Assembly: GCF_001270065.2 (NCBI RefSeq)
Contig: NZ_LFYT02000019.1
Coordinates: 1 to 64,000, forward strand
Length of the DNA: 64,000 nt
From: Limnohabitans planktonicus II-D5
GTDB taxonomy: Bacteria > Pseudomonadota > Gammaproteobacteria > Burkholderiales > Burkholderiaceae_C
Direction: 5' to 3'
In this document: one piece after another, positions 1-64,000 of the stretch
Layout: every line of letters starts with the position of its first letter
Numbering within the stretch: the first letter of the stretch is position 1
Translations under genes and position numbers: made by a program
Notes under the pieces: generated by a model
What the model was told of the DNA's origin: nothing
The model's input: the letters and a program-made list of their open reading frames with translations, nothing else
Database searches by the model: none

Positions 1-1
1 C

Positions 2-3000
2 GTTGCCGTTCTGAGCGATCCGGCAACGCCTTCAGAACTGGCAGACGTGGAAGCCAAGCAAGCCGCCGAATTGACTGCCGCCGCGGATGCCGCAGCCAAA
101 GCCGCCGCAGCAACAGCCGCAGCGACAGCAGCGCAAGCAGCAGCCACGGCTGCCGGTGAATCAGAACCTGCCAGCGTAGCCACCGCCAACGCCGCAGCCG
201 CCGCTGCAAGCACAGCGGGCAGCGACGCCACAGCATCAGCCACCGCCAGCGAAACCGCGACCGATGCCAAAGTGGCGAGCTTGGCCGCAGCAGCCGCCAG
301 TGCCGCGACTGCTGCCGACGCGGCTGCAGCAGCAGCGACAGCAGCCAAGACTGCGCTGGACAGCGCCGTTGGATCGATGAGCGATCCGGCAATGACTGCA
401 GAACTGGCAGACGTTGAAGCGAAGCAGGTCGTCGCACTGACTGCTGCAGTTGATGCGGCTGCCAAAGCTGCCGCAGCGACTGCCGCAGCGACAGCAGCTC
501 AAACAGCAGCCACCGCCGCCGGTGAATCTGAACCTGCCAGCGTGGTCACCGCCAACGCCGCCGCCACAGCTGCAAGCGCAGCAGGTACTGCAGCCACAGC
601 ATCGGCCACGGCCAGCGAAACGGCAACCGACGCCAAAGTCGCGGACCTGGCCACAGTTGCCGCCAATGCAGCAACTGCCGCCAGTGCGGCTGCCGCAGCA
701 GCGACAGCTGCGAAGGCCGCTCTGGACAGCGCCGTTGCAGCCCTGAGTGATCCTGCAACGCCAGCTGAACTCACTGACATCGAGGCCAAGCAAGCAGCAG
801 CGCAAGCTGCCGCCGCTGATTCCTCTGCCAAAGCCTCAGAAGCCACAGCCGCTGCGATTGCGGCACAAGATGCCGCCATAGCCGCCAACGAAACCGTGCC
901 TGCCAGCGTGGCCACTGCCAACGCCGGAGCCACAGCTGCAAGCGCAGCAGGTACGTCGGCAAGCACATCGGCCACTGCCAGCGAAACTGCAACAGACGCC
1001 AAAGTGGCTGATCTGGCTGCAGCCGCAGCCAATGCAGCAACAGCCGCCACAACGGCTGCAGCAGCAGCGACAGCAGCCAAGACTGCGCTGGACAGCGCCG
1101 TTGCAGCGATGAGCGATCCGGCAACGACTGCAGAACTGGCAGACGTTGAAGCGAAGCAGGTCGCCGCACAGACTGCTGCAGTTGATGCGGCTGCCAAAGC
1201 TGCCGCAGCGACTGCCGCAGCGATCGCGGCTCAGGCAGCTGCCACAGCCGCGAATGAAGCCGAACCTTCCAGCGTGGCAATTGCCAACGCCGCAGCCACA
1301 GCTGCAAGCGCAGCGGGCACCGACGCCACAACATCGGCCACGGCCAGCGAAACAGCGACAGACGCCAAAGTTTCTGACCTGGCCACAGTCGCCGCCAATG
1401 CCGCGACTGCCGCCACCACAGCTGCCGCAGTAGCGACTGCAGCCAAGACTGCGCTGGACAGCGCAGTCGCAGCGATGAGTGATCCGGCAACGCCAGCTCA
1501 ATTGGCAGACGTTGAAGCCAAACAGGCCGCAGCATTGACCGCCGCTGCTGATGCCGCTGCCAAAGCTGCAGCGGCGACAGCCGCAGCGATCGCGGCTCAG
1601 GCAGCTGCCACAGCCGCGAATGAAGCCGAACCTGTCAGCGTGGCTACTGCCATCGCTGCTGCCACAGCTGCAAGCGCAGCAGGCACCGACGCCACTGCTG
1701 CGGCCACCGCCAGCGAAATTGCGACAGACGCCAAAGTAGCCAGCTTGGCCACCGTCGCCGCCAATGCAGCAACTGCCGCCAGTGCGGCTGCCGCAAACGC
1801 AACAGCGGCCAAGACTGCGTTGGACAGCGCCGTTGCCGTTCTGAGCGATCCGGCAACGCCTTCAGAACTGGCAGACGTGGAAGCCAAGCAAGCCGCCGAA
1901 TTGACTGCCGCCGCGGATGCCGCAGCCAAAGCCGCCGCAGCAACAGCCGCAGCGACAGCAGCGCAAGCAGCAGCCACGGCTGCCGGTGAATCAGAACCTG
2001 CCAGCGTAGCCACCGCCAACGCCGCAGCCGCCGCTGCAAGCACAGCGGGCAGCGACGCCACAGCATCAGCCACCGCCAGCGAAACCGCGACCGATGCCAA
2101 AGTGGCGAGCTTGGCCGCAGCAGCCGCCAGTGCCGCGACTGCTGCCGACGCGGCTGCAGCAGCAGCGACAGCAGCCAAGACTGCGCTGGACAGCGCCGTT
2201 GGATCGATGAGCGATCCGGCAATGACTGCAGAACTGGCAGACGTTGAAGCGAAGCAGGCCGCAGCATTGACCGCCGCTGCTGATGCCGCTGCCAAAGCTG
2301 CAGCGGCGACAGCCGCAGCGATCGCGGCTCAGGCAGCTGCCACAGCCGCGAATGAAGCCGAACCTGCCAGCGTAGTCACCGCCAACGCCGCCGCCACAGC
2401 TGCAAACGCAGCAGGCACTGACGCCACAGCATCAGCCACCGCCAGCGAAACAGCAACCGACGCCAAAGTCGCGGACCTGGCCACAGTTGCCGCCAATGCA
2501 GCAAATGCCGCCAGTGCAGCTGCCGCAGCAGCGACAGCGGCCAAGACAGCGTTGGACAGCGCCGTTGCAGCCCTGAGTGATCCTGCAACGCCAGCTGAAC
2601 TCACTGACATCGAGGCCAAGCAAGCAGCAGCGCAAGCTGCCGCCGCTGATTCCTCTGCCAAAGCCTCAGAAGCCACAGCCGCTGCGATTGCGGCACAAGA
2701 TGCCGCCGTAGCCGCCAACGAAACCGTGCCTGCCAGCGTGGCCACGGCCAACGCCGGAGCCACAGCTGCAAGCGCAGCAGGTACGTCGGCAAGCACATCG
2801 GCCACTGCCAGCGAAACTGCAACAGACGCCAAAGTGGCTGATCTGGCTGCAGCCGCAGCCAATGCAGCAACAGCCGCGACAACAGCTGCCGCCACCGCAA
2901 CAGCAGCCAAGGCCGCACTGGACGGTGCTGTTGCCGCGCTGAGCAACCCCGCAACATCTGCCGAACTGGCTGCCGTTGAAGCTGCGCAAGCTGCAGCGCA

Positions 3001-6000
3001 AGTTGCAGCATCTGATGCCGCAGCCAAAGCTGCAGCAGCCACAGCCGCTGCAAATGCAGCCCAAGCCGCAGCTGCAGCAGCCAACGAAACAGTGCCTGCC
3101 AGCGTGGCAACTGCCAACGCTGCAGCCACTGCGGCAATTGCAGCCAGCACCGATGCCACTACATCGGCCACCGTCAGCGAAACGGCAACTGACGCCAAAG
3201 TGGCCAGCCTGGCCACAGCTGCCACCCATGCCGCAACTGCCGCCAGTGCAGCTGCAGCAGCAGCGACAGCGGCCAAGACAGCGTTGGACAACGCCGTTGC
3301 CGCATTGAGCGATCCAGCAACACCAGCTCAATTGGCAGACGTTGAAGCCAAGCAAGTCGCAGCGCTTACAGCTGCAGCAGATGCCGCAGCGAAAGCACAA
3401 GCTGCAACAGCCGCTGCGACTGCAGCCCAGGCAGCAGCCACCGCCGCCAACGAAGCCGTGCCTGCCAGCGTGGCCACTGCCAACGCTGCGGCCACCGCTG
3501 CAAGCGCAGCAGGCACCGAAGCCACCGCATCGGCCACCGCCAGCGAAACAGCAACCGACGCCAAGGTGGCAGACCTTGCAACAGCTGCCGCCCATGCGGC
3601 CACTGCCGCCACAACGGCAGCTGCAACGGCAATAAGGGCCAAGATGGCTTTGGAAAGCGCCGTTGCCGCACTGAGCGATCCCGCAACGCCAGCAGAGTTG
3701 GCAGACGTTGAAGCCAAACAAGCCGCAGCGCAAGCCGCAGCCACTGATGCCGCAGCCCAAGCTGCAGCCGCAACAGCTGCCACAGCAGCCCAGGCCGCCG
3801 CCACTGCCGCCAACGAAACCGAACCTGCCAGCGTGGCAGCCGCCAACGCCGCTTCGGGTGCAGCGGCTGCAGCAGCGCAGCAGGCCGCAGCGGCCGTGCT
3901 GGGCAGCTCGGCGCAGGCTGACCTGACAGCATGGGCTGATTTGAATGTGTACACGCTGGCCGGTGTGGCCGGTGTGGGGGGCTCAGCTCAGCCCAGCGTG
4001 GCCATGGTCAACAGTGTGCTGGCCGATCGGGACATCACCGGCGTGCAAGCCGACAGCGCTGCAGACGTTCAGGTGATCGTGGATGCTTATGCCGCTGTCT
4101 TGCAAAGCGCAGATGGACAGGCCAGCAACAGCACGCCTCCAACTTCAGCGCACTATGCGGCGCTGGGGGTCAATGGCATGGACAGCGCCTTGAAGGTGGG
4201 GCTGCTGGGCGAAGTGATTGACGGCAAAACCGCAGCCGATGTGGACAGCGTGGCCAAGCTCCAGGCGCTGGCCGATGCTGTGCAGGCGGTGGTGGCGAGT
4301 GCCATAGGCCAAGGCGCACCAACGCTGGCGCAGTTGCAGGCTCTGGGCCTCACGGGTGTGACGGCAGGCAATTTGTCTGCCGTGCAGTCGGCCCTGGCCG
4401 CGTCTGCCGATGATGGCTCGGGTGTGAGCACCTTGGGGGCTTTGCAAACCATGGTCGATGCCTGCACGCGCATCCTGGCGGAAGCCAATGGCGCAGCAGG
4501 AGACGCCGACAGCGCTGTCAATCCGGGCGCTGCCGACTACCAAGCGATGGGGGTTGATCTGGGCCTTTTGCGTGGCAACGCCAGCGGCATGGCTTTGTTG
4601 CAAGACGTGGTGGCCAGCCAGACCACCTCGGCCGTGGACACCTCAGGTGAAGTGAACGCACTGGCCCGTGCGGTCCAGGCCGTGTTGTCCCAGGCGCTGG
4701 ATGCCACCCCTGCCGTGGTGCCTGTGGCGACAGATTTCGCCTTGATCGGTGCGGCTCAGGCGGCTGCTTTGCGCCCTGGCTCGGCAGCGCTGGCTTTGTT
4801 CAACGATCTGATCGCTTCCGCCAGCCCGGCCATGCTGGACAGCGTGGCCAAGATCGATGCGCTGGGCAGCCTGGCCGAGCGCTTCATGGTGGTGGCCGCC
4901 AGCCAGGCCAGTGCATTGACTGCCAACCAGGCTCTGAGCCCGGCAGACTTCCTGGCCTTGGGAATTTCTGGCGTGGACAGCGCCAATCTGGCGCAGGTCT
5001 TGAGCGCCATCGCCAACACGGCCAATGACGGCAGCCAGATTCAGACGCTGGCGCAGCTGCAAACACTGGTGTTGACCACCGTGCGTGATCAGCAAGCCGC
5101 AGTGGATGCGCAAGCCCGCTTGCAGGCCTATGCCAACGACCCCGCCAACGCTGCCGTGCCAAGCCTGGCCGACTACACCTTGGTCGGCGTGAGCGCTGTG
5201 AATGCCGACACACGGGCGTTCCTCAATCAGGCGCTGGCCACACAGCCGTTCAGCGGCGGCATCACGGTGCAGGCCTTGCAGGCCATGGTGGATGCGTACA
5301 ACCGCATCCAGTCAGAAGCCAATGGCAGCGCCAACGACCTGACCGTGAGCGACCCCACGGCAGCCAGCTTCGAGCGCATTGGCGTGGACCTGGGTGTGGC
5401 GGCGCAAAACACGGCCTTGGGGCAAAACGCCCTGGCGCTGCTCAACGATGTCATCGGCGCACAAACGACGCAAGCGGTGCACACCGTGGCGCAGATCGAT
5501 GCGCTGGCCAGCATCACCTCGGCGCTGCTGGAGACGGCCGCTGGCTTGACGCCTGCACAGACGCTGACACCGGCCGATTTCGCCTTGCTGGGGGTCACGG
5601 GCGTCACGGCTCAAAATCTGAACGCAGTGCTGGCTGCCCTGGTCAGCACGCCCGATACCGGGGATGCGATCCACACGCTGGCCCGTTTGCAAAGCGTGGT
5701 GACTTCGGCATCTGAGCAAGCACAGGCCATCGGTGTGTTGCAAGCCGTGGTCGACACCCAGTCGGGCAACCCCAACCTGAATGTATGGGTGCAAGCGGGC
5801 CTGATCGGTGTGACCGAGGCCAATCGCCCGGCGCTGCTCGATGCCCTGAAAACAGGTGCCATCTCGACTGTCACGCCTGCAGCTTTGCAGGCCGTGCTCG
5901 ATGCCTACCAGTTGGTGCTGGTCGAAGCCAATGGCGGGGCACCCGATGCCAGTGCCGTGAACCCGACAGCGGCCACCTTTGCGGCCATCGGTGCCACTGC

Positions 6001-9000
6001 CGCCGCCTCGCTGGCAGACGGCTCGGTGGCTCAGCAATTGCTGCTCGATGTGATCGCCAATGCGCAGCCCACAGCGGTCGATCAGGTCAGCAAGATCGAC
6101 GCCCTGGCCCAGACGGTGCAGGGCCTGATGCGCACGGCTGCAGGCCTGGCGGCCAGCCCCGCCTTGAGCGCGGATGACTTTGCCGCGCTGGGCATCCTGG
6201 GGGTGGACGCAGCCAATTTGGCCGCTGTGCTGGCCAGCATTGCCGCAGGGCCCGATGATGGCCGTGGCGTGCTCAGTCTGAACGACTTGCAGCAAAGCGT
6301 CAGCCAGGTGATCCGCAGCAGCCAGGCGGCCCAGGCGGCCATTGCGGCGGCTTTGGCGGTCATTGCGCAGGCGGCAAACGACACGGCTGCGCCATTGCCG
6401 CGTCTGGCCGATTACCTCGTGGCCGGTGTCAGCGGCGTGAACACGAACAACCTGGCGGCCATCAACAGCGTGCTGGCCAGCAGCGCGGTGCAGGGCGAGC
6501 AGGTCCGCACGGCGGCCCAAATCCAGGCCATGGTGGATGCGTATGCGCTCATTCTGGCCGAAGCCAACGGCGCGGCCGCCGACAGCACGCAGGCCAATCC
6601 GCAGGCCGCAACCTATGCTGCCATCGGGGCCACAGCAGCGGCTGCGCTGCCCGATGGCTCGTTCGGCCAGCAGTTGCTCAACCAGGTGATCGCCGACAAG
6701 ACGACATCGGCCATCGACAGCGTGGCCGAGATTGAAGCCCTGGCCCAAACGGTTCAGGCCTTGCTGCTGACGGCTGCCGGTGGCACGCCCAGTGTGGCTT
6801 TGAACGCGCTTGATTTGCAAGCGCTGGGGCTGAGCGGGGTCACGCCGGACAACCTGAGCGCGATTTTGGCGGCGCTGGCCGCAACAGCCGACAACGGCGC
6901 TGGCGTGGCCGATTTGGCGGCCTTGCAGAACCTGGTCAACACGGTGCGAGGTGATTTGTTGCAGGTCTTGCAGCGCTATGCCAGCAGCAACAGTGGTGCC
7001 GCCCCCACCTTGGCCGATTGGCAGCGTGCCGATGTGCAAGGCGTGGACAGTCGCAATGTGTTTGCGCTCAACAGTGCACTGGCCAGCAGCGCCATCACGG
7101 GGGATGCGATCGCCAGCTTGCCTGCTGTGCAGGCGCTGGTCGATGCGTATGCCGGCATCCTGGCCGAAGCCAATGGTCCTGCGGCCGATGCCACGCCGCA
7201 GTCCCAACCGCAGGCTGCAGACTTTGCCCGCGTCGGTGCGGTGACGGCAGCAGCCTTGTCGCCCGAGGGCCTGCGCCTCATGGACGCGGTGCTGGCCGAT
7301 CAGCCTTTCTATCTGGTCGACTCGGTGGACGAGCTTCAATCGCTGGCCTCCACCGTGGACAAGCTCATGGGCCTGGCCGATGGGCAAGACCCGGCATCGC
7401 CCCTGACAGTGGCCGAGATGCAAGCCCTGGGCATGACCGGTGTGCAAGGCACAGCGCTGGTGGCGCTGGCCGACTTGCTCAAGTCGCCAGCGGTCAACCC
7501 GTCTGATCTGCAGTCCATGGCCGATGTGCGCAGCTGGCTGCAGCAAGCCAGCCAAAGCGCGGCGCTGGCCGTGCTCACCCGTTACACGCAAGATGTCACG
7601 GCGGCCGCGCCCGCTGTGGCCGACTTTGCATATGCGCAGATCAGCGGTGTGGACGCCCGCAATTTGGCGGCCATTCACTCGGCTTTGAGCAGTGCGGCCG
7701 CCAAAGGCGCAGTGCTGGACACGGCCGCCAAAGTGCAGGCCGTGGTCGATGCGTATGCGCGCATCCTGGCCGAAGCCAACGGCACGCTGGTGGATGCCAC
7801 GCCCGACAGCCAACCCACAGCGGCCGATTACGCCACCATCGGCGCCACCACAGCTGCGGCCTTGACCGCGCCTGCGCTGGCCTTGCTGAACGACAGCATC
7901 GCCAACATGCAAGCGGCCGATGTGTCGACGGTGGCGCAGATTGAAGTGCTGGCCGATACGGTGCAGCGCCTCATGGCGGTGGTGGCGGGCCAAGCGGCTT
8001 CGCTGAGCGTGGCCGACCTGCAGCGTCTGGGTGTGGACACCACGGGCATGTCGGCTGGACAGCTGGCGGTGGTGGTGTCCGAGTTGGCGGCCCTGGCCGA
8101 CGATGGCCGCGATGTGGCCCGTTTGTCTGCGCTGCAGGGCCTGGTCTTCACCGTCACCGATCGCCTGGCCCGTGTGGTGGGTGTTCAGTTGTCGAGCGAC
8201 ACCGGTCCTGCGGCCAGCGATTTCATCACGGCCAACCGCAACCAGTTCATCAGTGGCACCCTGAATGCGCCACTGGGCATCTTTGACCGCGTCTATGGCC
8301 GACTCGATGGCCTGCAAGCCATGCCCACGGATGCCAACTGGGTGGCTGCAGGCTGGACTGACTTGACCGCGCATGTGGACGGCACCTTGCTTCAGTGGCC
8401 GGACGCTCAACTGTTGGCGGGCCCTGCCCGCAGTTTGGTCTTGCAGGTCGTGCGCGACAACGGTGCCGATCCGCTGCGTACCAGCGAGACTCGGGTGCAG
8501 GATTACCGATGGATCAGCGAATTGCCCGCCCGCGTGGCACCGCTGAATGCGCCAGTGCCCGAAGGCGGCAACCCCTCGCCCAGCGGGCTGGTGCGCCTGA
8601 AAGTGGACAACTTGCCAGACGGTACAGCCAATGTGGTCTTGCTGGTCGATGGCCGGGCAGTGCCCAGCTTGTTCCATGTGGCCACGTTGACGCTGATGCC
8701 GCTGTCGGCCCTGCCCGAAGGCAACTGGAATTTGCAGTACCAGTTCCAGGACATGGCGGGCAATGTGTCCACAGTCAGTCCTTCCTTGCAGATGCGCATC
8801 GTCTCGCCGCAAAACGGCATGGACCTGGAGTCGCTGGATGGCGATGGGGTGCTGTTTTCCAACGAGAAGAACTTTGGCGACATCAACGGCGATGGCCTGG
8901 ATGATGCTGATCAACGCGATGTGGTCACTTTCCAAACCTCTGCAGGCCAAGTCATGGCCTTGGACACCACCCGTCAGGGCGCGGGCAATATGCAGGCGCT

Positions 9001-10600
9001 GTTGAGCAATCCTGCCAACAACCCTGGCGGGCAATTGCGGGTGGAGGTGCAAATCGACAGCGTCACCAGCCGCGCGGTCACCGCAGCCGAGCGGGCGCAG
9101 GCCTTGTCAGGCAGCCAGCTGGGCAGTGCCGACGTGTTTGCGGCCACCGACGTGATTTCGTTCCGCCACTACCCGCAGGTGGTGCGCTTGGGCGATGTGG
9201 ATGAAGCCACTGTCGATGCCCTGTCTGCACAGGTGGTCACTGCCTATATGGGTCAAGTGCACGAAGTCGATGTGAAAGTTGCGGAGGGTCTCTACAACAC
9301 CTATTTCAAAGTGAGCAGCGAAGGCGTGTGGGCCTTCACCTGGGACGAGGCCAGCGGCACCGGTGCCAAATTCCTGGACACCAACAGCGACGGGTTCATC
9401 GACCTGGTGCGCCTGTTCATCCGTGATGGTGGGCGTGGCGATGACGATGGCGCGGCCGATGGCGTCGTGTTCGACCCAGGCTTTGTGGCGGCTGTGCGTG
9501 AAGCACCTCAAGTGCGTCTGGAGTCCTTCCCTGTGGCCGCCGATGGTGTGATCACGGCGGATGAAGCCGGGCAGGTGAACTTGTCGGGCAGCACCACAGG
9601 CGTGGAGGCAGGGCAGATACTGACGGTGGTGTTCAGCGACGGTGTGAACAACGTGACGGCCACCACCACCATCGACGCTCAGGGCCGTTGGGCGCTGCAG
9701 GGCGTGGATTTGCGCGCCTTGTCGGATGGGCCCGTGAGCCTGAGTCTGTCGGTCAGCAACCAGGTGGGTGACGCCACCGCTTTGGCCGACACTGTGCAGC
9801 TGGACAAGTCGGTGCCGGTCATTGTGCCTGAGCCAGAGCCAACGCCAGAGCCGCCCATCTCTGAACGCGCACCCCGCACGGGCGTGACGGCGTGGCTGGA
9901 GCCGCTGACGCAGCAGGCTGTCCCCTTGAGCAAGGACGCGGGTGGCCCTGCTGCTTTCATGCCTTTGGATGAGCTGGAGACCTCGGCCAAAGGGCGTCAA
10001 CGCACTGCCGCGATGCCATCCTGGATGGAAGACACCCCCACAACTTGGGCGCGTGCGACAGCGCCTGCTGCGCCCGAGGATTGGGTGCAGCGGCAGCAAA
10101 ACCTGGAGCGCGAGGCACTGCGTTTGCGCCAGTTCCTGCAGTTGCTCAGCGAATCCACGACGACCCAGTCTGAGGGCTTGCCTGTGCGCCTGAGTCCCCT
10201 GGACGGGGTGTTTGGTGTGATGCGCGGTTTGCCCGATTTGCAGATCGAAGCGGGGCGCAGCCTGGTCTTCACCCTGCCCCCAGACACCTTTGTGCACCAT
10301 GACCCCCAGGCCGTGGTGCGTCTTTCGGTGGACATGCTCGACGGCCAGGTCGCCCCTCATTGGGTGAAGGTGGACCAAAAGACCGGCGTCATCACACTCA
10401 ACCCGCCCGATGTCGCGCAAGGCGAAGTAGTCTTGCGCCTGATGGCCCTGGATCAGCGCGGCCAGGCGGCGGTCACGGTGCTGCGCATCAAGGTTGGCGC
10501 TGAGGCTCAGAGCACTGGCCGTGTGGGTTTGTCAGACAAATTGGCGCAATCGCGCCCATTGGCGGCTTCTGGCAAACTGCATGGCGAATGGATGAATTGA
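2..10600 (+). CDS. Giant alanine-rich repeat surface protein (5'-truncated by window edge)
   Basis: The reading frame is open from the first bases, so the start lies upstream; 3532 residues are visible. Nt 11-3890 encode Ala-rich helical repeats of exactly 122 residues. Nt 3900-8200 encode a second family of about 200-residue repeats containing VDAYxxILAEANG and LGVxGVxxxNL motifs. There follow a Ca-binding-like Asp/Gly stretch (about 8830-8920, DGDG and DINGDG), a segment like the choice-of-anchor U family (about 9280-9490), a Bap-type Ig-like domain (about 9500-9810), a Pro/Glu linker (PEPEPTPEPP) and a C-terminal cadherin-like Ig domain (about 10200-10500). No RTX nonapeptides are seen near the C-terminus. 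The domain set is typical of very large secreted adhesins, so cell-surface attachment or biofilm is the inferred role. The stop is 7 bp before the HlyD-like gene, which suggests a shared operon and dedicated export. Confidence 0.8.
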   Translation, partial: VAVLSDPATPSELADVEAKQAAELTAAADAAAKAAAATAAATAAQAAATAAGESEPASVATANAAAAAASTAGSDATASATASETATDAKVASLAAAAASAATAADAAAAAATAAKTALDSAVGSMSDPAMTAELADVEAKQVVALTAAVDAAAKAAAATAAATAAQTAATAAGESEPASVVTANAAATAASAAGTAATASATASETATDAKVADLATVAANAATAASAAAAAATAAKAALDSAVAALSDPATPAELTDIEAKQAAAQAAAADSSAKASEATAAAIAAQDAAIAANETVPASVATANAGATAASAAGTSASTSATASETATDAKVADLAAAAANAATAATTAAAAATAAKTALDSAVAAMSDPATTAELADVEAKQVAAQTAAVDAAAKAAAATAAAIAAQAAATAANEAEPSSVAIANAAATAASAAGTDATTSATASETATDAKVSDLATVAANAATAATTAAAVATAAKTALDSAVAAMSDPATPAQLADVEAKQAAALTAAADAAAKAAAATAAAIAAQAAATAANEAEPVSVATAIAAATAASAAGTDATAAATASEIATDAKVASLATVAANAATAASAAAANATAAKTALDSAVAVLSDPATPSELADVEAKQAAELTAAADAAAKAAAATAAATAAQAAATAAGESEPASVATANAAAAAASTAGSDATASATASETATDAKVASLAAAAASAATAADAAAAAATAAKTALDSAVGSMSDPAMTAELADVEAKQAAALTAAADAAAKAAAATAAAIAAQAAATAANEAEPASVVTANAAATAANAAGTDATASATASETATDAKVADLATVAANAANAASAAAAAATAAKTALDSAVAALSDPATPAELTDIEAKQAAAQAAAADSSAKASEATAAAIAAQDAAVAANETVPASVATANAGATAASAAGTSASTSATASETATDAKVADLAAAAANAATAATTAAATATAAKAALDGAVAALSNPATSAELAAVEAAQAAAQVAASDAAAKAAAATAAANAAQAAAAAANETVPASVATANAAATAAIAASTDATTSATVSETATDAKVASLATAATHAATAASAAAAAATAAKTALDNAVAALSDPATPAQLADVEAKQVAALTAAADAAAKAQAATAAATAAQAAATAANEAVPASVATANAAATAASAAGTEATASATASETATDAKVADLATAAAHAATAATTAAATAIRAKMALESAVAALSDPATPAELADVEAKQAAAQAAATDAAAQAAAATAATAAQAAATAANETEPASVAAANAASGAAAAAAQQAAAAVLGSSAQADLTAWADLNVYTLAGVAGVGGSAQPSVAMVNSVLADRDITGVQADSAADVQVIVDAYAAVLQSADGQASNSTPPTSAHYAALGVNGMDSALKVGLLGEVIDGKTAADVDSVAKLQALADAVQAVVASAIGQGAPTLAQLQALGLTGVTAGNLSAVQSALAASADDGSGVSTLGALQTMVDACTRILAEANGAAGDADSAVNPGAADYQAMGVDLGLLRGNASGMALLQDVVASQTTSAVDTSGEVNALARAVQAVLSQALDATPAVVPVATDFALIGAAQAAALRPGSAALALFNDLIASASPAMLDSVAKIDALGSLAERFMVVAASQASALTANQALSPADFLALGISGVDSANLAQVLSAIANTANDGSQIQTLAQLQTLVLTTVRDQQAAVDAQARLQAYANDPANAAVPSLADYTLVGVSAVNADTRAFLNQALATQPFSGGITVQALQAMVDAYNRIQSEANGSANDLTVSDPTAASFERIGVDLGVAAQNTALGQNALALLNDVIGAQTTQAVHTVAQIDALASITSALLETAAGLTPAQTLTPADFALLGVTGVTAQNLNAVLAALVSTPDTGDAIHTLARLQSVVTSASEQAQAIGVLQAVVDTQSGNPNLNVWVQAGLIGVTEANRPALLDALKTGAISTVTPAALQAVLDAYQLVLVEANGGAPDASAVNPTAATFAAIGATAAASLADGSVAQQLLLDVIANAQPTAVDQVSKIDALAQTVQGLMRTAAGLAASPALSADDFAALGILGVDAANLAAVLASIAAGPDDGRGVLSLNDLQQSVSQVIRSSQAAQAAIAAALAVIAQAANDTAAPLPRLADYLVAGVSGVNTNNLAAINSVLASSAVQGEQVRTAAQIQAMVDAYALILAEANGAAADSTQANPQAATYAAIGATAAAALPDGSFGQQLLNQVIADKTTSAIDSVAEIEALAQTVQALLLTAAGGTPSVALNALDLQALGLSGVTPDNLSAILAALAATADNGAGVADLAALQNLVNTVRGDLLQVLQRYASSNSGAAPTLADWQRADVQGVDSRNVFALNSALASSAITGDAIASLPAVQALVDAYAGILAEANGPAADATPQSQPQAADFARVGAVTAAALSPEGLRLMDAVLADQPFYLVDSVDELQSLASTVDKLMGLADGQDPASPLTVAEMQALGMTGVQGTALVALADLLKSPAVNPSDLQSMADVRSWLQQASQSAALAVLTRYTQDVTAAAPAVADFAYAQISGVDARNLAAIHSALSSAAAKGAVLDTAAKVQAVVDAYARILAEANGTLVDATPDSQPTAADYATIGATTAAALTAPALALLNDSIANMQAADVSTVAQIEVLADTVQRLMAVVAGQAASLSVADLQRLGVDTTGMSAGQLAVVVSELAALADDGRDVARLSALQGLVFTVTDRLARVVGVQLSSDTGPAASDFITANRNQFISGTLNAPLGIFDRVYGRLDGLQAMPTDANWVAAGWTDLTAHVDGTLLQWPDAQLLAGPARSLVLQVVRDNGADPLRTSETRVQDYRWISELPARVAPLNAPVPEGGNPSPSGLVRLKVDNLPDGTANVVLLVDGRAVPSLFHVATLTLMPLSALPEGNWNLQYQFQDMAGNVSTVSPSLQMRIVSPQNGMDLESLDGDGVLFSNEKNFGDINGDGLDDADQRDVVTFQTSAGQVMALDTTRQGAGNMQALLSNPANNPGGQLRVEVQIDSVTSRAVTAAERAQALSGSQLGSADVFAATDVISFRHYPQVVRLGDVDEATVDALSAQVVTAYMGQVHEVDVKVAEGLYNTYFKVSSEGVWAFTWDEASGTGAKFLDTNSDGFIDLVRLFIRDGGRGDDDGAADGVVFDPGFVAAVREAPQVRLESFPVAADGVITADEAGQVNLSGSTTGVEAGQILTVVFSDGVNNVTATTTIDAQGRWALQGVDLRALSDGPVSLSLSVSNQVGDATALADTVQLDKSVPVIVPEPEPTPEPPISERAPRTGVTAWLEPLTQQAVPLSKDAGGPAAFMPLDELETSAKGRQRTAAMPSWMEDTPTTWARATAPAAPEDWVQRQQNLEREALRLRQFLQLLSESTTTQSEGLPVRLSPLDGVFGVMRGLPDLQIEAGRSLVFTLPPDTFVHHDPQAVVRLSVDMLDGQVAPHWVKVDQKTGVITLNPPDVAQGEVVLRLMALDQRGQAAVTVLRIKVGAEAQSTGRVGLSDKLAQSRPLAASGKLHGEWMN
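11..3890 (+). repeat. Tandem 366-bp coding repeats (ten full units plus a degraded one)
   Basis: The motif encoding (L/M)S(D/N)PA recurs at 11, 377, 743, 1109, 1475, 1841, 2207, 2573, 2939, 3305 and 3671, always 366 bp apart with no indels. A higher-order copy is visible: 1-428 is identical to 1831-2258 (offset five units), and 723-1046 matches 2553-2876 with two mismatches. In between, 2255-2362 instead matches 1523-1630, so units are mosaics, as expected from recombination or gene conversion. Confidence 0.93.
4065..8150 (+). repeat. Second protein-repeat family, about 200 residues per unit
   Basis: Inside the giant gene, a VDAYxxILAEANG-like motif recurs near 4074, 4446, 5287, 5896, 6532, 7138 and 7744. 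The later spacings are close to 606 bp. Each unit also carries DSVAxIxALA, xALGVxGVxxxNL and a second copy of the GVxxxN motif. Units are diverged at DNA level, unlike the upstream 366-bp array, so this part of the gene is older or recombines less. Confidence 0.75.
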
Positions 10601-10607
10601 ATACCTT

Positions 10608-11978
10608 ATGACTCAATCAAGCGGGCCACCAGCGGCTTTGGACAATTCGCCCTTGTTGATCCTTTTCGATCTGGGCCAACAGGCCCGGCAGGCGCAGTCT
10701 CTCGACGAACTGGCGTTTTTGCTGTGCAACGCCACCCACGCGCTGCTGCCCTACAGGCAAGCGGTGTTGTGGCTGGGCGACGAGGGCGTGCGCGCCTTGT
10801 CGGGCGTCAGCCAGGTGGAGCACAACACGCCTTACCTCGATTGGGTCAAGGACTTGCTGGCCCAGCCCTGGGCATCGCAGTCGGGTGTGCAGGCCTTGAC
10901 TGCGCTTGACTTGCCAGCGCAGCAGCAGCCCAGCTGGGCCGAATGGTGGCCACAAAATGCCCTGGGTTTGCCACTCGATGTGGCGCCCGGTGCGCGTCTG
11001 TTGCTGGCCCGCGATGTGCAGTTTTCTGAAGCCGACCAAGCCAAGCTCATGGCCTGGCTGCAGGTCTGGCAGCACGCTTGGCATGCACTGGCCCGGCAGC
11101 AAAGGCCTGCGCTGGGTCAGCGTTTGCGCAGCTGGCGGCGTCAGTGGCGCTTGGCTGGGCAAAAGCCCTGGTTCAAGCGGCCAGGGGTCTGGTTGATGGC
11201 CGTGCTGCTGGGATTGGTGTTTTTGCCGGTGCGCATGACGGTGCTGGCCCCCGGTGAGCTGGTGCCTGCCCAACCTGTGGTGGTGCGCGCCCCGATCGAG
11301 GGGGTCATTGCCCGTTTTCATGTGCAGCCCAACCAGACTGTGCGCAGCGGGCAGCAGCTGTTCGAGTTTGACGAAGCCTTGCTGCAAAGCCGTGTGGCGG
11401 TGGCCCAGCAGACGCTGGAGACGGCGCAGGCGCAATTTCGCCAGACCCATCAACTGGCCCTGGATGATGCCAAGTACAAGGCCGAATTGGCGGCTGTGGC
11501 CGGTGCCATTCAGGAGCGGCGCAGCGAGTACGAGTTCCTCAAGTCCCAATTGCAGCGCACCCAGGTCAGCGCCAGCGGCGCGGGCATGGTCTTGCTGGAT
11601 GACCCCCTGACCTGGGTGGGCAAGCCGGTGGCGGTGGGCGAGCAGATTTTGCGCATCGCCCGCCCCAGCGACATCGAGGTCCAGGCCTGGCTGCCGCTCG
11701 ACGATGTGGTGCAGCTGCCCGTGGGCTCGACGCTCACCTTGTTTTTGCAATCGAGCCCCTTGTCGCCCGTGCACGCCGAGTTGACCTACCTGTCGCATGA
11801 AGCCGTGCTGCGGCCCGATGCCACCTACGCTTACCGCTTGCGCGCACGGCTGCTGGAGCCCACCCCCCACAGCGTGGGGCAAAAGGGCACGGCACGCGTC
11901 AGTGGCGAGTGGACTTCTCTGGGCTACTGGCTGCTGCGCAAGCCGCTGGCCTTGATCCGCACCAGCCTGGGGCTCTGA
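10608..11978 (+). CDS. HlyD-type membrane-fusion protein with N-terminal GAF-like domain
   Basis: 456 residues. Residues about 10-165 resemble a GAF-like domain (LLILFDLGQQARQA onward). One membrane segment lies near 192-210 (VWLMAVLLGLVFLPVRM). The rest is HlyD-like: a lipoyl/barrel-sandwich half motif (VVRAPIEGVIARFHVQPNQTV), a short helical hairpin (SRVAVAQQTLETAQAQF), then the second half with SGAGMVLLDD and a beta-barrel domain. Such adaptors bridge an inner-membrane exporter to an outer-membrane channel. It follows the giant repeat gene by 7 bp and precedes an M50/HlyD gene by 1 bp, so the three are probably one transcription unit. No ABC ATPase or TolC gene is in the window. A GAF-like domain on an adaptor is unusual; that assignment is by pattern only. 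Confidence 0.75.
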   Translation: MTQSSGPPAALDNSPLLILFDLGQQARQAQSLDELAFLLCNATHALLPYRQAVLWLGDEGVRALSGVSQVEHNTPYLDWVKDLLAQPWASQSGVQALTALDLPAQQQPSWAEWWPQNALGLPLDVAPGARLLLARDVQFSEADQAKLMAWLQVWQHAWHALARQQRPALGQRLRSWRRQWRLAGQKPWFKRPGVWLMAVLLGLVFLPVRMTVLAPGELVPAQPVVVRAPIEGVIARFHVQPNQTVRSGQQLFEFDEALLQSRVAVAQQTLETAQAQFRQTHQLALDDAKYKAELAAVAGAIQERRSEYEFLKSQLQRTQVSASGAGMVLLDDPLTWVGKPVAVGEQILRIARPSDIEVQAWLPLDDVVQLPVGSTLTLFLQSSPLSPVHAELTYLSHEAVLRPDATYAYRLRARLLEPTPHSVGQKGTARVSGEWTSLGYWLLRKPLALIRTSLGL

Positions 11979-11979
11979 C

Positions 11980-14088
11980 ATGGCCTGGCCCTTGTTGCGC
12001 GAAGAGCTCGATGTGTTTGCAGGCCCCACGGGCTCGCGGGGACAGCCCAGCTGGGTGTTGCATGACCCGGTGCGCCAGCAATACTTTCAGATCGATTGGC
12101 TGACCTGGGAGGTCTTGTCGCGCTGGGGTCTGGGGCACACCGAAGCCATCGTGCACGCGGTGGCGCGGGACACGCCTTTGCAAATTGAGGCCAAGCACAT
12201 CGAAGAGGTGTTGACCTTTTTGTCGCAGCATGAACTGTTGCTGCCCACTGATGGCAAAGCCGCCGCCGAGATGGCCCAAAAAGTGGCTCGCACCCGCCAA
12301 AGCGTCTGGACCTGGCTGGTTCACCACTATTTGTTTTTCCGCATGCCGCTGGTCAAGCCCGATGCCTGGCTGAGCCGTTGGATGGGCGTGGCGGAGGTGT
12401 TTTTCTCGCGTCGCTTCATGGTCCTGACCGGCTTGGTGCTTTTGGTGGGCGTGTACCAGGTGATGCAGCAGTGGAGCTTGTTCACGGCCACTTTGGTGGA
12501 CACCTTCACCTGGCAAGGCTTGCTGTCTTATGGCGTGGCCTTGTCGGTGGTCAAGGTGCTGCATGAACTGGGGCACGCTTTTGCCGCCAAGCGCCAAGGC
12601 TGCCGTGTGCCGCGCATGGGGGTGGCGTTTTTGGTGATGTGGCCCATGGCCTACACCGATACCAACGAGGCCTGGCGTTTGCCCGGACGGCGCGCCCGTG
12701 TGCAGATCGCGTCGGCGGGCATCGTCACCGAGCTGGTGATCGCCTGCTGGGCCACCTTGGCCTGGGCCTTGTTGCCTGACGGGGGCTTGCGCTCCAGCGC
12801 GTTTTTTGTGGCCACGCTCAGTTGGGTGGCCACGCTGGCCATCAATGCCAGCCCTTTCATGCGCTTTGATGGTTATTTCATCGCCATGGATGTGCTGAAC
12901 CTGCCCAATTTGCATGCGCGCAGTTTTGCGCTGGCACGCTGGCAGTTGCGTGAATGGTTGTTCCAATTGGGCGAAGCGCCGCCCGAGCGCTTGACGCCAC
13001 TGGGGCAGTGGGGCATGGTGGTCTTTGCATTGGCGGTGTGGATTTACCGGTTGGTGCTGTTTCTGGGCATCGCCTTGATGGTGTACCACCTGTTCACCAA
13101 GTTGCTGGGCGTGCTGCTGTTTGTCATTGAAATTTACTGGTTCATCGTGAATCCGATCCGATCTGAAATTGTGGCCTGGATGCAGCGTTCGGCGGTCATA
13201 CGCCAGAGTCGGCGCAGCCTGTGGAGCTGCGCTTTGCTGCTGGCCCTGGGCGCGCTCATGGCGCTGCCTCTGCCCACATTGATCACCTCGCATGCCATGC
13301 TGCGGCCCGGGCAATCGTGGCCTGTTTATGCGCCCGGCCCTGCGCAGCTGCAGGCCTTGCCCCTGGCCGACGGCGCTCGGGTGGCCAAAGGCCAGCTGCT
13401 GGCCCGCATGAGCGAGCCGGAATTGCTGGCACAAACCGATGTGGCGCAGGCCAAAAGTGCCCGCCTGAGCTGGCAGGCGGCCACGACCAGTTTGGCCTAT
13501 GCCTCCAGCCAGCCCCTGAAGCTGGCGCGTGAGCAGTTTCAAATGTCACAAGCCGATGCGCGCAGGCTGCAAGACCAGATGGCACCCTATGCCCCGGTGG
13601 CCCCTTTTGCAGGCGTGTTCCGCTCGACGCAACCGGACCTGGCGGTGGGCCAATGGCTGGCGCGTCATGAGCAAATCGGCGTGTTGACCGCAGATGAGCC
13701 CTGGAAAGTCGAAACTTGGCTGGATGAAGAGCAGGTCAAGCGCTTGCAGCTGGGCAACCAGGCGCACTTTTGGGCGCCAGGTCTGAGCCAGCCGGTTTCG
13801 CTGACCATCACCTCAATTGACGCTGACGCCACCCGTCAGCTGCCCGATGGCCAGTTGACCGCGCCCATGGGTGGCCATGTGCTGGCCCGTGAACAAGGCG
13901 GCAAGTGGTTTCCCGAGCAGGCGGTGTATCGCGTGGTGCTGGCGCTGGATGAGGCCGATGCGGCACGCTTGCCTGCCCACCTGCCGGTGCAGCGCGGGCA
14001 CCTGAGCGTGTCAGCGCAAGCCGAGTCCTTGCTGGGGCGCTATGTGCGCCAGGCTTTGTCGGTGGTGTTGCGGGAGTTTCAGCCTTGA
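11980..14088 (+). CDS. PqqD-like / peptidase M50 (site-2 protease type) / HlyD fusion protein
   Basis: 702 residues. The N-terminal 95 or so residues look like a PqqD-type peptide-binding winged helix (WVLHDPVRQQYFQIDWLTWEVL). A polytopic M50 intramembrane metalloprotease core follows, with HELGH at 195-199 and the third-ligand motif NASPFMRFDG (Asp297), so the zinc site is intact. After about residue 440 there is another membrane segment, then a HlyD-like periplasmic part (PVYAPGPAQLQALPLADGARV; VAPFAGVFRSTQPDLAVGQWL). This architecture matches a family often found with a separate HlyD partner beside very large exported proteins. A role in processing or exporting the upstream repeat protein is inferred. 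The start ATG lies 1 bp after the previous stop. Confidence 0.8.
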   Translation: MAWPLLREELDVFAGPTGSRGQPSWVLHDPVRQQYFQIDWLTWEVLSRWGLGHTEAIVHAVARDTPLQIEAKHIEEVLTFLSQHELLLPTDGKAAAEMAQKVARTRQSVWTWLVHHYLFFRMPLVKPDAWLSRWMGVAEVFFSRRFMVLTGLVLLVGVYQVMQQWSLFTATLVDTFTWQGLLSYGVALSVVKVLHELGHAFAAKRQGCRVPRMGVAFLVMWPMAYTDTNEAWRLPGRRARVQIASAGIVTELVIACWATLAWALLPDGGLRSSAFFVATLSWVATLAINASPFMRFDGYFIAMDVLNLPNLHARSFALARWQLREWLFQLGEAPPERLTPLGQWGMVVFALAVWIYRLVLFLGIALMVYHLFTKLLGVLLFVIEIYWFIVNPIRSEIVAWMQRSAVIRQSRRSLWSCALLLALGALMALPLPTLITSHAMLRPGQSWPVYAPGPAQLQALPLADGARVAKGQLLARMSEPELLAQTDVAQAKSARLSWQAATTSLAYASSQPLKLAREQFQMSQADARRLQDQMAPYAPVAPFAGVFRSTQPDLAVGQWLARHEQIGVLTADEPWKVETWLDEEQVKRLQLGNQAHFWAPGLSQPVSLTITSIDADATRQLPDGQLTAPMGGHVLAREQGGKWFPEQAVYRVVLALDEADAARLPAHLPVQRGHLSVSAQAESLLGRYVRQALSVVLREFQP

Positions 14089-14108
14089 ATCGCTGGGATT
14101 CGGTGGGT

Positions 14109-14573
14109 TCAAAACACCCACAGCAGCAAGCTGGTCATGACCAGGTAGCGCAGAAATTTGCCAAGGGCCATGTACACCGTGCAGGGCCACAGCGGCATGC
14201 GCAGCCAGCCGGCCACGGCGCACAGAGGGTCGCCCACGATGGGCAGCCAGGACAGCAGGCAGGCTTTGGGGCCGAGTTCTTCAAGCCAGATCAAAGCCCT
14301 TGCATGGCTGGCGGAGTGGTTCCAGCGCTTGACCACACGGCGCGAGCCCCATCCCAGCCACCAGCTGACCACGCCGCCCAAGGTGTTGCCCACTGTGGCC
14401 ACCACAATGGCGGGCCAAAACATGTCCGGGTTGAGTTTGATCAGGCCAAAGACAGCGGGCTCAGAGCCCAAAGGCAACAGGGTGGCCGAGATGAAGGCCA
14501 CCACAAATACGCTGCTCAGGCCATACTGAGGCAGTGCCAGCCATTGCAAAAGTTGATTGATCCAAAGTTCCAT
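14109..14573 (-). CDS. YqaA-family (DedA/VTT-like) small membrane protein
   Basis: About 154 residues from the chosen ATG at 14573 (MELWINQLLQWL); an upstream in-frame start at 14642 would add 23 residues unlike the family, whose members are about 140-150 long. Hydrophobic segments are visible at GLSSVFVVAFISATLLPLG, FWPAIVVATVGNTLGGVVSWWLG, ACLLSWLPIVGDPLCAVAGWL and KFLRYLVMTSLLLWVF. The conserved TLGG and PIVGDPLC motifs match YqaA proteins, inner-membrane proteins with presumed lipid-related or transport function. It converges on the M50 gene with a 20-bp gap. Confidence 0.85.
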   Translation of the reverse strand: MELWINQLLQWLALPQYGLSSVFVVAFISATLLPLGSEPAVFGLIKLNPDMFWPAIVVATVGNTLGGVVSWWLGWGSRRVVKRWNHSASHARALIWLEELGPKACLLSWLPIVGDPLCAVAGWLRMPLWPCTVYMALGKFLRYLVMTSLLLWVF

Positions 14574-14642
14574 CCGGCTCAGTGTAGCGCGGTGGTGTGG
14601 CGAAAGCTGCGCCCTCCAAATCATTAAAAGTAACATTATCAA

Positions 14643-14776
14643 ATAAATCGTTTTGCATTATTTGATTTTAATAAATAAATTAAGTAATAAATTTATTTCT
14701 GGAATTAATCGGTAATAAATGTAAAATCTAATAGTTGATCTTGTATTGACAACTGGTTCAAAAGGGAGCTTTTTCG
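14643..14776 (+). promoter_or_regulatory. AT-rich upstream region of the TonB-receptor operon
   Basis: About 120 bp made almost wholly of A and T (runs of TAAATAAATT type) in a GC-rich sequence, between the divergent YqaA and TonB-receptor genes. A TTGACA hexamer lies at 14746-14751 without a convincing -10 at the right distance. The ribosome site AAAGGGAG (14761-14768) is well placed for the ATG at 14777. Such islands often bind nucleoid proteins or carry several promoters; that is inference. Confidence 0.5.
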
Positions 14777-16960
14777 ATGCGCAACATGACAAGACAACAC
14801 AGCCTGTGGCCTTGGTCACTTTTGGCTTGTGCCATTCATGCTTCGTGCGCTGCGGCAGCGAGCGGCAATGAATTTTTGGAGATGTCATTGGAAGAGTTGG
14901 TCGATTACCGGCTCATGTCCATGTCCCGCAAAGAGCAGCGGGTGGCCGACACAGCGGCGGCTGCCTATGTGATTTCTGCTGAACAAATCCGCCGATCAGG
15001 TGCGCAGTCAATACCCGAGGCTTTGCGTTTGGTGCCCGGTCTGAATGTGGCGCAAATTGCGCGCAACCGCTGGGCCGTCAGTTCGCGCGGTTTCAATGAA
15101 CGTTTTTCCAGCAAGCTGCTGGTCCAGGTGGATGGGCGCAGCGTGTATTCGCCACTGTTTTCAGGTGTGCTGTGGGAAACCCAGGACACCGTCATGGAAG
15201 ACATCGAGCGCATCGAAGTCATCCGGGGGCCGGGCGCTGCGCTGTGGGGCACCAACGCCATGAACGGGGTGATCAACATCGTGACCCGCTCTGCTGCAGC
15301 CAGCCAGGGCAATATGGTCAGCACCAGCGTGGGCACGGGCGATCTGGCTTCGGTGTCCATGACGCACGGCGCTGCACTGGCGCAGGGCGGACATTACAAG
15401 GTGTACGGCAAAACCAGCAGCATGGGCGGCTCGATGGAGCGCAACACCGGTATGACGGGGCAGGATGCTGTTCAACAGCAACGCCTGGGTGTCCGGCTGG
15501 AGCCCCAGGTGGAGGGCGGGCAACTGAGTTTGAAGGCCGATTTCTACCGCGCCCGATCCCAAGATTTTTGGGGAACGCCGACGGTGCGCGCCTTCAGCGA
15601 TGCGGCCACGCCCTATGCACGCGATAGCCTCTTGTCTGAAGATGGCCATGGCGCTGCGGTGCAGGCGCGCTATGCCTGGCGTGGGGCGCAAGGTGCAGAG
15701 AATGTGCTGCAGACCTCGATTGACTATGACAAATCGATCCACGCCGGAGTTTGGGGCTCTGGCACTGTGCCCAATCAGTTTGTGGCGCAGACCCCCAGTT
15801 ACAAGGAAATGGGGGGCAGCAAAACAGACGTGGATGTGGACTTTCAGCAGCGGCGCGTCCTGGGCGCGCATGACTTTATTTGGGGACTGAACCTGCGCCA
15901 CACCTCCGACAATTTGCTCTTGCCTGCAACGCCATATCTGTTGCTTGATGGCAAAAGCCAGCGTCTGAACTACAGCGCCTTTGTGCATGACGAAATCAGC
16001 CTGCTGCCCGAACGCTTCAAGCTGATTGTGGGCTCCAAGTTTGAAAAAGACGGCCTGACCGGCTTCAACATCCAGCCCAATGTGCGGGCGCTGTACACAC
16101 CGGGCCAAAACGAAGCGTATTGGGGGGCGCTGTCGCGTTCGGTGCGCTCGTCACGCCGCACCGAGAGCCTGGCCACGCTGGACATCAGTGCGCAGGATGC
16201 GCACGCTGTCGACCCCAGAATTCCTGCAGGCATGTTGACCGCCGTCACGCAAGTGTCGCCCATGGCCAACGCCAAGTTGCAAGCTGAAAACGCAGTCAGC
16301 CTTGAAGGCGGCTGGCGCAAGCAGTTCTCGAATTTCCTGAGCGTGGACACCTCCCTGTTTGTGACCGACTACAGCCATTTGCGCGGTGCTCGGTTGCTTG
16401 GCAATCCGGTGACAGGGCTGGATCAGGCCATGGGATGCCTGGCCATGTATGGCCCTGGCGTGTGTTACTTCACGCTGGCAGGCTACAACTCCAACCTCGA
16501 CAAAGCCCGTTCCTATGGCGGCGAATTCTCTGTGGAGTGGCATCCACGGGCCTGGTGGAAGTTGCATGCCGCCTACAGCCACCTGCACGTCAAAGGCGTA
16601 CACACCGGCGACCAGCTGGGTGACATTCAGGTGAAGTCGTTTGAAAACAGTGCCCCACGGCACCAGTTCTCCCTGGACAACCATTTCAGCTTGGCCAACA
16701 ACCTGAACCTGAATGTGCGCTTGCGTTACAACTCGGAGACGGCGCACTACACCCTCAACAGCTTCGAACTCACGCGTCTGGCACCTTACACCGGTCTGGA
16801 CATGCGCCTGGCCTGGAAGCCCAATCGCTACACCGAGCTGTCGCTGCAGGGGCGCAATTTGCTGAAAGATCGGCACACCGAATTCATCAACATCTTCCCC
16901 GTGAGCCGTGCCTATGATGTGCAGCGCAGCTTGCTGGCGCAAGCAGTGGTTCGTTTCTGA
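14777..16960 (+). CDS. TonB-dependent outer-membrane receptor
   Basis: 727 residues. The signal peptide ends near residue 27 (HASCAAAAS). A short leader with the MSLEELVDYRLMSMSRKEQRV signature precedes the plug domain (about 50-165: QSIPEALRLVPGLNVAQI, VIRGPGAALWGTNAMNGVINIVT). A 22-strand-type barrel follows and ends in a C-terminal Phe (VVRF), as required for Bam recognition. The EELxxxxxxSxSR leader is typical of receptors co-transcribed with YfiR-like proteins. The substrate is unknown. YfiR follows after 12 bp and a hybrid kinase after that, suggesting ligand sensing or uptake coupled to signalling. Confidence 0.9.
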   Translation: MRNMTRQHSLWPWSLLACAIHASCAAAASGNEFLEMSLEELVDYRLMSMSRKEQRVADTAAAAYVISAEQIRRSGAQSIPEALRLVPGLNVAQIARNRWAVSSRGFNERFSSKLLVQVDGRSVYSPLFSGVLWETQDTVMEDIERIEVIRGPGAALWGTNAMNGVINIVTRSAAASQGNMVSTSVGTGDLASVSMTHGAALAQGGHYKVYGKTSSMGGSMERNTGMTGQDAVQQQRLGVRLEPQVEGGQLSLKADFYRARSQDFWGTPTVRAFSDAATPYARDSLLSEDGHGAAVQARYAWRGAQGAENVLQTSIDYDKSIHAGVWGSGTVPNQFVAQTPSYKEMGGSKTDVDVDFQQRRVLGAHDFIWGLNLRHTSDNLLLPATPYLLLDGKSQRLNYSAFVHDEISLLPERFKLIVGSKFEKDGLTGFNIQPNVRALYTPGQNEAYWGALSRSVRSSRRTESLATLDISAQDAHAVDPRIPAGMLTAVTQVSPMANAKLQAENAVSLEGGWRKQFSNFLSVDTSLFVTDYSHLRGARLLGNPVTGLDQAMGCLAMYGPGVCYFTLAGYNSNLDKARSYGGEFSVEWHPRAWWKLHAAYSHLHVKGVHTGDQLGDIQVKSFENSAPRHQFSLDNHFSLANNLNLNVRLRYNSETAHYTLNSFELTRLAPYTGLDMRLAWKPNRYTELSLQGRNLLKDRHTEFINIFPVSRAYDVQRSLLAQAVVRF

Positions 16961-16972
16961 AAGGACATGCAC

Positions 16973-17554
16973 ATGACCTTTCAATCACTTTCCTTCATGA
17001 CCGCACAGACTTTGCTTGGTGTTCAGGTGCATGGCTTGCGCGCCTTGACCGCGCTGCTGGCCCTGGGTTCGGTCTGGACGGCGCAGGCGCAATCGACCGC
17101 AGCAGGCCAGACGGTCGACCGCATCAAAGCCGCCTATGTCTACAACTTCGCCAAATTTGTCGAGTTGCCAGGCAGCGACGACAAATCCATCCGGGTGTGT
17201 TTGCTGGGCAAGGATGACCTCAATGGCTCCATGCACAGTTTGAACCACCGCATGGCCCAGGGCCGTGAAATCCTGGTGCGCAAAGACGTGACGCTGGACC
17301 AGCTCAAGGACTGCACCATGGCTTTTGTTGGGGAAGGCGATGCGCGCATGCTGCCTGCCGTGGTGCGTCAGCTGGGCAGCGCACCGGTTTTGCTGGTCAG
17401 CGATGCCCGGCAGGCCATGGACCAGGGGGCACATTTGTCCCTGATCTTCAACGATGATCGGGTGGAGTTCGATGTGAATTTGCTGAACCTGCAAAAATCC
17501 AGCATCAAGGCCAGCAGCCAAATGCTGAAACTGGCCCGTGTCGTGATCCGATAG
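16973..17554 (+). CDS. YfiR-family (DUF4154) periplasmic protein
   Basis: 193 residues from ATG 16973; the AAGGA at 16961-16965 is 7 bp away, whereas the in-frame ATG at 16967 would be too close. A signal-peptide-like stretch ends at AQAQ. The core carries family features: IKAAYVYNFAKFVELPG near the mature N-terminus, VCLLGKDDLNGSM, LLVSDARQAMDQGAHLSLIFNDDRVEFDVNL and SSIKASSQMLKLARVV at the end. In Pseudomonas, YfiR is a periplasmic repressor of a membrane diguanylate cyclase. Here its neighbour is a histidine kinase, so it may gate that kinase's sensor domain (inference). Confidence 0.88.
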   Translation: MTFQSLSFMTAQTLLGVQVHGLRALTALLALGSVWTAQAQSTAAGQTVDRIKAAYVYNFAKFVELPGSDDKSIRVCLLGKDDLNGSMHSLNHRMAQGREILVRKDVTLDQLKDCTMAFVGEGDARMLPAVVRQLGSAPVLLVSDARQAMDQGAHLSLIFNDDRVEFDVNLLNLQKSSIKASSQMLKLARVVIR

Positions 17555-17566
17555 AAAGTATGTCCC

Positions 17567-19534
<1,968 letters not shown>

Positions 19535-19832
19535 CGGCAAAGTGGCATGCCGTATCTATTTGCCTTTCGTTGGAAACAGGTCATTGCTGATTGATCCGGC
19601 CCTGTGAAGTCTGCAAGGTGACTTCAACCTAGCAAACGCAGTTGAACGCGCCCCAGGGCTGTGCCATCGGGTGCGTAGCGTTATCACCCACTAGGTGAGC
19701 GTCTTCGTGCTCACAGCGTTCAGGATACACAAGGTTTTTCAGCGGGTTCAAAGCGGTCAACTGCGTTTTCTAGGTTCATGAGGCTGTCAACTGTGCGCCA
19801 GCTGGATGGCCAGTCTCTGTTAGCCTTTCCCC
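19535..19832. other. Intergenic region with inverted repeats, no gene seen
   Basis: 298 bp between the kinase and the first GST gene, without a credible ORF. It holds a long imperfect inverted repeat (19624-19645 with 19757-19778). Between the arms, overlapping short hairpins could form alternatively: TCACC/GGTGA (loop CACTA) and GTGAGC/GCTCAC. A GST promoter must lie here, but no clear -35/-10 pair is visible. Confidence 0.5.
19624..19778. repeat. Imperfect 22-bp inverted repeat flanking 111 bp
   Basis: The left arm contains AACCTAGCAAACGCAGTTGA and the right arm (19757-19778) reads TCAACTGCGTTTTCTAGGTT on the plus strand. Reverse-complemented, the arms agree at about 20 of 22 positions. 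The structure resembles a small non-autonomous mobile element or a degenerate recombination site; no transposase is nearby. Confidence 0.6.
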
Positions 19833-20543
19833 ATGATCGACCTCTACACCGCTGCCACGCCCAACGGGCACAAAGTCTCCATCGCGCTCGAAGAGCTGGC
19901 GCTGCCCTACACGCTCAAGGTGCTGGACTTGTCCAAAGGTGAACAAAAGCTGCCTGATTTTTTGGTCATCTGCCCCAATGGCCGCATCCCCGCCATCGTG
20001 GACCGCAGTGCCGATGATTTTGCAGTCTTCGAGTCGGGCGCGTGCCTGATTTACCTGGCCGAAAAAACCGGGCAACTCATGCCTACCGATGCCAAGGGTC
20101 GCTCACGCGTGCTGCAGTGGCTGATGTTCCAGATGGGCGGTATCGGGCCGATGATGGGACAAGCCAATGTGTTCTTTCGTTACTTTCCCGAAAAGATCCA
20201 ACCCGCGATTGACCGCTACCAGGGCGAAAGCAAGCGCCTGTTCACGGTGCTTGATGGCCACCTCAAAGACCACGAATACCTGGCGGGCGACTATTCGATT
20301 GCCGACATTGCCAACTGGGCCTGGGTGCGCACGCACCGCTGGTCGGGCGTCGAGGTCGATGACTTGCCACACCTCAAGCGCTGGCTCGATGCGATTCGCC
20401 AGCGCCCGGCGGCGCAGCGCGGCATTGAAGCGCCACCTTCCAGAATCAACCTGACCAAAGACGGCGATGAAGCTGCCAAACAGTTTTCCGAGCAGGCCCG
20501 CAAGATGGTCGAGATGGGACAAAAGAAGCAGGACAAGCCATGA
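19833..20543 (+). CDS. Glutathione S-transferase, YfcG/Nu-class like
   Basis: 236 residues. The N-terminal thioredoxin-fold domain begins [21 protein letters not shown] with the TPNG(H/Y)K signature of YfcG/YghU-type GSTs, followed by the cis-Pro region (NGRIPAIVD) and the [12 protein letters not shown] glutathione-binding motif. The helical C-terminal domain has [18 protein letters not shown]. Such enzymes often have disulfide-bond reductase activity and lack a classical catalytic Tyr/Ser/Cys. It overlaps the next GST gene by 4 bp (ATGA), so the pair is translationally coupled. Confidence 0.9.
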
Positions 20544-21160
20544 AGCTCTACACCGCCCACCGCGCCCCCAGCCCACGGCGGGTGCTGATGTTTTTGATCG
20601 AAAAAAACATCACCGGCATCGAGATGGTCAACATGGACCTGAACGGGGGTGAGCACCGCAAAAGCGAATACCTGGCCAAAAGCCCGCTGGCCAAAGTGCC
20701 TGCGCTGGAGTTGGATGATGGGCGCGTGATCACCGAGACGCGGGCGATCTGCACCTTGCTGGAAGGCCGCTATCCCGAGCCCAACCTGATGGGTGTGGAC
20801 GGCGACGAACGCGGCTTCATCGAGATGGCCGACCGTCAGGTGGAGCTGTATTTGCTGGGTGGCATCGCCAATGCGATTCGCCACAGTCACCCGGGGCTGG
20901 CGGCTTTAGAAAAACCACAGTTTCCCGAGTTTGGCCGCTCGCAGGCCGAAAAGGTGCGTGAGGTGGCGCTGGGTTTTGACCAACGCCTGCAAAGCCAGCC
21001 CTTCATCGCGGGCGATCGTTTCACCGTCGCTGACATCACCGCGTTTTGCGCGCTGGAGTTTGCGCGTGGCCTGATGAAGTTTGTGCCCGGTGAGGAGGGC
21101 ATGCACGCTTTGCAGGCCTGGCGTGACAGGGTGAATGAACGGCCCAGCGCTAGGGCTTAA
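20540..21160 (+). CDS. Glutathione S-transferase family protein
   Basis: 206 residues. GST fold: [22 protein letters not shown] at the start, [31 protein letters not shown] (cis-Pro and glutathione gamma-Glu binding), and a C-terminal helical domain with [20 protein letters not shown]. It is a different subclass from the upstream GST, with which it shares an ATGA overlap, so this is not a simple recent duplication. The substrate cannot be predicted; detoxification or redox maintenance is the general family role. Confidence 0.88.
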
Positions 21161-21174
21161 ATTGTTTATTTAAG
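21156..21174. promoter_or_regulatory. Perfect AT-rich inverted repeat CTTAAAT-N5-ATTTAAG
   Basis: Seven-bp arms (21156-21162 and 21168-21174) around TGTTT. It overlaps the stop codon of the second GST gene and lies 34 bp upstream of the VIT-protein start. It could be an operator for the downstream gene or a weak hairpin; no T-tract follows, so a classic terminator is unlikely. Confidence 0.35.
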
Positions 21175-21207
21175 GTTACATTCAGGTCTTGTGTATGAGG
21201 CCTTGAT

Positions 21208-24200
21208 ATGTCTAATGTGTGCCAAAAATTTCTGAGTGTTGTGTGCCTGCTTGGGGCGGCTGTGTTGCTGGGTGCACCGGGTCGCCTGGTGTGGGCGCAG
21301 GTGGGGCCGTCAACGGCTGTTGTGGCAGCCCAAACAGATAAGCGGTCGGAGCAGGCTTGGACCGGGCCGCGCTTGCTCAGTCCACAGGCGCGCCAGCCGA
21401 TTCAAATTGCACGGGTCAGCGTTCAAACCGAGATCGTGGGGCAAGCGGCACGCAGCCAGATCGAGGTGGTGTTCAAAAACCCCAATGCCCAGGTGCTGGA
21501 AGGCGAGTTGGTGTTTCCGCTGGCCGAAGGGCAGTCCATCACGGGGTTCGCTCTGGACATTCAAGGCGAGATGCGGCCCGCTGTGCCCATTGAGAAGGCC
21601 AAAGGGCAACAAATCTTTGAGGACGTGATTCGTCGTCGTGTGGACCCCGCTTTGCTCGAAAAAACGCAGGGCAACAACTACAAATTGCGTATTTATCCTT
21701 TACCTGCGCACGGGGAGCGGCGGGTGACCCTCGAATTGATCGAGACCTTGCCTTTGCGCCAGGGACAGGCGCTTTACAGGCTACCTTTGCAATGGCCTCA
21801 AACCTTGGGGCAAGTGGATGTCCGTGTGAGGATGCCCGGGGTGCGTATGGGTGCTGTGCAACCGGGCCGTGGCATGAACGGGGCAGTGATTCGCAGCGCG
21901 GGTGTGAGCGCTGACGCGGAGTTGGTGTGGGCACAAAAGAATTGGATGGCGCGCCAAGCGATGGAGCTGGGCATTCGGTTGGGTGAGACCCCCTACATGG
22001 CCAGTCAGACCTTTGATGGGCAGACGTTTTTTTATGCTGAGGTGCCTTTGCCCAGTGCCTTCACGCATTCGCCTGCACAGTTGCCGCGTCCGCAGCGTTT
22101 GGGTTTGATTTGGGATGCCTCAGGCTCCGCAACCCGGCGTGATTTGCCGCGTGAAATGGCGTTGTTGGACGGTTTGTTGGGCGCTTGGAGCCACAACGCT
22201 GAGTTGACGGTGGATGTGGTGTTGGCCCGTGAGCGTGCGCAGCCTGCTCAGCGCTTTGTGGTCAAGCAAGGGGATTGGCGTGCACTGCGCGAGATGCTGG
22301 AGCGGGTGGCCTACGATGGTGCGACGGCCACAAGCGCTTTGGTGGCGGTACCTGGTTGTGACCTGAATCTGTTGTTCAGCGATGGTTTGACCAACTTTGG
22401 GCCTGCCGTCAAAACCTTGAGTCCACAAGTGCCCATGCATGTCGTGCAGTCCAGCGCAGGGGCGGATGGCGCTTGGTTACGTCAGCAGGCGCAGGACAGT
22501 GGCGGTCAATGGCTGGACTTGACCCGAACCACACCGGTACAAGCAGTCAAAATGTTGATGCAGAGCCGGGGGCGCATCAAGGCTTGGCGTGGCGCGGGAT
22601 TGAGCGATGTGGTGTTCAGCTCTCGTCAGCCCGATGAGGGGCGAGTGCAAGTTGCCGGTGTGCTCAGTGAAGCCTCCACACACTTGACTTTGGAACTGGA
22701 GTCCGCAGCAGGCCAACCCATCACCATGCAAGTACCGCTCAGCGCCCAAGAGCGTGGGGCATTGGCGGCAAGCCGGTGGGCGGCAATGTCGATGGCGGCG
22801 CTGGAGGCCGAGAGAGGCGAACGCAAAGGCGACATCGTGCGCTTGGGTAAACGGTTTGGCTTGGCCAGCAGCCAAACATCGCTCATTGTGCTCGACAGCG
22901 TGAACGATTATGTTCAGCACGAGATTGCACCACCGGGCTCGATGCGAGAGAGTTATGAAAGGCTTTTGGCGCAGAAATGGCAGCAAAAACAGCAGTCTGG
23001 TCAGCAGTATTTGGAGGGAGTGGTTCGACGCTTTCAAAACCGCATTCAATGGTATGAACGCGATCACTGGGCTCTGGCACAGGCTCGCCGTGAAGCTGAG
23101 GAAAAAGCACGCGGCATGCGCGATGCGCAAACCGTTGTACCGCAAAGCGGCGCTGTACCCGTGGACAGGCCGCTTTCTGCGCCATTGTCCGCTGCGCTGC
23201 GACACATGCCAGCACCAGCACCAGCGCCTGTATCAGCGCCTGCATCAGCGCCTGCATCAGCGCCTGCATCAGCGCCTGCATCAGCGCCTGCATCAGCGCC
23301 TGCACCGTTGGCGGCATCGGCCCCATTAGCGGACGTCGCATCAGCGTCTGCACTCGGCAAGTCCGCACCCAGTGCGAACGCAGGCACGAGCACGCTCAGC
23401 CTCAGCACTTGGAATGCCTCGGAGGACTTCAGTCGTCAGATGCAGGCGGCCAGCGCAGAGCAGGCCTACGCTTTGTATTTGCAAGAGCGGCCCTCGCGCA
23501 GCAACAGTGCGGCTTTTTTCTTGGAAAGTGCCGAAGTGTTTTTTGCCAAAGGGGCCGACGAATTGGGTGTTCGGGTACTTTCTAATTTGGCAGAAATTTC
23601 TGCAGAGCACCGCGCTTTGTTGCGTGTGCTGGCCTACCGTTTGCAGCAGGCCAAGCGCACCGATCTGGCTTTGCCACTGCTGGCGCGGGTGTGCGAGTTG
23701 GCACCCAATGAGCCGCAATCGTGGCGCGATTGGGGGCTGGCGTTGGCCCAGTTGGGGCAGACGCAAGCGGCTGTGGATGCCTTGTGGCGGGTGGTGTCGC
23801 AGCCTTGGGACGGAAGGTTCAGGGATGTGGATCAAACCACCTTGGCCGAACTCAATGCGTTGATTGCCACTGCGCCCAAAGATGCCCTCCTCGATCTGAG
23901 CAAGATCGACTCAAGGCTACTCAAACACTTGCCTCTGGGGCTGCGCATTGTGTTGCGTTGGGATGCCGATAACACCGACATTGACTTGCATGTGGTGGAG
24001 CCGTCGGGTGAAGAGGCGATGTATTCCCGGCCACTCACACAACAAGGGGGCAAGGTTTCCGCCGATGTGACGGGAGGCTATGGGCCTGAAGAATACGCGC
24101 TGCGCAAGCCGCAGCCGGGGATTTACAAAGTGAAGGCACAATTTTTCGGACACCGACAACAAACCGTCTCGAATGCCACCACGGTGCAGGCCGAAGTCAC

Positions 24201-24303
24201 GACAGACTTTGGAACCCCTGCACAGCAAATTCAAATCTTGACATTGCGCTTGTCGGGACCCGCGAGCATGGCTGAGGTTGGCACTGTGACGGTGAAGCCA
24301 TGA
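21208..24303 (+). CDS. Exported VIT / vWA-like / DUF2135 protein
   Basis: 1031 residues with an N-terminal signal segment (LLGAAVLLGAPGRLVWAQ). A VIT (inter-alpha-trypsin) domain spans about 50-190 (IARVSVQTEIVGQAARSQIE, GELVFPLAEGQSITGFALDI). A vWA-like domain starts near 295 with DASGS at 303-307, which keeps the metal-site DxSxS pattern. A low-complexity Ala/Pro/Ser linker follows (about 670-700), then a helical TPR-like region (about 780-880) and a C-terminal DUF2135 domain (from about 911: VLRWDADNTDIDLHVVEPSGEE). Families with VIT plus vWA are secreted or periplasmic adhesion-like proteins; the precise role is unknown. It is probably monocistronic and converges on the acyl-CoA synthetase gene. 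Confidence 0.85.
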   Translation: MSNVCQKFLSVVCLLGAAVLLGAPGRLVWAQVGPSTAVVAAQTDKRSEQAWTGPRLLSPQARQPIQIARVSVQTEIVGQAARSQIEVVFKNPNAQVLEGELVFPLAEGQSITGFALDIQGEMRPAVPIEKAKGQQIFEDVIRRRVDPALLEKTQGNNYKLRIYPLPAHGERRVTLELIETLPLRQGQALYRLPLQWPQTLGQVDVRVRMPGVRMGAVQPGRGMNGAVIRSAGVSADAELVWAQKNWMARQAMELGIRLGETPYMASQTFDGQTFFYAEVPLPSAFTHSPAQLPRPQRLGLIWDASGSATRRDLPREMALLDGLLGAWSHNAELTVDVVLARERAQPAQRFVVKQGDWRALREMLERVAYDGATATSALVAVPGCDLNLLFSDGLTNFGPAVKTLSPQVPMHVVQSSAGADGAWLRQQAQDSGGQWLDLTRTTPVQAVKMLMQSRGRIKAWRGAGLSDVVFSSRQPDEGRVQVAGVLSEASTHLTLELESAAGQPITMQVPLSAQERGALAASRWAAMSMAALEAERGERKGDIVRLGKRFGLASSQTSLIVLDSVNDYVQHEIAPPGSMRESYERLLAQKWQQKQQSGQQYLEGVVRRFQNRIQWYERDHWALAQARREAEEKARGMRDAQTVVPQSGAVPVDRPLSAPLSAALRHMPAPAPAPVSAPASAPASAPASAPASAPASAPAPLAASAPLADVASASALGKSAPSANAGTSTLSLSTWNASEDFSRQMQAASAEQAYALYLQERPSRSNSAAFFLESAEVFFAKGADELGVRVLSNLAEISAEHRALLRVLAYRLQQAKRTDLALPLLARVCELAPNEPQSWRDWGLALAQLGQTQAAVDALWRVVSQPWDGRFRDVDQTTLAELNALIATAPKDALLDLSKIDSRLLKHLPLGLRIVLRWDADNTDIDLHVVEPSGEEAMYSRPLTQQGGKVSADVTGGYGPEEYALRKPQPGIYKVKAQFFGHRQQTVSNATTVQAEVTTDFGTPAQQIQILTLRLSGPASMAEVGTVTVKP
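23219..23305 (+). repeat. 12-bp tandem repeat encoding an Ala-Ser-Ala-Pro linker
   Basis: The unit CATCAGCGCCTG repeats about six times between 23231 and 23302, inside the VIT-protein gene, giving (SAPA)n. In-frame 12-bp units make it a candidate length-variable linker by slipped-strand copying. Confidence 0.85.
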
Positions 24304-24318
24304 GGTTTTAAGGCAGGG

Positions 24319-24381
24319 AAAAAGGGGCTGTTCGTCCATTGCGAAAGTGATGGTTTGATGCACAAAGCTGCATCGCCCCTT
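24319..24381 (-). terminator. Possible terminator of the eight-gene minus-strand operon
   Basis: Between the convergent VIT and acyl-CoA synthetase genes. On the minus strand, arms AAGGGGC (24381-24375) and GCCCCTT (24328-24322) could pair, ending in a run of five T. An inner hairpin GATGCA/TGCATC sits at 24357-24374. The long loop makes this a weak call. Confidence 0.35.
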
Positions 24382-24388
24382 CCAGCGA

Positions 24389-26011
24389 TCAGCTGAACAC
24401 GCCGCCGTAGTCCTTGCGCAGGTCGTTCTTTTGCACCTTGCCGGTGCCGCCCACAGGCAGCGATTCGAGGAACACCACATCGTCGGGCACCCACCACTTG
24501 GCCACTTGCGTGGTCAGGAAGTCGAGGATTTCCTGCTTGTCGACGGATTGGCCCGGCTTGCGCACGATGAACAACAGCGGGCGTTCGTCCCACTTGGGGT
24601 GTTTGACGCCAATCACGGCAGCCATGGCTACAGCGGGGTGGCCGATGGCGGCGTTTTCCAGGTCGATTGAGCTGATCCACTCGCCACCGGTTTTGATCAC
24701 GTCCTTGGTGCGGTCGCGGATTTGCATGGTGCCTTGGGCATCGATGGTGGCAATGTCGCCGGTGGGGAACCAGCCGTCCACCAGAGCGGTGTGTTCAGCC
24801 TTGTAGTAGCGCTCCACGATCCACTGGCCGCGCACCATCAACTCGCCTTGGGATGTGCCATCACGGGGCAAGGTGTTGCCGTGGTCATCGACCACTTTGA
24901 TCTCGATGCCCGACACGGTTTTGCCTTGCTTGGCCACGATGGCGTGTTGCTCGGCGGCGGGGCGCTGGCGGTCGGCACGGGTCAAGTTGCTCATGGTGGC
25001 CACGGCGGTGGTCTCGGTCATGCCCCAACCGTGGCGCACTTCCACACCGTAGTTGTCCATGAACTTGGCAATCAGCGCCATGGGCATGGCCGAGCCGCCC
25101 ACGCAGGTGCGCTTCATGTGGGCAAAGCGCAAGTTGTTTTGTTCGACGTGTTGAATCAAGCCCATCCAGATGGTGGGCACGCCCGCGCTGATGGTGACTT
25201 GCTCGGTCTCCATCAATTCAAACAGGCTCGGGCCGTCGAGCTTGGGGCCAGGCAAGACCAGCTTGGTGCCCGCCACCAGTGCGGCATAGGGGATGCACCA
25301 GGCATTGATGTGGAACATGGGCACCACGGGCAAGATGGTCTCTTGCGTGGACAGGCCCAGCACATCGGGCATGCAGGCAGTGGTCGCGTTCATCACGATG
25401 GCGCGCTGTGTGTAAAGCACGCCCTTGGGGTTGCCTGTGGTGCCCGAGGTGTAGCAAAGGGCTGCGCCGGTTTGCTCATCCAGCTCGGGCCAGTTGAAGC
25501 TGTCGCTGTGGCCGGTGATCAGGCCTTCGTAGTTCAGTACGTTGGCGACGCCTTCGATGGCGGGCGTGTTGGCCTCGTCGGCCAGGCACACCCAGGCGCG
25601 CACCTTGGGGCAATGCGCGGCAATGCCTTTGACCAGCGGCGCAAAGGTGGCGTCAAACAGCACCACCTCGTCTTCGGCGTGGTTGATCACATAGATCAGC
25701 TGCTGGGGGTGCAGGCGCGGGTTGCAGGTGTGCATGACCATGCCACTGCCCGAGACGGCGTAATACGCTTCGAGGTGGCGGTGGTTGTTCCAGGCGATCG
25801 AGCCAACCGCGCTGCCCGCTTTCAGGCCCATCTGCGTCAAGGCGTTGGCCAGCTGGCGCGAGCGCCGGGCCACCTCGGCATAGGTGCTGCGGTGCAAGGG
25901 GCCGTGCGTCTCGCGCGAGACGATTTCCTGCTCGCCAAACTGGGCAGCGCCGTGTTCAAGAATGCCCGAAATGAGCATGGGGCAGTTCATCATGAGGCCG
26001 GGTTGGGGCAT
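24389..26011 (-). CDS. AMP-dependent fatty acyl-CoA synthetase (AlkK-like)
   Basis: 540 residues. ANL-superfamily motifs: P-loop YTSGTTGNPKGV, GWGMTET (A5), PTGDIATIDAQGTMQIRDRTKDVIKTGGEWIS (A7-A8), and the catalytic Lys near the end in GTGKVQKNDLRKDY (A10). The overall pattern is that of medium/long-chain fatty-acid CoA ligases such as AlkK. It activates a carboxylic acid to its CoA thioester. It is the last gene of an operon whose earlier genes supply alcohol and aldehyde dehydrogenases, fitting an alcohol-aldehyde-acid-CoA route into beta-oxidation. The gap of 125 bp to the GMC gene holds a hairpin (arms GCACCTG/CAGGTGC, 26097-26121) without a T-tract. Confidence 0.9.
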   Translation of the reverse strand: MPQPGLMMNCPMLISGILEHGAAQFGEQEIVSRETHGPLHRSTYAEVARRSRQLANALTQMGLKAGSAVGSIAWNNHRHLEAYYAVSGSGMVMHTCNPRLHPQQLIYVINHAEDEVVLFDATFAPLVKGIAAHCPKVRAWVCLADEANTPAIEGVANVLNYEGLITGHSDSFNWPELDEQTGAALCYTSGTTGNPKGVLYTQRAIVMNATTACMPDVLGLSTQETILPVVPMFHINAWCIPYAALVAGTKLVLPGPKLDGPSLFELMETEQVTISAGVPTIWMGLIQHVEQNNLRFAHMKRTCVGGSAMPMALIAKFMDNYGVEVRHGWGMTETTAVATMSNLTRADRQRPAAEQHAIVAKQGKTVSGIEIKVVDDHGNTLPRDGTSQGELMVRGQWIVERYYKAEHTALVDGWFPTGDIATIDAQGTMQIRDRTKDVIKTGGEWISSIDLENAAIGHPAVAMAAVIGVKHPKWDERPLLFIVRKPGQSVDKQEILDFLTTQVAKWWVPDDVVFLESLPVGGTGKVQKNDLRKDYGGVFS

Positions 26012-26136
26012 GTTTTTGTCTCCAGATTTTTCAGATGGTTTTCACAACAGCACGGCGCATGGGGCAGGCTGTTGCGGCTTGATGTTAATGGCTTTCGCAC
26101 CTGGCTTAGGCGTTCAGGTGCAAGAACATCACGGGC

Positions 26137-27723
26137 TTAAGTGTTTTGAAGCGGCGCGGTCTTTTTACCCATGGCGTTGGCAATGTGTTCGGCAGCGATG
26201 TAGCTGAACGCCATGATCGACACGCTGGGGTCGACCGATGGACCTGTCGGGAAAACGGAAGGGTCTGCGACGAACAGGTTGTCGATGCCATGCACCCTGT
26301 GGCTGGAATCGGTCACCGAAGTTTTCGGGTCTGTGCCCATTCGACAGCCCCCAAACGGATGCGGCGCGACCAGGGTCAAGCTGCCGGGCTTGATCTCGAT
26401 GGCGTCGATGCGGTCAATCTCATCCACAGAGTTCAGGGTGGTTCGCTTCAGATCACCCAGCATGACTTTGCGCGCGCCGGCCTTGAAGTTCACAATGGCT
26501 GCTTTCTTCATCAAGTCGCGCAACATCTTCTGGGTTGTGGGTCCGTAGGGGTAATGAATCTGACGAACGCCATTGCCGTCCACCTTCATTTCGCCCAATT
26601 CATCGGGATGATCATCGAGCCATCCAATGGCACCGCCGACATGGGTCATTTTCTCCATCCACTCGGCCGCCCCGTCGTTGAATCCGGGAATGGTATAGGC
26701 CATCAAACCGGGTTGGATCTGATCCGGAACCAGCAAGTACCCGCCTTCGATGTATTGCCCCTTCGCGTCAAAACGGGGCAGACGAAAACCGTCTACGCCG
26801 TAAGCGGCAGGAATATTGCGCCACATGATGATGGGCTCATCGAAAAGGCCGTGCGCATAGGTGCAGGGGTTGAAGCCGAAATGCTTGCCCAGCGCTGGCA
26901 AAGCATCGCGCAGACGGGGTTGGTTCAGCAAGAATGCGGGCGTGTTGAAGCCGCCAGCTGCGACCACAAAGTGTTTGGCCTTGACGGTGATTGTCTTGCC
27001 ATTGGGTCGGTTGCGTGCCCGGTCGATGACGCTGGCCTTCAGTTGTGTCACGCGATGGCCCTCAAAGACAAAATCGTCGGCCTTCAAATCGGCATAGATT
27101 CGTGTCCCCAAAGCCAGTGACGCGGGAATGTGTGTGACCAGCTGGCTTTGCTTGGCATCAATAGCGCAACCTTGCATGCAATGCCCAGAGCCCGAGCAAC
27201 CACTTCGGGCTTGTAGCATGGGATGTCCACCCCAACCCAACGCTTCAACGGCTTCCTTGAACAACTGGTTCATTTTGTTGTAGCGAAACGGCTCGGCTTC
27301 CTGGATGTGGTGGATTTTTTCGATATCGGCAAAAATGGGTGCCAATTTTTCGGCGCTGTGTCCAGTGATGCCGTACTGGGACTCCCACAAGGCGAGCCGA
27401 TCAGCAGGGGTGCGGTAGCTGTCAGCCCAGTAGTGAACGGATGTGCCGCCCACGAGTTCGCCATAGGTCAGCATCGTAGAGGCGTTGGTATCGGTCGACA
27501 AAGCGCGTTCGGCATCGACTTTGGCGGCCTGGTTCAACTCGCGGTTGTCAAATGTGCTGGCCGGGTAATACCCACCTTTTTCAAGAATCACGACATCGAT
27601 ACCCGCTTGCGCCAGGCGATGGGCCACGGTGGCCCCTCCGCATCCAGAGCCAATGATGCAAACATCGGCCGTGATTTCAGACAGTTGACCGTAATCGGTG
27701 TGCTCAAAAATTTTGTTGGTCAT
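26137..27723 (-). CDS. GMC-family FAD alcohol dehydrogenase, large subunit
   Basis: 528 residues. The N-terminal dinucleotide-binding motif is VCIIGSGCGGATVAHRLAQAG; the C-terminal GMC region has GGCRMG, a DNLFVADPSVFPTGPSVDPS flavin-binding stretch and a probable catalytic His in HPFGG. A cysteine cluster (SGCSGSGHCMQGCAID) is typical of membrane-linked GMC dehydrogenases that work with a small subunit. Its start overlaps the stop of the upstream Tat small-subunit gene by 4 bp (ATGA). Expected to oxidise an alcohol and pass electrons to the respiratory chain; the substrate is unknown, and AlkJ-like or sterol/terpenoid alcohols are options. Confidence 0.88.
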   Translation of the reverse strand: MTNKIFEHTDYGQLSEITADVCIIGSGCGGATVAHRLAQAGIDVVILEKGGYYPASTFDNRELNQAAKVDAERALSTDTNASTMLTYGELVGGTSVHYWADSYRTPADRLALWESQYGITGHSAEKLAPIFADIEKIHHIQEAEPFRYNKMNQLFKEAVEALGWGGHPMLQARSGCSGSGHCMQGCAIDAKQSQLVTHIPASLALGTRIYADLKADDFVFEGHRVTQLKASVIDRARNRPNGKTITVKAKHFVVAAGGFNTPAFLLNQPRLRDALPALGKHFGFNPCTYAHGLFDEPIIMWRNIPAAYGVDGFRLPRFDAKGQYIEGGYLLVPDQIQPGLMAYTIPGFNDGAAEWMEKMTHVGGAIGWLDDHPDELGEMKVDGNGVRQIHYPYGPTTQKMLRDLMKKAAIVNFKAGARKVMLGDLKRTTLNSVDEIDRIDAIEIKPGSLTLVAPHPFGGCRMGTDPKTSVTDSSHRVHGIDNLFVADPSVFPTGPSVDPSVSIMAFSYIAAEHIANAMGKKTAPLQNT

Positions 27724-28331
27724 GATGCTTTTTCGTTGGATTGGGTGGATGCTGAATTCACCAATTTGGCATAGTGAATCCGTTGTTCGCTGTGCTTTTC
27801 GGGAAGATTCATGAACGGGCCGTCATACCCAATGACTTTCCAGGTGGACGGGTGGCCGTAGTAGTACCAACGCATCATGGCTGACAGGTTGGCAATGACT
27901 GCGCGCAGCGTGTCGTCCTGGGTGTCGGATGCTGCCGTGAGCACTTGTTTACGCTCTGCCACCGTCAACCTTGAAAAGCGTGACAGGTGGCCATAGGCCA
28001 GAGGAAACATCTCTAGGAGGTAGAAGGCTGCTTTGAGGTCGCTGCTGATGTTGTCGCTCACAAAAAACAATTCCTCATCGAGCCGTTTGACCACTTCGGC
28101 TTGCTCGATGTCTGGAAAACCTGGTCGGTTTGGCACGCAAGCTTCGGCAAGTGTGTGGGCAATGTCTGCCAGATGACCATCCACCACCAGCAACTGGCCG
28201 TAGCGTTGTCGGTAGCGGTTGGTCTGCGTGATGTAAGCGCCGGCACCAGCCACCAGGGTGGCGGCGCCAGCAACGCCCAACAGCGAAAATTTTAAGAAGC
28301 GCCGCTTTGTAAAAAGGGGTGAATGTTTCAT
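27720..28331 (-). CDS. Tat-exported small subunit of GMC dehydrogenase (gluconate 2-DH subunit 3-like)
   Basis: 203 residues. The N-terminal twin-arginine signal contains KRRFLKF followed by a hydrophobic stretch (LLGVAGAATLVAGAGAYI). The rest is helical, as in the subunit-3 family that partners GMC flavoproteins. The tight coupling (4-bp overlap) with the GMC gene supports a heterodimer exported by hitch-hiking: the large subunit has no signal peptide of its own, so this subunit could carry it across the membrane (inference). Confidence 0.8.
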   Translation of the reverse strand: MKHSPLFTKRRFLKFSLLGVAGAATLVAGAGAYITQTNRYRQRYGQLLVVDGHLADIAHTLAEACVPNRPGFPDIEQAEVVKRLDEELFFVSDNISSDLKAAFYLLEMFPLAYGHLSRFSRLTVAERKQVLTAASDTQDDTLRAVIANLSAMMRWYYYGHPSTWKVIGYDGPFMNLPEKHSEQRIHYAKLVNSASTQSNEKAS

Positions 28332-28374
28332 GGCGTGAAGAGTGGTTTAAAGGTGGAGCAATCTGCAAGACCGG

Positions 28375-29835
28375 TCACAGCTTGGGATCGGCCGAGCCCA
28401 AAAACAGACGAAGCGCCAAGCGCTGAACAACATTGCCGTAAGGGGGATAAAACAGACCGATGGGGAAAAATCGATGCCGTTTAAAAACCGTTTTGGCGTG
28501 TGAGAGTTCACAAAAACCCTCTTCGCCGTGGTAGGTCCCCATGCCGGAATTGCCGACACCGCCAAAAGGGGCGTCATGGTTGACCACATGCCATCCCCAG
28601 TCGTTGATGGTGACGCCGCCGGAATGGGTTTGCTCCAGCAATTCACGACGTTCAGTCTGGTTGTGACTGAAGCAATACAAGGCCAAGGGGCGTGGCCTGG
28701 CATTGATATAGGCGATCACTTCTGGGGTCGTGTCATAGGACACCACAGGCAAAACAGGGCCGAAGATTTCTTCTTGCATGATGCGCATGTCGGGCGTGCA
28801 ATCGGTCACCACATGCAGGGGCATGTTGCGGCCGTCCTGGGCCGCGTCATACGCAGTGCATGCGACAACGGTTGCACCCTTGCTCACGGCATCGGCCAGC
28901 AGTTCCTGGATGCGGGCGACATGTCGATCGTTGATGATCCAGGTGTAGTCGTGGTTGTCCCGGACGGAGCCTTTGAACAGTTGGGCATAGCTGGCCTGCA
29001 CGGCTTCGACAAATGCCACCATGCTCTCTCGCGGCACCAGGGCGTAATCGGGCGAGACACAGATCTGCCCGGCATTGGTGGCTTTGCCATGGGTGATGCG
29101 TTTGGCGGCATCGGCGATGGGGTAGTGGCGGCTCACCACGGCAGGCGATTTGCCACCCAGCTCCAGGGTCACGGGCGTGAGGTTGTCGGCCGCCTGGCGC
29201 ATCACGATTTTCCCGACTGCGGGTGAGCCTGTGAAGATCAGGTGGTTAAAGGGCAAGGCGGTGAAATCGCCGGGTGTGCTCAACTCTTCCCCAATCAAAA
29301 AGACCTCGTCTTCCGAGAAGATGTCGGCGAGCATTTTTTTCAGGGCCGCGTTGGTGTGGGGTGTGATTTCCGGCATTTTGACCATCACCCTGTTGCCCGC
29401 AGCGATGGCTGCAATCAAGGGCCCCAGAGCGAGGTAAACAGGGAAATTCCACGGCACGATGACGCCAACCACCCCTTTGGGTTGGTAGCGCACTTCCAGT
29501 TTGTTGGTGAGGAAAAGCAACTCTGTGCCGCGGCGACTGGGTTGCATCCAGCGCTTGACATGCGAGATGGCGTGATTGGCCTCCAACGTGGAGCCCAGCA
29601 AATCCAGCATCTTGGATTCGGCATGCGAGCGGCAACCAAAATCCTGATGCATCGCGTGTGCGAGCACATCCTGGTAGCGGCTGATTTGTTTTTTGATCGC
29701 CTTGAGTTGTTGACGTCGTTGGGATGCGCTGGGATACGGGGCTTTGTCAAAGGCCGATTTTTGTGCCTGAAAAACAGCTTGGATGCGCTCAATGGAAAGG
29801 GTTTGTGAATCTGATGCGGGTGTGGCTTCGGTCAT
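28375..29835 (-). CDS. Coniferyl-aldehyde-dehydrogenase-type NAD(P) aldehyde dehydrogenase
   Basis: 486 residues. ALDH hallmarks: PWNFPVYLALGPLIAAIAAGN (Rossmann start), FTGSPAVGKIV, catalytic Glu in ELGGKSPAVV, catalytic Cys in NAGQICVSPDY, and EEIFGPVLPVV. The C-terminal hydrophobic extension (HRFFPIGLFYPPYGN) is typical of the coniferyl/fatty-aldehyde branch and can bind membranes. It probably oxidises the aldehyde made by the GMC dehydrogenase before CoA activation. Operon member, 43 bp upstream of the Tat-subunit gene. Confidence 0.9.
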   Translation of the reverse strand: MTEATPASDSQTLSIERIQAVFQAQKSAFDKAPYPSASQRRQQLKAIKKQISRYQDVLAHAMHQDFGCRSHAESKMLDLLGSTLEANHAISHVKRWMQPSRRGTELLFLTNKLEVRYQPKGVVGVIVPWNFPVYLALGPLIAAIAAGNRVMVKMPEITPHTNAALKKMLADIFSEDEVFLIGEELSTPGDFTALPFNHLIFTGSPAVGKIVMRQAADNLTPVTLELGGKSPAVVSRHYPIADAAKRITHGKATNAGQICVSPDYALVPRESMVAFVEAVQASYAQLFKGSVRDNHDYTWIINDRHVARIQELLADAVSKGATVVACTAYDAAQDGRNMPLHVVTDCTPDMRIMQEEIFGPVLPVVSYDTTPEVIAYINARPRPLALYCFSHNQTERRELLEQTHSGGVTINDWGWHVVNHDAPFGGVGNSGMGTYHGEEGFCELSHAKTVFKRHRFFPIGLFYPPYGNVVQRLALRLFLGSADPKL

Positions 29836-29874
29836 GGGCGTTGTTCGGTGTGTTGGAAGAGGGGGCTGGGTTGT

Positions 29875-30849
29875 TCAATCGTTGCGCAAAATGCCTGCAG
29901 TCGAGACAAAGACGTCGCCAGAGGCGTGGCTGACTAAGCCGGTCAGGCTGGCGTTGTCAGCCCGGGTATGGCGCTTGAAGGCGGGATCGGCCCCTGTGCG
30001 CTGCAGCAGCACGCCACCTGTGCCGGTGATCAGCACGCTTGCGTCCTGGCGCTCATTGATGGCGGTCAGGGATTGCTGTGTGCCGCTGTCAGTGGCAGTC
30101 CAGCTCAAGCCCTGGTCCTGGCTGCGGTAGACATGGCCGCGCATGCCCGCTGCCAGCAAACTGCCATCGCGCAAGGCCTTGCCGGTCCAAAAAGAGCCTT
30201 TGTTCGCGGTTTGAATGGCTTGCCAGGTTTTGCCTGAATCTTCGGATCGGAAGATGGTGCCCGACTCTGCAGCGATGAACAGCAAGCCTTTGCGTCCGGA
30301 AAACAGATGGATCAAATGTTTTTCGGCCACATGCGTTTGTGTGGAGAGGGTTCGTCTTTCCCAAGTTTTGCCGCCATCGTGGGTTTCGAGTGCAAGACCG
30401 AATTGCCCCACAGCAAAGCCGTGTTGTGCGTCTGCAAACCAGATGGACAGCAAAACCTCGTCTTTGCCGCGTTCTTGTCGCAAGACTTCCCAATGCTCGC
30501 CGCCGTCGCGTGTGCCCAGGACGGTGCCGTCGTGTCCGGCGATCCAGCCCTGTTGGGCATCGTAGAAATGCACCGACGTCAAGGGTGATCGGGTAGGCAC
30601 TTTTTGAGCTTGCCTGAATGTTTTGCCATCTTCCGACAAAACCACCAGCCCATGATCGCCGACGGCCACGATGCGTTGGCCAGCCTGGGTGGCGGCGAAA
30701 AACACCCCGCGCATCGGATCCACCTTTGAGGGGGCGTGGGTCCATCGGCGTTGTGCATCTTCTTTGGTGGGTGTGTTCTGGCCAGGTGCGCTGTGAGCGG
30801 ATGCGGCGATGGCCAGCCACAGGCCCAGTATTGCGAATGGAAGCTTCAT
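29875..30849 (-). CDS. Exported YCF48/BNR-like beta-propeller protein
   Basis: About 324 residues from the ATG at 30849 (MKLPFAILGLWLAIAASAHS, a clear signal peptide); an upstream start at 30927 would bury it. Repeats of GxDGGxxWE and SxDxGKTW type (GTRDGGEHWEVL, ETHDGGKTWERR, RSEDSGKTWQAI, RSQDQGLSWTAT) mark a YCF48/photosystem-assembly-like propeller. In proteobacteria such proteins recur beside RND/MMPL pumps and DUF1302/DUF1329 genes, as here. A periplasmic scaffold or chaperone for the pump is a reasonable inference. It starts 11 bp after the pump gene ends. Confidence 0.85.
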   Translation of the reverse strand: MKLPFAILGLWLAIAASAHSAPGQNTPTKEDAQRRWTHAPSKVDPMRGVFFAATQAGQRIVAVGDHGLVVLSEDGKTFRQAQKVPTRSPLTSVHFYDAQQGWIAGHDGTVLGTRDGGEHWEVLRQERGKDEVLLSIWFADAQHGFAVGQFGLALETHDGGKTWERRTLSTQTHVAEKHLIHLFSGRKGLLFIAAESGTIFRSEDSGKTWQAIQTANKGSFWTGKALRDGSLLAAGMRGHVYRSQDQGLSWTATDSGTQQSLTAINERQDASVLITGTGGVLLQRTGADPAFKRHTRADNASLTGLVSHASGDVFVSTAGILRND

Positions 30850-30859
30850 GGGAGGGCTT

Positions 30860-33265
30860 TCAATGGGCCAGGGCCGTTGCTTTGATCGGCTTCGTGCGTG
30901 GGAAAAGGGCATCGAGTGCGACGGCAAAAGCGGGCAGTACGGTGATGGCCATGATCATGTTGATCATGAACATGAAGGTCAGCAAGATGCCCATGTCTGC
31001 CTGGAACTTGAGGTCAGAGAACGACCATGTGGCCACGCCCACGGACAAGGTGATGGCGGTGAAAATGGTGGCAACGCCCACTTCGCGCAGCGCCCCCTGA
31101 ATCGCAGACTTCATGTGGGCACCAGCCACCAAATGGGCCAGCAAGCGGTTGTAGATGTAGAAGGCGTAGTCAACGCCAATGCCCGTTGCCAACACCATCA
31201 CGGGCAGGGTGGCCACGGTCAGGCCAATGTCAAGTGACTTCATGAACCAGTAACCCAGGAATGTGGCCAAGGTCAGCGGCAGGCAGCAGGCCAGCATGGC
31301 ACGCCAGTCCCTGTAGGTCAGGAGCACCAGCGCCACGATGGCGGCATAGACGTACATCATCATGGCGATTTCACGCTGCTCGACCTCTTCATTGATGGCC
31401 GCAATCAAGCCCACATTGCCCGAGGCCAGTCGAAGCTTGACGCCTTGAGCTTGGCCATCGAAATCCGTGCGAAAACGTTTGACCGCTTCCATCACCGGTT
31501 GGATGGTGGTGGCTTTGTGGTCGCTCAGGTAGATGTTGGCCGCCATCATGGTGCATGCCCGGTTGAACAAGCCCCCGGCTTCCGGCAAGTAACCCACTGC
31601 GATTTGCAAGGCCTGGCTGTCTCTGGGCAGGGCGGTCATTTTGGGGTGCCCCTCGTTCAGACCGGCATTGGCGAACTTCGCCAGGCTCGAGATGGATGAG
31701 ACCGTCAGTACGCCGGGCACTTGCGAGATGTGCTGCGTGAATTGGTCGATGTAGTTCACGACCTCGTATTGGTTGCAGGAATCGGCTGGTGTTTCAAAAA
31801 CCACCGTCAACACTTCCATGCCCAGGTCAAAGCGTTGAACAATCGCATCGATGTCCTGGTTGTATGGGGAGTCGCTGCGCAATTCCGGGGCACCAGCTTG
31901 TAAGGCACCGATGTGTCTGCCCTGACTCTGCCAAACGGCCACGCCAAAGAGCACAGCGGTCAAAGCCATCACATAGCGCACGTTGCGCAGTTCGGCCATC
32001 CAGCCGAGTTTTTCAATGAGACGGCTGCGCTGATTTTGCAAGGCTTCCTGTTGCTGCGCGTAGGTGCTTGGGAACTGGATGTACGAGGCCACCAAAGGCA
32101 GCATGATGAGGTTGGTCACGATCTTGTAGCCGACCCCAATCGACGCGGCAATCGACAACTCCCGGATCATCGGGATGGGGATGATGATCAAGGTGATGAA
32201 GCCCACAAAGGCGGTCACGAGCGCCAAGCTGCCGGGGATGAAAAGGCCGGTAAAACTGGCTTTGGCAGCGGCCATCGCAGGGGCACCGGACGCCAAGGAT
32301 TTGGCAATGGCATTGATTTGCTGAATGCCGTGGGACACACCGATGGCAAAGACCAGGAAGGGCACCAAAATGGCCAGGGGGTCGAGCCCGAAGCCCAGCA
32401 GACTCAGGGTGCCAAACTGCCAGACCACGGAGACCATTGAGCAGCCCAGGGCCAGCAGGGTCAGTGAAACGGATCGGCAGTACCAATAAACAGACAGGGC
32501 TGTCAGCACAATGGCCAATGCAAAAAAGACTAGGACCCCTTTGGCACCGTCGGCGATGTCCCCAATTTGTTTGGCAAAGCCAACGATGTGGATGGCATGT
32601 TCAGGCGTTTGCAGTGGCACGCGAACTTCTTGTTCGATCTGATGCGCCAGTTTCAGATAGTCGAGCTTTTGCTTCGTTTGTGGATCTTCTTCCAGCAGGT
32701 CCGCCACAATCATGGCGGCTGTTCCGTCGTTGGCGACCAGGTTGCCCACATATCCCCCACGGACAACCCTTTCTTTGATCCGGTCAATTTGTGCCGCGTC
32801 CAGTCGGTCGGGTGTCACATTGCCGTCAATGACGTCTTCGGCTTCAAAACCCTCTTCGGTCAATTCATAGACCCGGGTGTTGGGTGTCCAGAGTGATTGG
32901 ACCGAGCGTTTATCGATGCCGGGCAAATTCACCAAGGCCTGGGTGGCCTCGTGCAGTTTTTTCAGTGATGCGGCATCCCAGATGTCCTTTTGGGTTGACC
33001 GCACCACGACCATGATGCGGTTGGAACCAAACAGCTGATCGCGGTATTGAAAGAAGGTGTCGGTGTATTCGTGACCCAAGGGCAGCTGCTTGTCAAAACC
33101 GGCTGTCATGTGCAGCTGTGAAGCCAGCACGCCCATCAACACCGTGAAAACGGCCAGAGCGGCCAAGATGGCCTTTCTGAAGTGGAAGAAGAAATCTTCC
33201 AGTCTTTGCATCAAGCTTGTTTGTGTTGTCACGTTCGCATTCCACCGAGCCGAAGGCCGGTTCAC
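30860..33265 (-). CDS. RND-superfamily (MMPL/HAE3-type) transporter
   Basis: 801 residues, within the range of proteobacterial HAE3-type pumps. An N-terminal membrane helix (ILAALAVFTVLMGVLASQL) precedes a large periplasmic loop, then six helices including GVLVFFALAIVLTALSVYW and ALVTAFVGFITLIIIPIPM. A second loop follows, then another set (YVYAAIVALVLLTYRDWRAML, VATLPVMVLATGIGVDYAFYIYNRLL). The GIGVDY motif in TM10 is the expected proton-relay region. Members move lipids or hydrophobic molecules. With DUF1302, DUF1329 and YCF48 neighbours it probably forms a trans-envelope route for a hydrophobic substrate. Confidence 0.88.
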   Translation of the reverse strand: MNRPSARWNANVTTQTSLMQRLEDFFFHFRKAILAALAVFTVLMGVLASQLHMTAGFDKQLPLGHEYTDTFFQYRDQLFGSNRIMVVVRSTQKDIWDAASLKKLHEATQALVNLPGIDKRSVQSLWTPNTRVYELTEEGFEAEDVIDGNVTPDRLDAAQIDRIKERVVRGGYVGNLVANDGTAAMIVADLLEEDPQTKQKLDYLKLAHQIEQEVRVPLQTPEHAIHIVGFAKQIGDIADGAKGVLVFFALAIVLTALSVYWYCRSVSLTLLALGCSMVSVVWQFGTLSLLGFGLDPLAILVPFLVFAIGVSHGIQQINAIAKSLASGAPAMAAAKASFTGLFIPGSLALVTAFVGFITLIIIPIPMIRELSIAASIGVGYKIVTNLIMLPLVASYIQFPSTYAQQQEALQNQRSRLIEKLGWMAELRNVRYVMALTAVLFGVAVWQSQGRHIGALQAGAPELRSDSPYNQDIDAIVQRFDLGMEVLTVVFETPADSCNQYEVVNYIDQFTQHISQVPGVLTVSSISSLAKFANAGLNEGHPKMTALPRDSQALQIAVGYLPEAGGLFNRACTMMAANIYLSDHKATTIQPVMEAVKRFRTDFDGQAQGVKLRLASGNVGLIAAINEEVEQREIAMMMYVYAAIVALVLLTYRDWRAMLACCLPLTLATFLGYWFMKSLDIGLTVATLPVMVLATGIGVDYAFYIYNRLLAHLVAGAHMKSAIQGALREVGVATIFTAITLSVGVATWSFSDLKFQADMGILLTFMFMINMIMAITVLPAFAVALDALFPRTKPIKATALAH

Positions 33266-33328
33266 ATTTCAAGGAAGGGGGAATAAATTTTTCCGACCCT
33301 TAGGCCGGAAAAATCGGGTACATCCAGC

Positions 33329-35080
33329 TCAGAATGAATAGGACATCGTGAGGCTCATGACATCGCGGTCGCTCATCAGGTTTTTCGTGCCGCCGCCAAA
33401 AAACGTTGTGTAGCCAATGGCGGCTTTGACCTTGTTTTGATAATCAAAATTGAGCATCAGTGCAACGGCGCGTCGACCTTCGACGAATGGGATGGCATTG
33501 GGACTGGTGCCACGCACATCATGGAAAAAGTCTGCGACCGGGCTCATGGTCCAGCCTGTGTTCATGAAGTTGGGGTAAGTCAAGCCGATTTCAGCCACAT
33601 AGCCCCAGGAACCTTTGGTCGGCATGGAGTAATCGGTGATGTAGTAGGGTACAGCCCCAGAAAGGTCCAGGTGCGGGTATTTGGTGTAAGCCGCCTCGGC
33701 CATCACGTAACCTTCTGCGGCACCCAATGCACGGATCAGTCCAGTGGGAAGGAAGCGAAATGCGGTGGCTTGAAGCTGGTATTTTTTCTCGCTCACGTAT
33801 CCATTGGAAACGGCCGCCGTGGTGAATCCATTGGATTTTTCGTACAGGCTGTGTTTGCCACTGAAAGGCACTGTCGGGTCAATCGCCACACTGTCTTTGG
33901 GGCGGTAGGAGAACTCTGCGCCAAAGGCCCAGTCACCCATTTTGGTGTTCATGGAAACACCGAACAAATCGAGATTTTCACCGTATTGTTCAAGTCCTGA
34001 AAGTCCGATGGCATTGGGTGTCCCCAGTCCGTTTGATTTGTAACCTATGAACGGTAACTTGTCGTGATACCGCATGTAATAGCCGGCAAACTCAGTGTCA
34101 CTTGCGACGGGTTTGTAGCGCAGGTTGATGCCGTACTGTCCACCCTTTTTGGGCTTTTGCGTTTCAATCGGCACATGTCCTGCTGCAACACTGGCCATGT
34201 CGCGTCCCCGTGTGGGGTCAAAATCTCCCCCCCCTAATCCTGAGCTGGTCGGGAAGTAGCCACCACGTTTGCCGCCCGCTCCGACAAAGTCAGCGGTTGA
34301 CCAGAAGGTGCCAGCGGGGTCGAGCTTCATGCCGTTCCAAGCAAACTGGTAGTAGGCTTCTGTAGAGAAGCCTTTGCCAAGACTGGTGCTCAGAGAGGCC
34401 ATTGGGGCCGGTATGAAAATTTCTTTGAGTTGTGTGCCGGGGATATGGTATTTGCGCAAGTCCAAGGCGTTGATCGAGTTGATGCCGCCCATGATAAAAA
34501 TGTCCTCGCCCCAACTGATGACCTGATTGCCCAGTTTGAGCTTGGCGGAGTTGCCTGCCAGGTCGAGTTCTTTGGCTACCCAAAGGTCCAGCAAGGTGAT
34601 GTCCTTTTTGAGGACGTCCGCGGCTTCGTCGTCCAAAGGGGTGCGGATGGTTTTCCGGGCTGACAAGTCGCTTGACCACGTGAACCGCCCCAGCATGGAC
34701 CAGTTGCCCTCTTGACGCAAAGACAACTCATGTGTGCCTTTGACCACCGACGACACCACGGATCCTTTCTTGTAGTTCAGGTTGCCATCATCGGAGTTGG
34801 TGAAATTGATGTCGGGATTGGCCGTCGCCTCGTCGCCATTGACCAGCCCGCCCAGTGCACCGGCTGTGGGTGAGTTGCCCCCACTGTCGTTGCCGATCAT
34901 CCGGGTGTTGGGCGACTTCAGTCTTTTTTGCATGCCAAAGCTGAGGGTGGAATCAAAGCTGCCCGTGATGCCGTTGTCCATTTCAAATTTGCCAGCATGG
35001 GCCATGGGGCTCATGCTGGCTGTCATCACGGCGCACACCCATGCTAATTTTTTAGGCGTGAATTTGTTTTTGCTGTGCAT
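33329..35080 (-). CDS. DUF1302-family outer-membrane protein
   Basis: About 583 residues from ATG 35080 (MHSKNKFTPKKLAWVCAV), chosen because AGGAGA lies just upstream and a signal peptide ends at MAHA; the longer ORF from 35179 lacks both. The mature protein begins with the family's GKFEMDNGITGSFDSTLSFGMQ, continues with alternating polar/hydrophobic beta-strands and ends in SYSF, the terminal aromatic signal of outer-membrane barrels. DUF1302 proteins are predicted barrels that occur with DUF1329. It may admit or release hydrophobic compounds. Confidence 0.87.
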   Translation of the reverse strand: MHSKNKFTPKKLAWVCAVMTASMSPMAHAGKFEMDNGITGSFDSTLSFGMQKRLKSPNTRMIGNDSGGNSPTAGALGGLVNGDEATANPDINFTNSDDGNLNYKKGSVVSSVVKGTHELSLRQEGNWSMLGRFTWSSDLSARKTIRTPLDDEAADVLKKDITLLDLWVAKELDLAGNSAKLKLGNQVISWGEDIFIMGGINSINALDLRKYHIPGTQLKEIFIPAPMASLSTSLGKGFSTEAYYQFAWNGMKLDPAGTFWSTADFVGAGGKRGGYFPTSSGLGGGDFDPTRGRDMASVAAGHVPIETQKPKKGGQYGINLRYKPVASDTEFAGYYMRYHDKLPFIGYKSNGLGTPNAIGLSGLEQYGENLDLFGVSMNTKMGDWAFGAEFSYRPKDSVAIDPTVPFSGKHSLYEKSNGFTTAAVSNGYVSEKKYQLQATAFRFLPTGLIRALGAAEGYVMAEAAYTKYPHLDLSGAVPYYITDYSMPTKGSWGYVAEIGLTYPNFMNTGWTMSPVADFFHDVRGTSPNAIPFVEGRRAVALMLNFDYQNKVKAAIGYTTFFGGGTKNLMSDRDVMSLTMSYSF

Positions 35081-35111
35081 TGCTTGTCTCCTGATCTTGG
35101 TGTGGTTTTTC

Positions 35112-36485
35112 TCAGCGATCGCCAAAACGGCGCAGCTCTTCAGATTCAAATCGTTTGGCGTCAATGCGACCCTCGGCACCTGCCAACCAGTCCGTGTCTT
35201 TTGACGCTTGAGTGGCGTTTTCAGCGATGTAACGGTTGACGTTCAGATCCCAGGACACGAATTCCTGGCTGACACAGGCACCCAGTTCAACAGCGGGGTA
35301 GATCGATGCTTCCATGACGCGCCACAATTTGCCTTGTGCGTCGTACTGGTCGGCATTGAGCAGCATCCAGGTGTCTTCGTCCAAGTAAAACTCACGTTTC
35401 GCGAAGACATGCCGCTTGCCGGCTTTGACGGTGGCCTCCACCTTCCAGACCCGGTGTAGCTCATAGCGCATCAAGTCGCGCTTGGGGTATTGCCCTTCGT
35501 AGATGTCCTTGATGGGGCGCTTGGCCACAAATTTGAAGTTGTTGTAGGGCACAAACATTTCCTTTTTGCCCACCAATTTCCAGTCATATCGGTCCAGTTG
35601 ACCGGAGAACATGGGGTATTGGTCAACGGTCTCGAGGTTTTCGTAACCGGGAATCGGGTTGTCGTAAGCCAAGTTCGGCAAACGGCGCACCCGTCTTTGG
35701 CCGGGGAAATACATCCACGCATCATTGGGCTTTGACAGGAAGAAGTGACCCAAGATGACCTCGCCCGATCGGGCGGCCGGACTGGTGGCCACGTTGAGCA
35801 GTTTTTGCATGACCCCCTGAACATCATCGGGCGACTTGACCTTGCTCGATGCAAAAGGCATCGTCACCCATTGGTCCTGAGCGAGGCTGTAAAAGCTCCC
35901 ATCGGGATTGATGAAGTTGGTTTGGTAGTGTTCAATGCGGCCCTCACCTTGCCAGCGCAAACGGTGATTCCAAACCGCTTCAGCCCCGTTGTTAGGGATG
36001 GGGAAGGGGAAGCCTCCGCCAACCGCCTGGACCAGGTTGTCCTGACCATCGGCCGTGAGCTTGGCCTGCGTTGCGTTGGCTCTGGTTTGGCCATTGACCG
36101 ATTCTGGATAGCCGCAGCTGCGTCGGGTGGGATAAACATCCATGCGGTAACCCTTGCGGGTTTTGAGCAACTCGATCTGCCCCGCAGAAAGCTTGTCCTT
36201 GTATTTGTCAACGTTGCTCGCATCAATGCTGTAGAGCGGCTTGTCGGCGGCGAATGGGTCGTTGCGGGCATCGCCTGCTTTGTGTTTACCCTTGGGCAAT
36301 CCACCGTTCCATTCGGGAATGGAGCCATCTTTATTGCCCGCCTTTTCTGCACCTACGGGGGTGAGCTCTTTGCCCAACTTGGCGGCCTCTTGTTCGCCCA
36401 CGGCGGCCACTAAGGCCCCCGTGGTGATGCTCAGTCCGATGGTTAGGGCGATCGTGCTCCATTTTTTGAAGTTCTGGGGTGTCAT
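35112..36485 (-). CDS. DUF1329-family periplasmic/outer-membrane lipid-binding-like protein
   Basis: 457 residues. An N-terminal signal (TIALTIGLSITTGALVAAV) is followed by the family motif EAAKLGKELTPVGAEKAGNKDGSIPEW. Later motifs include PGQRRVRRLPNLAYDNPIPGYENLETVDQ and YDWKLVGKKEMFVPYNN. A strong ribosome site (AGGAGA) precedes ATG 36485. DUF1329 has a LolA/LolB-like fold, which suggests binding or carriage of a hydrophobic ligand. It is the first gene of the eight-gene minus-strand operon and diverges from the TetR gene. Confidence 0.87.
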   Translation of the reverse strand: MTPQNFKKWSTIALTIGLSITTGALVAAVGEQEAAKLGKELTPVGAEKAGNKDGSIPEWNGGLPKGKHKAGDARNDPFAADKPLYSIDASNVDKYKDKLSAGQIELLKTRKGYRMDVYPTRRSCGYPESVNGQTRANATQAKLTADGQDNLVQAVGGGFPFPIPNNGAEAVWNHRLRWQGEGRIEHYQTNFINPDGSFYSLAQDQWVTMPFASSKVKSPDDVQGVMQKLLNVATSPAARSGEVILGHFFLSKPNDAWMYFPGQRRVRRLPNLAYDNPIPGYENLETVDQYPMFSGQLDRYDWKLVGKKEMFVPYNNFKFVAKRPIKDIYEGQYPKRDLMRYELHRVWKVEATVKAGKRHVFAKREFYLDEDTWMLLNADQYDAQGKLWRVMEASIYPAVELGACVSQEFVSWDLNVNRYIAENATQASKDTDWLAGAEGRIDAKRFESEELRRFGDR

Positions 36486-36640
36486 CTTTGATCTCCTTTT
36501 GTTGTTGATATCCGGCTTTTGGGCCCTCAGTGGCAGGCTTTTCCTCTAGTTCGTCCTCCATCGCAGACCCTTCGCTGCAGACGCCTGCGGTGGGGCACTA
36601 TTGGGTTTTCTGCATGCAGTGTGCGTGTTAAACCACAAAA

Positions 36641-36657
36641 TGCGACAAACTGTCATG
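36641..36657. promoter_or_regulatory. Second, imperfect operator copy
   Basis: Core GACAA-A-CTGTC shares the half-site of the perfect palindrome, centred at 36649, close to the expected transcription start of the minus-strand operon. The 41-bp centre spacing is about four helical turns, suitable for co-operative binding or looping. Confidence 0.45.
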
Positions 36658-36660
36658 TTT

Positions 36661-36689
36661 ATCTTAGTTGTTTGGCTTGAACGTGACAA
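36661..36689 (-). promoter_or_regulatory. Predicted sigma70 promoter of the DUF1329-to-acyl-CoA-synthetase operon
   Basis: On the minus strand, -35 TTGTCA (36689-36684) and -10 TAAGAT (36666-36661) are separated by 17 bp. The start would be near 36654, leaving a leader of about 170 nt. The -35 lies inside the perfect palindrome. Confidence 0.5.
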
Positions 36690-36699
36690 GTTGTCACGT
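36681..36699. promoter_or_regulatory. Perfect 19-bp palindrome, probable TetR-family operator
   Basis: Arms ACGTGACAA and TTGTCACGT around a central G. A second, imperfect copy with core GACAA-A-CTGTC is centred 41 bp away at 36649. The palindrome supplies the -35 hexamer of the predicted operon promoter, so binding there would block transcription. The neighbouring TetR-family protein is the obvious candidate ligand-responsive repressor. Confidence 0.7.
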
Positions 36700-36941
36700 C
36701 TAATCGTTTTCCCTTATTTTGTTTGGGGATATAGAAGCCTAGGAAGTTAGACTTTGGGTTTGAATCAGACTTTTTTTTCATGCCCGCACGACACCTGCTG
36801 AACGCCACCAGAACGCGAATAAGTGCTTGGATTTCATGAAAAAAATGAGGATTTCAGCGTCAGTTGAATACCCGCTACACCAGGTCCCCGTACGATCCAC
36901 GGCGCACAAAGACACGTTCGATTCAAAAGGGTGAGTGGTTT

Positions 36942-37637
36942 ATGGTGAACAGCAAAAGAGTTGCCGAGAAGGTGGTTTCGGATTTGCCCTCCAAGGAGGT
37001 CGGCTCTTCGCTGCCAAAAGGTGACAGTTCGTCAAGGCGCAAGCCGTCACAGGACCGTTCCAAGGAGCGGATGGAGAAAATCCTGGCCGCTACTGAGGCC
37101 TGCATTTTGGAAGTAGGCGCGGCAAACCTGAAAATTTCCGACATCGCGGCGGCCTCTGGCATGGCCAACGCCAGCGTCTATCAATATTTCAGCAACCGCG
37201 AAGAAATCATCCAGGCCCTTTTGGAAAGGTATCTGGATTATTTCCATGAACAAAACACACAACTACTTACCCCTGTAGACAGTGTGGAGGCATTTCTTGT
37301 GTACCTGGAGGACGTTGTGTATGGCTACCACGACTACGTCAAATCCAATGCAACATACAGAGCCATTTGGATGGATTCGCAAGGCTGGGCCGAGCTCAGG
37401 GCCATCGACCGAAAAGACAACATGCGCCTTGCCCATGTCTGGGTGGAAAAAGTCAGAGAGTTGGTGCCGGATGTCAAAGCGGATAAGGCGCTGAATGTGT
37501 TTTTGACCTGCATTGAAACAGGCGCACACATGACACGGGTGTCTGTTGAGATTGGCGGACGGGTCGAGCGAATCATGATGGAAGAAATGATCGCCATGGT
37601 CCAAGGGCATCTCAGGACATTCTTTAGCCATCATTGA
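36942..37637 (+). CDS. TetR/AcrR-family transcriptional regulator
   Basis: 231 residues from ATG 36942, preceded by AAAGGGTGAG; a TTG start at 36864 is unlikely. The DNA-binding domain covers about residues 35-85: ERMEKILAATEACILEVGAANLKISDIAAASGMANASVYQYFSNREEII, a canonical TetR helix-turn-helix. The C-terminal half is a helical ligand-binding/dimer domain. It diverges from the eight-gene operon and palindromic sites lie between them, so it probably represses that operon and is relieved by a pathway metabolite such as an acyl-CoA (inference). Confidence 0.9.
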   Translation: MVNSKRVAEKVVSDLPSKEVGSSLPKGDSSSRRKPSQDRSKERMEKILAATEACILEVGAANLKISDIAAASGMANASVYQYFSNREEIIQALLERYLDYFHEQNTQLLTPVDSVEAFLVYLEDVVYGYHDYVKSNATYRAIWMDSQGWAELRAIDRKDNMRLAHVWVEKVRELVPDVKADKALNVFLTCIETGAHMTRVSVEIGGRVERIMMEEMIAMVQGHLRTFFSHH

Positions 37638-37647
37638 TTTTCAGAAA

Positions 37648-37693
37648 CATGGGTGATGCCCATGAAGCCTCAACACACGAAATACGCTGAGGC
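37648..37693. terminator. Hairpins between convergent TetR and HDAC-like genes
   Basis: Two perfect inverted repeats: CATGGG/CCCATG around TGATG (37648-37664), and GCCTCA/TGAGGC (37667-37672 with 37688-37693). They lie between converging stop codons, so a bidirectional terminator is plausible, though no long T-tract follows. Confidence 0.4.
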
Positions 37694-37746
37694 GCCAAAG
37701 GCACGGCTCATTTATGCGGGCCTAGTGGACGGCAGCAGGACTGCCA

Positions 37747-38862
37747 TCAATAACCCATGCTGAGAGCCAATTCGTCGAGCAAGCTGCGCTGGAACGCAAC
37801 CTGACGGGCATTCACCTGCATGGCCAGACCCAGCTCCAGATAAGGGTCCTCTACCGCCGTGCGCACGCCGCACAGGGTCTCGACCGTTGCGTGAGCGCAA
37901 AAGGGCACCGCTGACTCGGCATAACCGCCCTCATGCACCACCACCACTCGTCCGTCACACAATTCATCGGCCAAAGCCATAGTGCGATGCGTCAATTCGC
38001 GGAAAGACTCGCTGTGCAGCAACATGCGGGCCAAGGGGTCGACCATATTGGCATCAAATCCACTGGCCACCACGATCAACTCCGGGGCAAAGCGTCGCAG
38101 CGCTGGCTCCACGATGCGCTCCATGGCGTACATGTACGCGTCATGACCGCCGCCGGGCACCAGGGGCACATTGATGTTGAAGCCCAAGCCTTTGCCTGCA
38201 CCCCGGTCCTCGCTGCCGCTGTAACCGGGTGGGAAACAAGCTTCTTGGTGCAAAGAAATGGTCAGCACATCGTCGCGTTCATAAAAAATGGATTGGGTGC
38301 CATTGCCATGGTGTACATCCCAATCGAGCACAGCCACCCGCTTCAAACCATATTTGGCCCGGGCAGCCTCGATCGCAATCGGGATGTTGGCCAGCAGGCA
38401 AAACCCCATCGGCTGATCAGCCAGGCAGTGGTGGCCCGGCGGGCGCGACAAGGCGTAGGCATTGCGATAACGCCCCGCCATCACGGTGTCGACGGCGGCC
38501 ATGGCCAAACCGGCCGATTGCTTGGCGATTTCATAGCTGCCTTGGCCAAAAGGCGCGTAGGGCCCCAGCTCGCCACCGCCTGCGTCAGACATGGCTTTGA
38601 ATTTCTCCAGATACGATGAGGGGTGAACCCGCAAGAGGTCCGCCTCTGTCGCCATGGGGGCCGAGCGGATGTCCAGGTGCTCGGCCAAGCCAGAGACCTG
38701 AATGAGTGAGACCACGCGCCGTTTGGATTCGGGCGATTCGGCCAGGCCCATGCTGGCTGGCGGCTGCACCCAGCCACCCACATGGGCAATCAGGGCAAAG
38801 CCACCAGGGGTGCAGTGCCAAAGACATTTTTCATCATGAAAGAAAGCGCTTGTTGCGGACAT
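37747..38862 (-). CDS. Histone-deacetylase-superfamily amidohydrolase
   Basis: 371 residues from ATG 38862, chosen for the AGGAG just upstream and because the family N-terminus (TSAFFHDEKCLWH) starts there. Zn-hydrolase motifs are present: the catalytic His pair in SRPPGHHC, metal ligands in VLDWDVHHGNG and VASGFDAN, and HEGGY near the end. Bacterial members include acetylpolyamine amidohydrolases and class-II-like deacetylases; the substrate is not predictable. It stands alone, between the TetR gene (convergent) and a LuxR-type gene (divergent). Confidence 0.9.
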   Translation of the reverse strand: MSATSAFFHDEKCLWHCTPGGFALIAHVGGWVQPPASMGLAESPESKRRVVSLIQVSGLAEHLDIRSAPMATEADLLRVHPSSYLEKFKAMSDAGGGELGPYAPFGQGSYEIAKQSAGLAMAAVDTVMAGRYRNAYALSRPPGHHCLADQPMGFCLLANIPIAIEAARAKYGLKRVAVLDWDVHHGNGTQSIFYERDDVLTISLHQEACFPPGYSGSEDRGAGKGLGFNINVPLVPGGGHDAYMYAMERIVEPALRRFAPELIVVASGFDANMVDPLARMLLHSESFRELTHRTMALADELCDGRVVVVHEGGYAESAVPFCAHATVETLCGVRTAVEDPYLELGLAMQVNARQVAFQRSLLDELALSMGY

Positions 38863-39048
38863 TGAGGGTCTCCTGTTGTGTGAAATTGAACACAGACGCA
38901 CTTTAGGAAGAGCCGCTTGCCACGCCCATCGTTCAGTTGAACGGGGTGCTATGGCATCCACGAGGCGTGTGCAAGTGCTACGCCGGGAAAGTCCTGTCTT
39001 GCCGAACTGAAAGCGTCGTGGCATCGTCCATTTGAACCAAGTCACACC

Positions 39049-40113
39049 ATGTCCCGCATGCTTCCAACATACGCCAGCCCGAACGATCAAGCGCAGGACC
39101 ACCCACAAGGCAGCGGCCCACTCCAGGAGTTGGGTCAACTGCTGCATGGGCTGTACCGAAGCGCGCAGCATTCTCGGGTAGAGGCGTTCGAGCAGACCGT
39201 TTTGAATCAACTGAGCAGTTGCATTCCCTTTGACGCGGCCTGGATAGGGCGTTCTACCCTGACACCCGCGGGACCAGTGATGCACCACAGCACGTTGCAC
39301 GCACTCGACAACACCTATCTGAATGCATGGGATCGCATTCGCGACCATGATCCCTTGGTGTCTTCGGTCACAGCAGTGTTGGGCTCGGTGGCGGCGCTGT
39401 CCATTGCCGACCCGGGTCTGTCCGATCAATTTCGTGCTTTTCTGGCCTGTTATGGCATTGCCCAAGTGCTGTGCTGCGCCACCTGTGACCCGGTTTTGCA
39501 GACCTATTTGCATGTCTCGCTTTATCGCCATGCGCTTAAACCCGCTTTCAGCGAAACACAGCGCACGCTGCTGCAAGCGGCCTTACCGAACCTGGCTGCG
39601 GCACTGAGCCTGAACCACATGGCCGAAATCGAGCGTGTCGGCGCGGGCGATAACCAGCGTCAAGTGGGTGTAGCGCTGGTGGGGTCTGATGGGGTGATCG
39701 TTTCAGCCGATCCGTTTTTTGCTGAGTTGATGCTGCTGGAATGGCCCGAGTGGCCGGGCGGGGTCGTCCCTGTCAAGTTGGGTCGGGCGAATGGTCAGTC
39801 GCCAAAACCACGTCACCAAGGACAAAGGGTCAGCATCACCAGTGAATCGCATGGCTCGTTTTGGGTGCTGCGGGTACGACCTGCCACTGCCAGCAGCACA
39901 CTGACGCCCCGCGAACGCACGGTGGCAATGGCCTTTGCGCGTGGGAGCAGCTACAAAGAAGTGGCGCGGGATTTGGGCCTGGCTCCCGCGACGGTCCGGC
40001 ACCATCTTCGCCAGGTCTATGCCAAGCTGCACATCCAGGACAAAGGCGCCATCGCATGGATGCTCAGCCAAGACCACAACGGCCTGTCCAGTCTGGGCAG
40101 CGCAGAACACTGA
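39049..40113 (+). CDS. LuxR-type helix-turn-helix regulator
   Basis: 354 residues. The C-terminal 60 or so residues form a LuxR/FixJ HTH (LTPRERTVAMAFARGSSYKEVARDLGLAPATVRHHLRQVYAKLHI). The N-terminal 270 residues show no receiver aspartate or autoinducer-domain signature that I recognise, so the sensing mode is unknown. It diverges from the HDAC-like gene with a 186-bp gap, so it may control that gene. It converges with the esterase gene. Confidence 0.85.
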   Translation: MSRMLPTYASPNDQAQDHPQGSGPLQELGQLLHGLYRSAQHSRVEAFEQTVLNQLSSCIPFDAAWIGRSTLTPAGPVMHHSTLHALDNTYLNAWDRIRDHDPLVSSVTAVLGSVAALSIADPGLSDQFRAFLACYGIAQVLCCATCDPVLQTYLHVSLYRHALKPAFSETQRTLLQAALPNLAAALSLNHMAEIERVGAGDNQRQVGVALVGSDGVIVSADPFFAELMLLEWPEWPGGVVPVKLGRANGQSPKPRHQGQRVSITSESHGSFWVLRVRPATASSTLTPRERTVAMAFARGSSYKEVARDLGLAPATVRHHLRQVYAKLHIQDKGAIAWMLSQDHNGLSSLGSAEH

Positions 40114-40141
40114 GCGAAAGGCGGGTTGATACCGGTCATGT

Positions 40142-41317
40142 TCACAGCAGCGCTGCGTACACCAGGTCGCGGAACAAGGGCCGATAGTAATCCCTTTGGT
40201 TGGGGGCCTGGATCATCAGCATCGCATACATGTCGAGCGCCGGGTCCACAAAGAAGGTGGTGCCCGCAATGCCGCCCCAGTAATACAAACCCACCGAGCC
40301 GGGCACAGGCGACAGGCCTAAGTGGGTGCGCACCGCAAACCCGAGGCCAAAGCCGTGGCCCGGGGGCAGCAGCGTGCCATCGGCCGGGATGCTTCCTAAG
40401 TGGTCGGCGGTCATGAAGTCCACCGTGTGCGGTCCCAGCAGGCGCACGCCGTTCAGCTCACCCCGGTTGCGCAGGCATTGCAAAAAGCGGGTGTAGTCCA
40501 TCGCCGTGGACATGAGTCCACCGCCGCCGCCCTCCATGCCAGGCACTTGGCGGGGCTCCAAAACCTTCATCGGCACGCCGCCATCGGGGTCGTGCGCAAA
40601 GGGCTCGGCAATGCGGTGATGTTGTTCGGGCGGCACGGCAAAACCGGTGTCCACCATGCCCAGCGGGCCAAAGATTTCGGCTTGCAGGAATGCACTCAAG
40701 CCTTGTCCGCTGACCACCTCGACCAGCCTGCCCAGCACATCGGTGGCACGGCTGTAGGCCCACACCGTGCCGGGCTGGAACTGCAGCGGCATGGCCGCCA
40801 GCGTTTGCGAGAACTCTTCGTTGGTCCGTTCGCGTGAGGCGATCTTGGCTTGCGCGTATTGCCGCTGCACGGGCGATGTGCCCAGAAATTCATAGGTCAA
40901 CCCGGCCGTGTGGCGCAGCAGGTCTTGCACGGTGGCGGGGTTGCGCACTGGCTCCAGTCCGTTGGCCGTGGCCACTTGCGGGTTCGCAAACTCGGGCAAC
41001 CAACGGCTGACCGGGTCACTCAAGAGCAATTGGCCGCGCTCGACCAGCATCATCACCGCCACCGAGACGACCGGCTTGGTCATCGAATAGATGCGGAAAA
41101 TGCTGTCGGTTTGCATGGGCGTGCCCGTGGCCGGGTCTTGCTGGCCCACAGCTTCAAACAAAGCGATTTGGCCGCGTCGGGCGATCATGGCCACTGCGCC
41201 CGGCAGCCTGCCGCTGTCCACTTCGCGGCGCAGCACGTCCATCAGCCGCTGCATGCGCTCGGGACACAGGCCCACGTCAGCAGGGTGGGCGTGGGGCAAA
41301 GCGGGGTGATGGGACAT
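40142..41317 (-). CDS. Serine hydrolase of the beta-lactamase/esterase EstB family
   Basis: 391 residues from ATG 41317 (AGGAG at a good distance; the longer ORF start at 41428 has none). Active-site motifs: SxxK as SMTK (IFRIYSMTKPVVSVAVM), YxN-equivalent Tyr in WAYSRATDVLG, and a WGG stretch near the C-terminus (GLYYWGGIAGTTFFVDP). No signal peptide is evident, which favours a cytoplasmic esterase over a true beta-lactamase. Substrate unknown. Confidence 0.87.
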   Translation of the reverse strand: MSHHPALPHAHPADVGLCPERMQRLMDVLRREVDSGRLPGAVAMIARRGQIALFEAVGQQDPATGTPMQTDSIFRIYSMTKPVVSVAVMMLVERGQLLLSDPVSRWLPEFANPQVATANGLEPVRNPATVQDLLRHTAGLTYEFLGTSPVQRQYAQAKIASRERTNEEFSQTLAAMPLQFQPGTVWAYSRATDVLGRLVEVVSGQGLSAFLQAEIFGPLGMVDTGFAVPPEQHHRIAEPFAHDPDGGVPMKVLEPRQVPGMEGGGGGLMSTAMDYTRFLQCLRNRGELNGVRLLGPHTVDFMTADHLGSIPADGTLLPPGHGFGLGFAVRTHLGLSPVPGSVGLYYWGGIAGTTFFVDPALDMYAMLMIQAPNQRDYYRPLFRDLVYAALL

Positions 41318-41462
41318 GGGGCGCTCCTGAAGAAGGGTGTTTTGTACACCAGCCCATGGCGATGAGGTATCACCTAAAGCAACTGAGGCGTCCACAATTG
41401 ACGCATGCACGTTTAAGCGTGTGTCCACCGACTTTGACCTTGCCCGCCTTGATTGATTTCAC

Positions 41463-41871
41463 ATGAACCTGAGTGACTTTGCCGACCTGGACGCGCTGAA
41501 AGCCCGGCTCGATGAACTGCGTCCATTGCCGCCTGCGGCGCTTCGCAATTTGCACGAAAAATTGGTGTTGCGTTGGACCTACCACTCCAACGCCATTGAA
41601 GGCAACACCCTGACCTTGATGGAAACGAAGGTGGTGCTCGAAGGCATCACGGTGGGTGGCAAGTTGCTGCGCGAGCATTTCGAGGCGATCAACCACCGAG
41701 ATGCCATTTCGTATGTGGAAGACGTGGTGCGTCGGGCCGAGCCTTTGAGCGAGTGGCAAATTCGCAATCTGCATCGCTTGGTCCTCAAGCTTATTTCGAG
41801 GCGCTGGACAAAGCCCATGTGACGGGCGATGTGCGTGACTTCATGGTGCTGGTGATCGACAGCGTGCGCTA
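41463..41871 (+). pseudogene. Fic-family protein remnant (central deletion plus frameshift)
   Basis: The ORF 41463-41822 encodes a Fic N-terminal region (WTYHSNAIEGNTLTLMETKVVLEG, with the SNAIEGN motif). After LHRLVLK the frame changes; in the next frame AYFEALDKAHVTGDVRDFMVLVIDSVR matches a Fic C-terminal end and stops at 41871. The catalytic HxFx(D/E)GNGR segment is missing. AMP transfer is therefore impossible. A composite BIME element begins 84 bp downstream, and illegitimate recombination may have caused the deletion. Confidence 0.85.
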
Positions 41872-41954
41872 GGGCTTTGCACCCTATTGGCATGTGTTGA
41901 GTTTGGAGGGGGGATTCGCTTGGCTGTTTGAAGTTATTGACCTCGCGGTGGCCT

Positions 41955-42207
41955 ATTGATCCGGCACGCTGAATTTTGAAATGAGTGAGACATGTCATCT
42001 TGTAGGTCGGTACTCGAAGAGTCCGACGTTTTTCCGCTTCGGCACAGGCCCTATGTCGGGGCTAAAGCCGCCGACCTACCAATGCATCCCCGTAGGTCGG
42101 CACTCGAAGAGTCCGACGTTTGGCCGCTTTGGCACAGACCCATGTCGGGGTCTTTGACCGCCGACCTGCAACATCTTTGAGCATTGAAAACTTCACTGGG
42201 CCGAATC
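41955..42207. repeat. Composite BIME element 1a (two 90-bp units, 253 bp)
   Basis: Left end ATTGATCCGGCAC; right end GGGCCGAATC; the ends pair as an imperfect terminal inverted repeat containing TGAAGTTT-like cores. Between them are two REP units starting at 42002 (type B-like) and 42092 (type A). Each begins GTAGGTCGG and ends with CCGACC. Only one base separates it from element 1b. Confidence 0.85.
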
Positions 42208-42208
42208 C

Positions 42209-42731
42209 ATTGATCCAGCACGCTGAAGTTTGAAATGTGTGAGGCATGTCATCTTGTAGGTCGGCACTCGAAGAGTCCGACGTTTGGACGCTTCGGCACA
42301 GACCCATGTCGGGGTCTTTGACCGCCGACCTGCCAATGCAGCCCCGTAGGTCGGCACTCGAAGAGTCCGACATTTTTCCGCTTCGGCACAGGCCCTATGT
42401 CGGGGCTAAAGCCGCCGACCTACCAATGCATCCCCGTAGGTCGGCACTCGAAGAGTCCGACATTTTTCCGCTTCGGCACAGACCCATGTCGGGGTCTTTG
42501 ACCGCCGACCTACCAATGCAGCCCCGTAGGTTGGCACTCGAAGAGTCCGACATTTTGCCCCTTCGGCACAGGCCCTATGTCGGGGCTAAAGCCGCCGACC
42601 TACCAATGCATCCCCGCAGGTCGGTACTCGAGGAGTCCGACGTTTGGCCGCTTCGGCACAGACCCATGTCGGGGTCTTTGACCGCCGACCTGCAACATCT
42701 TTGAGCATTGAAAACTTCACTGGGCCGAATC
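42209..42731. repeat. Composite BIME element 1b (five 90-bp units, 523 bp)
   Basis: Same ends as element 1a (left ATTGATCCAGCAC). Units start at 42256, 42346, 42436, 42526 and 42616, exactly 90 bp apart, mostly alternating between two types; the unit at 42436 mixes A and B features. Because 90 is a multiple of three, a spurious ORF runs through the array. Confidence 0.9.
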
Positions 42732-42847
42732 AATAGGCTGTTGTTGCAGGCCACTCCAAACTGCCGTGGTTTCAGATTTCAGGTGTTGTCGCTCATGTGT
42801 CATCTTTGAAAACCTTCGTGCTGTGCGAGCGTTGCTAGACTGAATTC

Positions 42848-43207
42848 ATGCGCATTTCAGAACTCTCAGCCAGAACCCAGGTGTCGGTGCATCGCTTGCG
42901 GCGCTACGAGGCGGCAGGCCTGATCGCGAGCCAGCGCTTGCCCAACGGCTACCGCGATTACGACGACAAAACCGTCAAGCACGTCATCTTCATCGCCATG
43001 TCGCGGGAGATGGGGTTCTCGCTGACTTTCATCGCCGAGTATTTGCCGCGCTTCAAAACGGGCAAGTTGTCGGCGCAAGACATGATCGATGCGATCTTGG
43101 TGCGCGTAGCCGAGATTGACCAACTCATGACCGAGCAACAAGCACTTCGCAAAAAACTGATGGACCACATCGGGTGGTTCAAAACCCAAGCCAGGAGAAA
43201 ACCATGA
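42848..43207 (+). CDS. MerR-family transcriptional regulator
   Basis: 119 residues. The N-terminal winged HTH is MRISELSARTQVSVHRLRRYEAAGLIASQRLPNGYRDYDDKTVKHV, followed by a dimerising coiled coil (EIDQLMTEQQALRKKL). No cysteine or metal-binding tail is seen, so it is not a classic metal sensor. Its stop overlaps the thioesterase start (ATGA), so the two are co-expressed and the regulator probably controls its own operon. Confidence 0.9.
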   Translation: MRISELSARTQVSVHRLRRYEAAGLIASQRLPNGYRDYDDKTVKHVIFIAMSREMGFSLTFIAEYLPRFKTGKLSAQDMIDAILVRVAEIDQLMTEQQALRKKLMDHIGWFKTQARRKP

Positions 43208-43611
43208 GCCCACTTGAGATGCTGAAAAAAATCAACGCCATGGCCGAATTCAATCGGTGGTGTGGCATCGAAGTGACGGTGGCTGAACCCGGCTTTGTGG
43301 AAATCCAGATGCCCTGGCGTGCAGAGGTGGGGCAGTATTCAGGCTTCTTGCATGCGGGCTTGATCGGCACCCTGATCGACACCGCGTGCGGTTTCGCAGC
43401 GGGCACCGTGGCGGGGCCGAATTTGTTGGCCGCCAACTTTTCGGTCAACTGCTTGCGCCCCGCCGTGGGTCAAAAGTTCATTGCCCGGGCACGGGTGGTC
43501 AAGCCGGGAAAAGCTCAGGTGTTCACCAGCTGCGATTTGTTTGCTGTGGACGCCGAGGGCGAAAAACTGGTGGCCAATGGTCAGACCTTGCTCACTGTGA
43601 TCGCCGCGTGA
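43204..43611 (+). CDS. PaaI-family hotdog thioesterase
   Basis: 135 residues from ATG 43204 (AGGAGA 8 bp upstream). Hotdog-fold motif GFLHAGLIGTLIDTACGFAA and LAANFSVNCLRPAVGQKF are typical of PaaI/YiiD acyl-CoA thioesterases. It probably hydrolyses a short or aromatic acyl-CoA. It is coupled by a 4-bp overlap to the MerR gene. Confidence 0.88.
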   Translation: MSPLEMLKKINAMAEFNRWCGIEVTVAEPGFVEIQMPWRAEVGQYSGFLHAGLIGTLIDTACGFAAGTVAGPNLLAANFSVNCLRPAVGQKFIARARVVKPGKAQVFTSCDLFAVDAEGEKLVANGQTLLTVIAA

Positions 43612-43673
43612 CCTACGCAACGTGGCGAATGTACTTCAGTGATCTTTTCAGTTGGTGGTTAAAAAGTTACAAT

Positions 43674-43697
43674 ACTTGTCCAATATGTTGAACAAGT
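43674..43697. promoter_or_regulatory. 24-bp near-perfect palindrome upstream of yefM-type gene
   Basis: Arms ACTTGT (43674-43679) and ACAAGT (43692-43697), with inner CAA/TTG and one mismatch pair, ending 7 bp before the antitoxin ATG. The position fits the autoregulatory operator of Phd/YefM antitoxins, which bind such palindromes with their N-terminal domain. Confidence 0.65.
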
Positions 43698-43704
43698 TAA
43701 AGCC

Positions 43705-43959
43705 ATGCGAATCATCAGTTATTCCGAAGCGCGTAACGGGCTGAAGTCAGTCCTGGATGGCGTGGAAGACGACGCCGACATCACCATCATCACCCGCCGA
43801 GATGGCGGTGATGCTGTGGTCATGTCCATGGCGCACTACCAGAGCATGGCCGAAACCTTGTACCTGCTCTCCAGCCCCGCCAATGCCGCGCACTTGGCGG
43901 CATCGATTGCCGAACACAAAGCCGGCAAAGCCAAGCGCCGTGAACTGATCACCCCATGA
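43705..43959 (+). CDS. YefM/Phd-type antitoxin
   Basis: 84 residues. The N-terminal Phd/YefM fold is MRIISYSEARNGLKSVLDGVEDDADITIITRRDGGDAVVMSMAHYQSM; the C-terminal tail is disordered and charged (EHKAGKAKRRELITP) and would wrap the toxin. It overlaps the toxin start by 4 bp (ATGA) and has a palindromic operator just upstream. Confidence 0.93.
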   Translation: MRIISYSEARNGLKSVLDGVEDDADITIITRRDGGDAVVMSMAHYQSMAETLYLLSSPANAAHLAASIAEHKAGKAKRRELITP

Positions 43960-44219
43960 GCCGGGGAATTGCGTTCACCTCGCATGCCTGGGCCGATTAT
44001 TTGCATTGGCAGGGCCAGGACAAAAAAACGCTCAAGCGCATCAACTTGCTGATCGACGCTGCTCGGCGTGACCCGTTTGACGGCATTGGCAAGCCCGAGC
44101 CGCTGCTGGGCAACTTGTCTGGCTACTGGTCACGGCGCATCGACGACGTGCATCGCCTAGTCTACGCCGTGGACGATGCGGAATTGACGGTGATCGCCTG
44201 TCGGGGGCATTACCAATAA
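43956..44219 (+). CDS. YoeB-type toxin (Txe/YoeB mRNA interferase)
   Basis: 87 residues of RelE/YoeB fold (WADYLHWQGQDKKTLKRINLLI). The family's catalytic positions appear intact: Glu in GKPEPL, Arg in SRRIDDVHRLVY, and the C-terminal GHY. It cleaves mRNA on the ribosome when free of the antitoxin. It converges with the P450 gene, with only 5 bp between stops. Confidence 0.93.
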   Translation: MSRGIAFTSHAWADYLHWQGQDKKTLKRINLLIDAARRDPFDGIGKPEPLLGNLSGYWSRRIDDVHRLVYAVDDAELTVIACRGHYQ

Positions 44220-44224
44220 GCGGT

Positions 44225-45640
44225 TCAACCGCCCTGCGTGGGTGCAATGGCGGCTCTTTGATGCAGTCGCAGTCGGATCGCTTGCGCAGGCCGCAAGGTC
44301 ACGGCGAGATCGCCCTCGGGCCAGGCTGCGCCCTCAGGCCACGCCAAACTGAAACGCTGCATCAGCATGGCCCCGATCAGGCCCATTTCGAGCATGGCAA
44401 AGTGCTGCGCAATGCAGACTCGGGGGCCGGTGCCAAAGGGCATCCACGCACCGCGCGGGATGTCGGGTGCGCCGGGCAAAAAGCGCTCTGGCTTGAATGC
44501 GTCGGGTGATTCGAACCAGCGTGGATCGCGTTGAATCACGTAAGGGGTGAAAGCGATCAACTGACCTTTGGGCAATGTCCATGGCCCGACCTTCACATCT
44601 TTGATGGCGCGTCGGGTCATCAAGACCGCTGCGGGTGGGTAAAGGCGCATGGCTTCTTTGAGGCTGGCTTGCAGCCACGGCAGTTGCTGCAAAGTCGCGG
44701 GCGTTGGGGTTTCGCCTTGGAGCACCGCGTCGATTTCGGCGTGGATGCGCTGGGCCACGTCGGGGTGGCTTGCCACCAGTCCGCTCCACCAGGTCATGGC
44801 GGTGGCCGTGGTTTCATGACCGGCCTGAAACATCACCATGGTCTGGTCGTGCAGCTCTTGCGCACTCAGACCTTGGTCTGGGTGCTCGGGGTCGCGGGCT
44901 TGTCTCAGCATGGTCAACAGGTCTTCGCTTTCTTGCTGTTGCGCTGCTGACTGGGCCTGAATGTGCTGCTGTATCACGCGGTCCAGCGTTTGTTTGGCAT
45001 GGCGCACTTGACGCACAGAAGGCAGGGGCATCCAATGCGGCCATGAAAACGGCTTGAACATCTCCTCGATGCCCGAATGGCTCAAGGTTTGGATGGCCTC
45101 GGCGATGGGGCGGGCATCGGTGACCTGGTGCGCGCCGAACAGCGCCCGCAAAATCACATCGAGCGTCATGGTGGTCATGAGCGCATCCATGTCCACGCTT
45201 TGCTCTGCCGGGCGTTGGGCCAGGTTGGCCAGCGCATCTTGCGCTGCGGACGTCATCAACGCGGCGTAACCTGTCACCCGCTTGGGGGTGAAGCCCGGCT
45301 GCAGCATGCGGCGCTGGCGCTGCCATGAGGCGCCTTCGGTCACCAGCACGCTTTGCCCCATGGCGACACTGAAGATTTCGGTCGCGCGTTCCCAACGGAT
45401 CAGCGCATCGGCTTGGTCGACCAACACTTCGCGCACCCAGTCAGGATGAAAGACGTGGACGATGTGCTCGTTCAAGACTTGCACATGCGCGATGTCTGGG
45501 TGCTGGCTTTGCAAGCGCCCGACAAACCCCAAATAGTCGGCTCGCATGGTGCGCAGGTGGTTCAAACCCCACAAGCGGCCAGCCGGGCCTGAGGGGATGG
45601 TTTGCATGGGGTGTGTGGGTGATGAGTATGTGGTGTCCAT
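44225..45640 (-). CDS. Cytochrome P450
   Basis: 471 residues from ATG 45640; ATG 45607 is an alternative, and the longer frame to 45853 lacks family similarity. Signature motifs: I-helix AGHETTATAM (oxygen activation), K-helix ExxR as EAMRLYPP, and heme-binding loop FGTGPRVCIAQHFAMLEM with the axial Cys. No membrane anchor is evident, so it is a soluble bacterial P450. Substrate unknown, and no ferredoxin or reductase gene is adjacent. It diverges from an AraC-type regulator with about 100 bp between starts, so that regulator probably controls it. Confidence 0.92.
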   Translation of the reverse strand: MDTTYSSPTHPMQTIPSGPAGRLWGLNHLRTMRADYLGFVGRLQSQHPDIAHVQVLNEHIVHVFHPDWVREVLVDQADALIRWERATEIFSVAMGQSVLVTEGASWQRQRRMLQPGFTPKRVTGYAALMTSAAQDALANLAQRPAEQSVDMDALMTTMTLDVILRALFGAHQVTDARPIAEAIQTLSHSGIEEMFKPFSWPHWMPLPSVRQVRHAKQTLDRVIQQHIQAQSAAQQQESEDLLTMLRQARDPEHPDQGLSAQELHDQTMVMFQAGHETTATAMTWWSGLVASHPDVAQRIHAEIDAVLQGETPTPATLQQLPWLQASLKEAMRLYPPAAVLMTRRAIKDVKVGPWTLPKGQLIAFTPYVIQRDPRWFESPDAFKPERFLPGAPDIPRGAWMPFGTGPRVCIAQHFAMLEMGLIGAMLMQRFSLAWPEGAAWPEGDLAVTLRPAQAIRLRLHQRAAIAPTQGG

Positions 45641-45739
45641 GGCCTGATCTTGCGGGGTCACTGGCTGGCCGTCTTGAATCGAATCGACACCTTGGGGGTA
45701 ATGGTTTGTGTTGAATGATGGCTTACCTATACTTTGCTC

Positions 45740-46681
45740 ATGTCCAGCGATACCCTTGCCCCCAACTTTGCACCCGTCCAAACTTGGCTGCCGCCATGGG
45801 GCCTGAGTGCTTGTGTGCGTGCGGCGATAGCCCGCAGCGCGGTGGGTTTGCATGCGTCACAGCGCTGGGGGCACTACCCTGCCGGCCCGATCTGCTCGAT
45901 CGCTTGCTTGTTCGAGGGCTCGGCCGAAGCGTTGGATGCTGGCGCGACTTTTGACCCGCAGGCCACTCGCCAAAGTCTGCCTGCGATGACGGTGACAGGC
46001 CCACACAGTTCGCCCCGCAGCGTTTTGTACGGGCCCCAAGCGGATGGCGTGATGGTCCTTTTCTATCCGGATGCCTGGTGGGCGCTCACGGGGGTGTCGC
46101 CACAGGATTTGACCAACCAAATCGTCGATGCGCACAGTGTCTTGCCTGCGGCCTTGCTCGCGGCGTGCGAGCGCATGCGCAAGGGTGGCCATGCCAATAC
46201 CCGTGTGAAGACTTTTTTTGAAGATTTGCTGCCTCTGTGGGATGAAAGGGACGTGGACCGATTCACGCCAACAGGGCCGCAGCGCAACTGGGCGCAAGCG
46301 TTCGCCCCGTGGATGGAGTCTTTGGCCTTGCGTGCCGCCGCCACCGGCTGGGGGCGCAGCTTGCGTCAGTCCGAGCGCCGTATCAAACAGTGGACGGGCT
46401 GGTCCTTGCGCAAGTTGCAAGGCTCCGTCAGGGGTGAGGCTGCATTTTTTGCGGTGATGGAGGCCATGCTCGAAGACCGTGTGGACTGGGCGCAGATCGC
46501 TTTGGACAACGGGTTTTCAGACCAAAGCCATTTCATCCGCGAGACCCGCCGCATCACCGGCTTCAGCCCCGAAGCATTGCGTCATGGCTTCAACACCGAT
46601 GAGGCGTTTTGGGTCTATCGGGCATGGGCGCAGTTGGCGGGGTATGAGGTGCCAGCGCCTGCGGCGCTGGTTGATTATTGA
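45740..46681 (+). CDS. AraC-type helix-turn-helix regulator
   Basis: 313 residues from ATG 45740 (TTG 45734 is possible). The C-terminal 100 or so residues have the AraC double HTH: SLRQSERRIKQWTGWSLRKL and WAQIALDNGFSDQSHFIRETRRITGFSPEALRHG. The N-terminal domain is a ligand-sensing region of unclear fold. It is divergent from the P450 gene. Its stop TGA lies inside the left terminus of composite BIME element 2. Confidence 0.88.
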   Translation: MSSDTLAPNFAPVQTWLPPWGLSACVRAAIARSAVGLHASQRWGHYPAGPICSIACLFEGSAEALDAGATFDPQATRQSLPAMTVTGPHSSPRSVLYGPQADGVMVLFYPDAWWALTGVSPQDLTNQIVDAHSVLPAALLAACERMRKGGHANTRVKTFFEDLLPLWDERDVDRFTPTGPQRNWAQAFAPWMESLALRAAATGWGRSLRQSERRIKQWTGWSLRKLQGSVRGEAAFFAVMEAMLEDRVDWAQIALDNGFSDQSHFIRETRRITGFSPEALRHGFNTDEAFWVYRAWAQLAGYEVPAPAALVDY

Positions 46682-47558
46682 TCCGGCACCCTGAAGTTTG
46701 AAATGTGTGAGGCATGTCATCTTGTAGGTCGGTACTCGAAGAGTCCGACGTTTGGCCGCTTCGGCACAGACCCATGTCGGGGTCTTTGACCGCCGACCTG
46801 CCAATGCAGCCCCGTAGGTCGGCACTCGAAGAGTCCGACATTTTTCCGCTTCGGCACAGGCCCTATGTCGGGGCTAAAGCCGCCGACCTACCAATGCATC
46901 CCCGCAGGTCGGCACTCGAAGAGTCCGACGTTTGGCCGCTTCGGCACAGACCCATGTCGGGGTCTTTGACCGCCGACCTGCCAATGCAGCCCCGTAGGTC
47001 GGCACTCGAAGAGTCCGACATTTTTCCGCTTCGGCACAGGCCCTATGTCGGGGCTAAAGCCGCCGACCTACCAATGCATCCCCGCAGGTCGGCACTCGAA
47101 GAGTCCGACGTTTGGCCGCTTCGGCACAGACCCATGTCGGGGTCTTTGACCGCCGGCCTGCCAATGCAGCCCCGTAGGTCGGTACTCGAAGAATCCGACA
47201 TTTTTCCGCTTCGGCACAGGCCCTATGTCGGGGCTAAAGCCGCCGACCTACCAATGCAGCCCCGTAGGTTGGCACTCGAAGAGTCCGACGTTTGGCCGCT
47301 TCGGCACAGACCCATGTCGGGGTCTTTGACCGCCGACCTGCCAATGCAGCCCCGTAGGTTGGCACTCGAAGAGTCCGACATTTTTCCGCTTCGGCACAGG
47401 CCCTATGTCGGGGCTAAAGCCGCCGACCTACCAATGCATCCCCGCAGGTCGGTACTCGAAGAGTCCGACGTTTGGCCGCTTTGGCACAGACCCATGTCGG
47501 GGTCTTCGACCGACGACCTGCAAGATCTTTGAGCATTGAAACTTCACAGGGCTGAATC
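46677..47558. repeat. Composite BIME element 2 (nine 90-bp units, 882 bp)
   Basis: Units start at 46724, 46814, 46904, 46994, 47084, 47174, 47264, 47354 and 47444, strictly alternating A and B types. Left end ATTGATCCGGCAC and right end GGGCTGAATC match the other elements. The length is within 1 bp of that predicted by 253 + 90 per extra unit. It lies between the converging AraC and CYTH genes, flush with both stop codons. Confidence 0.92.
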
Positions 47559-47559
47559 T

Positions 47560-48171
47560 TCAGGCCCGCCGCCAAAGCGCCATCCCCCTTTGTGCCTTGC
47601 TGGTGTCGCTGGGTGCAAGTGTCACGGGGCCTTGCGGTGTCTGGCGCAGCACTTTGGCCAGCGCCATCAAAGCGGATTCGGGGCCACTCAGCAGTTCCAG
47701 TTCCAGCTCCAGCAGGGGCTCGCTCAGGGCAGTGCCGGGCACATGGATGCGGCCTTGATCGAGGGCGACTTCGATGCGCGCGTCATCATGCGTGATGACC
47801 CAGCGCTGGCGTTCAAAGTCGGTGCAAAACAGGGCCTTCAATGAAGGGCGCAGCGCCATTAGCTCGGCGGCCAAGGTGACGTCATCCACCAGTGTGTCGA
47901 ACTGCAAGGCACCCGGGCTGGTGGGGCCTTCCCACTCTTGCCTGCGTGACAGGCCATTTTCGCTTTGCCCCGCCGTTTTCACCGTCAGCAGCCACTGCGT
48001 GCCCGTCAGCCTTTCGCGCACGGCCATGCGGCGCTCTTGCAGTTTCAAATCCGGTGTGTCGAAGTAGGTGTTGAGCAGCCGTTGTTTGCTGCCACGGTTT
48101 GCCAACAAAGGGTGTAGCAGCAGGCGGGGCAGCTCTTGTGGGGTGAGGGAGAGTTTGAGTTCGGTTTCCAT
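47560..48171 (-). CDS. CYTH-domain triphosphatase
   Basis: 203 residues. The ExExK motif at the very start (METELKL) and the tunnel-fold features (LNTYFDTPDLKLQERRMAVRERL, WLLTVKT) identify the CYTH superfamily, which covers inorganic triphosphatase, thiamine triphosphatase and class-IV adenylyl cyclase. Without a CHAD domain, inorganic triphosphatase activity is the best guess. The stop codon is 1 bp from BIME element 2. Confidence 0.9.
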   Translation of the reverse strand: METELKLSLTPQELPRLLLHPLLANRGSKQRLLNTYFDTPDLKLQERRMAVRERLTGTQWLLTVKTAGQSENGLSRRQEWEGPTSPGALQFDTLVDDVTLAAELMALRPSLKALFCTDFERQRWVITHDDARIEVALDQGRIHVPGTALSEPLLELELELLSGPESALMALAKVLRQTPQGPVTLAPSDTSKAQRGMALWRRA

Positions 48172-48268
48172 GACAGCGGACGGGGTTGGGCGGTTCAGGG
48201 CAAACAGTGACCGCCAAATGCCGTATTTGAGCAGGGTCTGAATTTGGAAGATCAGCAGGTTGAGTGTG

Positions 48269-49234
48269 TCAACGCACAGGTTTGACCCGCACGCCCCCCA
48301 ACACGCCCAGGATCAGCAACGCAATGCCTGTCAGCGTCAAGGGTTCAGGCCACTGACCTCGCAGCCAGAAGGTGTAGCTCATGGCGGCGAGGGTTTCGAA
48401 CACAATCAGTTGGCCCGCCAAGGCTGTGGGCAGGCGTTGGCTGGCGGCGTTCCAGCACAGGGTGCCCAGCCACGAGGCAAACAGCGCGATGGCCATCATG
48501 AGCCCGATGAATTCGAGGGGGCGTGGTCCCAGGGGCATGGGCAGTGGGTTGTGCGTGGCGCTGCTCCACAGCCAGAACGCGGCGTAGCCCAGCAAGGCCA
48601 GGGGCAGCGTGGCCAGGCCTTGCGCGGTGGCCCATACGCGCGGGTTGCGGTCGGGGTGGCCGCGCAGCCAGTCGGCGTTTTTGAGGGGGTACCAGGTCCA
48701 ACAGACCATCGCGCCCACGGCCAGCACCGCACCGGTGATGTAGCGGCCGGTGTCTGCCTGCGGGTTTTGCAGCAGGGCCGTCCACTCCACATGGTTGACA
48801 CAGGCGATGCCCAGCAAAATCAGTGCCAAAGGCGGAGCCAGTTTGAGCCACGGAAAGCGCCCGTCGCGCTGGTGGTTGAGCAAATTGGCCGCGACTGCAA
48901 TCACGACTGGCAACGTTCCGATGATCATCGTGGGCAGTGCGCCGCCCGCACGCTGGATGGCGCTGGACAGCAACAGGTAATACAGCACGTTGCCAATGGC
49001 TGCCAGTTTGAGCGCAGTTAGCCAGTCTGCACGGGACAGGCGCTTGATTTCAGAGCGGTCCACAAAGGCCAGGGGCAGCGCGATCAGACCAAAGGCCAGG
49101 TAGCGGCCAAAGGTGTGCAGCATGCCGGGGTACTCGGGCAGCATGAGCGGGGCGACAAACACCAGGCCCCACATCATGCCGGCGGCCAAAGAAAAGAAGA
49201 TGCCGCCCCATAGGGCGTTGGCGTTGTTAGGCAT
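48269..49234 (-). CDS. EamA-type (DMT superfamily) membrane transporter
   Basis: 321 residues from ATG 49234 (MPNNANALWGGIFFSLAAGMMWG); the longer frame to 49453 would add non-membrane residues that overlap the next gene. About ten hydrophobic segments form two EamA halves, e.g. FGRYLAFGLIALPLAFV, LPTMIIGTLPVVIAVAANLL, YITGAVLAVGAMVCWTWYPL and LTLTGIALLILGVLGGVRV. Exporter of a small metabolite, substrate unknown. Confidence 0.85.
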   Translation of the reverse strand: MPNNANALWGGIFFSLAAGMMWGLVFVAPLMLPEYPGMLHTFGRYLAFGLIALPLAFVDRSEIKRLSRADWLTALKLAAIGNVLYYLLLSSAIQRAGGALPTMIIGTLPVVIAVAANLLNHQRDGRFPWLKLAPPLALILLGIACVNHVEWTALLQNPQADTGRYITGAVLAVGAMVCWTWYPLKNADWLRGHPDRNPRVWATAQGLATLPLALLGYAAFWLWSSATHNPLPMPLGPRPLEFIGLMMAIALFASWLGTLCWNAASQRLPTALAGQLIVFETLAAMSYTFWLRGQWPEPLTLTGIALLILGVLGGVRVKPVR

Positions 49235-49254
49235 GTCTTGAACGAGAGAAGGGG

Positions 49255-49893
49255 TCAGGCGCGCCAAGCGGGCAGTTGCCAGTTGCGCCAAAGTGCCAGT
49301 GCGCGCAAGCCCACGGTGACCAGCAGGCAGCCCAGCAGGGCCACCCAGCCAGGAGCGTCGGTGGACCAGAGGCCCACATATGTCCAGCCGCCCGCAAAGG
49401 CGCAGACCGCGTAGGGGCGGTGGTCCTTGAAGGTGGTGGGGATTTCGTTGCACACCATGTCGCGTAGCACACCGCCAAACACGCCCGTGATCAGGCCCAT
49501 GAGCACGGCGACCATCGGGGGCATGTTCACCTGCAGTGCGTGGTGCACGCCTGTGGCGGTGAACAGGCCCAGGCCCAGCGCGTCAGGCCAGAGGATCGCT
49601 TTTTCGGTGACTTCAAAATGGCGCTGGCGCATGAAGGCCATGGCCATCACACACAGGGCCAGCACCCCCCAGAGCATTTCGGTGTGTTGCACCCAAAAGA
49701 AGGGGCGCTGGTCGAGGAGCAAGTCGCGCAGCGTGCCGCCACCGAAAGCAGCCAAAAAAGCCACCACGCACACGCCCACGGCGTCCAGCCGCTTGCGCGC
49801 AGCTTCCATCAGACCGGAAAGCGCAAAGGCGGCGGTGGCTGACAACTCGACCAGCAGGCGAAGGGTGTCACCCCAGGATTGAATGGCGTACAT
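49255..49893 (-). CDS. UPF0126/TRIC-type (YicG-like) membrane protein
   Basis: 212 residues from ATG 49893 (MYAIQSWGDTLRLLVELSATAAFALSG). Two UPF0126 repeats are visible, each with the glycine-rich motif (AFLAAFGGGTLRDLLLD and GLITGVFGGVLRDMVCNEIP) that marks trimeric intracellular cation channel relatives. Seven membrane segments are expected. It may share a transcript with the EamA gene 20 bp downstream. Confidence 0.9.
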   Translation of the reverse strand: MYAIQSWGDTLRLLVELSATAAFALSGLMEAARKRLDAVGVCVVAFLAAFGGGTLRDLLLDQRPFFWVQHTEMLWGVLALCVMAMAFMRQRHFEVTEKAILWPDALGLGLFTATGVHHALQVNMPPMVAVLMGLITGVFGGVLRDMVCNEIPTTFKDHRPYAVCAFAGGWTYVGLWSTDAPGWVALLGCLLVTVGLRALALWRNWQLPAWRA

Positions 49894-50211
49894 GGCGGTG
49901 ATTATCGGGGGTGATGTCCAGGGCGGTGTCTGCATGCATGCAAGGGGGCATGTGCAGGTCGCAGGCTTCAGCCTCGACATGAGTCTGCCCCGAAGTCAGG
50001 CATGTGGGAGCTGAAGCTGCCGACCTACGGGGAGTTGGCAAGGGTTTGACTTCGTAGGTCGGTACTCGAAGAGTCCGACGCTGCATGTTGGGCACAAAGC
50101 GCTGGAAGCAGGCAAAGGAGGTCAATCAGGCCAAACCTCGGGGTCTGCGACCACCGACCTACGGGGAGTTGGCGAGGGTTTGCAGGTCGGCGGCTTCAGC
50201 CCCGACAGGGA
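49894..50211. repeat. Intergenic region with degenerate REP/BIME fragments
   Basis: 318 bp without a gene. Several REP-like pieces are present: the CCGACCTACGGGGAGTTGGC motif occurs twice (about 50020 and 50153), GTAGGTCGGTACTCGAAGAG near 50055, and GCAGGTCGGCGGCTTCAGCC near 50184. The fragments are related to the 90-bp units but lack the fixed element ends, so this is an older or differently built BIME. Confidence 0.7.
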
Positions 50212-51529
50212 TTAAAGCCAGACCTTTTGGTAGCGGCCTTGCGGGTCGTGGTCTTGTGTTTGCTTGGTGGGGTTAAAGCGCCGCCCCTGGCGCGGGTCGG
50301 TGCCCCGGCCGCTCACATACAGCCAGTTCCCCTGGTTGCTGTAGACATCAAAGTCCACCAGTTGCGATTCGAACCAGGCGGCGCCCGCACGCCAGTCGCA
50401 TGACAGGTCGTGCACCAGAAAGCTGGCCACGATTTGGCGCATGCGGTTGGAGGTGAAGCCTGTGGCCGCCAGCTCGCGCATGCCCGCGTCCACGATGGGC
50501 TCGCCGGTTTGGCCGCTGCACCAGCGCTGAAAGTCCTTGGGAAAGTGCGAGGGTTGTGGCAGGTTCGACAAGCCGCGTGCCGCATAGAGTTGCGGGCCGT
50601 GTTGCCGGTGCAGCATGCGGAAGTTGTCGCGCCACAGCAGTTCAAACCAGAGCCAATAGGTGCCGTCGTTGCTGCCATGCGTTTGCTCGTAGGCCTGCAG
50701 CGCTGCCCAGATGCGGCGGGCCGACACCGCGCCCGTAGCCAACCAAGGCGACCAGAGGCTGCTGGTGTGCTGGCCTTGCAAGGCGTTGCGGGTTTGTTTG
50801 TAGCGGTCGGGCCAAGGGGGTGTGAGGTAGCTGTGCAGATGGGCCAAAGCGCTGGCCTCGCCGCCCCGGTGGGGGGGCTTGTGTGTAAGGAAAGTTCGAA
50901 CGTGGGTGCGCATCGCCCTCGGTGTGGGCTTGCAGCAGCGTGAAGGCGTCTTCAGTCCAGCCGGGCAAGGCGGTCATGTTGTCACTCGGAGGCGCAGGCA
51001 GTTGGGTCAGGGCAGGCAGCGGTGCCAAGGGCTGGAGCCCCGCCGACTCGATGCGCTGGCGAAACTCGGTGAAGACCTGCGGCATGTCTTCGGTCGCAAA
51101 GGGCAGGGCGTCGGGTTCGATCAGGCTGGACTGCCACAGGGTTTTGACCGTGAGGCCCGCGTGGATCAGGGCTTGCACCTGCGCCTCTTCTTCGGGCGCG
51201 GCGATGTCTTCGCAAAACACGGTGTCGGCTTGCACCAGGCGAGCGCAGGCGGGCAGTACATCAGCCACAGGCCCGTGCAGCAAGACCAGTTGCTGGTTCA
51301 GTGATTGCAGCGAGGATTGCAGGGCTTGCAGCGTGTTGGCCACAAAGCGCCTGCGGTGCACGCCCATGCGGCGAAAGCCCCAGACGGTGGGCGCGTCTTG
51401 CACGGGTTCGTGCACATAGACCAGCAACAGGGCTTGACCATGCGCTTGGGCGTGGTCGATGGCTGGCTGGAGTGCGCGTTGGTCGTGCAAGCGCAAGTCG
51501 TTTCGAAACCAGAAAATGGTGCTGCGCAT
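50212..51529 (-). pseudogene. DASH-type cryptochrome, frameshifted at a C7 tract
   Basis: Two overlapping frames make one protein. The frame 51529-50642 starts MRSTIFWFRNDLRLHDQRAL (photolyase N-terminal domain) and loses similarity near 50880. The frame ending at 50212 continues with HRGGEASALAHLHSYL and the FAD domain: SSLWSPWLATGAVSARRIW, WFELLWRDNFRMLHRQ, NRMRQIVASFLVHDLSCDWRAGAAWFESQLVDFDVYSNQGNW and KQTQDHDPQGRY. The switch lies at seven C (minus strand; G7 at 50871-50877); six C would join them as TQAPHRGGE. The cause is either a disabling insertion, a sequencing error, or slippage. Intact, it would repair cyclobutane dimers in ssDNA or sense blue light. Confidence 0.85.
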
Positions 51530-51534
51530 GGTTT

Positions 51535-51800
51535 ATTGATCCGGCACGATGAAGTTTGAAATGTGTGAGAAATGTGATCTCGTAGGTCGGTACTGACAGA
51601 ATCCGACGTTTGCTGCTCCGGCACAGGCCCATATCGGGGTCTTCGACCGCCGACCTACAACATCAATGTTTAAGAAGTGTCATCTTGTAGGTCGGTACTC
51701 GCAGAGTCCGACGTTTGCCAGCTTCACACAGGCCCCTGTCGGGTTCTTCGACCGCCGACCTACAAGATCTTTGAGCATTGAAAAATTCACGGGCCGAATC
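51535..51800. repeat. Composite BIME element 3 (two diverged units, 266 bp)
   Basis: Left end ATTGATCCGGCAC begins 5 bp upstream of the Cry-DASH start codon. Right end GGGCCGAATC overlaps the stop codon of the next cryptochrome gene. Units near 51581 and 51687 are more diverged than those in elements 1 and 2, with an altered spacer between them. Confidence 0.85.
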
Positions 51801-53400
51801 AAAAAAAGTCAAAGCCCAGCTGGGCACTGGCTGGGGTGTTGGCTGAAGAGGACTTGGCAGACTTTCGGCGGTTGGTCTTGGGCGTGTCCGAGTCGCGTGT
51901 GAACACGTCGCGTTGCGCGCCGCTGCCATGTTTGCGCGAAGCGTGTTTCTCAACGATGGCTTTTTTGCCCGCTTTCACACCGGGCTCTGCCCGCCGGGCG
52001 TGCAGCGCGGCTTTGGAGTTGCGCGTGGCCTCGGCCAAGTCCACCACGGGCAGGGGAATGTCGGCGTCAGGCCCGCTGCCCACCGTCAGGCCGCAGTGGC
52101 GCTGCACCTCGGGGGGCATGAGCCAGGGCTCAAACAACCAGGTGTCGGGCACACGCCGCATGTGCGGCAGCCAGCGCCTAACAAAGATGCCTTTGGGGTC
52201 GTGGTCTTGCGCTTGTTTGATGGGGTTGTACACCCGCGTGGTGTTGATGCCGGTGGTGCCCGACTGCATTTGCAACTGGCTCCAGTGAATGCCGGGCTCG
52301 TAATCGAGAAACTGCGTGGCCAGCCAATGGCCCACGGGCCGCCAGTCGAGCCACAAGGGGTAGGCCGCCACCGACACCAGCATGGCCCGCATGCGAAAGT
52401 TGAGCCAGCCGGTTTCATAGAGCATGACCACACAAGCGTCCACCATGGGCCAGCCGGTGCGTGCCGAGGTCAGGGCCGCAAAGTGCGCATCGCTCCAGCC
52501 GTCTTCGCGCAGGCCGTCATAACCCCGGTGCATGTTGCGCCACTCGATTTCGGGCTCGCTTTCGAGCTTTTGGATGAAGTGGCAATGCCAATACAAGCGG
52601 CTGATGAAGCCGACCAGGCCCGCCCGGTGCCTGCCCGCTTGTGGCGGCAAAGCATCGAGCGCAGCCCGAGTGCTTTGCACCACTTCGCGCAGGCTGATGC
52701 AGCCCCAGGCCAAATAGGCCGAAATGCGCGAACAGGCTGTGGGCGAAGTCAGCGGCGAAGAGATGCCGCCTCGGTACGACAAAGCCCGTGCGTCCAAAAA
52801 ACTGTGCAAGGTCTCCAGACCCAAGCGACGTCCGCCGCGCTGGCGATCAGGTGGGTTGTGCTGCAGGCCGGGTGGTGGTGTCATCACTTCGGGACCAAAA
52901 TTTTCAGACGCGTGAAAAAAGTGCAACCTGGGCAAGACCGCGTGTGGCGCGGCCATGTGCGCTTCCCAGCGGGCTTGCCAGGTGTTGCGGCTTTTGAGGC
53001 GTCGCACCACGCCAAACTGAGGCAACTCGGTCCAGCCCACGCCAGCACTGCGGCACCACGCGCCCACTTGCAGATCGCGCTCGTAGGTGAAGGCGTTGCC
53101 GGTTTCTTGGTGCGCCACCAGTTCGGCAAACGGCGCTTGTGCGTGCAGGGCAGCCAGCACCTGCACCGCAGGCCCCACGCGCACTTGCAAGCTGCCGCCC
53201 AGCGCTTGCAGGTCCTGGTGCAGCTCGGTCAAAGATTCGCGCACGAATTCAAAGTGCTGCAGGGCCGCATCGGGCTGCGCCCACAGATCTGGCTCGACGA
53301 TGTAGAGGCACAGCACCGGTCCACGAGTTGCAGCGTGCGCAAGCGCCGCATGGTCGTGCAGGCGCAGGTCGCGCTTGAACCAGACGACGCGGTAAGTCAT
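51799..53400 (-). CDS. Cryptochrome/photolyase-family flavoprotein
   Basis: 533 residues. N-terminal alpha/beta domain begins VVWFKRDLRLHDHAALAHA. The FAD-binding helical domain has SRISAYLAWGCISLREV, GLVGFISRLYWHCHFIQKLE, TGWPMVDACVVMLYETGWLNFRMRAMLVS and WATQFLDYEPGIHW (printed HWLATQFLDYEPGIHW), followed by NPIKQAQDHDPKGIFVRRWLP. The C-terminal 90 residues are Lys/Ala-rich and variable (VEKHASRKHGSG). It is either a DNA photolyase or a signalling cryptochrome. Its start overlaps the stop of the small upstream gene by 4 bp. Confidence 0.9.
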   Translation of the reverse strand: MTYRVVWFKRDLRLHDHAALAHAATRGPVLCLYIVEPDLWAQPDAALQHFEFVRESLTELHQDLQALGGSLQVRVGPAVQVLAALHAQAPFAELVAHQETGNAFTYERDLQVGAWCRSAGVGWTELPQFGVVRRLKSRNTWQARWEAHMAAPHAVLPRLHFFHASENFGPEVMTPPPGLQHNPPDRQRGGRRLGLETLHSFLDARALSYRGGISSPLTSPTACSRISAYLAWGCISLREVVQSTRAALDALPPQAGRHRAGLVGFISRLYWHCHFIQKLESEPEIEWRNMHRGYDGLREDGWSDAHFAALTSARTGWPMVDACVVMLYETGWLNFRMRAMLVSVAAYPLWLDWRPVGHWLATQFLDYEPGIHWSQLQMQSGTTGINTTRVYNPIKQAQDHDPKGIFVRRWLPHMRRVPDTWLFEPWLMPPEVQRHCGLTVGSGPDADIPLPVVDLAEATRNSKAALHARRAEPGVKAGKKAIVEKHASRKHGSGAQRDVFTRDSDTPKTNRRKSAKSSSANTPASAQLGFDFF

Positions 53401-53960
53401 GGCCGTGTCCCCAAGGCTGAAACAGGCCCCAGTCTGCCCGGTCCTTGGCTGTAACGGGTGAGGTCAATCTCCAAGCAATCCAGCAGCGGTTCAGGCAATT
53501 CGGGGGCTTGCTGGCGCAGGTAACGGCGCACAAAGTCGGCAGCATGCCAGGGTGCGGTAGAGCCACTCCAGACGGCGCTGTCCTGGATGAGCCAAGCCCC
53601 GTTAACCTGTCGCAGCACCACGATGCTGGGGTTCAGCGTTTTGAACGCCACTTCGGCCATGACCCAGTCGCCTTGCGTTTGCACCTGCAAGAGCTCGGCT
53701 TGCAGGGAGTCGGGCAGGCTGTGCACTTGAATGGCTTGCAAAACAGCCCAAGCCGTGGCGCTGTTGATGGCTTGGGTGTGCACGGAGCGGCAATCTTGGC
53801 GCATCTGTCGCCAGCGCTCTGACAGCCAGCCCCGGGCGTCAAACAATCGGCCGCTGACTTGCAGCAAGCTTGAGCGGTCTTGGTGAACCCAGTCGATGTG
53901 GCTGTCCATGATCAGGAAGCCGAGGACCCCTGCAAGCGTGGCTGCGACGTGGCGTTTCAT
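53397..53960 (-). CDS. Hypothetical protein coupled to the cryptochrome gene
   Basis: 187 residues, not recognised. The N-terminus (MKRHVAATLAGVLGFLIMDS) may be a signal or anchor segment. Alternating hydrophobic strands in the middle (GDWVMAEVAFKTLNPSIVVLRQVNGAWLIQDSAVW) recall an NTF2-like fold, but this is a weak impression. The 4-bp ATGA overlap with the cryptochrome gene and 26-bp gap from the MerR gene upstream place it in a light-response operon. Confidence 0.65.
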   Translation of the reverse strand: MKRHVAATLAGVLGFLIMDSHIDWVHQDRSSLLQVSGRLFDARGWLSERWRQMRQDCRSVHTQAINSATAWAVLQAIQVHSLPDSLQAELLQVQTQGDWVMAEVAFKTLNPSIVVLRQVNGAWLIQDSAVWSGSTAPWHAADFVRRYLRQQAPELPEPLLDCLEIDLTRYSQGPGRLGPVSALGTRP

Positions 53961-53986
53961 GGGTTGCTGGGATGGTTTGGGTCAGA

Positions 53987-55000
53987 TCAAACGTCTTCTT
54001 GCAGAGAAATGCCTTCGTGCGTGGCCACCATTTGCAGCGCTTTTTCAAACATGTTGCGGGCAGTGGCGGCTATGGTGTTGAGTTGGGTGTGCAGTTCGGC
54101 GTCTTTGGCGCTCAGGTCCAGGCAGGCGCGGCTGTAGTCTTCGAATCGGGCGATCTGGCCCAGAAGTTCAGCCAGATGTCGGGGGCACTCACACAGCACC
54201 TGATTGGGGTTGTTGGCCACCCGCTGCAACACCGTGTCAGAAAATTGGCGTGGGGGAATGTGCTGGTTTTGCACCGTCCAGGTGGGGGGCTGCAGCGCAG
54301 GTCGGGTGCGCAGCAAGATGTCTGCCAGGGCCATGTCGTTCAGGGGGTCTTGGTACACGGTGTAGCCCGCATCGCGCAAGCTGGCCACGGCCTTGAGCTG
54401 TCCAAAGTTGTACAACACCAAGGTTTGCCGCGGCCCATGCAGTTGCGCCAAAGCCTGAATTTGTTGGGCTTGATGCTCATTCAAACCATTGAGCGACACC
54501 AGCAGCACATCAGGTGCCGGGCTGAGGCGGTCCGCATGGGCTTCGTCAAGGTGGGGCCACACTTTTTCGATGGGCAGGGCCTGACCCTGCCAAATGGCGC
54601 TGAACTGTGCAGACTGCAAGCGTTGCGCCAGTTGCAGCCCGATGACAGCCCATGTGCTGCTGAGGGGGGCTGCCAGTGCTGTGGGGGGGGCTTGTGTTGC
54701 AGCAATGCCCAGGCCTGTTTGCTGCAATTGCTGAAGTTGCGCCGTGGACAAGCCTGCAATCAGGCTGATGCCGTGCCCTTGGCTGCTGAGGGCTTTGAGC
54801 AATACGGCTTTGCGCAAATCGTCTTCGTTGTACAGCCTGTGTTGCCCATGCGTGGTGTGGGGCGAAAACGCGTGGTAGCGCGATTGCCAAATTCGCAAGG
54901 TGGGCACGGGAATGCCACTGAGCTTGGAGACCGCTCCAATGCGGTAGAGCGAAGGGCTTGGTGGCGAGCTTGTGTTCATTATTTGAGTAGGTTTTGACAT
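53987..55000 (-). CDS. MerR-family regulator with degenerate B12-binding-like C-terminal domain
   Basis: 337 residues from ATG 55000, or 330 from ATG 54979; the latter fits better if the direct repeat at 54988 is an operator, and no Shine-Dalgarno decides it. The N-terminal HTH is YRIGAVSKLSGIPVPTLRIWQSRYHAFSPHTTHGQHRLYNEDDLRKAVLLKAL, as in CarH/LitR-type light regulators. The C-terminal half has a Rossmann-like segment (PDVLLVSLNGLNEHQAQQIQAL, GPRQTLVLYNFGQL) where those proteins bind cobalamin, but the ExDxHxxG motif is absent. It heads the cryptochrome operon and probably controls it. Confidence 0.8.
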   Translation of the reverse strand: MSKPTQIMNTSSPPSPSLYRIGAVSKLSGIPVPTLRIWQSRYHAFSPHTTHGQHRLYNEDDLRKAVLLKALSSQGHGISLIAGLSTAQLQQLQQTGLGIAATQAPPTALAAPLSSTWAVIGLQLAQRLQSAQFSAIWQGQALPIEKVWPHLDEAHADRLSPAPDVLLVSLNGLNEHQAQQIQALAQLHGPRQTLVLYNFGQLKAVASLRDAGYTVYQDPLNDMALADILLRTRPALQPPTWTVQNQHIPPRQFSDTVLQRVANNPNQVLCECPRHLAELLGQIARFEDYSRACLDLSAKDAELHTQLNTIAATARNMFEKALQMVATHEGISLQEDV

Positions 55001-55021
55001 GCAATTCTAGGTTAAAACATG
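54988..55021. promoter_or_regulatory. Direct repeat between divergent MerR and Rrf2 genes
   Basis: TAGGTTTTGACATG (54988-55001) and TAGGTTAAAACATG (55008-55021) match at 11 of 14 positions with a 20-bp period, about two helical turns. Direct-repeat operators are used by CarH-like MerR regulators, so this may be the autoregulatory site. Confidence 0.45.
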
Positions 55022-55102
55022 GCTTCTGAAATATTTTTATAGATAATGAGTAGATTATTTCACTTTAAACAATACAATACCGACTCAACATTGGAGCGCC
55101 TC

Positions 55103-55597
55103 ATGATCCTGAAGAAAACAGCCAAAGCGGTCGATATTGCAGTTTTCATCACGGCTCGTGCGTCTTTGAACCCTGTGACCACGGAAGACATTGCATCGGG
55201 CTTGAGCTTGTCGTCCTCTTACACGGAATCCATCCTCAAAGACTTGCGCGAGGCCGGTTTGATCCGTGCGCACCGCGGTCCGGGTGGCGGTTACCAAATT
55301 CGTGGCAACCCCGAAGACATCTCGCTGTGGGATGTGGTCAAACATTTTGAAGAAGTGCACAGCTTTGACACCCTCTACCCCAAAGCCGATCACCCCATGA
55401 AGGGGCTTGAGGCGGCCATACAAGACCAATTGCGTGCCCTGCTTCAGGCCCAAACGCTGGCCGATGTGGCGGTGCCCATCCTGCCCAGTGGCGCCAAAGT
55501 CACGGCCATGCTTGGTCAATTCAGGCTCAAGCCATTGCCCCCGCCCATCATGCCCAAGGCACCCAACTCGGTGTTTCAACTGAGCATGATGCTTTGA
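55103..55597 (+). CDS. Rrf2-family transcriptional regulator lacking cluster cysteines
   Basis: 164 residues from ATG 55103 (GGAGCG upstream); a start at 55046 would add a non-family leader. Rrf2 wHTH: TTEDIASGLSLSSSYTESILKDLREAGLIRAHRGPGGGYQIRGNPEDISLWDVVKHFE. No Cys occurs anywhere in the protein, so it cannot hold the Fe-S cluster of IscR/NsrR and must sense another way or act constitutively. It diverges from the MerR gene and precedes a quinone-oxidoreductase gene that it may regulate. Confidence 0.88.
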   Translation: MILKKTAKAVDIAVFITARASLNPVTTEDIASGLSLSSSYTESILKDLREAGLIRAHRGPGGGYQIRGNPEDISLWDVVKHFEEVHSFDTLYPKADHPMKGLEAAIQDQLRALLQAQTLADVAVPILPSGAKVTAMLGQFRLKPLPPPIMPKAPNSVFQLSMML

Positions 55598-55648
55598 GAC
55601 TGTGTTCGCCTGGATCGTTTGGATTTGAATCTGGAAAGCAAACAGCTC

Positions 55649-56635
55649 ATGAAAGCAGCCTGGTACACACACAACGGAGAAGCCCAAGACGTGATGGTCG
55701 TGGGTGAATTGCCCACACCCCAGCCCGCAGCAGGAGAAGTGCTGGTGCGGCTGGTCACCTCCGGCGTGAACCCTTCGGATGTCAAATCGCGTCGCGCCAG
55801 GGCCTTGACCGATCCCTTGATCGTGCCGCACAGCGACGGTGCGGGCGTGATCGAGGCGGTGGGCGCTGGCGTGCCCGCTTCACGCGTGGGCGAACGTGTC
55901 TGGGTTTGGAACGGCCAATGGCAACGTCCACTGGGCACATGTGCCGAGTACATGGCCTTGCCGCAAGAGCAGGCCGTGCACCTGCCTGAGGGCACAGATT
56001 TTGCAGCGGGCGCCTGCATGGGCATTCCCGGGCTGACGGCGGTGCAGGCGGTGACACTGGCCGAGCGGCTGGCGGGCAATTTGCGCGGCCAGACGGTGCT
56101 GGTCACCGGTGCATCTTCGGCGGTGGGGCACTACATCACTCAAATGGTGACGCAAGCCGGTGGTCATGTGCTGGGCACGGTGGGCTCGCCTGCCAAGGCC
56201 CAGCATGCGCAAGCCGCTGGCATGCAGGAGGCCATTGATTACAAGAGCGAATCGGTGCCCGAACGGGTCAAGGCGCTGACGCGAGGCCGGGGCGCTTCGG
56301 TGATCATTGACATGGATTTTTCGACCACAGCCACATGGGCGGCTCAAGGGGCTTTGGCGCCGCACGGTCAAGTCGTTTGCTATGGCTCCAATGCGCTGGA
56401 TGTGTCCTTGCCATTTCGGCCATGGCTGTTTCAGTCGATGGGTGTCCAGTTCTTTTTGGTCTATGACTTGAGTCCCGCAGACCGCGCCGCAGCCTTGGCT
56501 CGGCTGACTGGCCTGCTTCAGGCGCAGTCATTGATTCACACCATCGGCGCGCGCTGCACCCTCGATCAGGTGGCTGATGCCCACCGCCAGGTCGAGGCGG
56601 GGCAGACACTGGGCAATGTGGTGATCGAGCTGTAA
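55649..56635 (+). CDS. Zinc-independent NADPH:quinone oxidoreductase (MDR family)
   Basis: 328 residues from ATG 55649 (MKAAWYTHNGEAQDVMVVGELP). GroES-like N-terminal domain, then a Rossmann domain with VLVTGASSAVGHYITQMVTQAGGHVLGTVGS (the motif of quinone-reductase-type MDRs). Structural-zinc cysteines are absent. Likely reduces quinones or enones with NADPH. It is 51 bp after the Rrf2 gene in the same direction. Confidence 0.87.
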   Translation: MKAAWYTHNGEAQDVMVVGELPTPQPAAGEVLVRLVTSGVNPSDVKSRRARALTDPLIVPHSDGAGVIEAVGAGVPASRVGERVWVWNGQWQRPLGTCAEYMALPQEQAVHLPEGTDFAAGACMGIPGLTAVQAVTLAERLAGNLRGQTVLVTGASSAVGHYITQMVTQAGGHVLGTVGSPAKAQHAQAAGMQEAIDYKSESVPERVKALTRGRGASVIIDMDFSTTATWAAQGALAPHGQVVCYGSNALDVSLPFRPWLFQSMGVQFFLVYDLSPADRAAALARLTGLLQAQSLIHTIGARCTLDQVADAHRQVEAGQTLGNVVIEL

Positions 56636-56757
56636 AAGTATGGCCTGTGCGCCTGAGCCCGTGCAAGCATGGACGTCATGAAAATTTCACACCAATGACT
56701 TTTGGATGTCATCGCCTCCTTGGATGATGGAAAGCTGGATCATCAGGAGAAGACGAC

Positions 56758-57600
56758 ATGAGAGAGTTACCCAATCCCACGTTCGCACTGTCCCCGGTCA
56801 GCTTGCCCAGGGGGTCACTTCATCCGGCGCAGCCCAACAGTGCTGTTGATTTCCTGCCTCGTCGCGCCAAAAGCGCTATTGAAGTCACTTGGGCAAAGCA
56901 TCAAGACGAAGTACGCGAGGCGCAGCGACTGAGGTTTGATATTTTTGGCACCGAGATGGGGGCGCGCTTGTCCAGCCATCTGCCCGGCCACGACATCGAC
57001 CTGTTCGATGATTTTTGTGAACACCTGCTGGTGCGTGAAACCGCGACGGGCATGGTGGTGGGCACCTACCGCGTGCTGACGCCTGCGCAAGCCAAGCGTG
57101 CGGGCAGCACCTACAGCGACACCGAGTTTGATCTGACCCGACTGCGTGACATGCGCAACCGCATGGTGGAGCTGGGGCGCAGCTGCGTCCATGCCGAGCA
57201 CCGCCAGGGCGGCGTGATCATGGCTTTGTGGGGCGCGCTGTTTGAATTCATGGACCGCAACCAACTGGACGTCATGATTGGCTGCGCCAGCATTCCCATG
57301 CTGCACAACGGGTTGGTCAGTGGCGACGCGGCAGCCAGCATTTGGCGTCAGTTGCGTGAAACCCATCTGGCCCCGATCCAGCACCATGTGCGCCCGCGCC
57401 TGCCTTTGCCTGTTGAAGAGTTGAATGCGCATCTCGACATCGAGCCTCCGGCACTCATCAAAGGCTATTTGCGACTGGGTGCCAAGGTGCTGGGCGCACC
57501 CGCCTGGGACCCGGACTTCAACACCGCCGATTTGCCCATGTTGATGCGTACGGCCGATTTGCCTGCCCGCTACCGCAAGCATTTCAAGTCAGCGGTGTGA
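56758..57600 (+). CDS. OlsB-type ornithine N-acyltransferase (GNAT-like)
   Basis: 280 residues. The core AQRLRFDIFGTEMGARLS, DDFCEHLLVRE, VVGTYRVLTPAQA and MVELGRSCVHAEHRQGGVIMALWGALFEFM is the OlsB/hemolysin-acyltransferase pattern: transfer of a 3-hydroxyacyl group from ACP to ornithine to make lyso-ornithine lipid. No olsA-type O-acyltransferase is adjacent. AGGAGA precedes the start. It is coupled to the LpxH-like gene, whose GTG start overlaps the stop codon. Confidence 0.85.
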   Translation: MRELPNPTFALSPVSLPRGSLHPAQPNSAVDFLPRRAKSAIEVTWAKHQDEVREAQRLRFDIFGTEMGARLSSHLPGHDIDLFDDFCEHLLVRETATGMVVGTYRVLTPAQAKRAGSTYSDTEFDLTRLRDMRNRMVELGRSCVHAEHRQGGVIMALWGALFEFMDRNQLDVMIGCASIPMLHNGLVSGDAAASIWRQLRETHLAPIQHHVRPRLPLPVEELNAHLDIEPPALIKGYLRLGAKVLGAPAWDPDFNTADLPMLMRTADLPARYRKHFKSAV

Positions 57601-58520
57601 GCATGTCGCCCGCCGATTTGCCAAAAACGATGTTGTTTGAGATGCCGCACGCGGTGCTCGGCCATGACCACGCGGCAGTCCAAATGCCATTGACTGGCCA
57701 TTCAGGCAGCCCAGCGCAAGACGAAGATGTGAACGCAGAGAGAACCCCGTTGCGCGCGATTTTCATTTCAGACCTGCACATTGGAACGCCAGGTTTTCAG
57801 GCTGAAGCGCTGCTCGATTTTTTAAAGCACCACCCCAGCGACATGTTGTATTTGGTGGGTGACATCGTGGATGGTTGGCAATTGCGTCGCCGCTGGTTCT
57901 GGCCGCAAAGCCACAACGATGTGCTGCAAAAACTGTTGCGCCGTGCGCGCAAGGGATGCCGCGTGATTTATGTGCCGGGCAACCATGATGAGTTTGCAAG
58001 GCATTTCGTGGGTCATGCATTTGGCGGCATCGAGGTGCATCACGACACGTGCCACACCACTTTTACCGGCCAAAAACTGTGGGTCGTGCACGGCGACCAC
58101 TTTGACGGTGTGATCCAGTGCGCCAAATGGCTGGCTTATGTGGGCGACTGGTTGTATGAGCTTACGCTGCGATTTAACCGCCACCTCAACAGTGCCCGTG
58201 CACGCATGGGCTTGGACTATTGGTCTTTGTCGGCTTACCTGAAGTTGAAAGTGAAAAAGGCGGTCAACTTCATCAGTGACTTTGAAGTGGCTGTGGCGCA
58301 TGAAGCCAAGCGTCGCGGTTATGACGGTGTGGTGTGTGGGCACATCCACCACGCGGAGATTCGCGATGTCAATGGTGTGCTCTATTGCAACGACGGGGAT
58401 TGGGTTGAGAGTCGAACGGCTTTGGTCGAGCATGCGGATGGGCGATTGGAAATCATCCATTGGGGTTCTTCCGCAGCAGTAACGGTGCGAGAAAAAGTGA
58501 TGGCAGCATCTGTTGCATAA
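57597..58520 (+). CDS. LpxH-like UDP-2,3-diacylglucosamine diphosphatase / metallophosphoesterase
   Basis: 307 residues from GTG 57597 (overlapping the previous stop) or 305 from ATG 57603. Calcineurin-like metal motifs in order: ISDLHIG, LVGDIVDGW, PGNHDEF, HGDHFD and CGHIHHA. The family splits UDP-2,3-diacylglucosamine to lipid X in lipid A synthesis. This longer form with an N-terminal extension (about 45 residues before the first motif) is an LpxH-like paralogue and may have another phosphoester substrate. The OlsB neighbour suggests an envelope-lipid role. Confidence 0.83.
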   Translation: MSMSPADLPKTMLFEMPHAVLGHDHAAVQMPLTGHSGSPAQDEDVNAERTPLRAIFISDLHIGTPGFQAEALLDFLKHHPSDMLYLVGDIVDGWQLRRRWFWPQSHNDVLQKLLRRARKGCRVIYVPGNHDEFARHFVGHAFGGIEVHHDTCHTTFTGQKLWVVHGDHFDGVIQCAKWLAYVGDWLYELTLRFNRHLNSARARMGLDYWSLSAYLKLKVKKAVNFISDFEVAVAHEAKRRGYDGVVCGHIHHAEIRDVNGVLYCNDGDWVESRTALVEHADGRLEIIHWGSSAAVTVREKVMAASVA

Positions 58521-58545
58521 AGGGGCAGTAAAAATGACATCCTCT

Positions 58546-58563
58546 TGTGTGCCATAGCACACA
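58546..58563. promoter_or_regulatory. Palindrome upstream of ppk1
   Basis: Arms TGTGTGC and GCACACA (7 bp each) around CATA, 26 bp after the LpxH-like stop. No T-tract follows, so an operator is more likely than a terminator. Confidence 0.4.
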
Positions 58564-58576
58564 TATACAAAAATAT

Positions 58577-58613
58577 GATGACAACTTTCACCGAATTGTC
58601 ATCTAAATGACTT
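58577..58613. promoter_or_regulatory. Candidate Pho box / inverted repeat upstream of ppk1
   Basis: Three heptamers spaced 11 bp apart: CTTTCAC (58585), TTGTCAT (58596) and ATGACTT (58607), matching the PhoB consensus CTGTCAT at 5, 6 and 4 of 7 positions. The same stretch contains a perfect inverted repeat GATGACAA-N11-TTGTCATC (58577-58603), so a dimeric repressor is the alternative reading. Both would control polyphosphate kinase. Confidence 0.45.
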
Positions 58614-58656
58614 GCTTCATTTCTATCATCTGCACTCATCCCCATGAGAGCGTGCC

Positions 58657-60744
58657 ATGTCTAGTTTCCCGGTTGCGATCAGTGACAAACCACCTGAACA
58701 ATCAATTTTGCTGGACAGGGATCTCAGCATTCTGTCCTTCAACGAGCGCGTACTCGATTGGGCGCACCGTGCAGAAGTGCCTGTTCTGGAGCGCTTGCGA
58801 TATTTGTGCATCGTGTCGTCGAACATTGACGAATTCTTTGAGGTGCGTTCTGAGCCCCATGTGATGGGCGCTTTGCAGGGCTTGACCAGCGGTCCTTACA
58901 CACAAGCGAGCCTGGAGGCCATCACCGAGCAGGCCACTGCCATGGTGGGGCGGCAATACAAGCTGTACAACGAACACTTGTTGCCTGCGTTCGAGCGACA
59001 CGGCATTCAGATCCTCTCGCACGGTGAGCGCAATGCCGGTCAGCGGCGTTGGGTGCGCAATTACTTTCACAACGAAGTCCAGCCGCTGCTGGTGCCGGTG
59101 GGCCTGGACCCGGCGCACCCTTTTCCGCAAGTGGCCAACAAGTCGCTCAATTTCATTGTGCAGTTGTCGGGCAAAGATGCGTTTGGCCGTGCGAACGAAA
59201 TTGCCATCGTCAAAGTGCCGCGTGTGCTGCCCCGATTGATCCCCATCCCGCCGCGTGTCAGTGGCGGTGCCACGGCGTTTGTGTTGCTCTCAAGTGTGAT
59301 TCGGGCTCATCTGGGCGAATTGTTTGCAGGGCGTGAAGTCGGGCAGTTTTCGCAATTTCGCGTGACACGTCATTCCGACCTGGCCGTGGATGAGGACGAT
59401 GTGGACAACTTGCGCACTGCATTGCGCCAAGGGCTGGCCCACAGGCATTACGGTCAGGCGGTGCGCCTGGAGGTGTCATCAGACTGCTCAGCTCGTCTGG
59501 CCGAGTTTTTACGACAGCAGTTTCAATTGCCCGCACTGTCGGTGTTTCGGGTCAATGGGCCTGTCAATCTTGTGCGTCTGATGCAGTTGATTGATCTGGT
59601 CAAGGCACCGCAGTTGTTGTTTCCTCCCTATGAGGCCAGTTTTCCGGTTCAGTTGCCCAGCCAGGGGTCGGTGATGGGCCGTATCCGTGCGGGGGACGTG
59701 GTGATCCACCAACCCTTTGAAAGTTTTGAAGGTGTCCTGGCGTTTTTGCGCGAAGCCGCCTATGACCCACAAGTGCTGGCCATCAAGCAAACCATTTACC
59801 GCACGGGCAATGATCCGGTGATGATGGATTTGTTGCGCGAAGCGGTCAGGCAAGGCAAGGAGGTCACGGCGGTGGTGGAGCTCAAAGCCCGCTTTGACGA
59901 AGAAGCCAACATCAACTGGGCCGAGCAACTGGAGTCGATTGGTGCTCAGGTGGTCTATGGCGTGGTGGGTCTCAAGACGCACGCCAAGATGCTGTTGGTG
60001 ACCCGGCGTGAAGGCAAGTTGTTGCGTCGCTACGGCCATTTGTCGACCGGCAACTACAACCCGCGCACGGCCAGGTTGTACACCGACATCAGTTACTTGA
60101 CGTGTGACGCCGACATCACGGCCGACATGGACCATTTGTTTTTGCATTTGGCCAGCCAAAGTCGCTTGCCCAAAATGAAGCGTTTGCTGGTCGCCCCCTT
60201 TCATTTGCATGCACAGATGCTGGCCAGCATTGAGACTGCAGGTAACGCCGCTGCGCAAGGGCGCAGCGGACGCATTGTGATCAAGACGAATGCGCTCACC
60301 GATGTGCCTTTGATTGAAGCATTGCTGTCCGCTGGACAAAAGGGCGCGAAGATTGACTTGATCGTGCGCGGTGCCTGCATGCTGCCTGCCGGGCTGGCGG
60401 GGGTGAGTGAAAACGTTCGTGTGCGCTCAGTCATCGGGCGGTTTCTGGAGCACTCACGGGTGTTTTATTTCCGTGCAGGACAGGACGAGTCCCTGTACCT
60501 GTCAAGCGCCGACTGGATGAGCCGCAACATGATGCGTCGTATAGAGCTGGCATGGCCAGTCAATGACCCTGTGCTTCGACAGCGCATCATTGATGAATGC
60601 ATTCTGGCTTATTTGCATGACAGCCGTGACGCTTGGGATTTGCGGTCTGACGGACGCTACCAACGTGTGGATCTCGACCAGCCGGGACACAGTGCGCAAA
60701 GCGCCCTGATGGCCCGCTACAGCGCATCAGGACAACAGGAGTGA
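58657..60744 (+). CDS. ppk1: Polyphosphate kinase 1
   Basis: 695 residues, normal length. N domain starts LLDRDLSILSFNERVLDWA; the tunnel domains hold the phospho-His motif GLKTHAKMLLVTRREG (His442), KTIYRTGNDP, GTGNYNP-like LSTGNYNPRTARLYTDISYLTCD, and RGACMLPAG near the C-terminus. It polymerises the gamma-phosphate of ATP into polyphosphate at the membrane. SixA follows after 4 bp and ppx lies nearby on the other strand, forming a polyphosphate locus. Confidence 0.97.
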   Translation: MSSFPVAISDKPPEQSILLDRDLSILSFNERVLDWAHRAEVPVLERLRYLCIVSSNIDEFFEVRSEPHVMGALQGLTSGPYTQASLEAITEQATAMVGRQYKLYNEHLLPAFERHGIQILSHGERNAGQRRWVRNYFHNEVQPLLVPVGLDPAHPFPQVANKSLNFIVQLSGKDAFGRANEIAIVKVPRVLPRLIPIPPRVSGGATAFVLLSSVIRAHLGELFAGREVGQFSQFRVTRHSDLAVDEDDVDNLRTALRQGLAHRHYGQAVRLEVSSDCSARLAEFLRQQFQLPALSVFRVNGPVNLVRLMQLIDLVKAPQLLFPPYEASFPVQLPSQGSVMGRIRAGDVVIHQPFESFEGVLAFLREAAYDPQVLAIKQTIYRTGNDPVMMDLLREAVRQGKEVTAVVELKARFDEEANINWAEQLESIGAQVVYGVVGLKTHAKMLLVTRREGKLLRRYGHLSTGNYNPRTARLYTDISYLTCDADITADMDHLFLHLASQSRLPKMKRLLVAPFHLHAQMLASIETAGNAAAQGRSGRIVIKTNALTDVPLIEALLSAGQKGAKIDLIVRGACMLPAGLAGVSENVRVRSVIGRFLEHSRVFYFRAGQDESLYLSSADWMSRNMMRRIELAWPVNDPVLRQRIIDECILAYLHDSRDAWDLRSDGRYQRVDLDQPGHSAQSALMARYSASGQQE

Positions 60745-60748
60745 TCAC

Positions 60749-61210
60749 ATGGATTTGATCTTGTGGCGGCATGCAGAAGCATTTGATCCCGAGCCGGGTC
60801 AAAACGACCTGGAGCGGGTTTTGACACCGCGAGGTCAAAAGCACGCCAGCCGCATGGCTGATTGGCTGGAGCGCCAATTGCCCGAAGGGGCCAGAATCCT
60901 CAGCAGTCCTGCTGTCAGGGCCGAGCAGACGGTGCGTGCCCTGAGTCGCAAATACAAAGTTCGTGATGCCCTGTCGCCGGGTGCCAGTGTTGAAGACCTG
61001 CTGGAAGCAGCTGGCTGGCCTGATGCCAAGCATGCTGTGGTGCTCGTGGGCCATCAGCCCAGTTTGGGGCTGTTGGCTTCACGCCTTTTGCAGATGGGAG
61101 ATGGGGCCTGTCCCATCCGCAAGGGCGCAGTCTGGTGGCTGCGCAACCGTCACCGTGAGGGACAGGATCAGACGGTGATCATGTCGGTCACGGTGCCTGA
61201 CAGGCTGTGA
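60749..61210 (+). CDS. sixA: SixA-type phosphohistidine phosphatase
   Basis: 153 residues. Histidine-phosphatase (phosphoglycerate-mutase) fold with the catalytic RHA motif at the start (LILWRHAEAFD) and the second His in VLVGHQPSLG. SixA removes phosphate from Hpt-domain histidines. The gene is 4 bp after ppk1 and presumably co-transcribed; co-occurrence with ppk suggests a role in phosphate-linked signalling here. Confidence 0.9.
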   Translation: MDLILWRHAEAFDPEPGQNDLERVLTPRGQKHASRMADWLERQLPEGARILSSPAVRAEQTVRALSRKYKVRDALSPGASVEDLLEAAGWPDAKHAVVLVGHQPSLGLLASRLLQMGDGACPIRKGAVWWLRNRHREGQDQTVIMSVTVPDRL

Positions 61211-61222
61211 GGCCTGTGCCGT

Positions 61223-61855
61223 TCAGTCTTTGCTGGGGCGGCCGGTTTTGATGGTGGGCACGTTGGTCAATGCTTTTGAGAAAGCAGCGTCTGCCAATCC
61301 GCTCAGCAATTGCAAACCTGCGCGTATGAGTTCACTTTTTTTGATGTCCACGCCCAAGGCTGTAGCGCGTTTTTTCATGACAGAGAGTTGATCAAATTCT
61401 GTCTTTGGAATGGTGAAACTGTCGCGCACGACTTTCACTTTTTTCTCTTTGACGGCTTTGACTTTTTCAGTGGCCACCGTTTGGCGAGTGGTGACTTTGG
61501 TGTTGGGCGGAGTGGCAGATTTTGGACTTGCTTTAGGTGCTGCTTTTGGGGCAACTTTTTGTGCGGCTTTGGGGGCAGCTTTTGCTGAGGCTTGGGGCTG
61601 GTTGACGGCCTTTGTCGAGCTTGATGGTTTCACTGTGCTGGTGGAAGCCTTGACTTTCTGAGGCGCTTTTGTGGCCGTTTTTGTAGCCGTTTTTGTAGCC
61701 TTTTTTGGGGCCCTTTTTGTGCCAGCATTGACGGCTGGACTCGCATTGGAGGAGACAGCTGATTTGCCGGCGGTGATGCTCGGCAAGTCTGCTGGTGCAA
61801 CAGGTTTAACGTCGGTTTGGTGTTCAGCAGTGGAAGCGGCTTTGCTTGTGGACAT
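61223..61855 (-). CDS. Basic Ala/Lys/Pro-rich protein with C-terminal RHH-like domain
   Basis: 210 residues. Residues about 45-140 are low-complexity Lys/Ala/Pro/Thr with KATKTATKT and KAAPKAAQK repeats, like histone-H1/PhaF tails. The C-terminal 65 residues (RDSFTIPKTEFDQLSVMKKRATALGVDIKKSELIRAGLQLL) form a beta-strand plus two helices like a ribbon-helix-helix DNA-binding domain. Nucleoid or polyphosphate-granule binding is plausible; a PhaF-like phasin is less likely as no phasin helix is seen. An inverted repeat overlies its promoter. Confidence 0.72.
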   Translation of the reverse strand: MSTSKAASTAEHQTDVKPVAPADLPSITAGKSAVSSNASPAVNAGTKRAPKKATKTATKTATKAPQKVKASTSTVKPSSSTKAVNQPQASAKAAPKAAQKVAPKAAPKASPKSATPPNTKVTTRQTVATEKVKAVKEKKVKVVRDSFTIPKTEFDQLSVMKKRATALGVDIKKSELIRAGLQLLSGLADAAFSKALTNVPTIKTGRPSKD

Positions 61856-61869
61856 GGTTTCCTTTCAAT

Positions 61870-61898
61870 TTAACGGTGCAAACAGTTTATACCGTTAA
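61870..61898 (-). promoter_or_regulatory. Inverted repeat operator over the promoter of the basic protein gene
   Basis: Perfect 8-bp arms TTAACGGT (61870-61877) and ACCGTTAA (61891-61898), 21 bp apart start to start (two helical turns). On the minus strand a TATAAA -10 hexamer lies between the arms, with TTGCCT upstream at 15 bp. The gene's own RHH-like domain makes autoregulation an attractive idea. Confidence 0.5.
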
Positions 61899-61920
61899 TT
61901 TAAGGGAGGCAATACATTGT

Positions 61921-63417
61921 TCAGAGTACTTCGAAGTGGAATGCCCAGCCTGTTTTTTGCCAGGCGACAGTTTCTTCCCTGAGCAGGTGCGCCGATTGTG
62001 GCCATTGCTCTGCCCAGGCGCTGTTGACCGTTAATTGGGTGGTTCGGCGGGGCACATCACAGTGCACTTGCACGCAGGTGATGTCGGGATCTTTGCGGGT
62101 GTGGCAAAAAATCACGGCCAAGCGCAAGGCCATGAGTTGCTGAACGAACATGGGATCGTGAAATTCAGCCTCCAGTTTGCGCAGTTTGCCGCGATGTCCC
62201 AGCACCAGCTGGCTCAATCGATGCAACTCATCCATGGTGAAGCCCGGCAGATCGGTGTTGTCAAGAATGTAGGCGCCATGCTTGTGGTAATCGCTGTGAG
62301 AGATCTGCATGCCGACTTCATGCAGTTGAGAGGCCCAATGCAATTTTCTCTGGCGCCTGGCAGCGATGTGCTGTTCGGTGTCTGGCATGAACAAGCTCAA
62401 CAGGCTTTGTGCAGTCCCCGAGACGCGATTTGCTTGCGCAACATCCACACCGAATTTTTGGGTCAACCACTGAACCATCTTGGCGCGCACATCGGTTTGC
62501 GGGCTTTCGCGGTCCAGCAGGTCAAACAAGGCCCCATGCCGAAGGGCACCTTGTGCAGCAAACATTTCGTCGATGTGCAGCAAATCAAACAGCGACCGCA
62601 AGATGGCCAGTCCGCCGCCAATGACGGGTTTGCGGTCTTCTTTGATCCCGTCTAAGCGCAAGTTGTCCGATTTTTGAGCCTTGAGCAATCGGTCCTTGAG
62701 CCAGTCGAGCCCTTCGCGTTGAATGACCCCAGCGGGCCACCCCGCTTGTGTCAGCACATCGGCCACTGCACCCACGGTGCCCGATGAGCCATAACATGTG
62801 TCCCAACTGTCTCTTCTGTAGATGATTTGCGCTTCATCCAGCACAGCCTTGGCGGCAATTTCTGCGGCCTTGAACGATGCGTGGGTCCAAAGACCGTCCC
62901 CAAAATACTTCATGGACCAAGCCACGCTGCCGACGCGGTAGGACTCCAGGGTTTGGGCGTCTGCGTTGTGACCGAGGATCAGCTCTGTGGATCGGCCTCC
63001 AATGTCGATCACCAGTCGGCGTTCGTTGGACTGAGGCAGCAAGTGGGAAACCCCCAGATAAATCAAGCGGGCCTCTTCGCGTCCGGCAATCACCTCAATC
63101 GGAAAGCCCAGGATGTTCTTGGCTTTGTCCAGAAAAACCTCGCGGTTACGGGCTTCTCTCAGGGTTTGCGTGGCCACGGCACGTACCTGCGAGGGCTTGA
63201 AGCCAGCAATTCTTTCGCCAAATCGGGCCAGACAATCCCAGCCGCGCTGCATCGCTTCCAGTGTCAGGTTGCGATCTTCATCCAAACCGTTGCCCTGGCG
63301 CACCGTCTCCTTGATGTATTCCACGCGCCGCATGTGACCCGCATCCAATTGACCTATTTCCAGACGAAAGCTGTTGGAGCCGAGGTCAATGGCTGCAAAA
63401 AGGGACTGGGTGTGCAT
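61921..63417 (-). CDS. ppx: Exopolyphosphatase (Ppx/GppA family)
   Basis: 498 residues. The ASKHA phosphatase fold opens with FAAIDLGSNSFRLEIGQ; the catalytic Glu lies in VIAGREEARLIYLGV, and the second phosphate loop is VIDIGGRSTELILG. The C-terminal helical region (HEVGMQISHSDYHKHGAYIL) is HD-like, as in the longer Ppx forms. It degrades polyphosphate made by the Ppk1 encoded 1.2 kb away. Confidence 0.95.
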   Translation of the reverse strand: MHTQSLFAAIDLGSNSFRLEIGQLDAGHMRRVEYIKETVRQGNGLDEDRNLTLEAMQRGWDCLARFGERIAGFKPSQVRAVATQTLREARNREVFLDKAKNILGFPIEVIAGREEARLIYLGVSHLLPQSNERRLVIDIGGRSTELILGHNADAQTLESYRVGSVAWSMKYFGDGLWTHASFKAAEIAAKAVLDEAQIIYRRDSWDTCYGSSGTVGAVADVLTQAGWPAGVIQREGLDWLKDRLLKAQKSDNLRLDGIKEDRKPVIGGGLAILRSLFDLLHIDEMFAAQGALRHGALFDLLDRESPQTDVRAKMVQWLTQKFGVDVAQANRVSGTAQSLLSLFMPDTEQHIAARRQRKLHWASQLHEVGMQISHSDYHKHGAYILDNTDLPGFTMDELHRLSQLVLGHRGKLRKLEAEFHDPMFVQQLMALRLAVIFCHTRKDPDITCVQVHCDVPRRTTQLTVNSAWAEQWPQSAHLLREETVAWQKTGWAFHFEVL

Positions 63418-63599
63418 GGGACTTGACTGAGAAATAGGAATACTGATTATGTGACGTTTATTTGAAAATTTATTGACAATTCTTGATGTACCTCGTGGAA
63501 CTTCACAGTCACGGATGATGAAATGCTATGCGAGGTGCATGAGTGGGTCTGTGGCCCAATGGGACCGATGTTGGCACCCCCAAAAACAAGAGCAATGCC

Positions 63600-64000
63600 A
63601 TGAATGACCATGATCTCTCTGACGCTACAGAAGACAGCCTGTATACCCAGCAGCAACGCCAGTCTGCCGCGAGGCGCAGCACCTGGGTGAGTGTCGCCAT
63701 CAATGTGCTGTTGTCCAGTTTGCAGGTGGGGGTGGGCATTTTTTCAAAATCACAGGCCTTGATTGCCGATGGCCTGCACTCCCTGTCGGATCTGGTGTCG
63801 GATTTTGTGGTGTTGATGGCAGGCCGCCACAGCCAGAAAGATGCAGACGACATGCATCCCTACGGGCACCACCGGTTTGAAACGGCGGCCTCCATGGTGC
63901 TCGGTCTTTTGTTGTTGGCGGTAGGCGTGGGCATGCTGTGGTCGGCTTTTGTCAAATTGCAGTCACCACATTCGGTTGAAAAAGTGCATGTGACGGCCTT
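63600..64000 (+). CDS. Cation diffusion facilitator transporter (3'-truncated by window edge)
   Basis: The first 133 or so residues are in the window. The CDF fold is clear: TM1 (STWVSVAINVLLSSLQVGVGIF), TM2 with the zinc-site motif LIADGLHSLSDLVSDFVVLM (HxxxD), the conserved HPYGHHRFE, and TM3 (SMVLGLLLLAVGVGMLWSAF). Likely effluxes Zn2+, Fe2+ or Mn2+. It diverges from ppx; a TTGACA at 63473-63478 lies in the AT-rich gap without a clear -10. Confidence 0.9.
   Translation, partial: MNDHDLSDATEDSLYTQQQRQSAARRSTWVSVAINVLLSSLQVGVGIFSKSQALIADGLHSLSDLVSDFVVLMAGRHSQKDADDMHPYGHHRFETAASMVLGLLLLAVGVGMLWSAFVKLQSPHSVEKVHVTA

Follow-up and report, generated by a model that had tools for sequence, protein, structure and literature searches.

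Variable arrays held within IS-like ends have precedents in BOX and BrickBuilt. In the parts of the cited reports drawn on here, BOX elements of Streptococcus pneumoniae have boxA and boxC as fixed ends and, between them, tandem boxB units in varying number, also at orthologous loci (PMC3049150); Correia/NEMIS and RUP elements are IS630-derived MITEs (PMC2817692, PMC3049150); and TIRYT is a tyrosine transposase flanked by TIRs (PMC3733652). We analysed a stretch of 64,000 nucleotides from Limnohabitans planktonicus II-D5 (the window; contig NZ_LFYT02000019.1, positions 1 to 64,000), in which four elements with fixed ends enclose arrays of REPINs. These elements are very probably IS630-family MITEs carrying a REPIN as cargo, with REPIN arrays growing after insertion. 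Two repeat-spreading systems would then be combined in one piece of DNA, a defective small transposon and a REP cargo often multiplying after landing.

Compared by architecture only, the Limnohabitans elements resemble BOX in having fixed ends, variable arrays and a TIR similar to that of an IS (ISSpn2 for BOX), but boxB is not termed a REP or REPIN in those parts of the source, the IS is another one and the BOX host is Gram-positive (PMC3049150). BrickBuilt and MITE464/PgRS elements of Porphyromonas gingivalis also place MITE-like ends, matching a local IS, around a tandem array, but this array is a 23- or 41-bp minisatellite, the ends are IS5-type and the sections of that report concerned make no link to REP or RAYT (PMC4596501). 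With REPINs and BIMEs, as presented in the relevant parts of the reports, the elements share an inverted pair of GTAG REPs, a RAYT flanked by the same REP and tandem clusters, whereas the Limnohabitans REPIN is enclosed by DDE-type ends and flanked by a duplicated TA target (PMC3116915, PMC2817692, PMC3733652).

The open-licence literature searched yielded no account of REPINs enclosed by IS ends. An earlier note on this DNA had suggested that such bounded arrays might be undescribed; variable arrays in IS-like ends are known, whereas REPIN as cargo of such ends appears undescribed. Correia/NEMIS and RUP elements likewise have IS630-type ends and are short and hairpin-forming. They target TA and, to our knowledge, contain neither a REPIN nor an array of units.

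Elements in the window

All four copies proposed in the earlier note were present, enclosing 2, 5, 9 and 2 units. Each array unit is a REPIN, that is, two inverted REPs starting with GTAG. The features are as follows.

41954..41955, no strand: left TA target dinucleotide of site A; DM1 is empty there (CCTTGGC)
41956..42209, + strand: element A1, IS630-type ends with 2 REPIN units inside
42002..42169, + strand: A1 array, 2 REPIN units
42210..42733, + strand: element A2, A1-like ends with 5 units inside; adjoins A1
42256..42691, + strand: A2 array, 5 units, 180-bp dimer structure
42734..42735, no strand: right TA copy of site A (target duplication)
46676..46677, no strand: left TA target copy of site B; empty site GATTAGGC in DM1
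46678..47560, + strand: element B, A1-like ends with 9 units inside
46724..47521, + strand: B array, 9 units, 180-bp dimer structure
51536..51802, + strand: element C, diverged copy with 2 units
51582..51763, + strand: C array, 2 units, 105-bp period

A1 and A2 abut with no TA in between. The right target copy of site B (47561-47562) now reads CA, and element C is flanked by TA on its left (51534-51535) and by AA on its right. Both the imperfect terminal inverted repeat and the rule of 90 bp per unit put forward earlier were borne out: the consensus 28-bp left end agreed with the reverse complement of the right end at 22 of 28 positions, and lengths of 254, 524 and 883 bp fitted 254+90(n-2) within 1 bp, the diverged copy C measuring 267 bp. 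In the long arrays, a better period is a 180-bp dimer made of two unit types, with 97% matches at period 180 versus 84% at 90 in the 9-unit array (B) and 94% versus 86% in the 5-unit array (A2). Open reading frames run through these long arrays and were not counted as genes.

IS630-type ends and TA target sites

The end pattern TTGATNCGGCNNNNTGAANTTT occurs far beyond chance in the 4.87-Mb genome (Limnohabitans in the GTDB sense), since it gave 119 exact matches and the reversed control none. A 253-bp query had at least 141 matches in the same genome (40 of 478 candidate places scored). Searching the surroundings of the query matches and of 100 end places (the first listed of the 119; contigs C1-C31, plus C38), we catalogued at least 76 two-ended elements by pairing neighbouring convergent ends with ≤8 mismatches, which may have joined the wrong ends in a few of them. 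Their sizes were ≤164 bp (35 elements), 165-199 bp (10) and ≥200 bp (31), the longest reaching 1647 bp, where about 16 units are expected by length and 12 were recognised. Intact TTGA..TCAA termini were found in 37 elements, the other 39 lacking intact outer termini as catalogued.

Among the 37 elements with intact termini, 23 were flanked by TA on either side; for the full set of 76 the count was 32, against a background TA frequency of 1.2% in the window. The base preceding the left TA was C or T in 40/43 cases, and that following the right TA was A or G in 45/50. Relatives carried empty alleles at all five informative sites (A, B, C, C4:37235 and C17:85181) of six examined. TA was present once in the empty alleles at B, C4 and C17, and sites A and C showed a changed base at the target (TT in DM1 at A; the right copy at C). 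Site B was empty in DM1, T6-5 and G017. At C17, five further relatives were also unfilled, but without TA or with other letters there. TA duplication with a single TA at empty sites is the pattern of an IS630-family MITE, and the 163-bp basic form, which has no coding capacity, falls below the limit of about 300 bp for such elements.

Five genomes from four other genera of the same family contained six IS630 elements of 1104-1123 bp. In each element, one 22-bp end was exact to the pattern and the other had 1-2 mismatches, with TA on both sides in 6/6; judged by sequence, these are IS of the parental type. The two of their transposases that were scanned matched NF033545 at 238 and 224 bits (cut-off 100). 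Because of the TA flanks, the empty sites in relatives and these IS630 elements elsewhere, we conclude that the ends are IS630-family transposon ends, in agreement with the mobile nature ascribed to them earlier. The proposed check for empty sites and target duplications thus gave a positive answer.

An IS630-type DDE transposase acting in trans would recognise the ends and insert the element at TA, duplicating the TA. No IS630 transposase (PF13358) was detected in the window's genome; among 60 genomes of the genus three had matches, and none of these was among the five element-bearing relatives. Since those genomes gave no PF13358 match, the enzyme is either absent from them now or was missed. 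In one of the three (G046), a C-terminal transposase fragment at the contig start is followed by such an end and TA; no such end was seen in the other two. In G094, ends of this kind enclose a different interior, in elements about 460 bp long.

REPIN cargo, RAYT genes and free arrays

In its basic form the element is a single-REPIN MITE of about 163 bp. It consists of TA, a left arm of about 46 bp, one REPIN of about 77 bp, a right arm of about 40 bp, and TA. The well-evidenced mobile unit is this single-REPIN MITE and not the bounded array proposed in the earlier note, which was right about the mobile ends.

As that note had anticipated, the genome contains a RAYT gene accompanied by the GTAG REP of the units: locus L069 (contig C16) scored 180 bits to NF047646 (cut-off 80), and exact unit REPs flank the gene on both sides. 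RAYT loci numbered 23, four of them in other genera, and the examination for REPs was confined to the rest. REPs of four RAYT-associated types were found inside such ends. The inner REPIN belongs to the RAYT/REP populations of the genus. We infer that REPINs probably entered between IS630 ends more than once, by insertion or capture, from different RAYT families. A candidate capture in another genus (a 127-bp element in G178) was rejected: its central palindrome occurs only twice in its genome, hence is not a REP family.

One element copy folded as a single continuous hairpin (z = -7.87). This fold and the cognate RAYT in the genome are compatible with the ends being part of an extended REPIN, all of which RAYT would move with no DDE transposase. 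We consider this very improbable and rejected it on the TA duplications, judged against empty sites, on the same kind of ends borne by autonomous-looking IS630 elements, and on the existence of free REP arrays without ends. Furthermore, no such ends (≤7 mismatches) were flagged next to the REPs at L069, or anywhere in L067-L070, the four PF01797 loci of the window's genome, and these ends were not found flanking a Y1 transposase gene as in TIRYT.

The window's genome holds 903 exact copies of REP-a and many arrays without ends, so that ordinary BIME arrays might have come to neighbour older MITE ends through chance or a preference in insertion, with no functional unit formed. On contig 1, a census that started from every exact REP-a match gave 31 REP clusters, of which 11 had no end, 10 one end and 10 both. 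For two of the ten clusters scored with one end, that end has 9 mismatches; a third (217603) in fact has both ends, with the cluster extending beyond the right-hand end, and a cluster counted as having none (368964, L054) shows a vestige of an end by eye. Ends lay within 160 bp of 20/31 clusters versus 15 of 4000 positions drawn from end-poor stretches, a control which understates chance somewhat. In addition, aligned single-unit elements have the REPIN about 46 bp from the left end and about 40 bp from the right, which is not random placement. Chance adjacency was rejected on this association and fixed spacing, and we regard it as very improbable. Ends are strongly associated with REP clusters, though free arrays are common; the possibility, raised earlier, that units occur as often without ends as with them was only half borne out. 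A hand-picked 400-kb sample in which 18 of 19 REP clusters lacked ends (19/23 including the window) was replaced by this census; it was biased, since its stretches hold none of the 100 listed end places.

REPINs inside IS630-family ends raise a further, tentative idea: that two unrelated transposition systems share one substrate, with the fused hairpin recurring across RAYT families. REPINs are generally regarded as dependent on a single RAYT that is usually transmitted vertically. If the idea holds, TA-targeted, double-strand transposition would offer them a second means of spreading, and a DDE-type carrier would let them spread and persist independently of their own RAYT. The REPIN, in turn, would give the MITE a central palindrome and an array-forming core.

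Origin and growth of the arrays

At site A, where the window has 2+5 units, G043 and G045 hold a single 164-bp element with one unit. This single-unit allele indicates, at the level of sequence comparison, that arrays probably expand in situ once the element has inserted. We infer that either the whole element or the REPIN plus short arm segments would then be duplicated through slippage or unequal recombination, so that the period of an array is specific to its locus. Dozens of array-bearing elements could be compared with empty or single-unit alleles of relatives, making the origin of BIME arrays open to study site by site, as for the five sites compared here.

The spacers point to the arms as a source in about half of the tested arrays. 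Among the commonest spacers of 58 array loci, 28 fitted an arm origin clearly, 7 were borderline and 23 showed no arm origin. For a clear fit, the edit distance to a fusion of right-arm head and left-arm tail had to be at least 2 lower than that of the best among 20 shuffled spacers; the test covered loci outside the window with unequal REP-a counts on the two strands. Two of the 28 (L267 and L080) are poor matches. With 21 hand-chosen spacers, 12 matched the arms better than every one of 30 shuffles, the other 9 failing to do so. For the 12-nt spacer of the window's arrays arm derivation failed, its edit distance of 4 equalling the shuffled minimum, and the same spacer occurs in a free array without ends (C3:256 kb).

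In a different course of events, elements would transpose by the IS630 route with their arrays already in place, and unit numbers would diverge later. A2 and B share the dimer order and the spacer, a sharing which separate in-place growth does not predict; mean unit identity between them is 89.3%, versus 82.4% between B and sampled units of other arrays; and site B has the empty alleles described above. However, gene conversion between neighbouring arrays explains the likeness of A2 and B equally well, site A has only one unit in G043 and G045, periods and spacers are commonly private to an array, and 35 of the 76 catalogued elements are of single-unit size. We regard array transposition, in which a whole array would move or copy as one unit, as unlikely. 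Growth in place remains our preferred reading. Units were more alike within an array (92.0%) than between arrays (85.6%), the within-array value being higher in 12 of 13 arrays.

A family of short elements with constant ends

The window was found to hold the four copies that the earlier note had described, displaced by a few bases at most, with 2, 5, 9 and 2 units of about 90 bp:

A1, 41956-42209, forward-strand numbering: element of 2 units, abutting A2 (together site A)
A2, 42210-42733: element of 5 units
B, 46678-47560: element of 9 units (site B)
C, 51536-51802: diverged element of 2 units (site C)

The outer end pattern had 119 exact matches in the 4.87-Mb genome versus 0 for the reversed control. 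We catalogued 76 two-ended elements from the surroundings of the first 100 of these 119 places and from REP matches. Sizes were ≤164 bp in 35, 165-199 bp in 10 and 200-1647 bp in 31, and those short elements that were aligned each contained one unit, or a recognisable remnant of one. Given this size distribution and one-unit content, the basic form is an element of ∼163 bp, and not the array that the earlier note had taken as the unit. Tiny elements with the same ends but without a REPIN (a pair of inverted REPs) also exist (C3:251758, 91 bp; L233, 90 bp). A 98-bp element with these ends on contig C5 (L211:8653-8750) apparently carries a single REP instead of a REPIN, and a lone right-type end at 19591-19620 of the window has neither partner nor REP.

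Both target duplications and empty sites, the checks proposed for a mobile unit, were found. TA, which makes up 1.2% of window dinucleotides, flanked both sides of 23 of the 37 elements with intact TTGA..TCAA termini (32/76 overall); the base outward of TA was C/T in 40/43 cases on the left and G/A in 45/50 on the right. When flanks were joined and searched across genomes of the genus, an empty allele was present at all five informative sites (A, B, C, C4:37235 and C17:85181). TA occurred once at empty site B (GATTAGGC in Limnohabitans sp. DM1, TTTAAGCC in T6-5, CTAAGTC in the MAG PBBC2), at site C4 in DM1 (GACTTTTAGGGC) and at site C17 in G007 (GGTCTAACAAG). Five further relatives were unfilled at C17, with other letters at the insertion point. 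Site A was empty in DM1, TT replacing TA, and site C was empty in DM1, G018 and the MAG PBBC1.

IS630 ends around several kinds of REPIN

A family-wide search for the end pattern recovered six complete elements of 1104-1123 bp from five genomes of four other genera (L224 in G283, L223 in G352, L229 in G179, L234 in G210, L237 and L240 in G223). Each had one exact end, one near match and TA on both sides; the L223 transposase was split across two frames. The two proteins scanned, from L240 and L229, matched the IS630 family transposase model NF033545 (238 and 224 bits; cut-off 100). Since these elements bear the ends and the scanned proteins match this model, the ends are IS630 ends. PF13358 had no match in the window's genome or in the five element-bearing relatives of the 60-genome sample. 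The nearest parent candidate seen within the genus was a transposase fragment followed by such an end in G046. This locus (L220), with an IS630 gene fragment at the contig start, then a MITE-kind end and TA, is possibly a remnant of the parent element.

Each unit in the interior is a REPIN whose two inverted REPs both start with GTAG. The window-type REP-a has 903 exact copies in the genome, and the expected gene for a REP-associated transposase (RAYT) carrying the same GTAG REP was located at C16:72318-72827 (NF047646, 180 bits; cut-off 80), with exact copies on both sides. Folding of one 163-nt element (C1:60220) gave a single uninterrupted hairpin with arm-arm and REP-REP pairing, at -45.2 versus -22.9 kcal/mol for shuffles (z -7.87). 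One isolated REP-a lies at 50054-50079 of the window, with no MITE ends beside it.

The same outer ends enclose four types of REP.

REP types inside the same ends, and RAYT loci beside which each occurs
Type 1: window kind; L069, L284
Type 2: GTGGGAGCTAGCCCTGCTGGCGAT; constant element of 171-172 bp; L068, L286, L296
Type 3: GTAGGTCGGTGGCTTTAGCCCCGAC; e.g., C25:59889; L070, L282, L283, L285, L289
Fourth kind: GTGGGAGCCCCGCCCTCGGGGCGAT; T6-5 L141:1423-1602; L291

Every type adjoins at least one RAYT, and 11 of the 19 RAYT loci examined (23 found) have one of the four alongside; seven have none, and L290 has a weak match alone. Type 2 elements number five in the catalogue and three in the named DM1 loci. 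REPs of types 2 and 4 read GTGG when borne by MITEs and mostly GTAG in RAYT-side copies. Past the first 22 bp, type 1, type 2 and the fourth kind have diverging arms, a difference that suggests separate origins rather than core swapping. This probable recurrent capture of REPINs by IS630 ends is the most interesting aspect of the family.

BOX (PMC3049150) and BrickBuilt (PMC4596501) place variable tandem arrays inside IS-like ends, as the present elements do, so that this architecture is already known; Correia and RUP are IS630 MITEs (PMC2817692, PMC3049150), and tandem REPIN clusters (PMC3116915) and tyrosine transposases with unrelated TIRs (PMC3733652) are likewise on record. The open-licence literature searched did not describe any REPIN lying between IS630 ends, nor did the portions available of PMC10969869, PMC4853749 and PMC8266576. 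By this comparison, the REPIN in IS630 ends seems new and the variable array in IS-like ends does not.

Arrays inside and outside the ends, and their probable growth in place

Several observations are as predicted by tandem duplication after insertion. At site A, identical flanks enclose a lone element of 164 bp in the MAGs PBBC1 and KT_bin-2687, and two abutting elements of 2 + 5 units in the window. The most frequent spacer of each of 58 array loci was compared with a fusion of right-arm head and left-arm tail: in 28 loci it was nearer to this fusion, by at least 2 edits, than any of 20 shuffles, and the junctions varied from array to array; this arm origin was borderline in 7 loci and not seen in 23. 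Finally, unit identity was 92.0% within arrays versus 85.6% between them, and higher within in 12 of 13 arrays. Whole-element tandem copies also exist, TA being retained between copies. For the window itself, other findings speak against such duplication: the 12-nt spacer of its arrays could not be assigned to the arms and recurs in a free array, and A2 and B have a 180-bp dimer in common; some array exchange or movement between loci therefore probably took place.

According to the earlier note, units lacking the ends as often as bearing them would speak against a bounded element. A census of all 31 clusters with exact REP-a on contig 1, with lenient end detection, found both ends at 10, one at 10 and none at 11, establishing that REP arrays occur both inside and outside MITEs. 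Free arrays are thus frequent (11/31), but the association with ends stands: an end lay near 20/31 clusters, versus 15 of 4000 control positions drawn from end-poor stretches. An earlier hand-picked sample, which was biased, had shown far fewer ends.

Whole-element tandem arrays with a 194-bp period occur at L111 and L121 (contigs C21 and C27). Contigs C5, C9, C15 and C18 terminate in other arrays, so that arrays probably break the assembly.

Distribution and neighbouring features

Strict ends were present in 6/60 genomes of the genus, the window's own being richest (77) and DM1 next (16). The element-bearing relatives are DM1 (G059), T6-5 (G054) and the MAGs PBBC1 (G043), PBBC2 (G017) and KT_bin-2687 (G045). 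A looser pattern was found in 13/399 family genomes. In G094, from another genus, elements of ∼460 bp (L238, L241 and other loci) have the same kind of ends around an unrelated interior.

Beside site A, at ∼41790, the window lacks ∼296 bp present in PBBC1 and KT_bin-2687. A 366-bp tandem repeat (12-3852, 10.5 copies) may be a long, repetitive coding region that the start of the window truncates. Two small adjacent ORFs at 43705-44219 resemble what we take to be a YefM/YoeB toxin-antitoxin pair. Two overlapping ORFs in different frames at 50212-51529 jointly resemble one gene, presumably photolyase-like and probably frameshifted.
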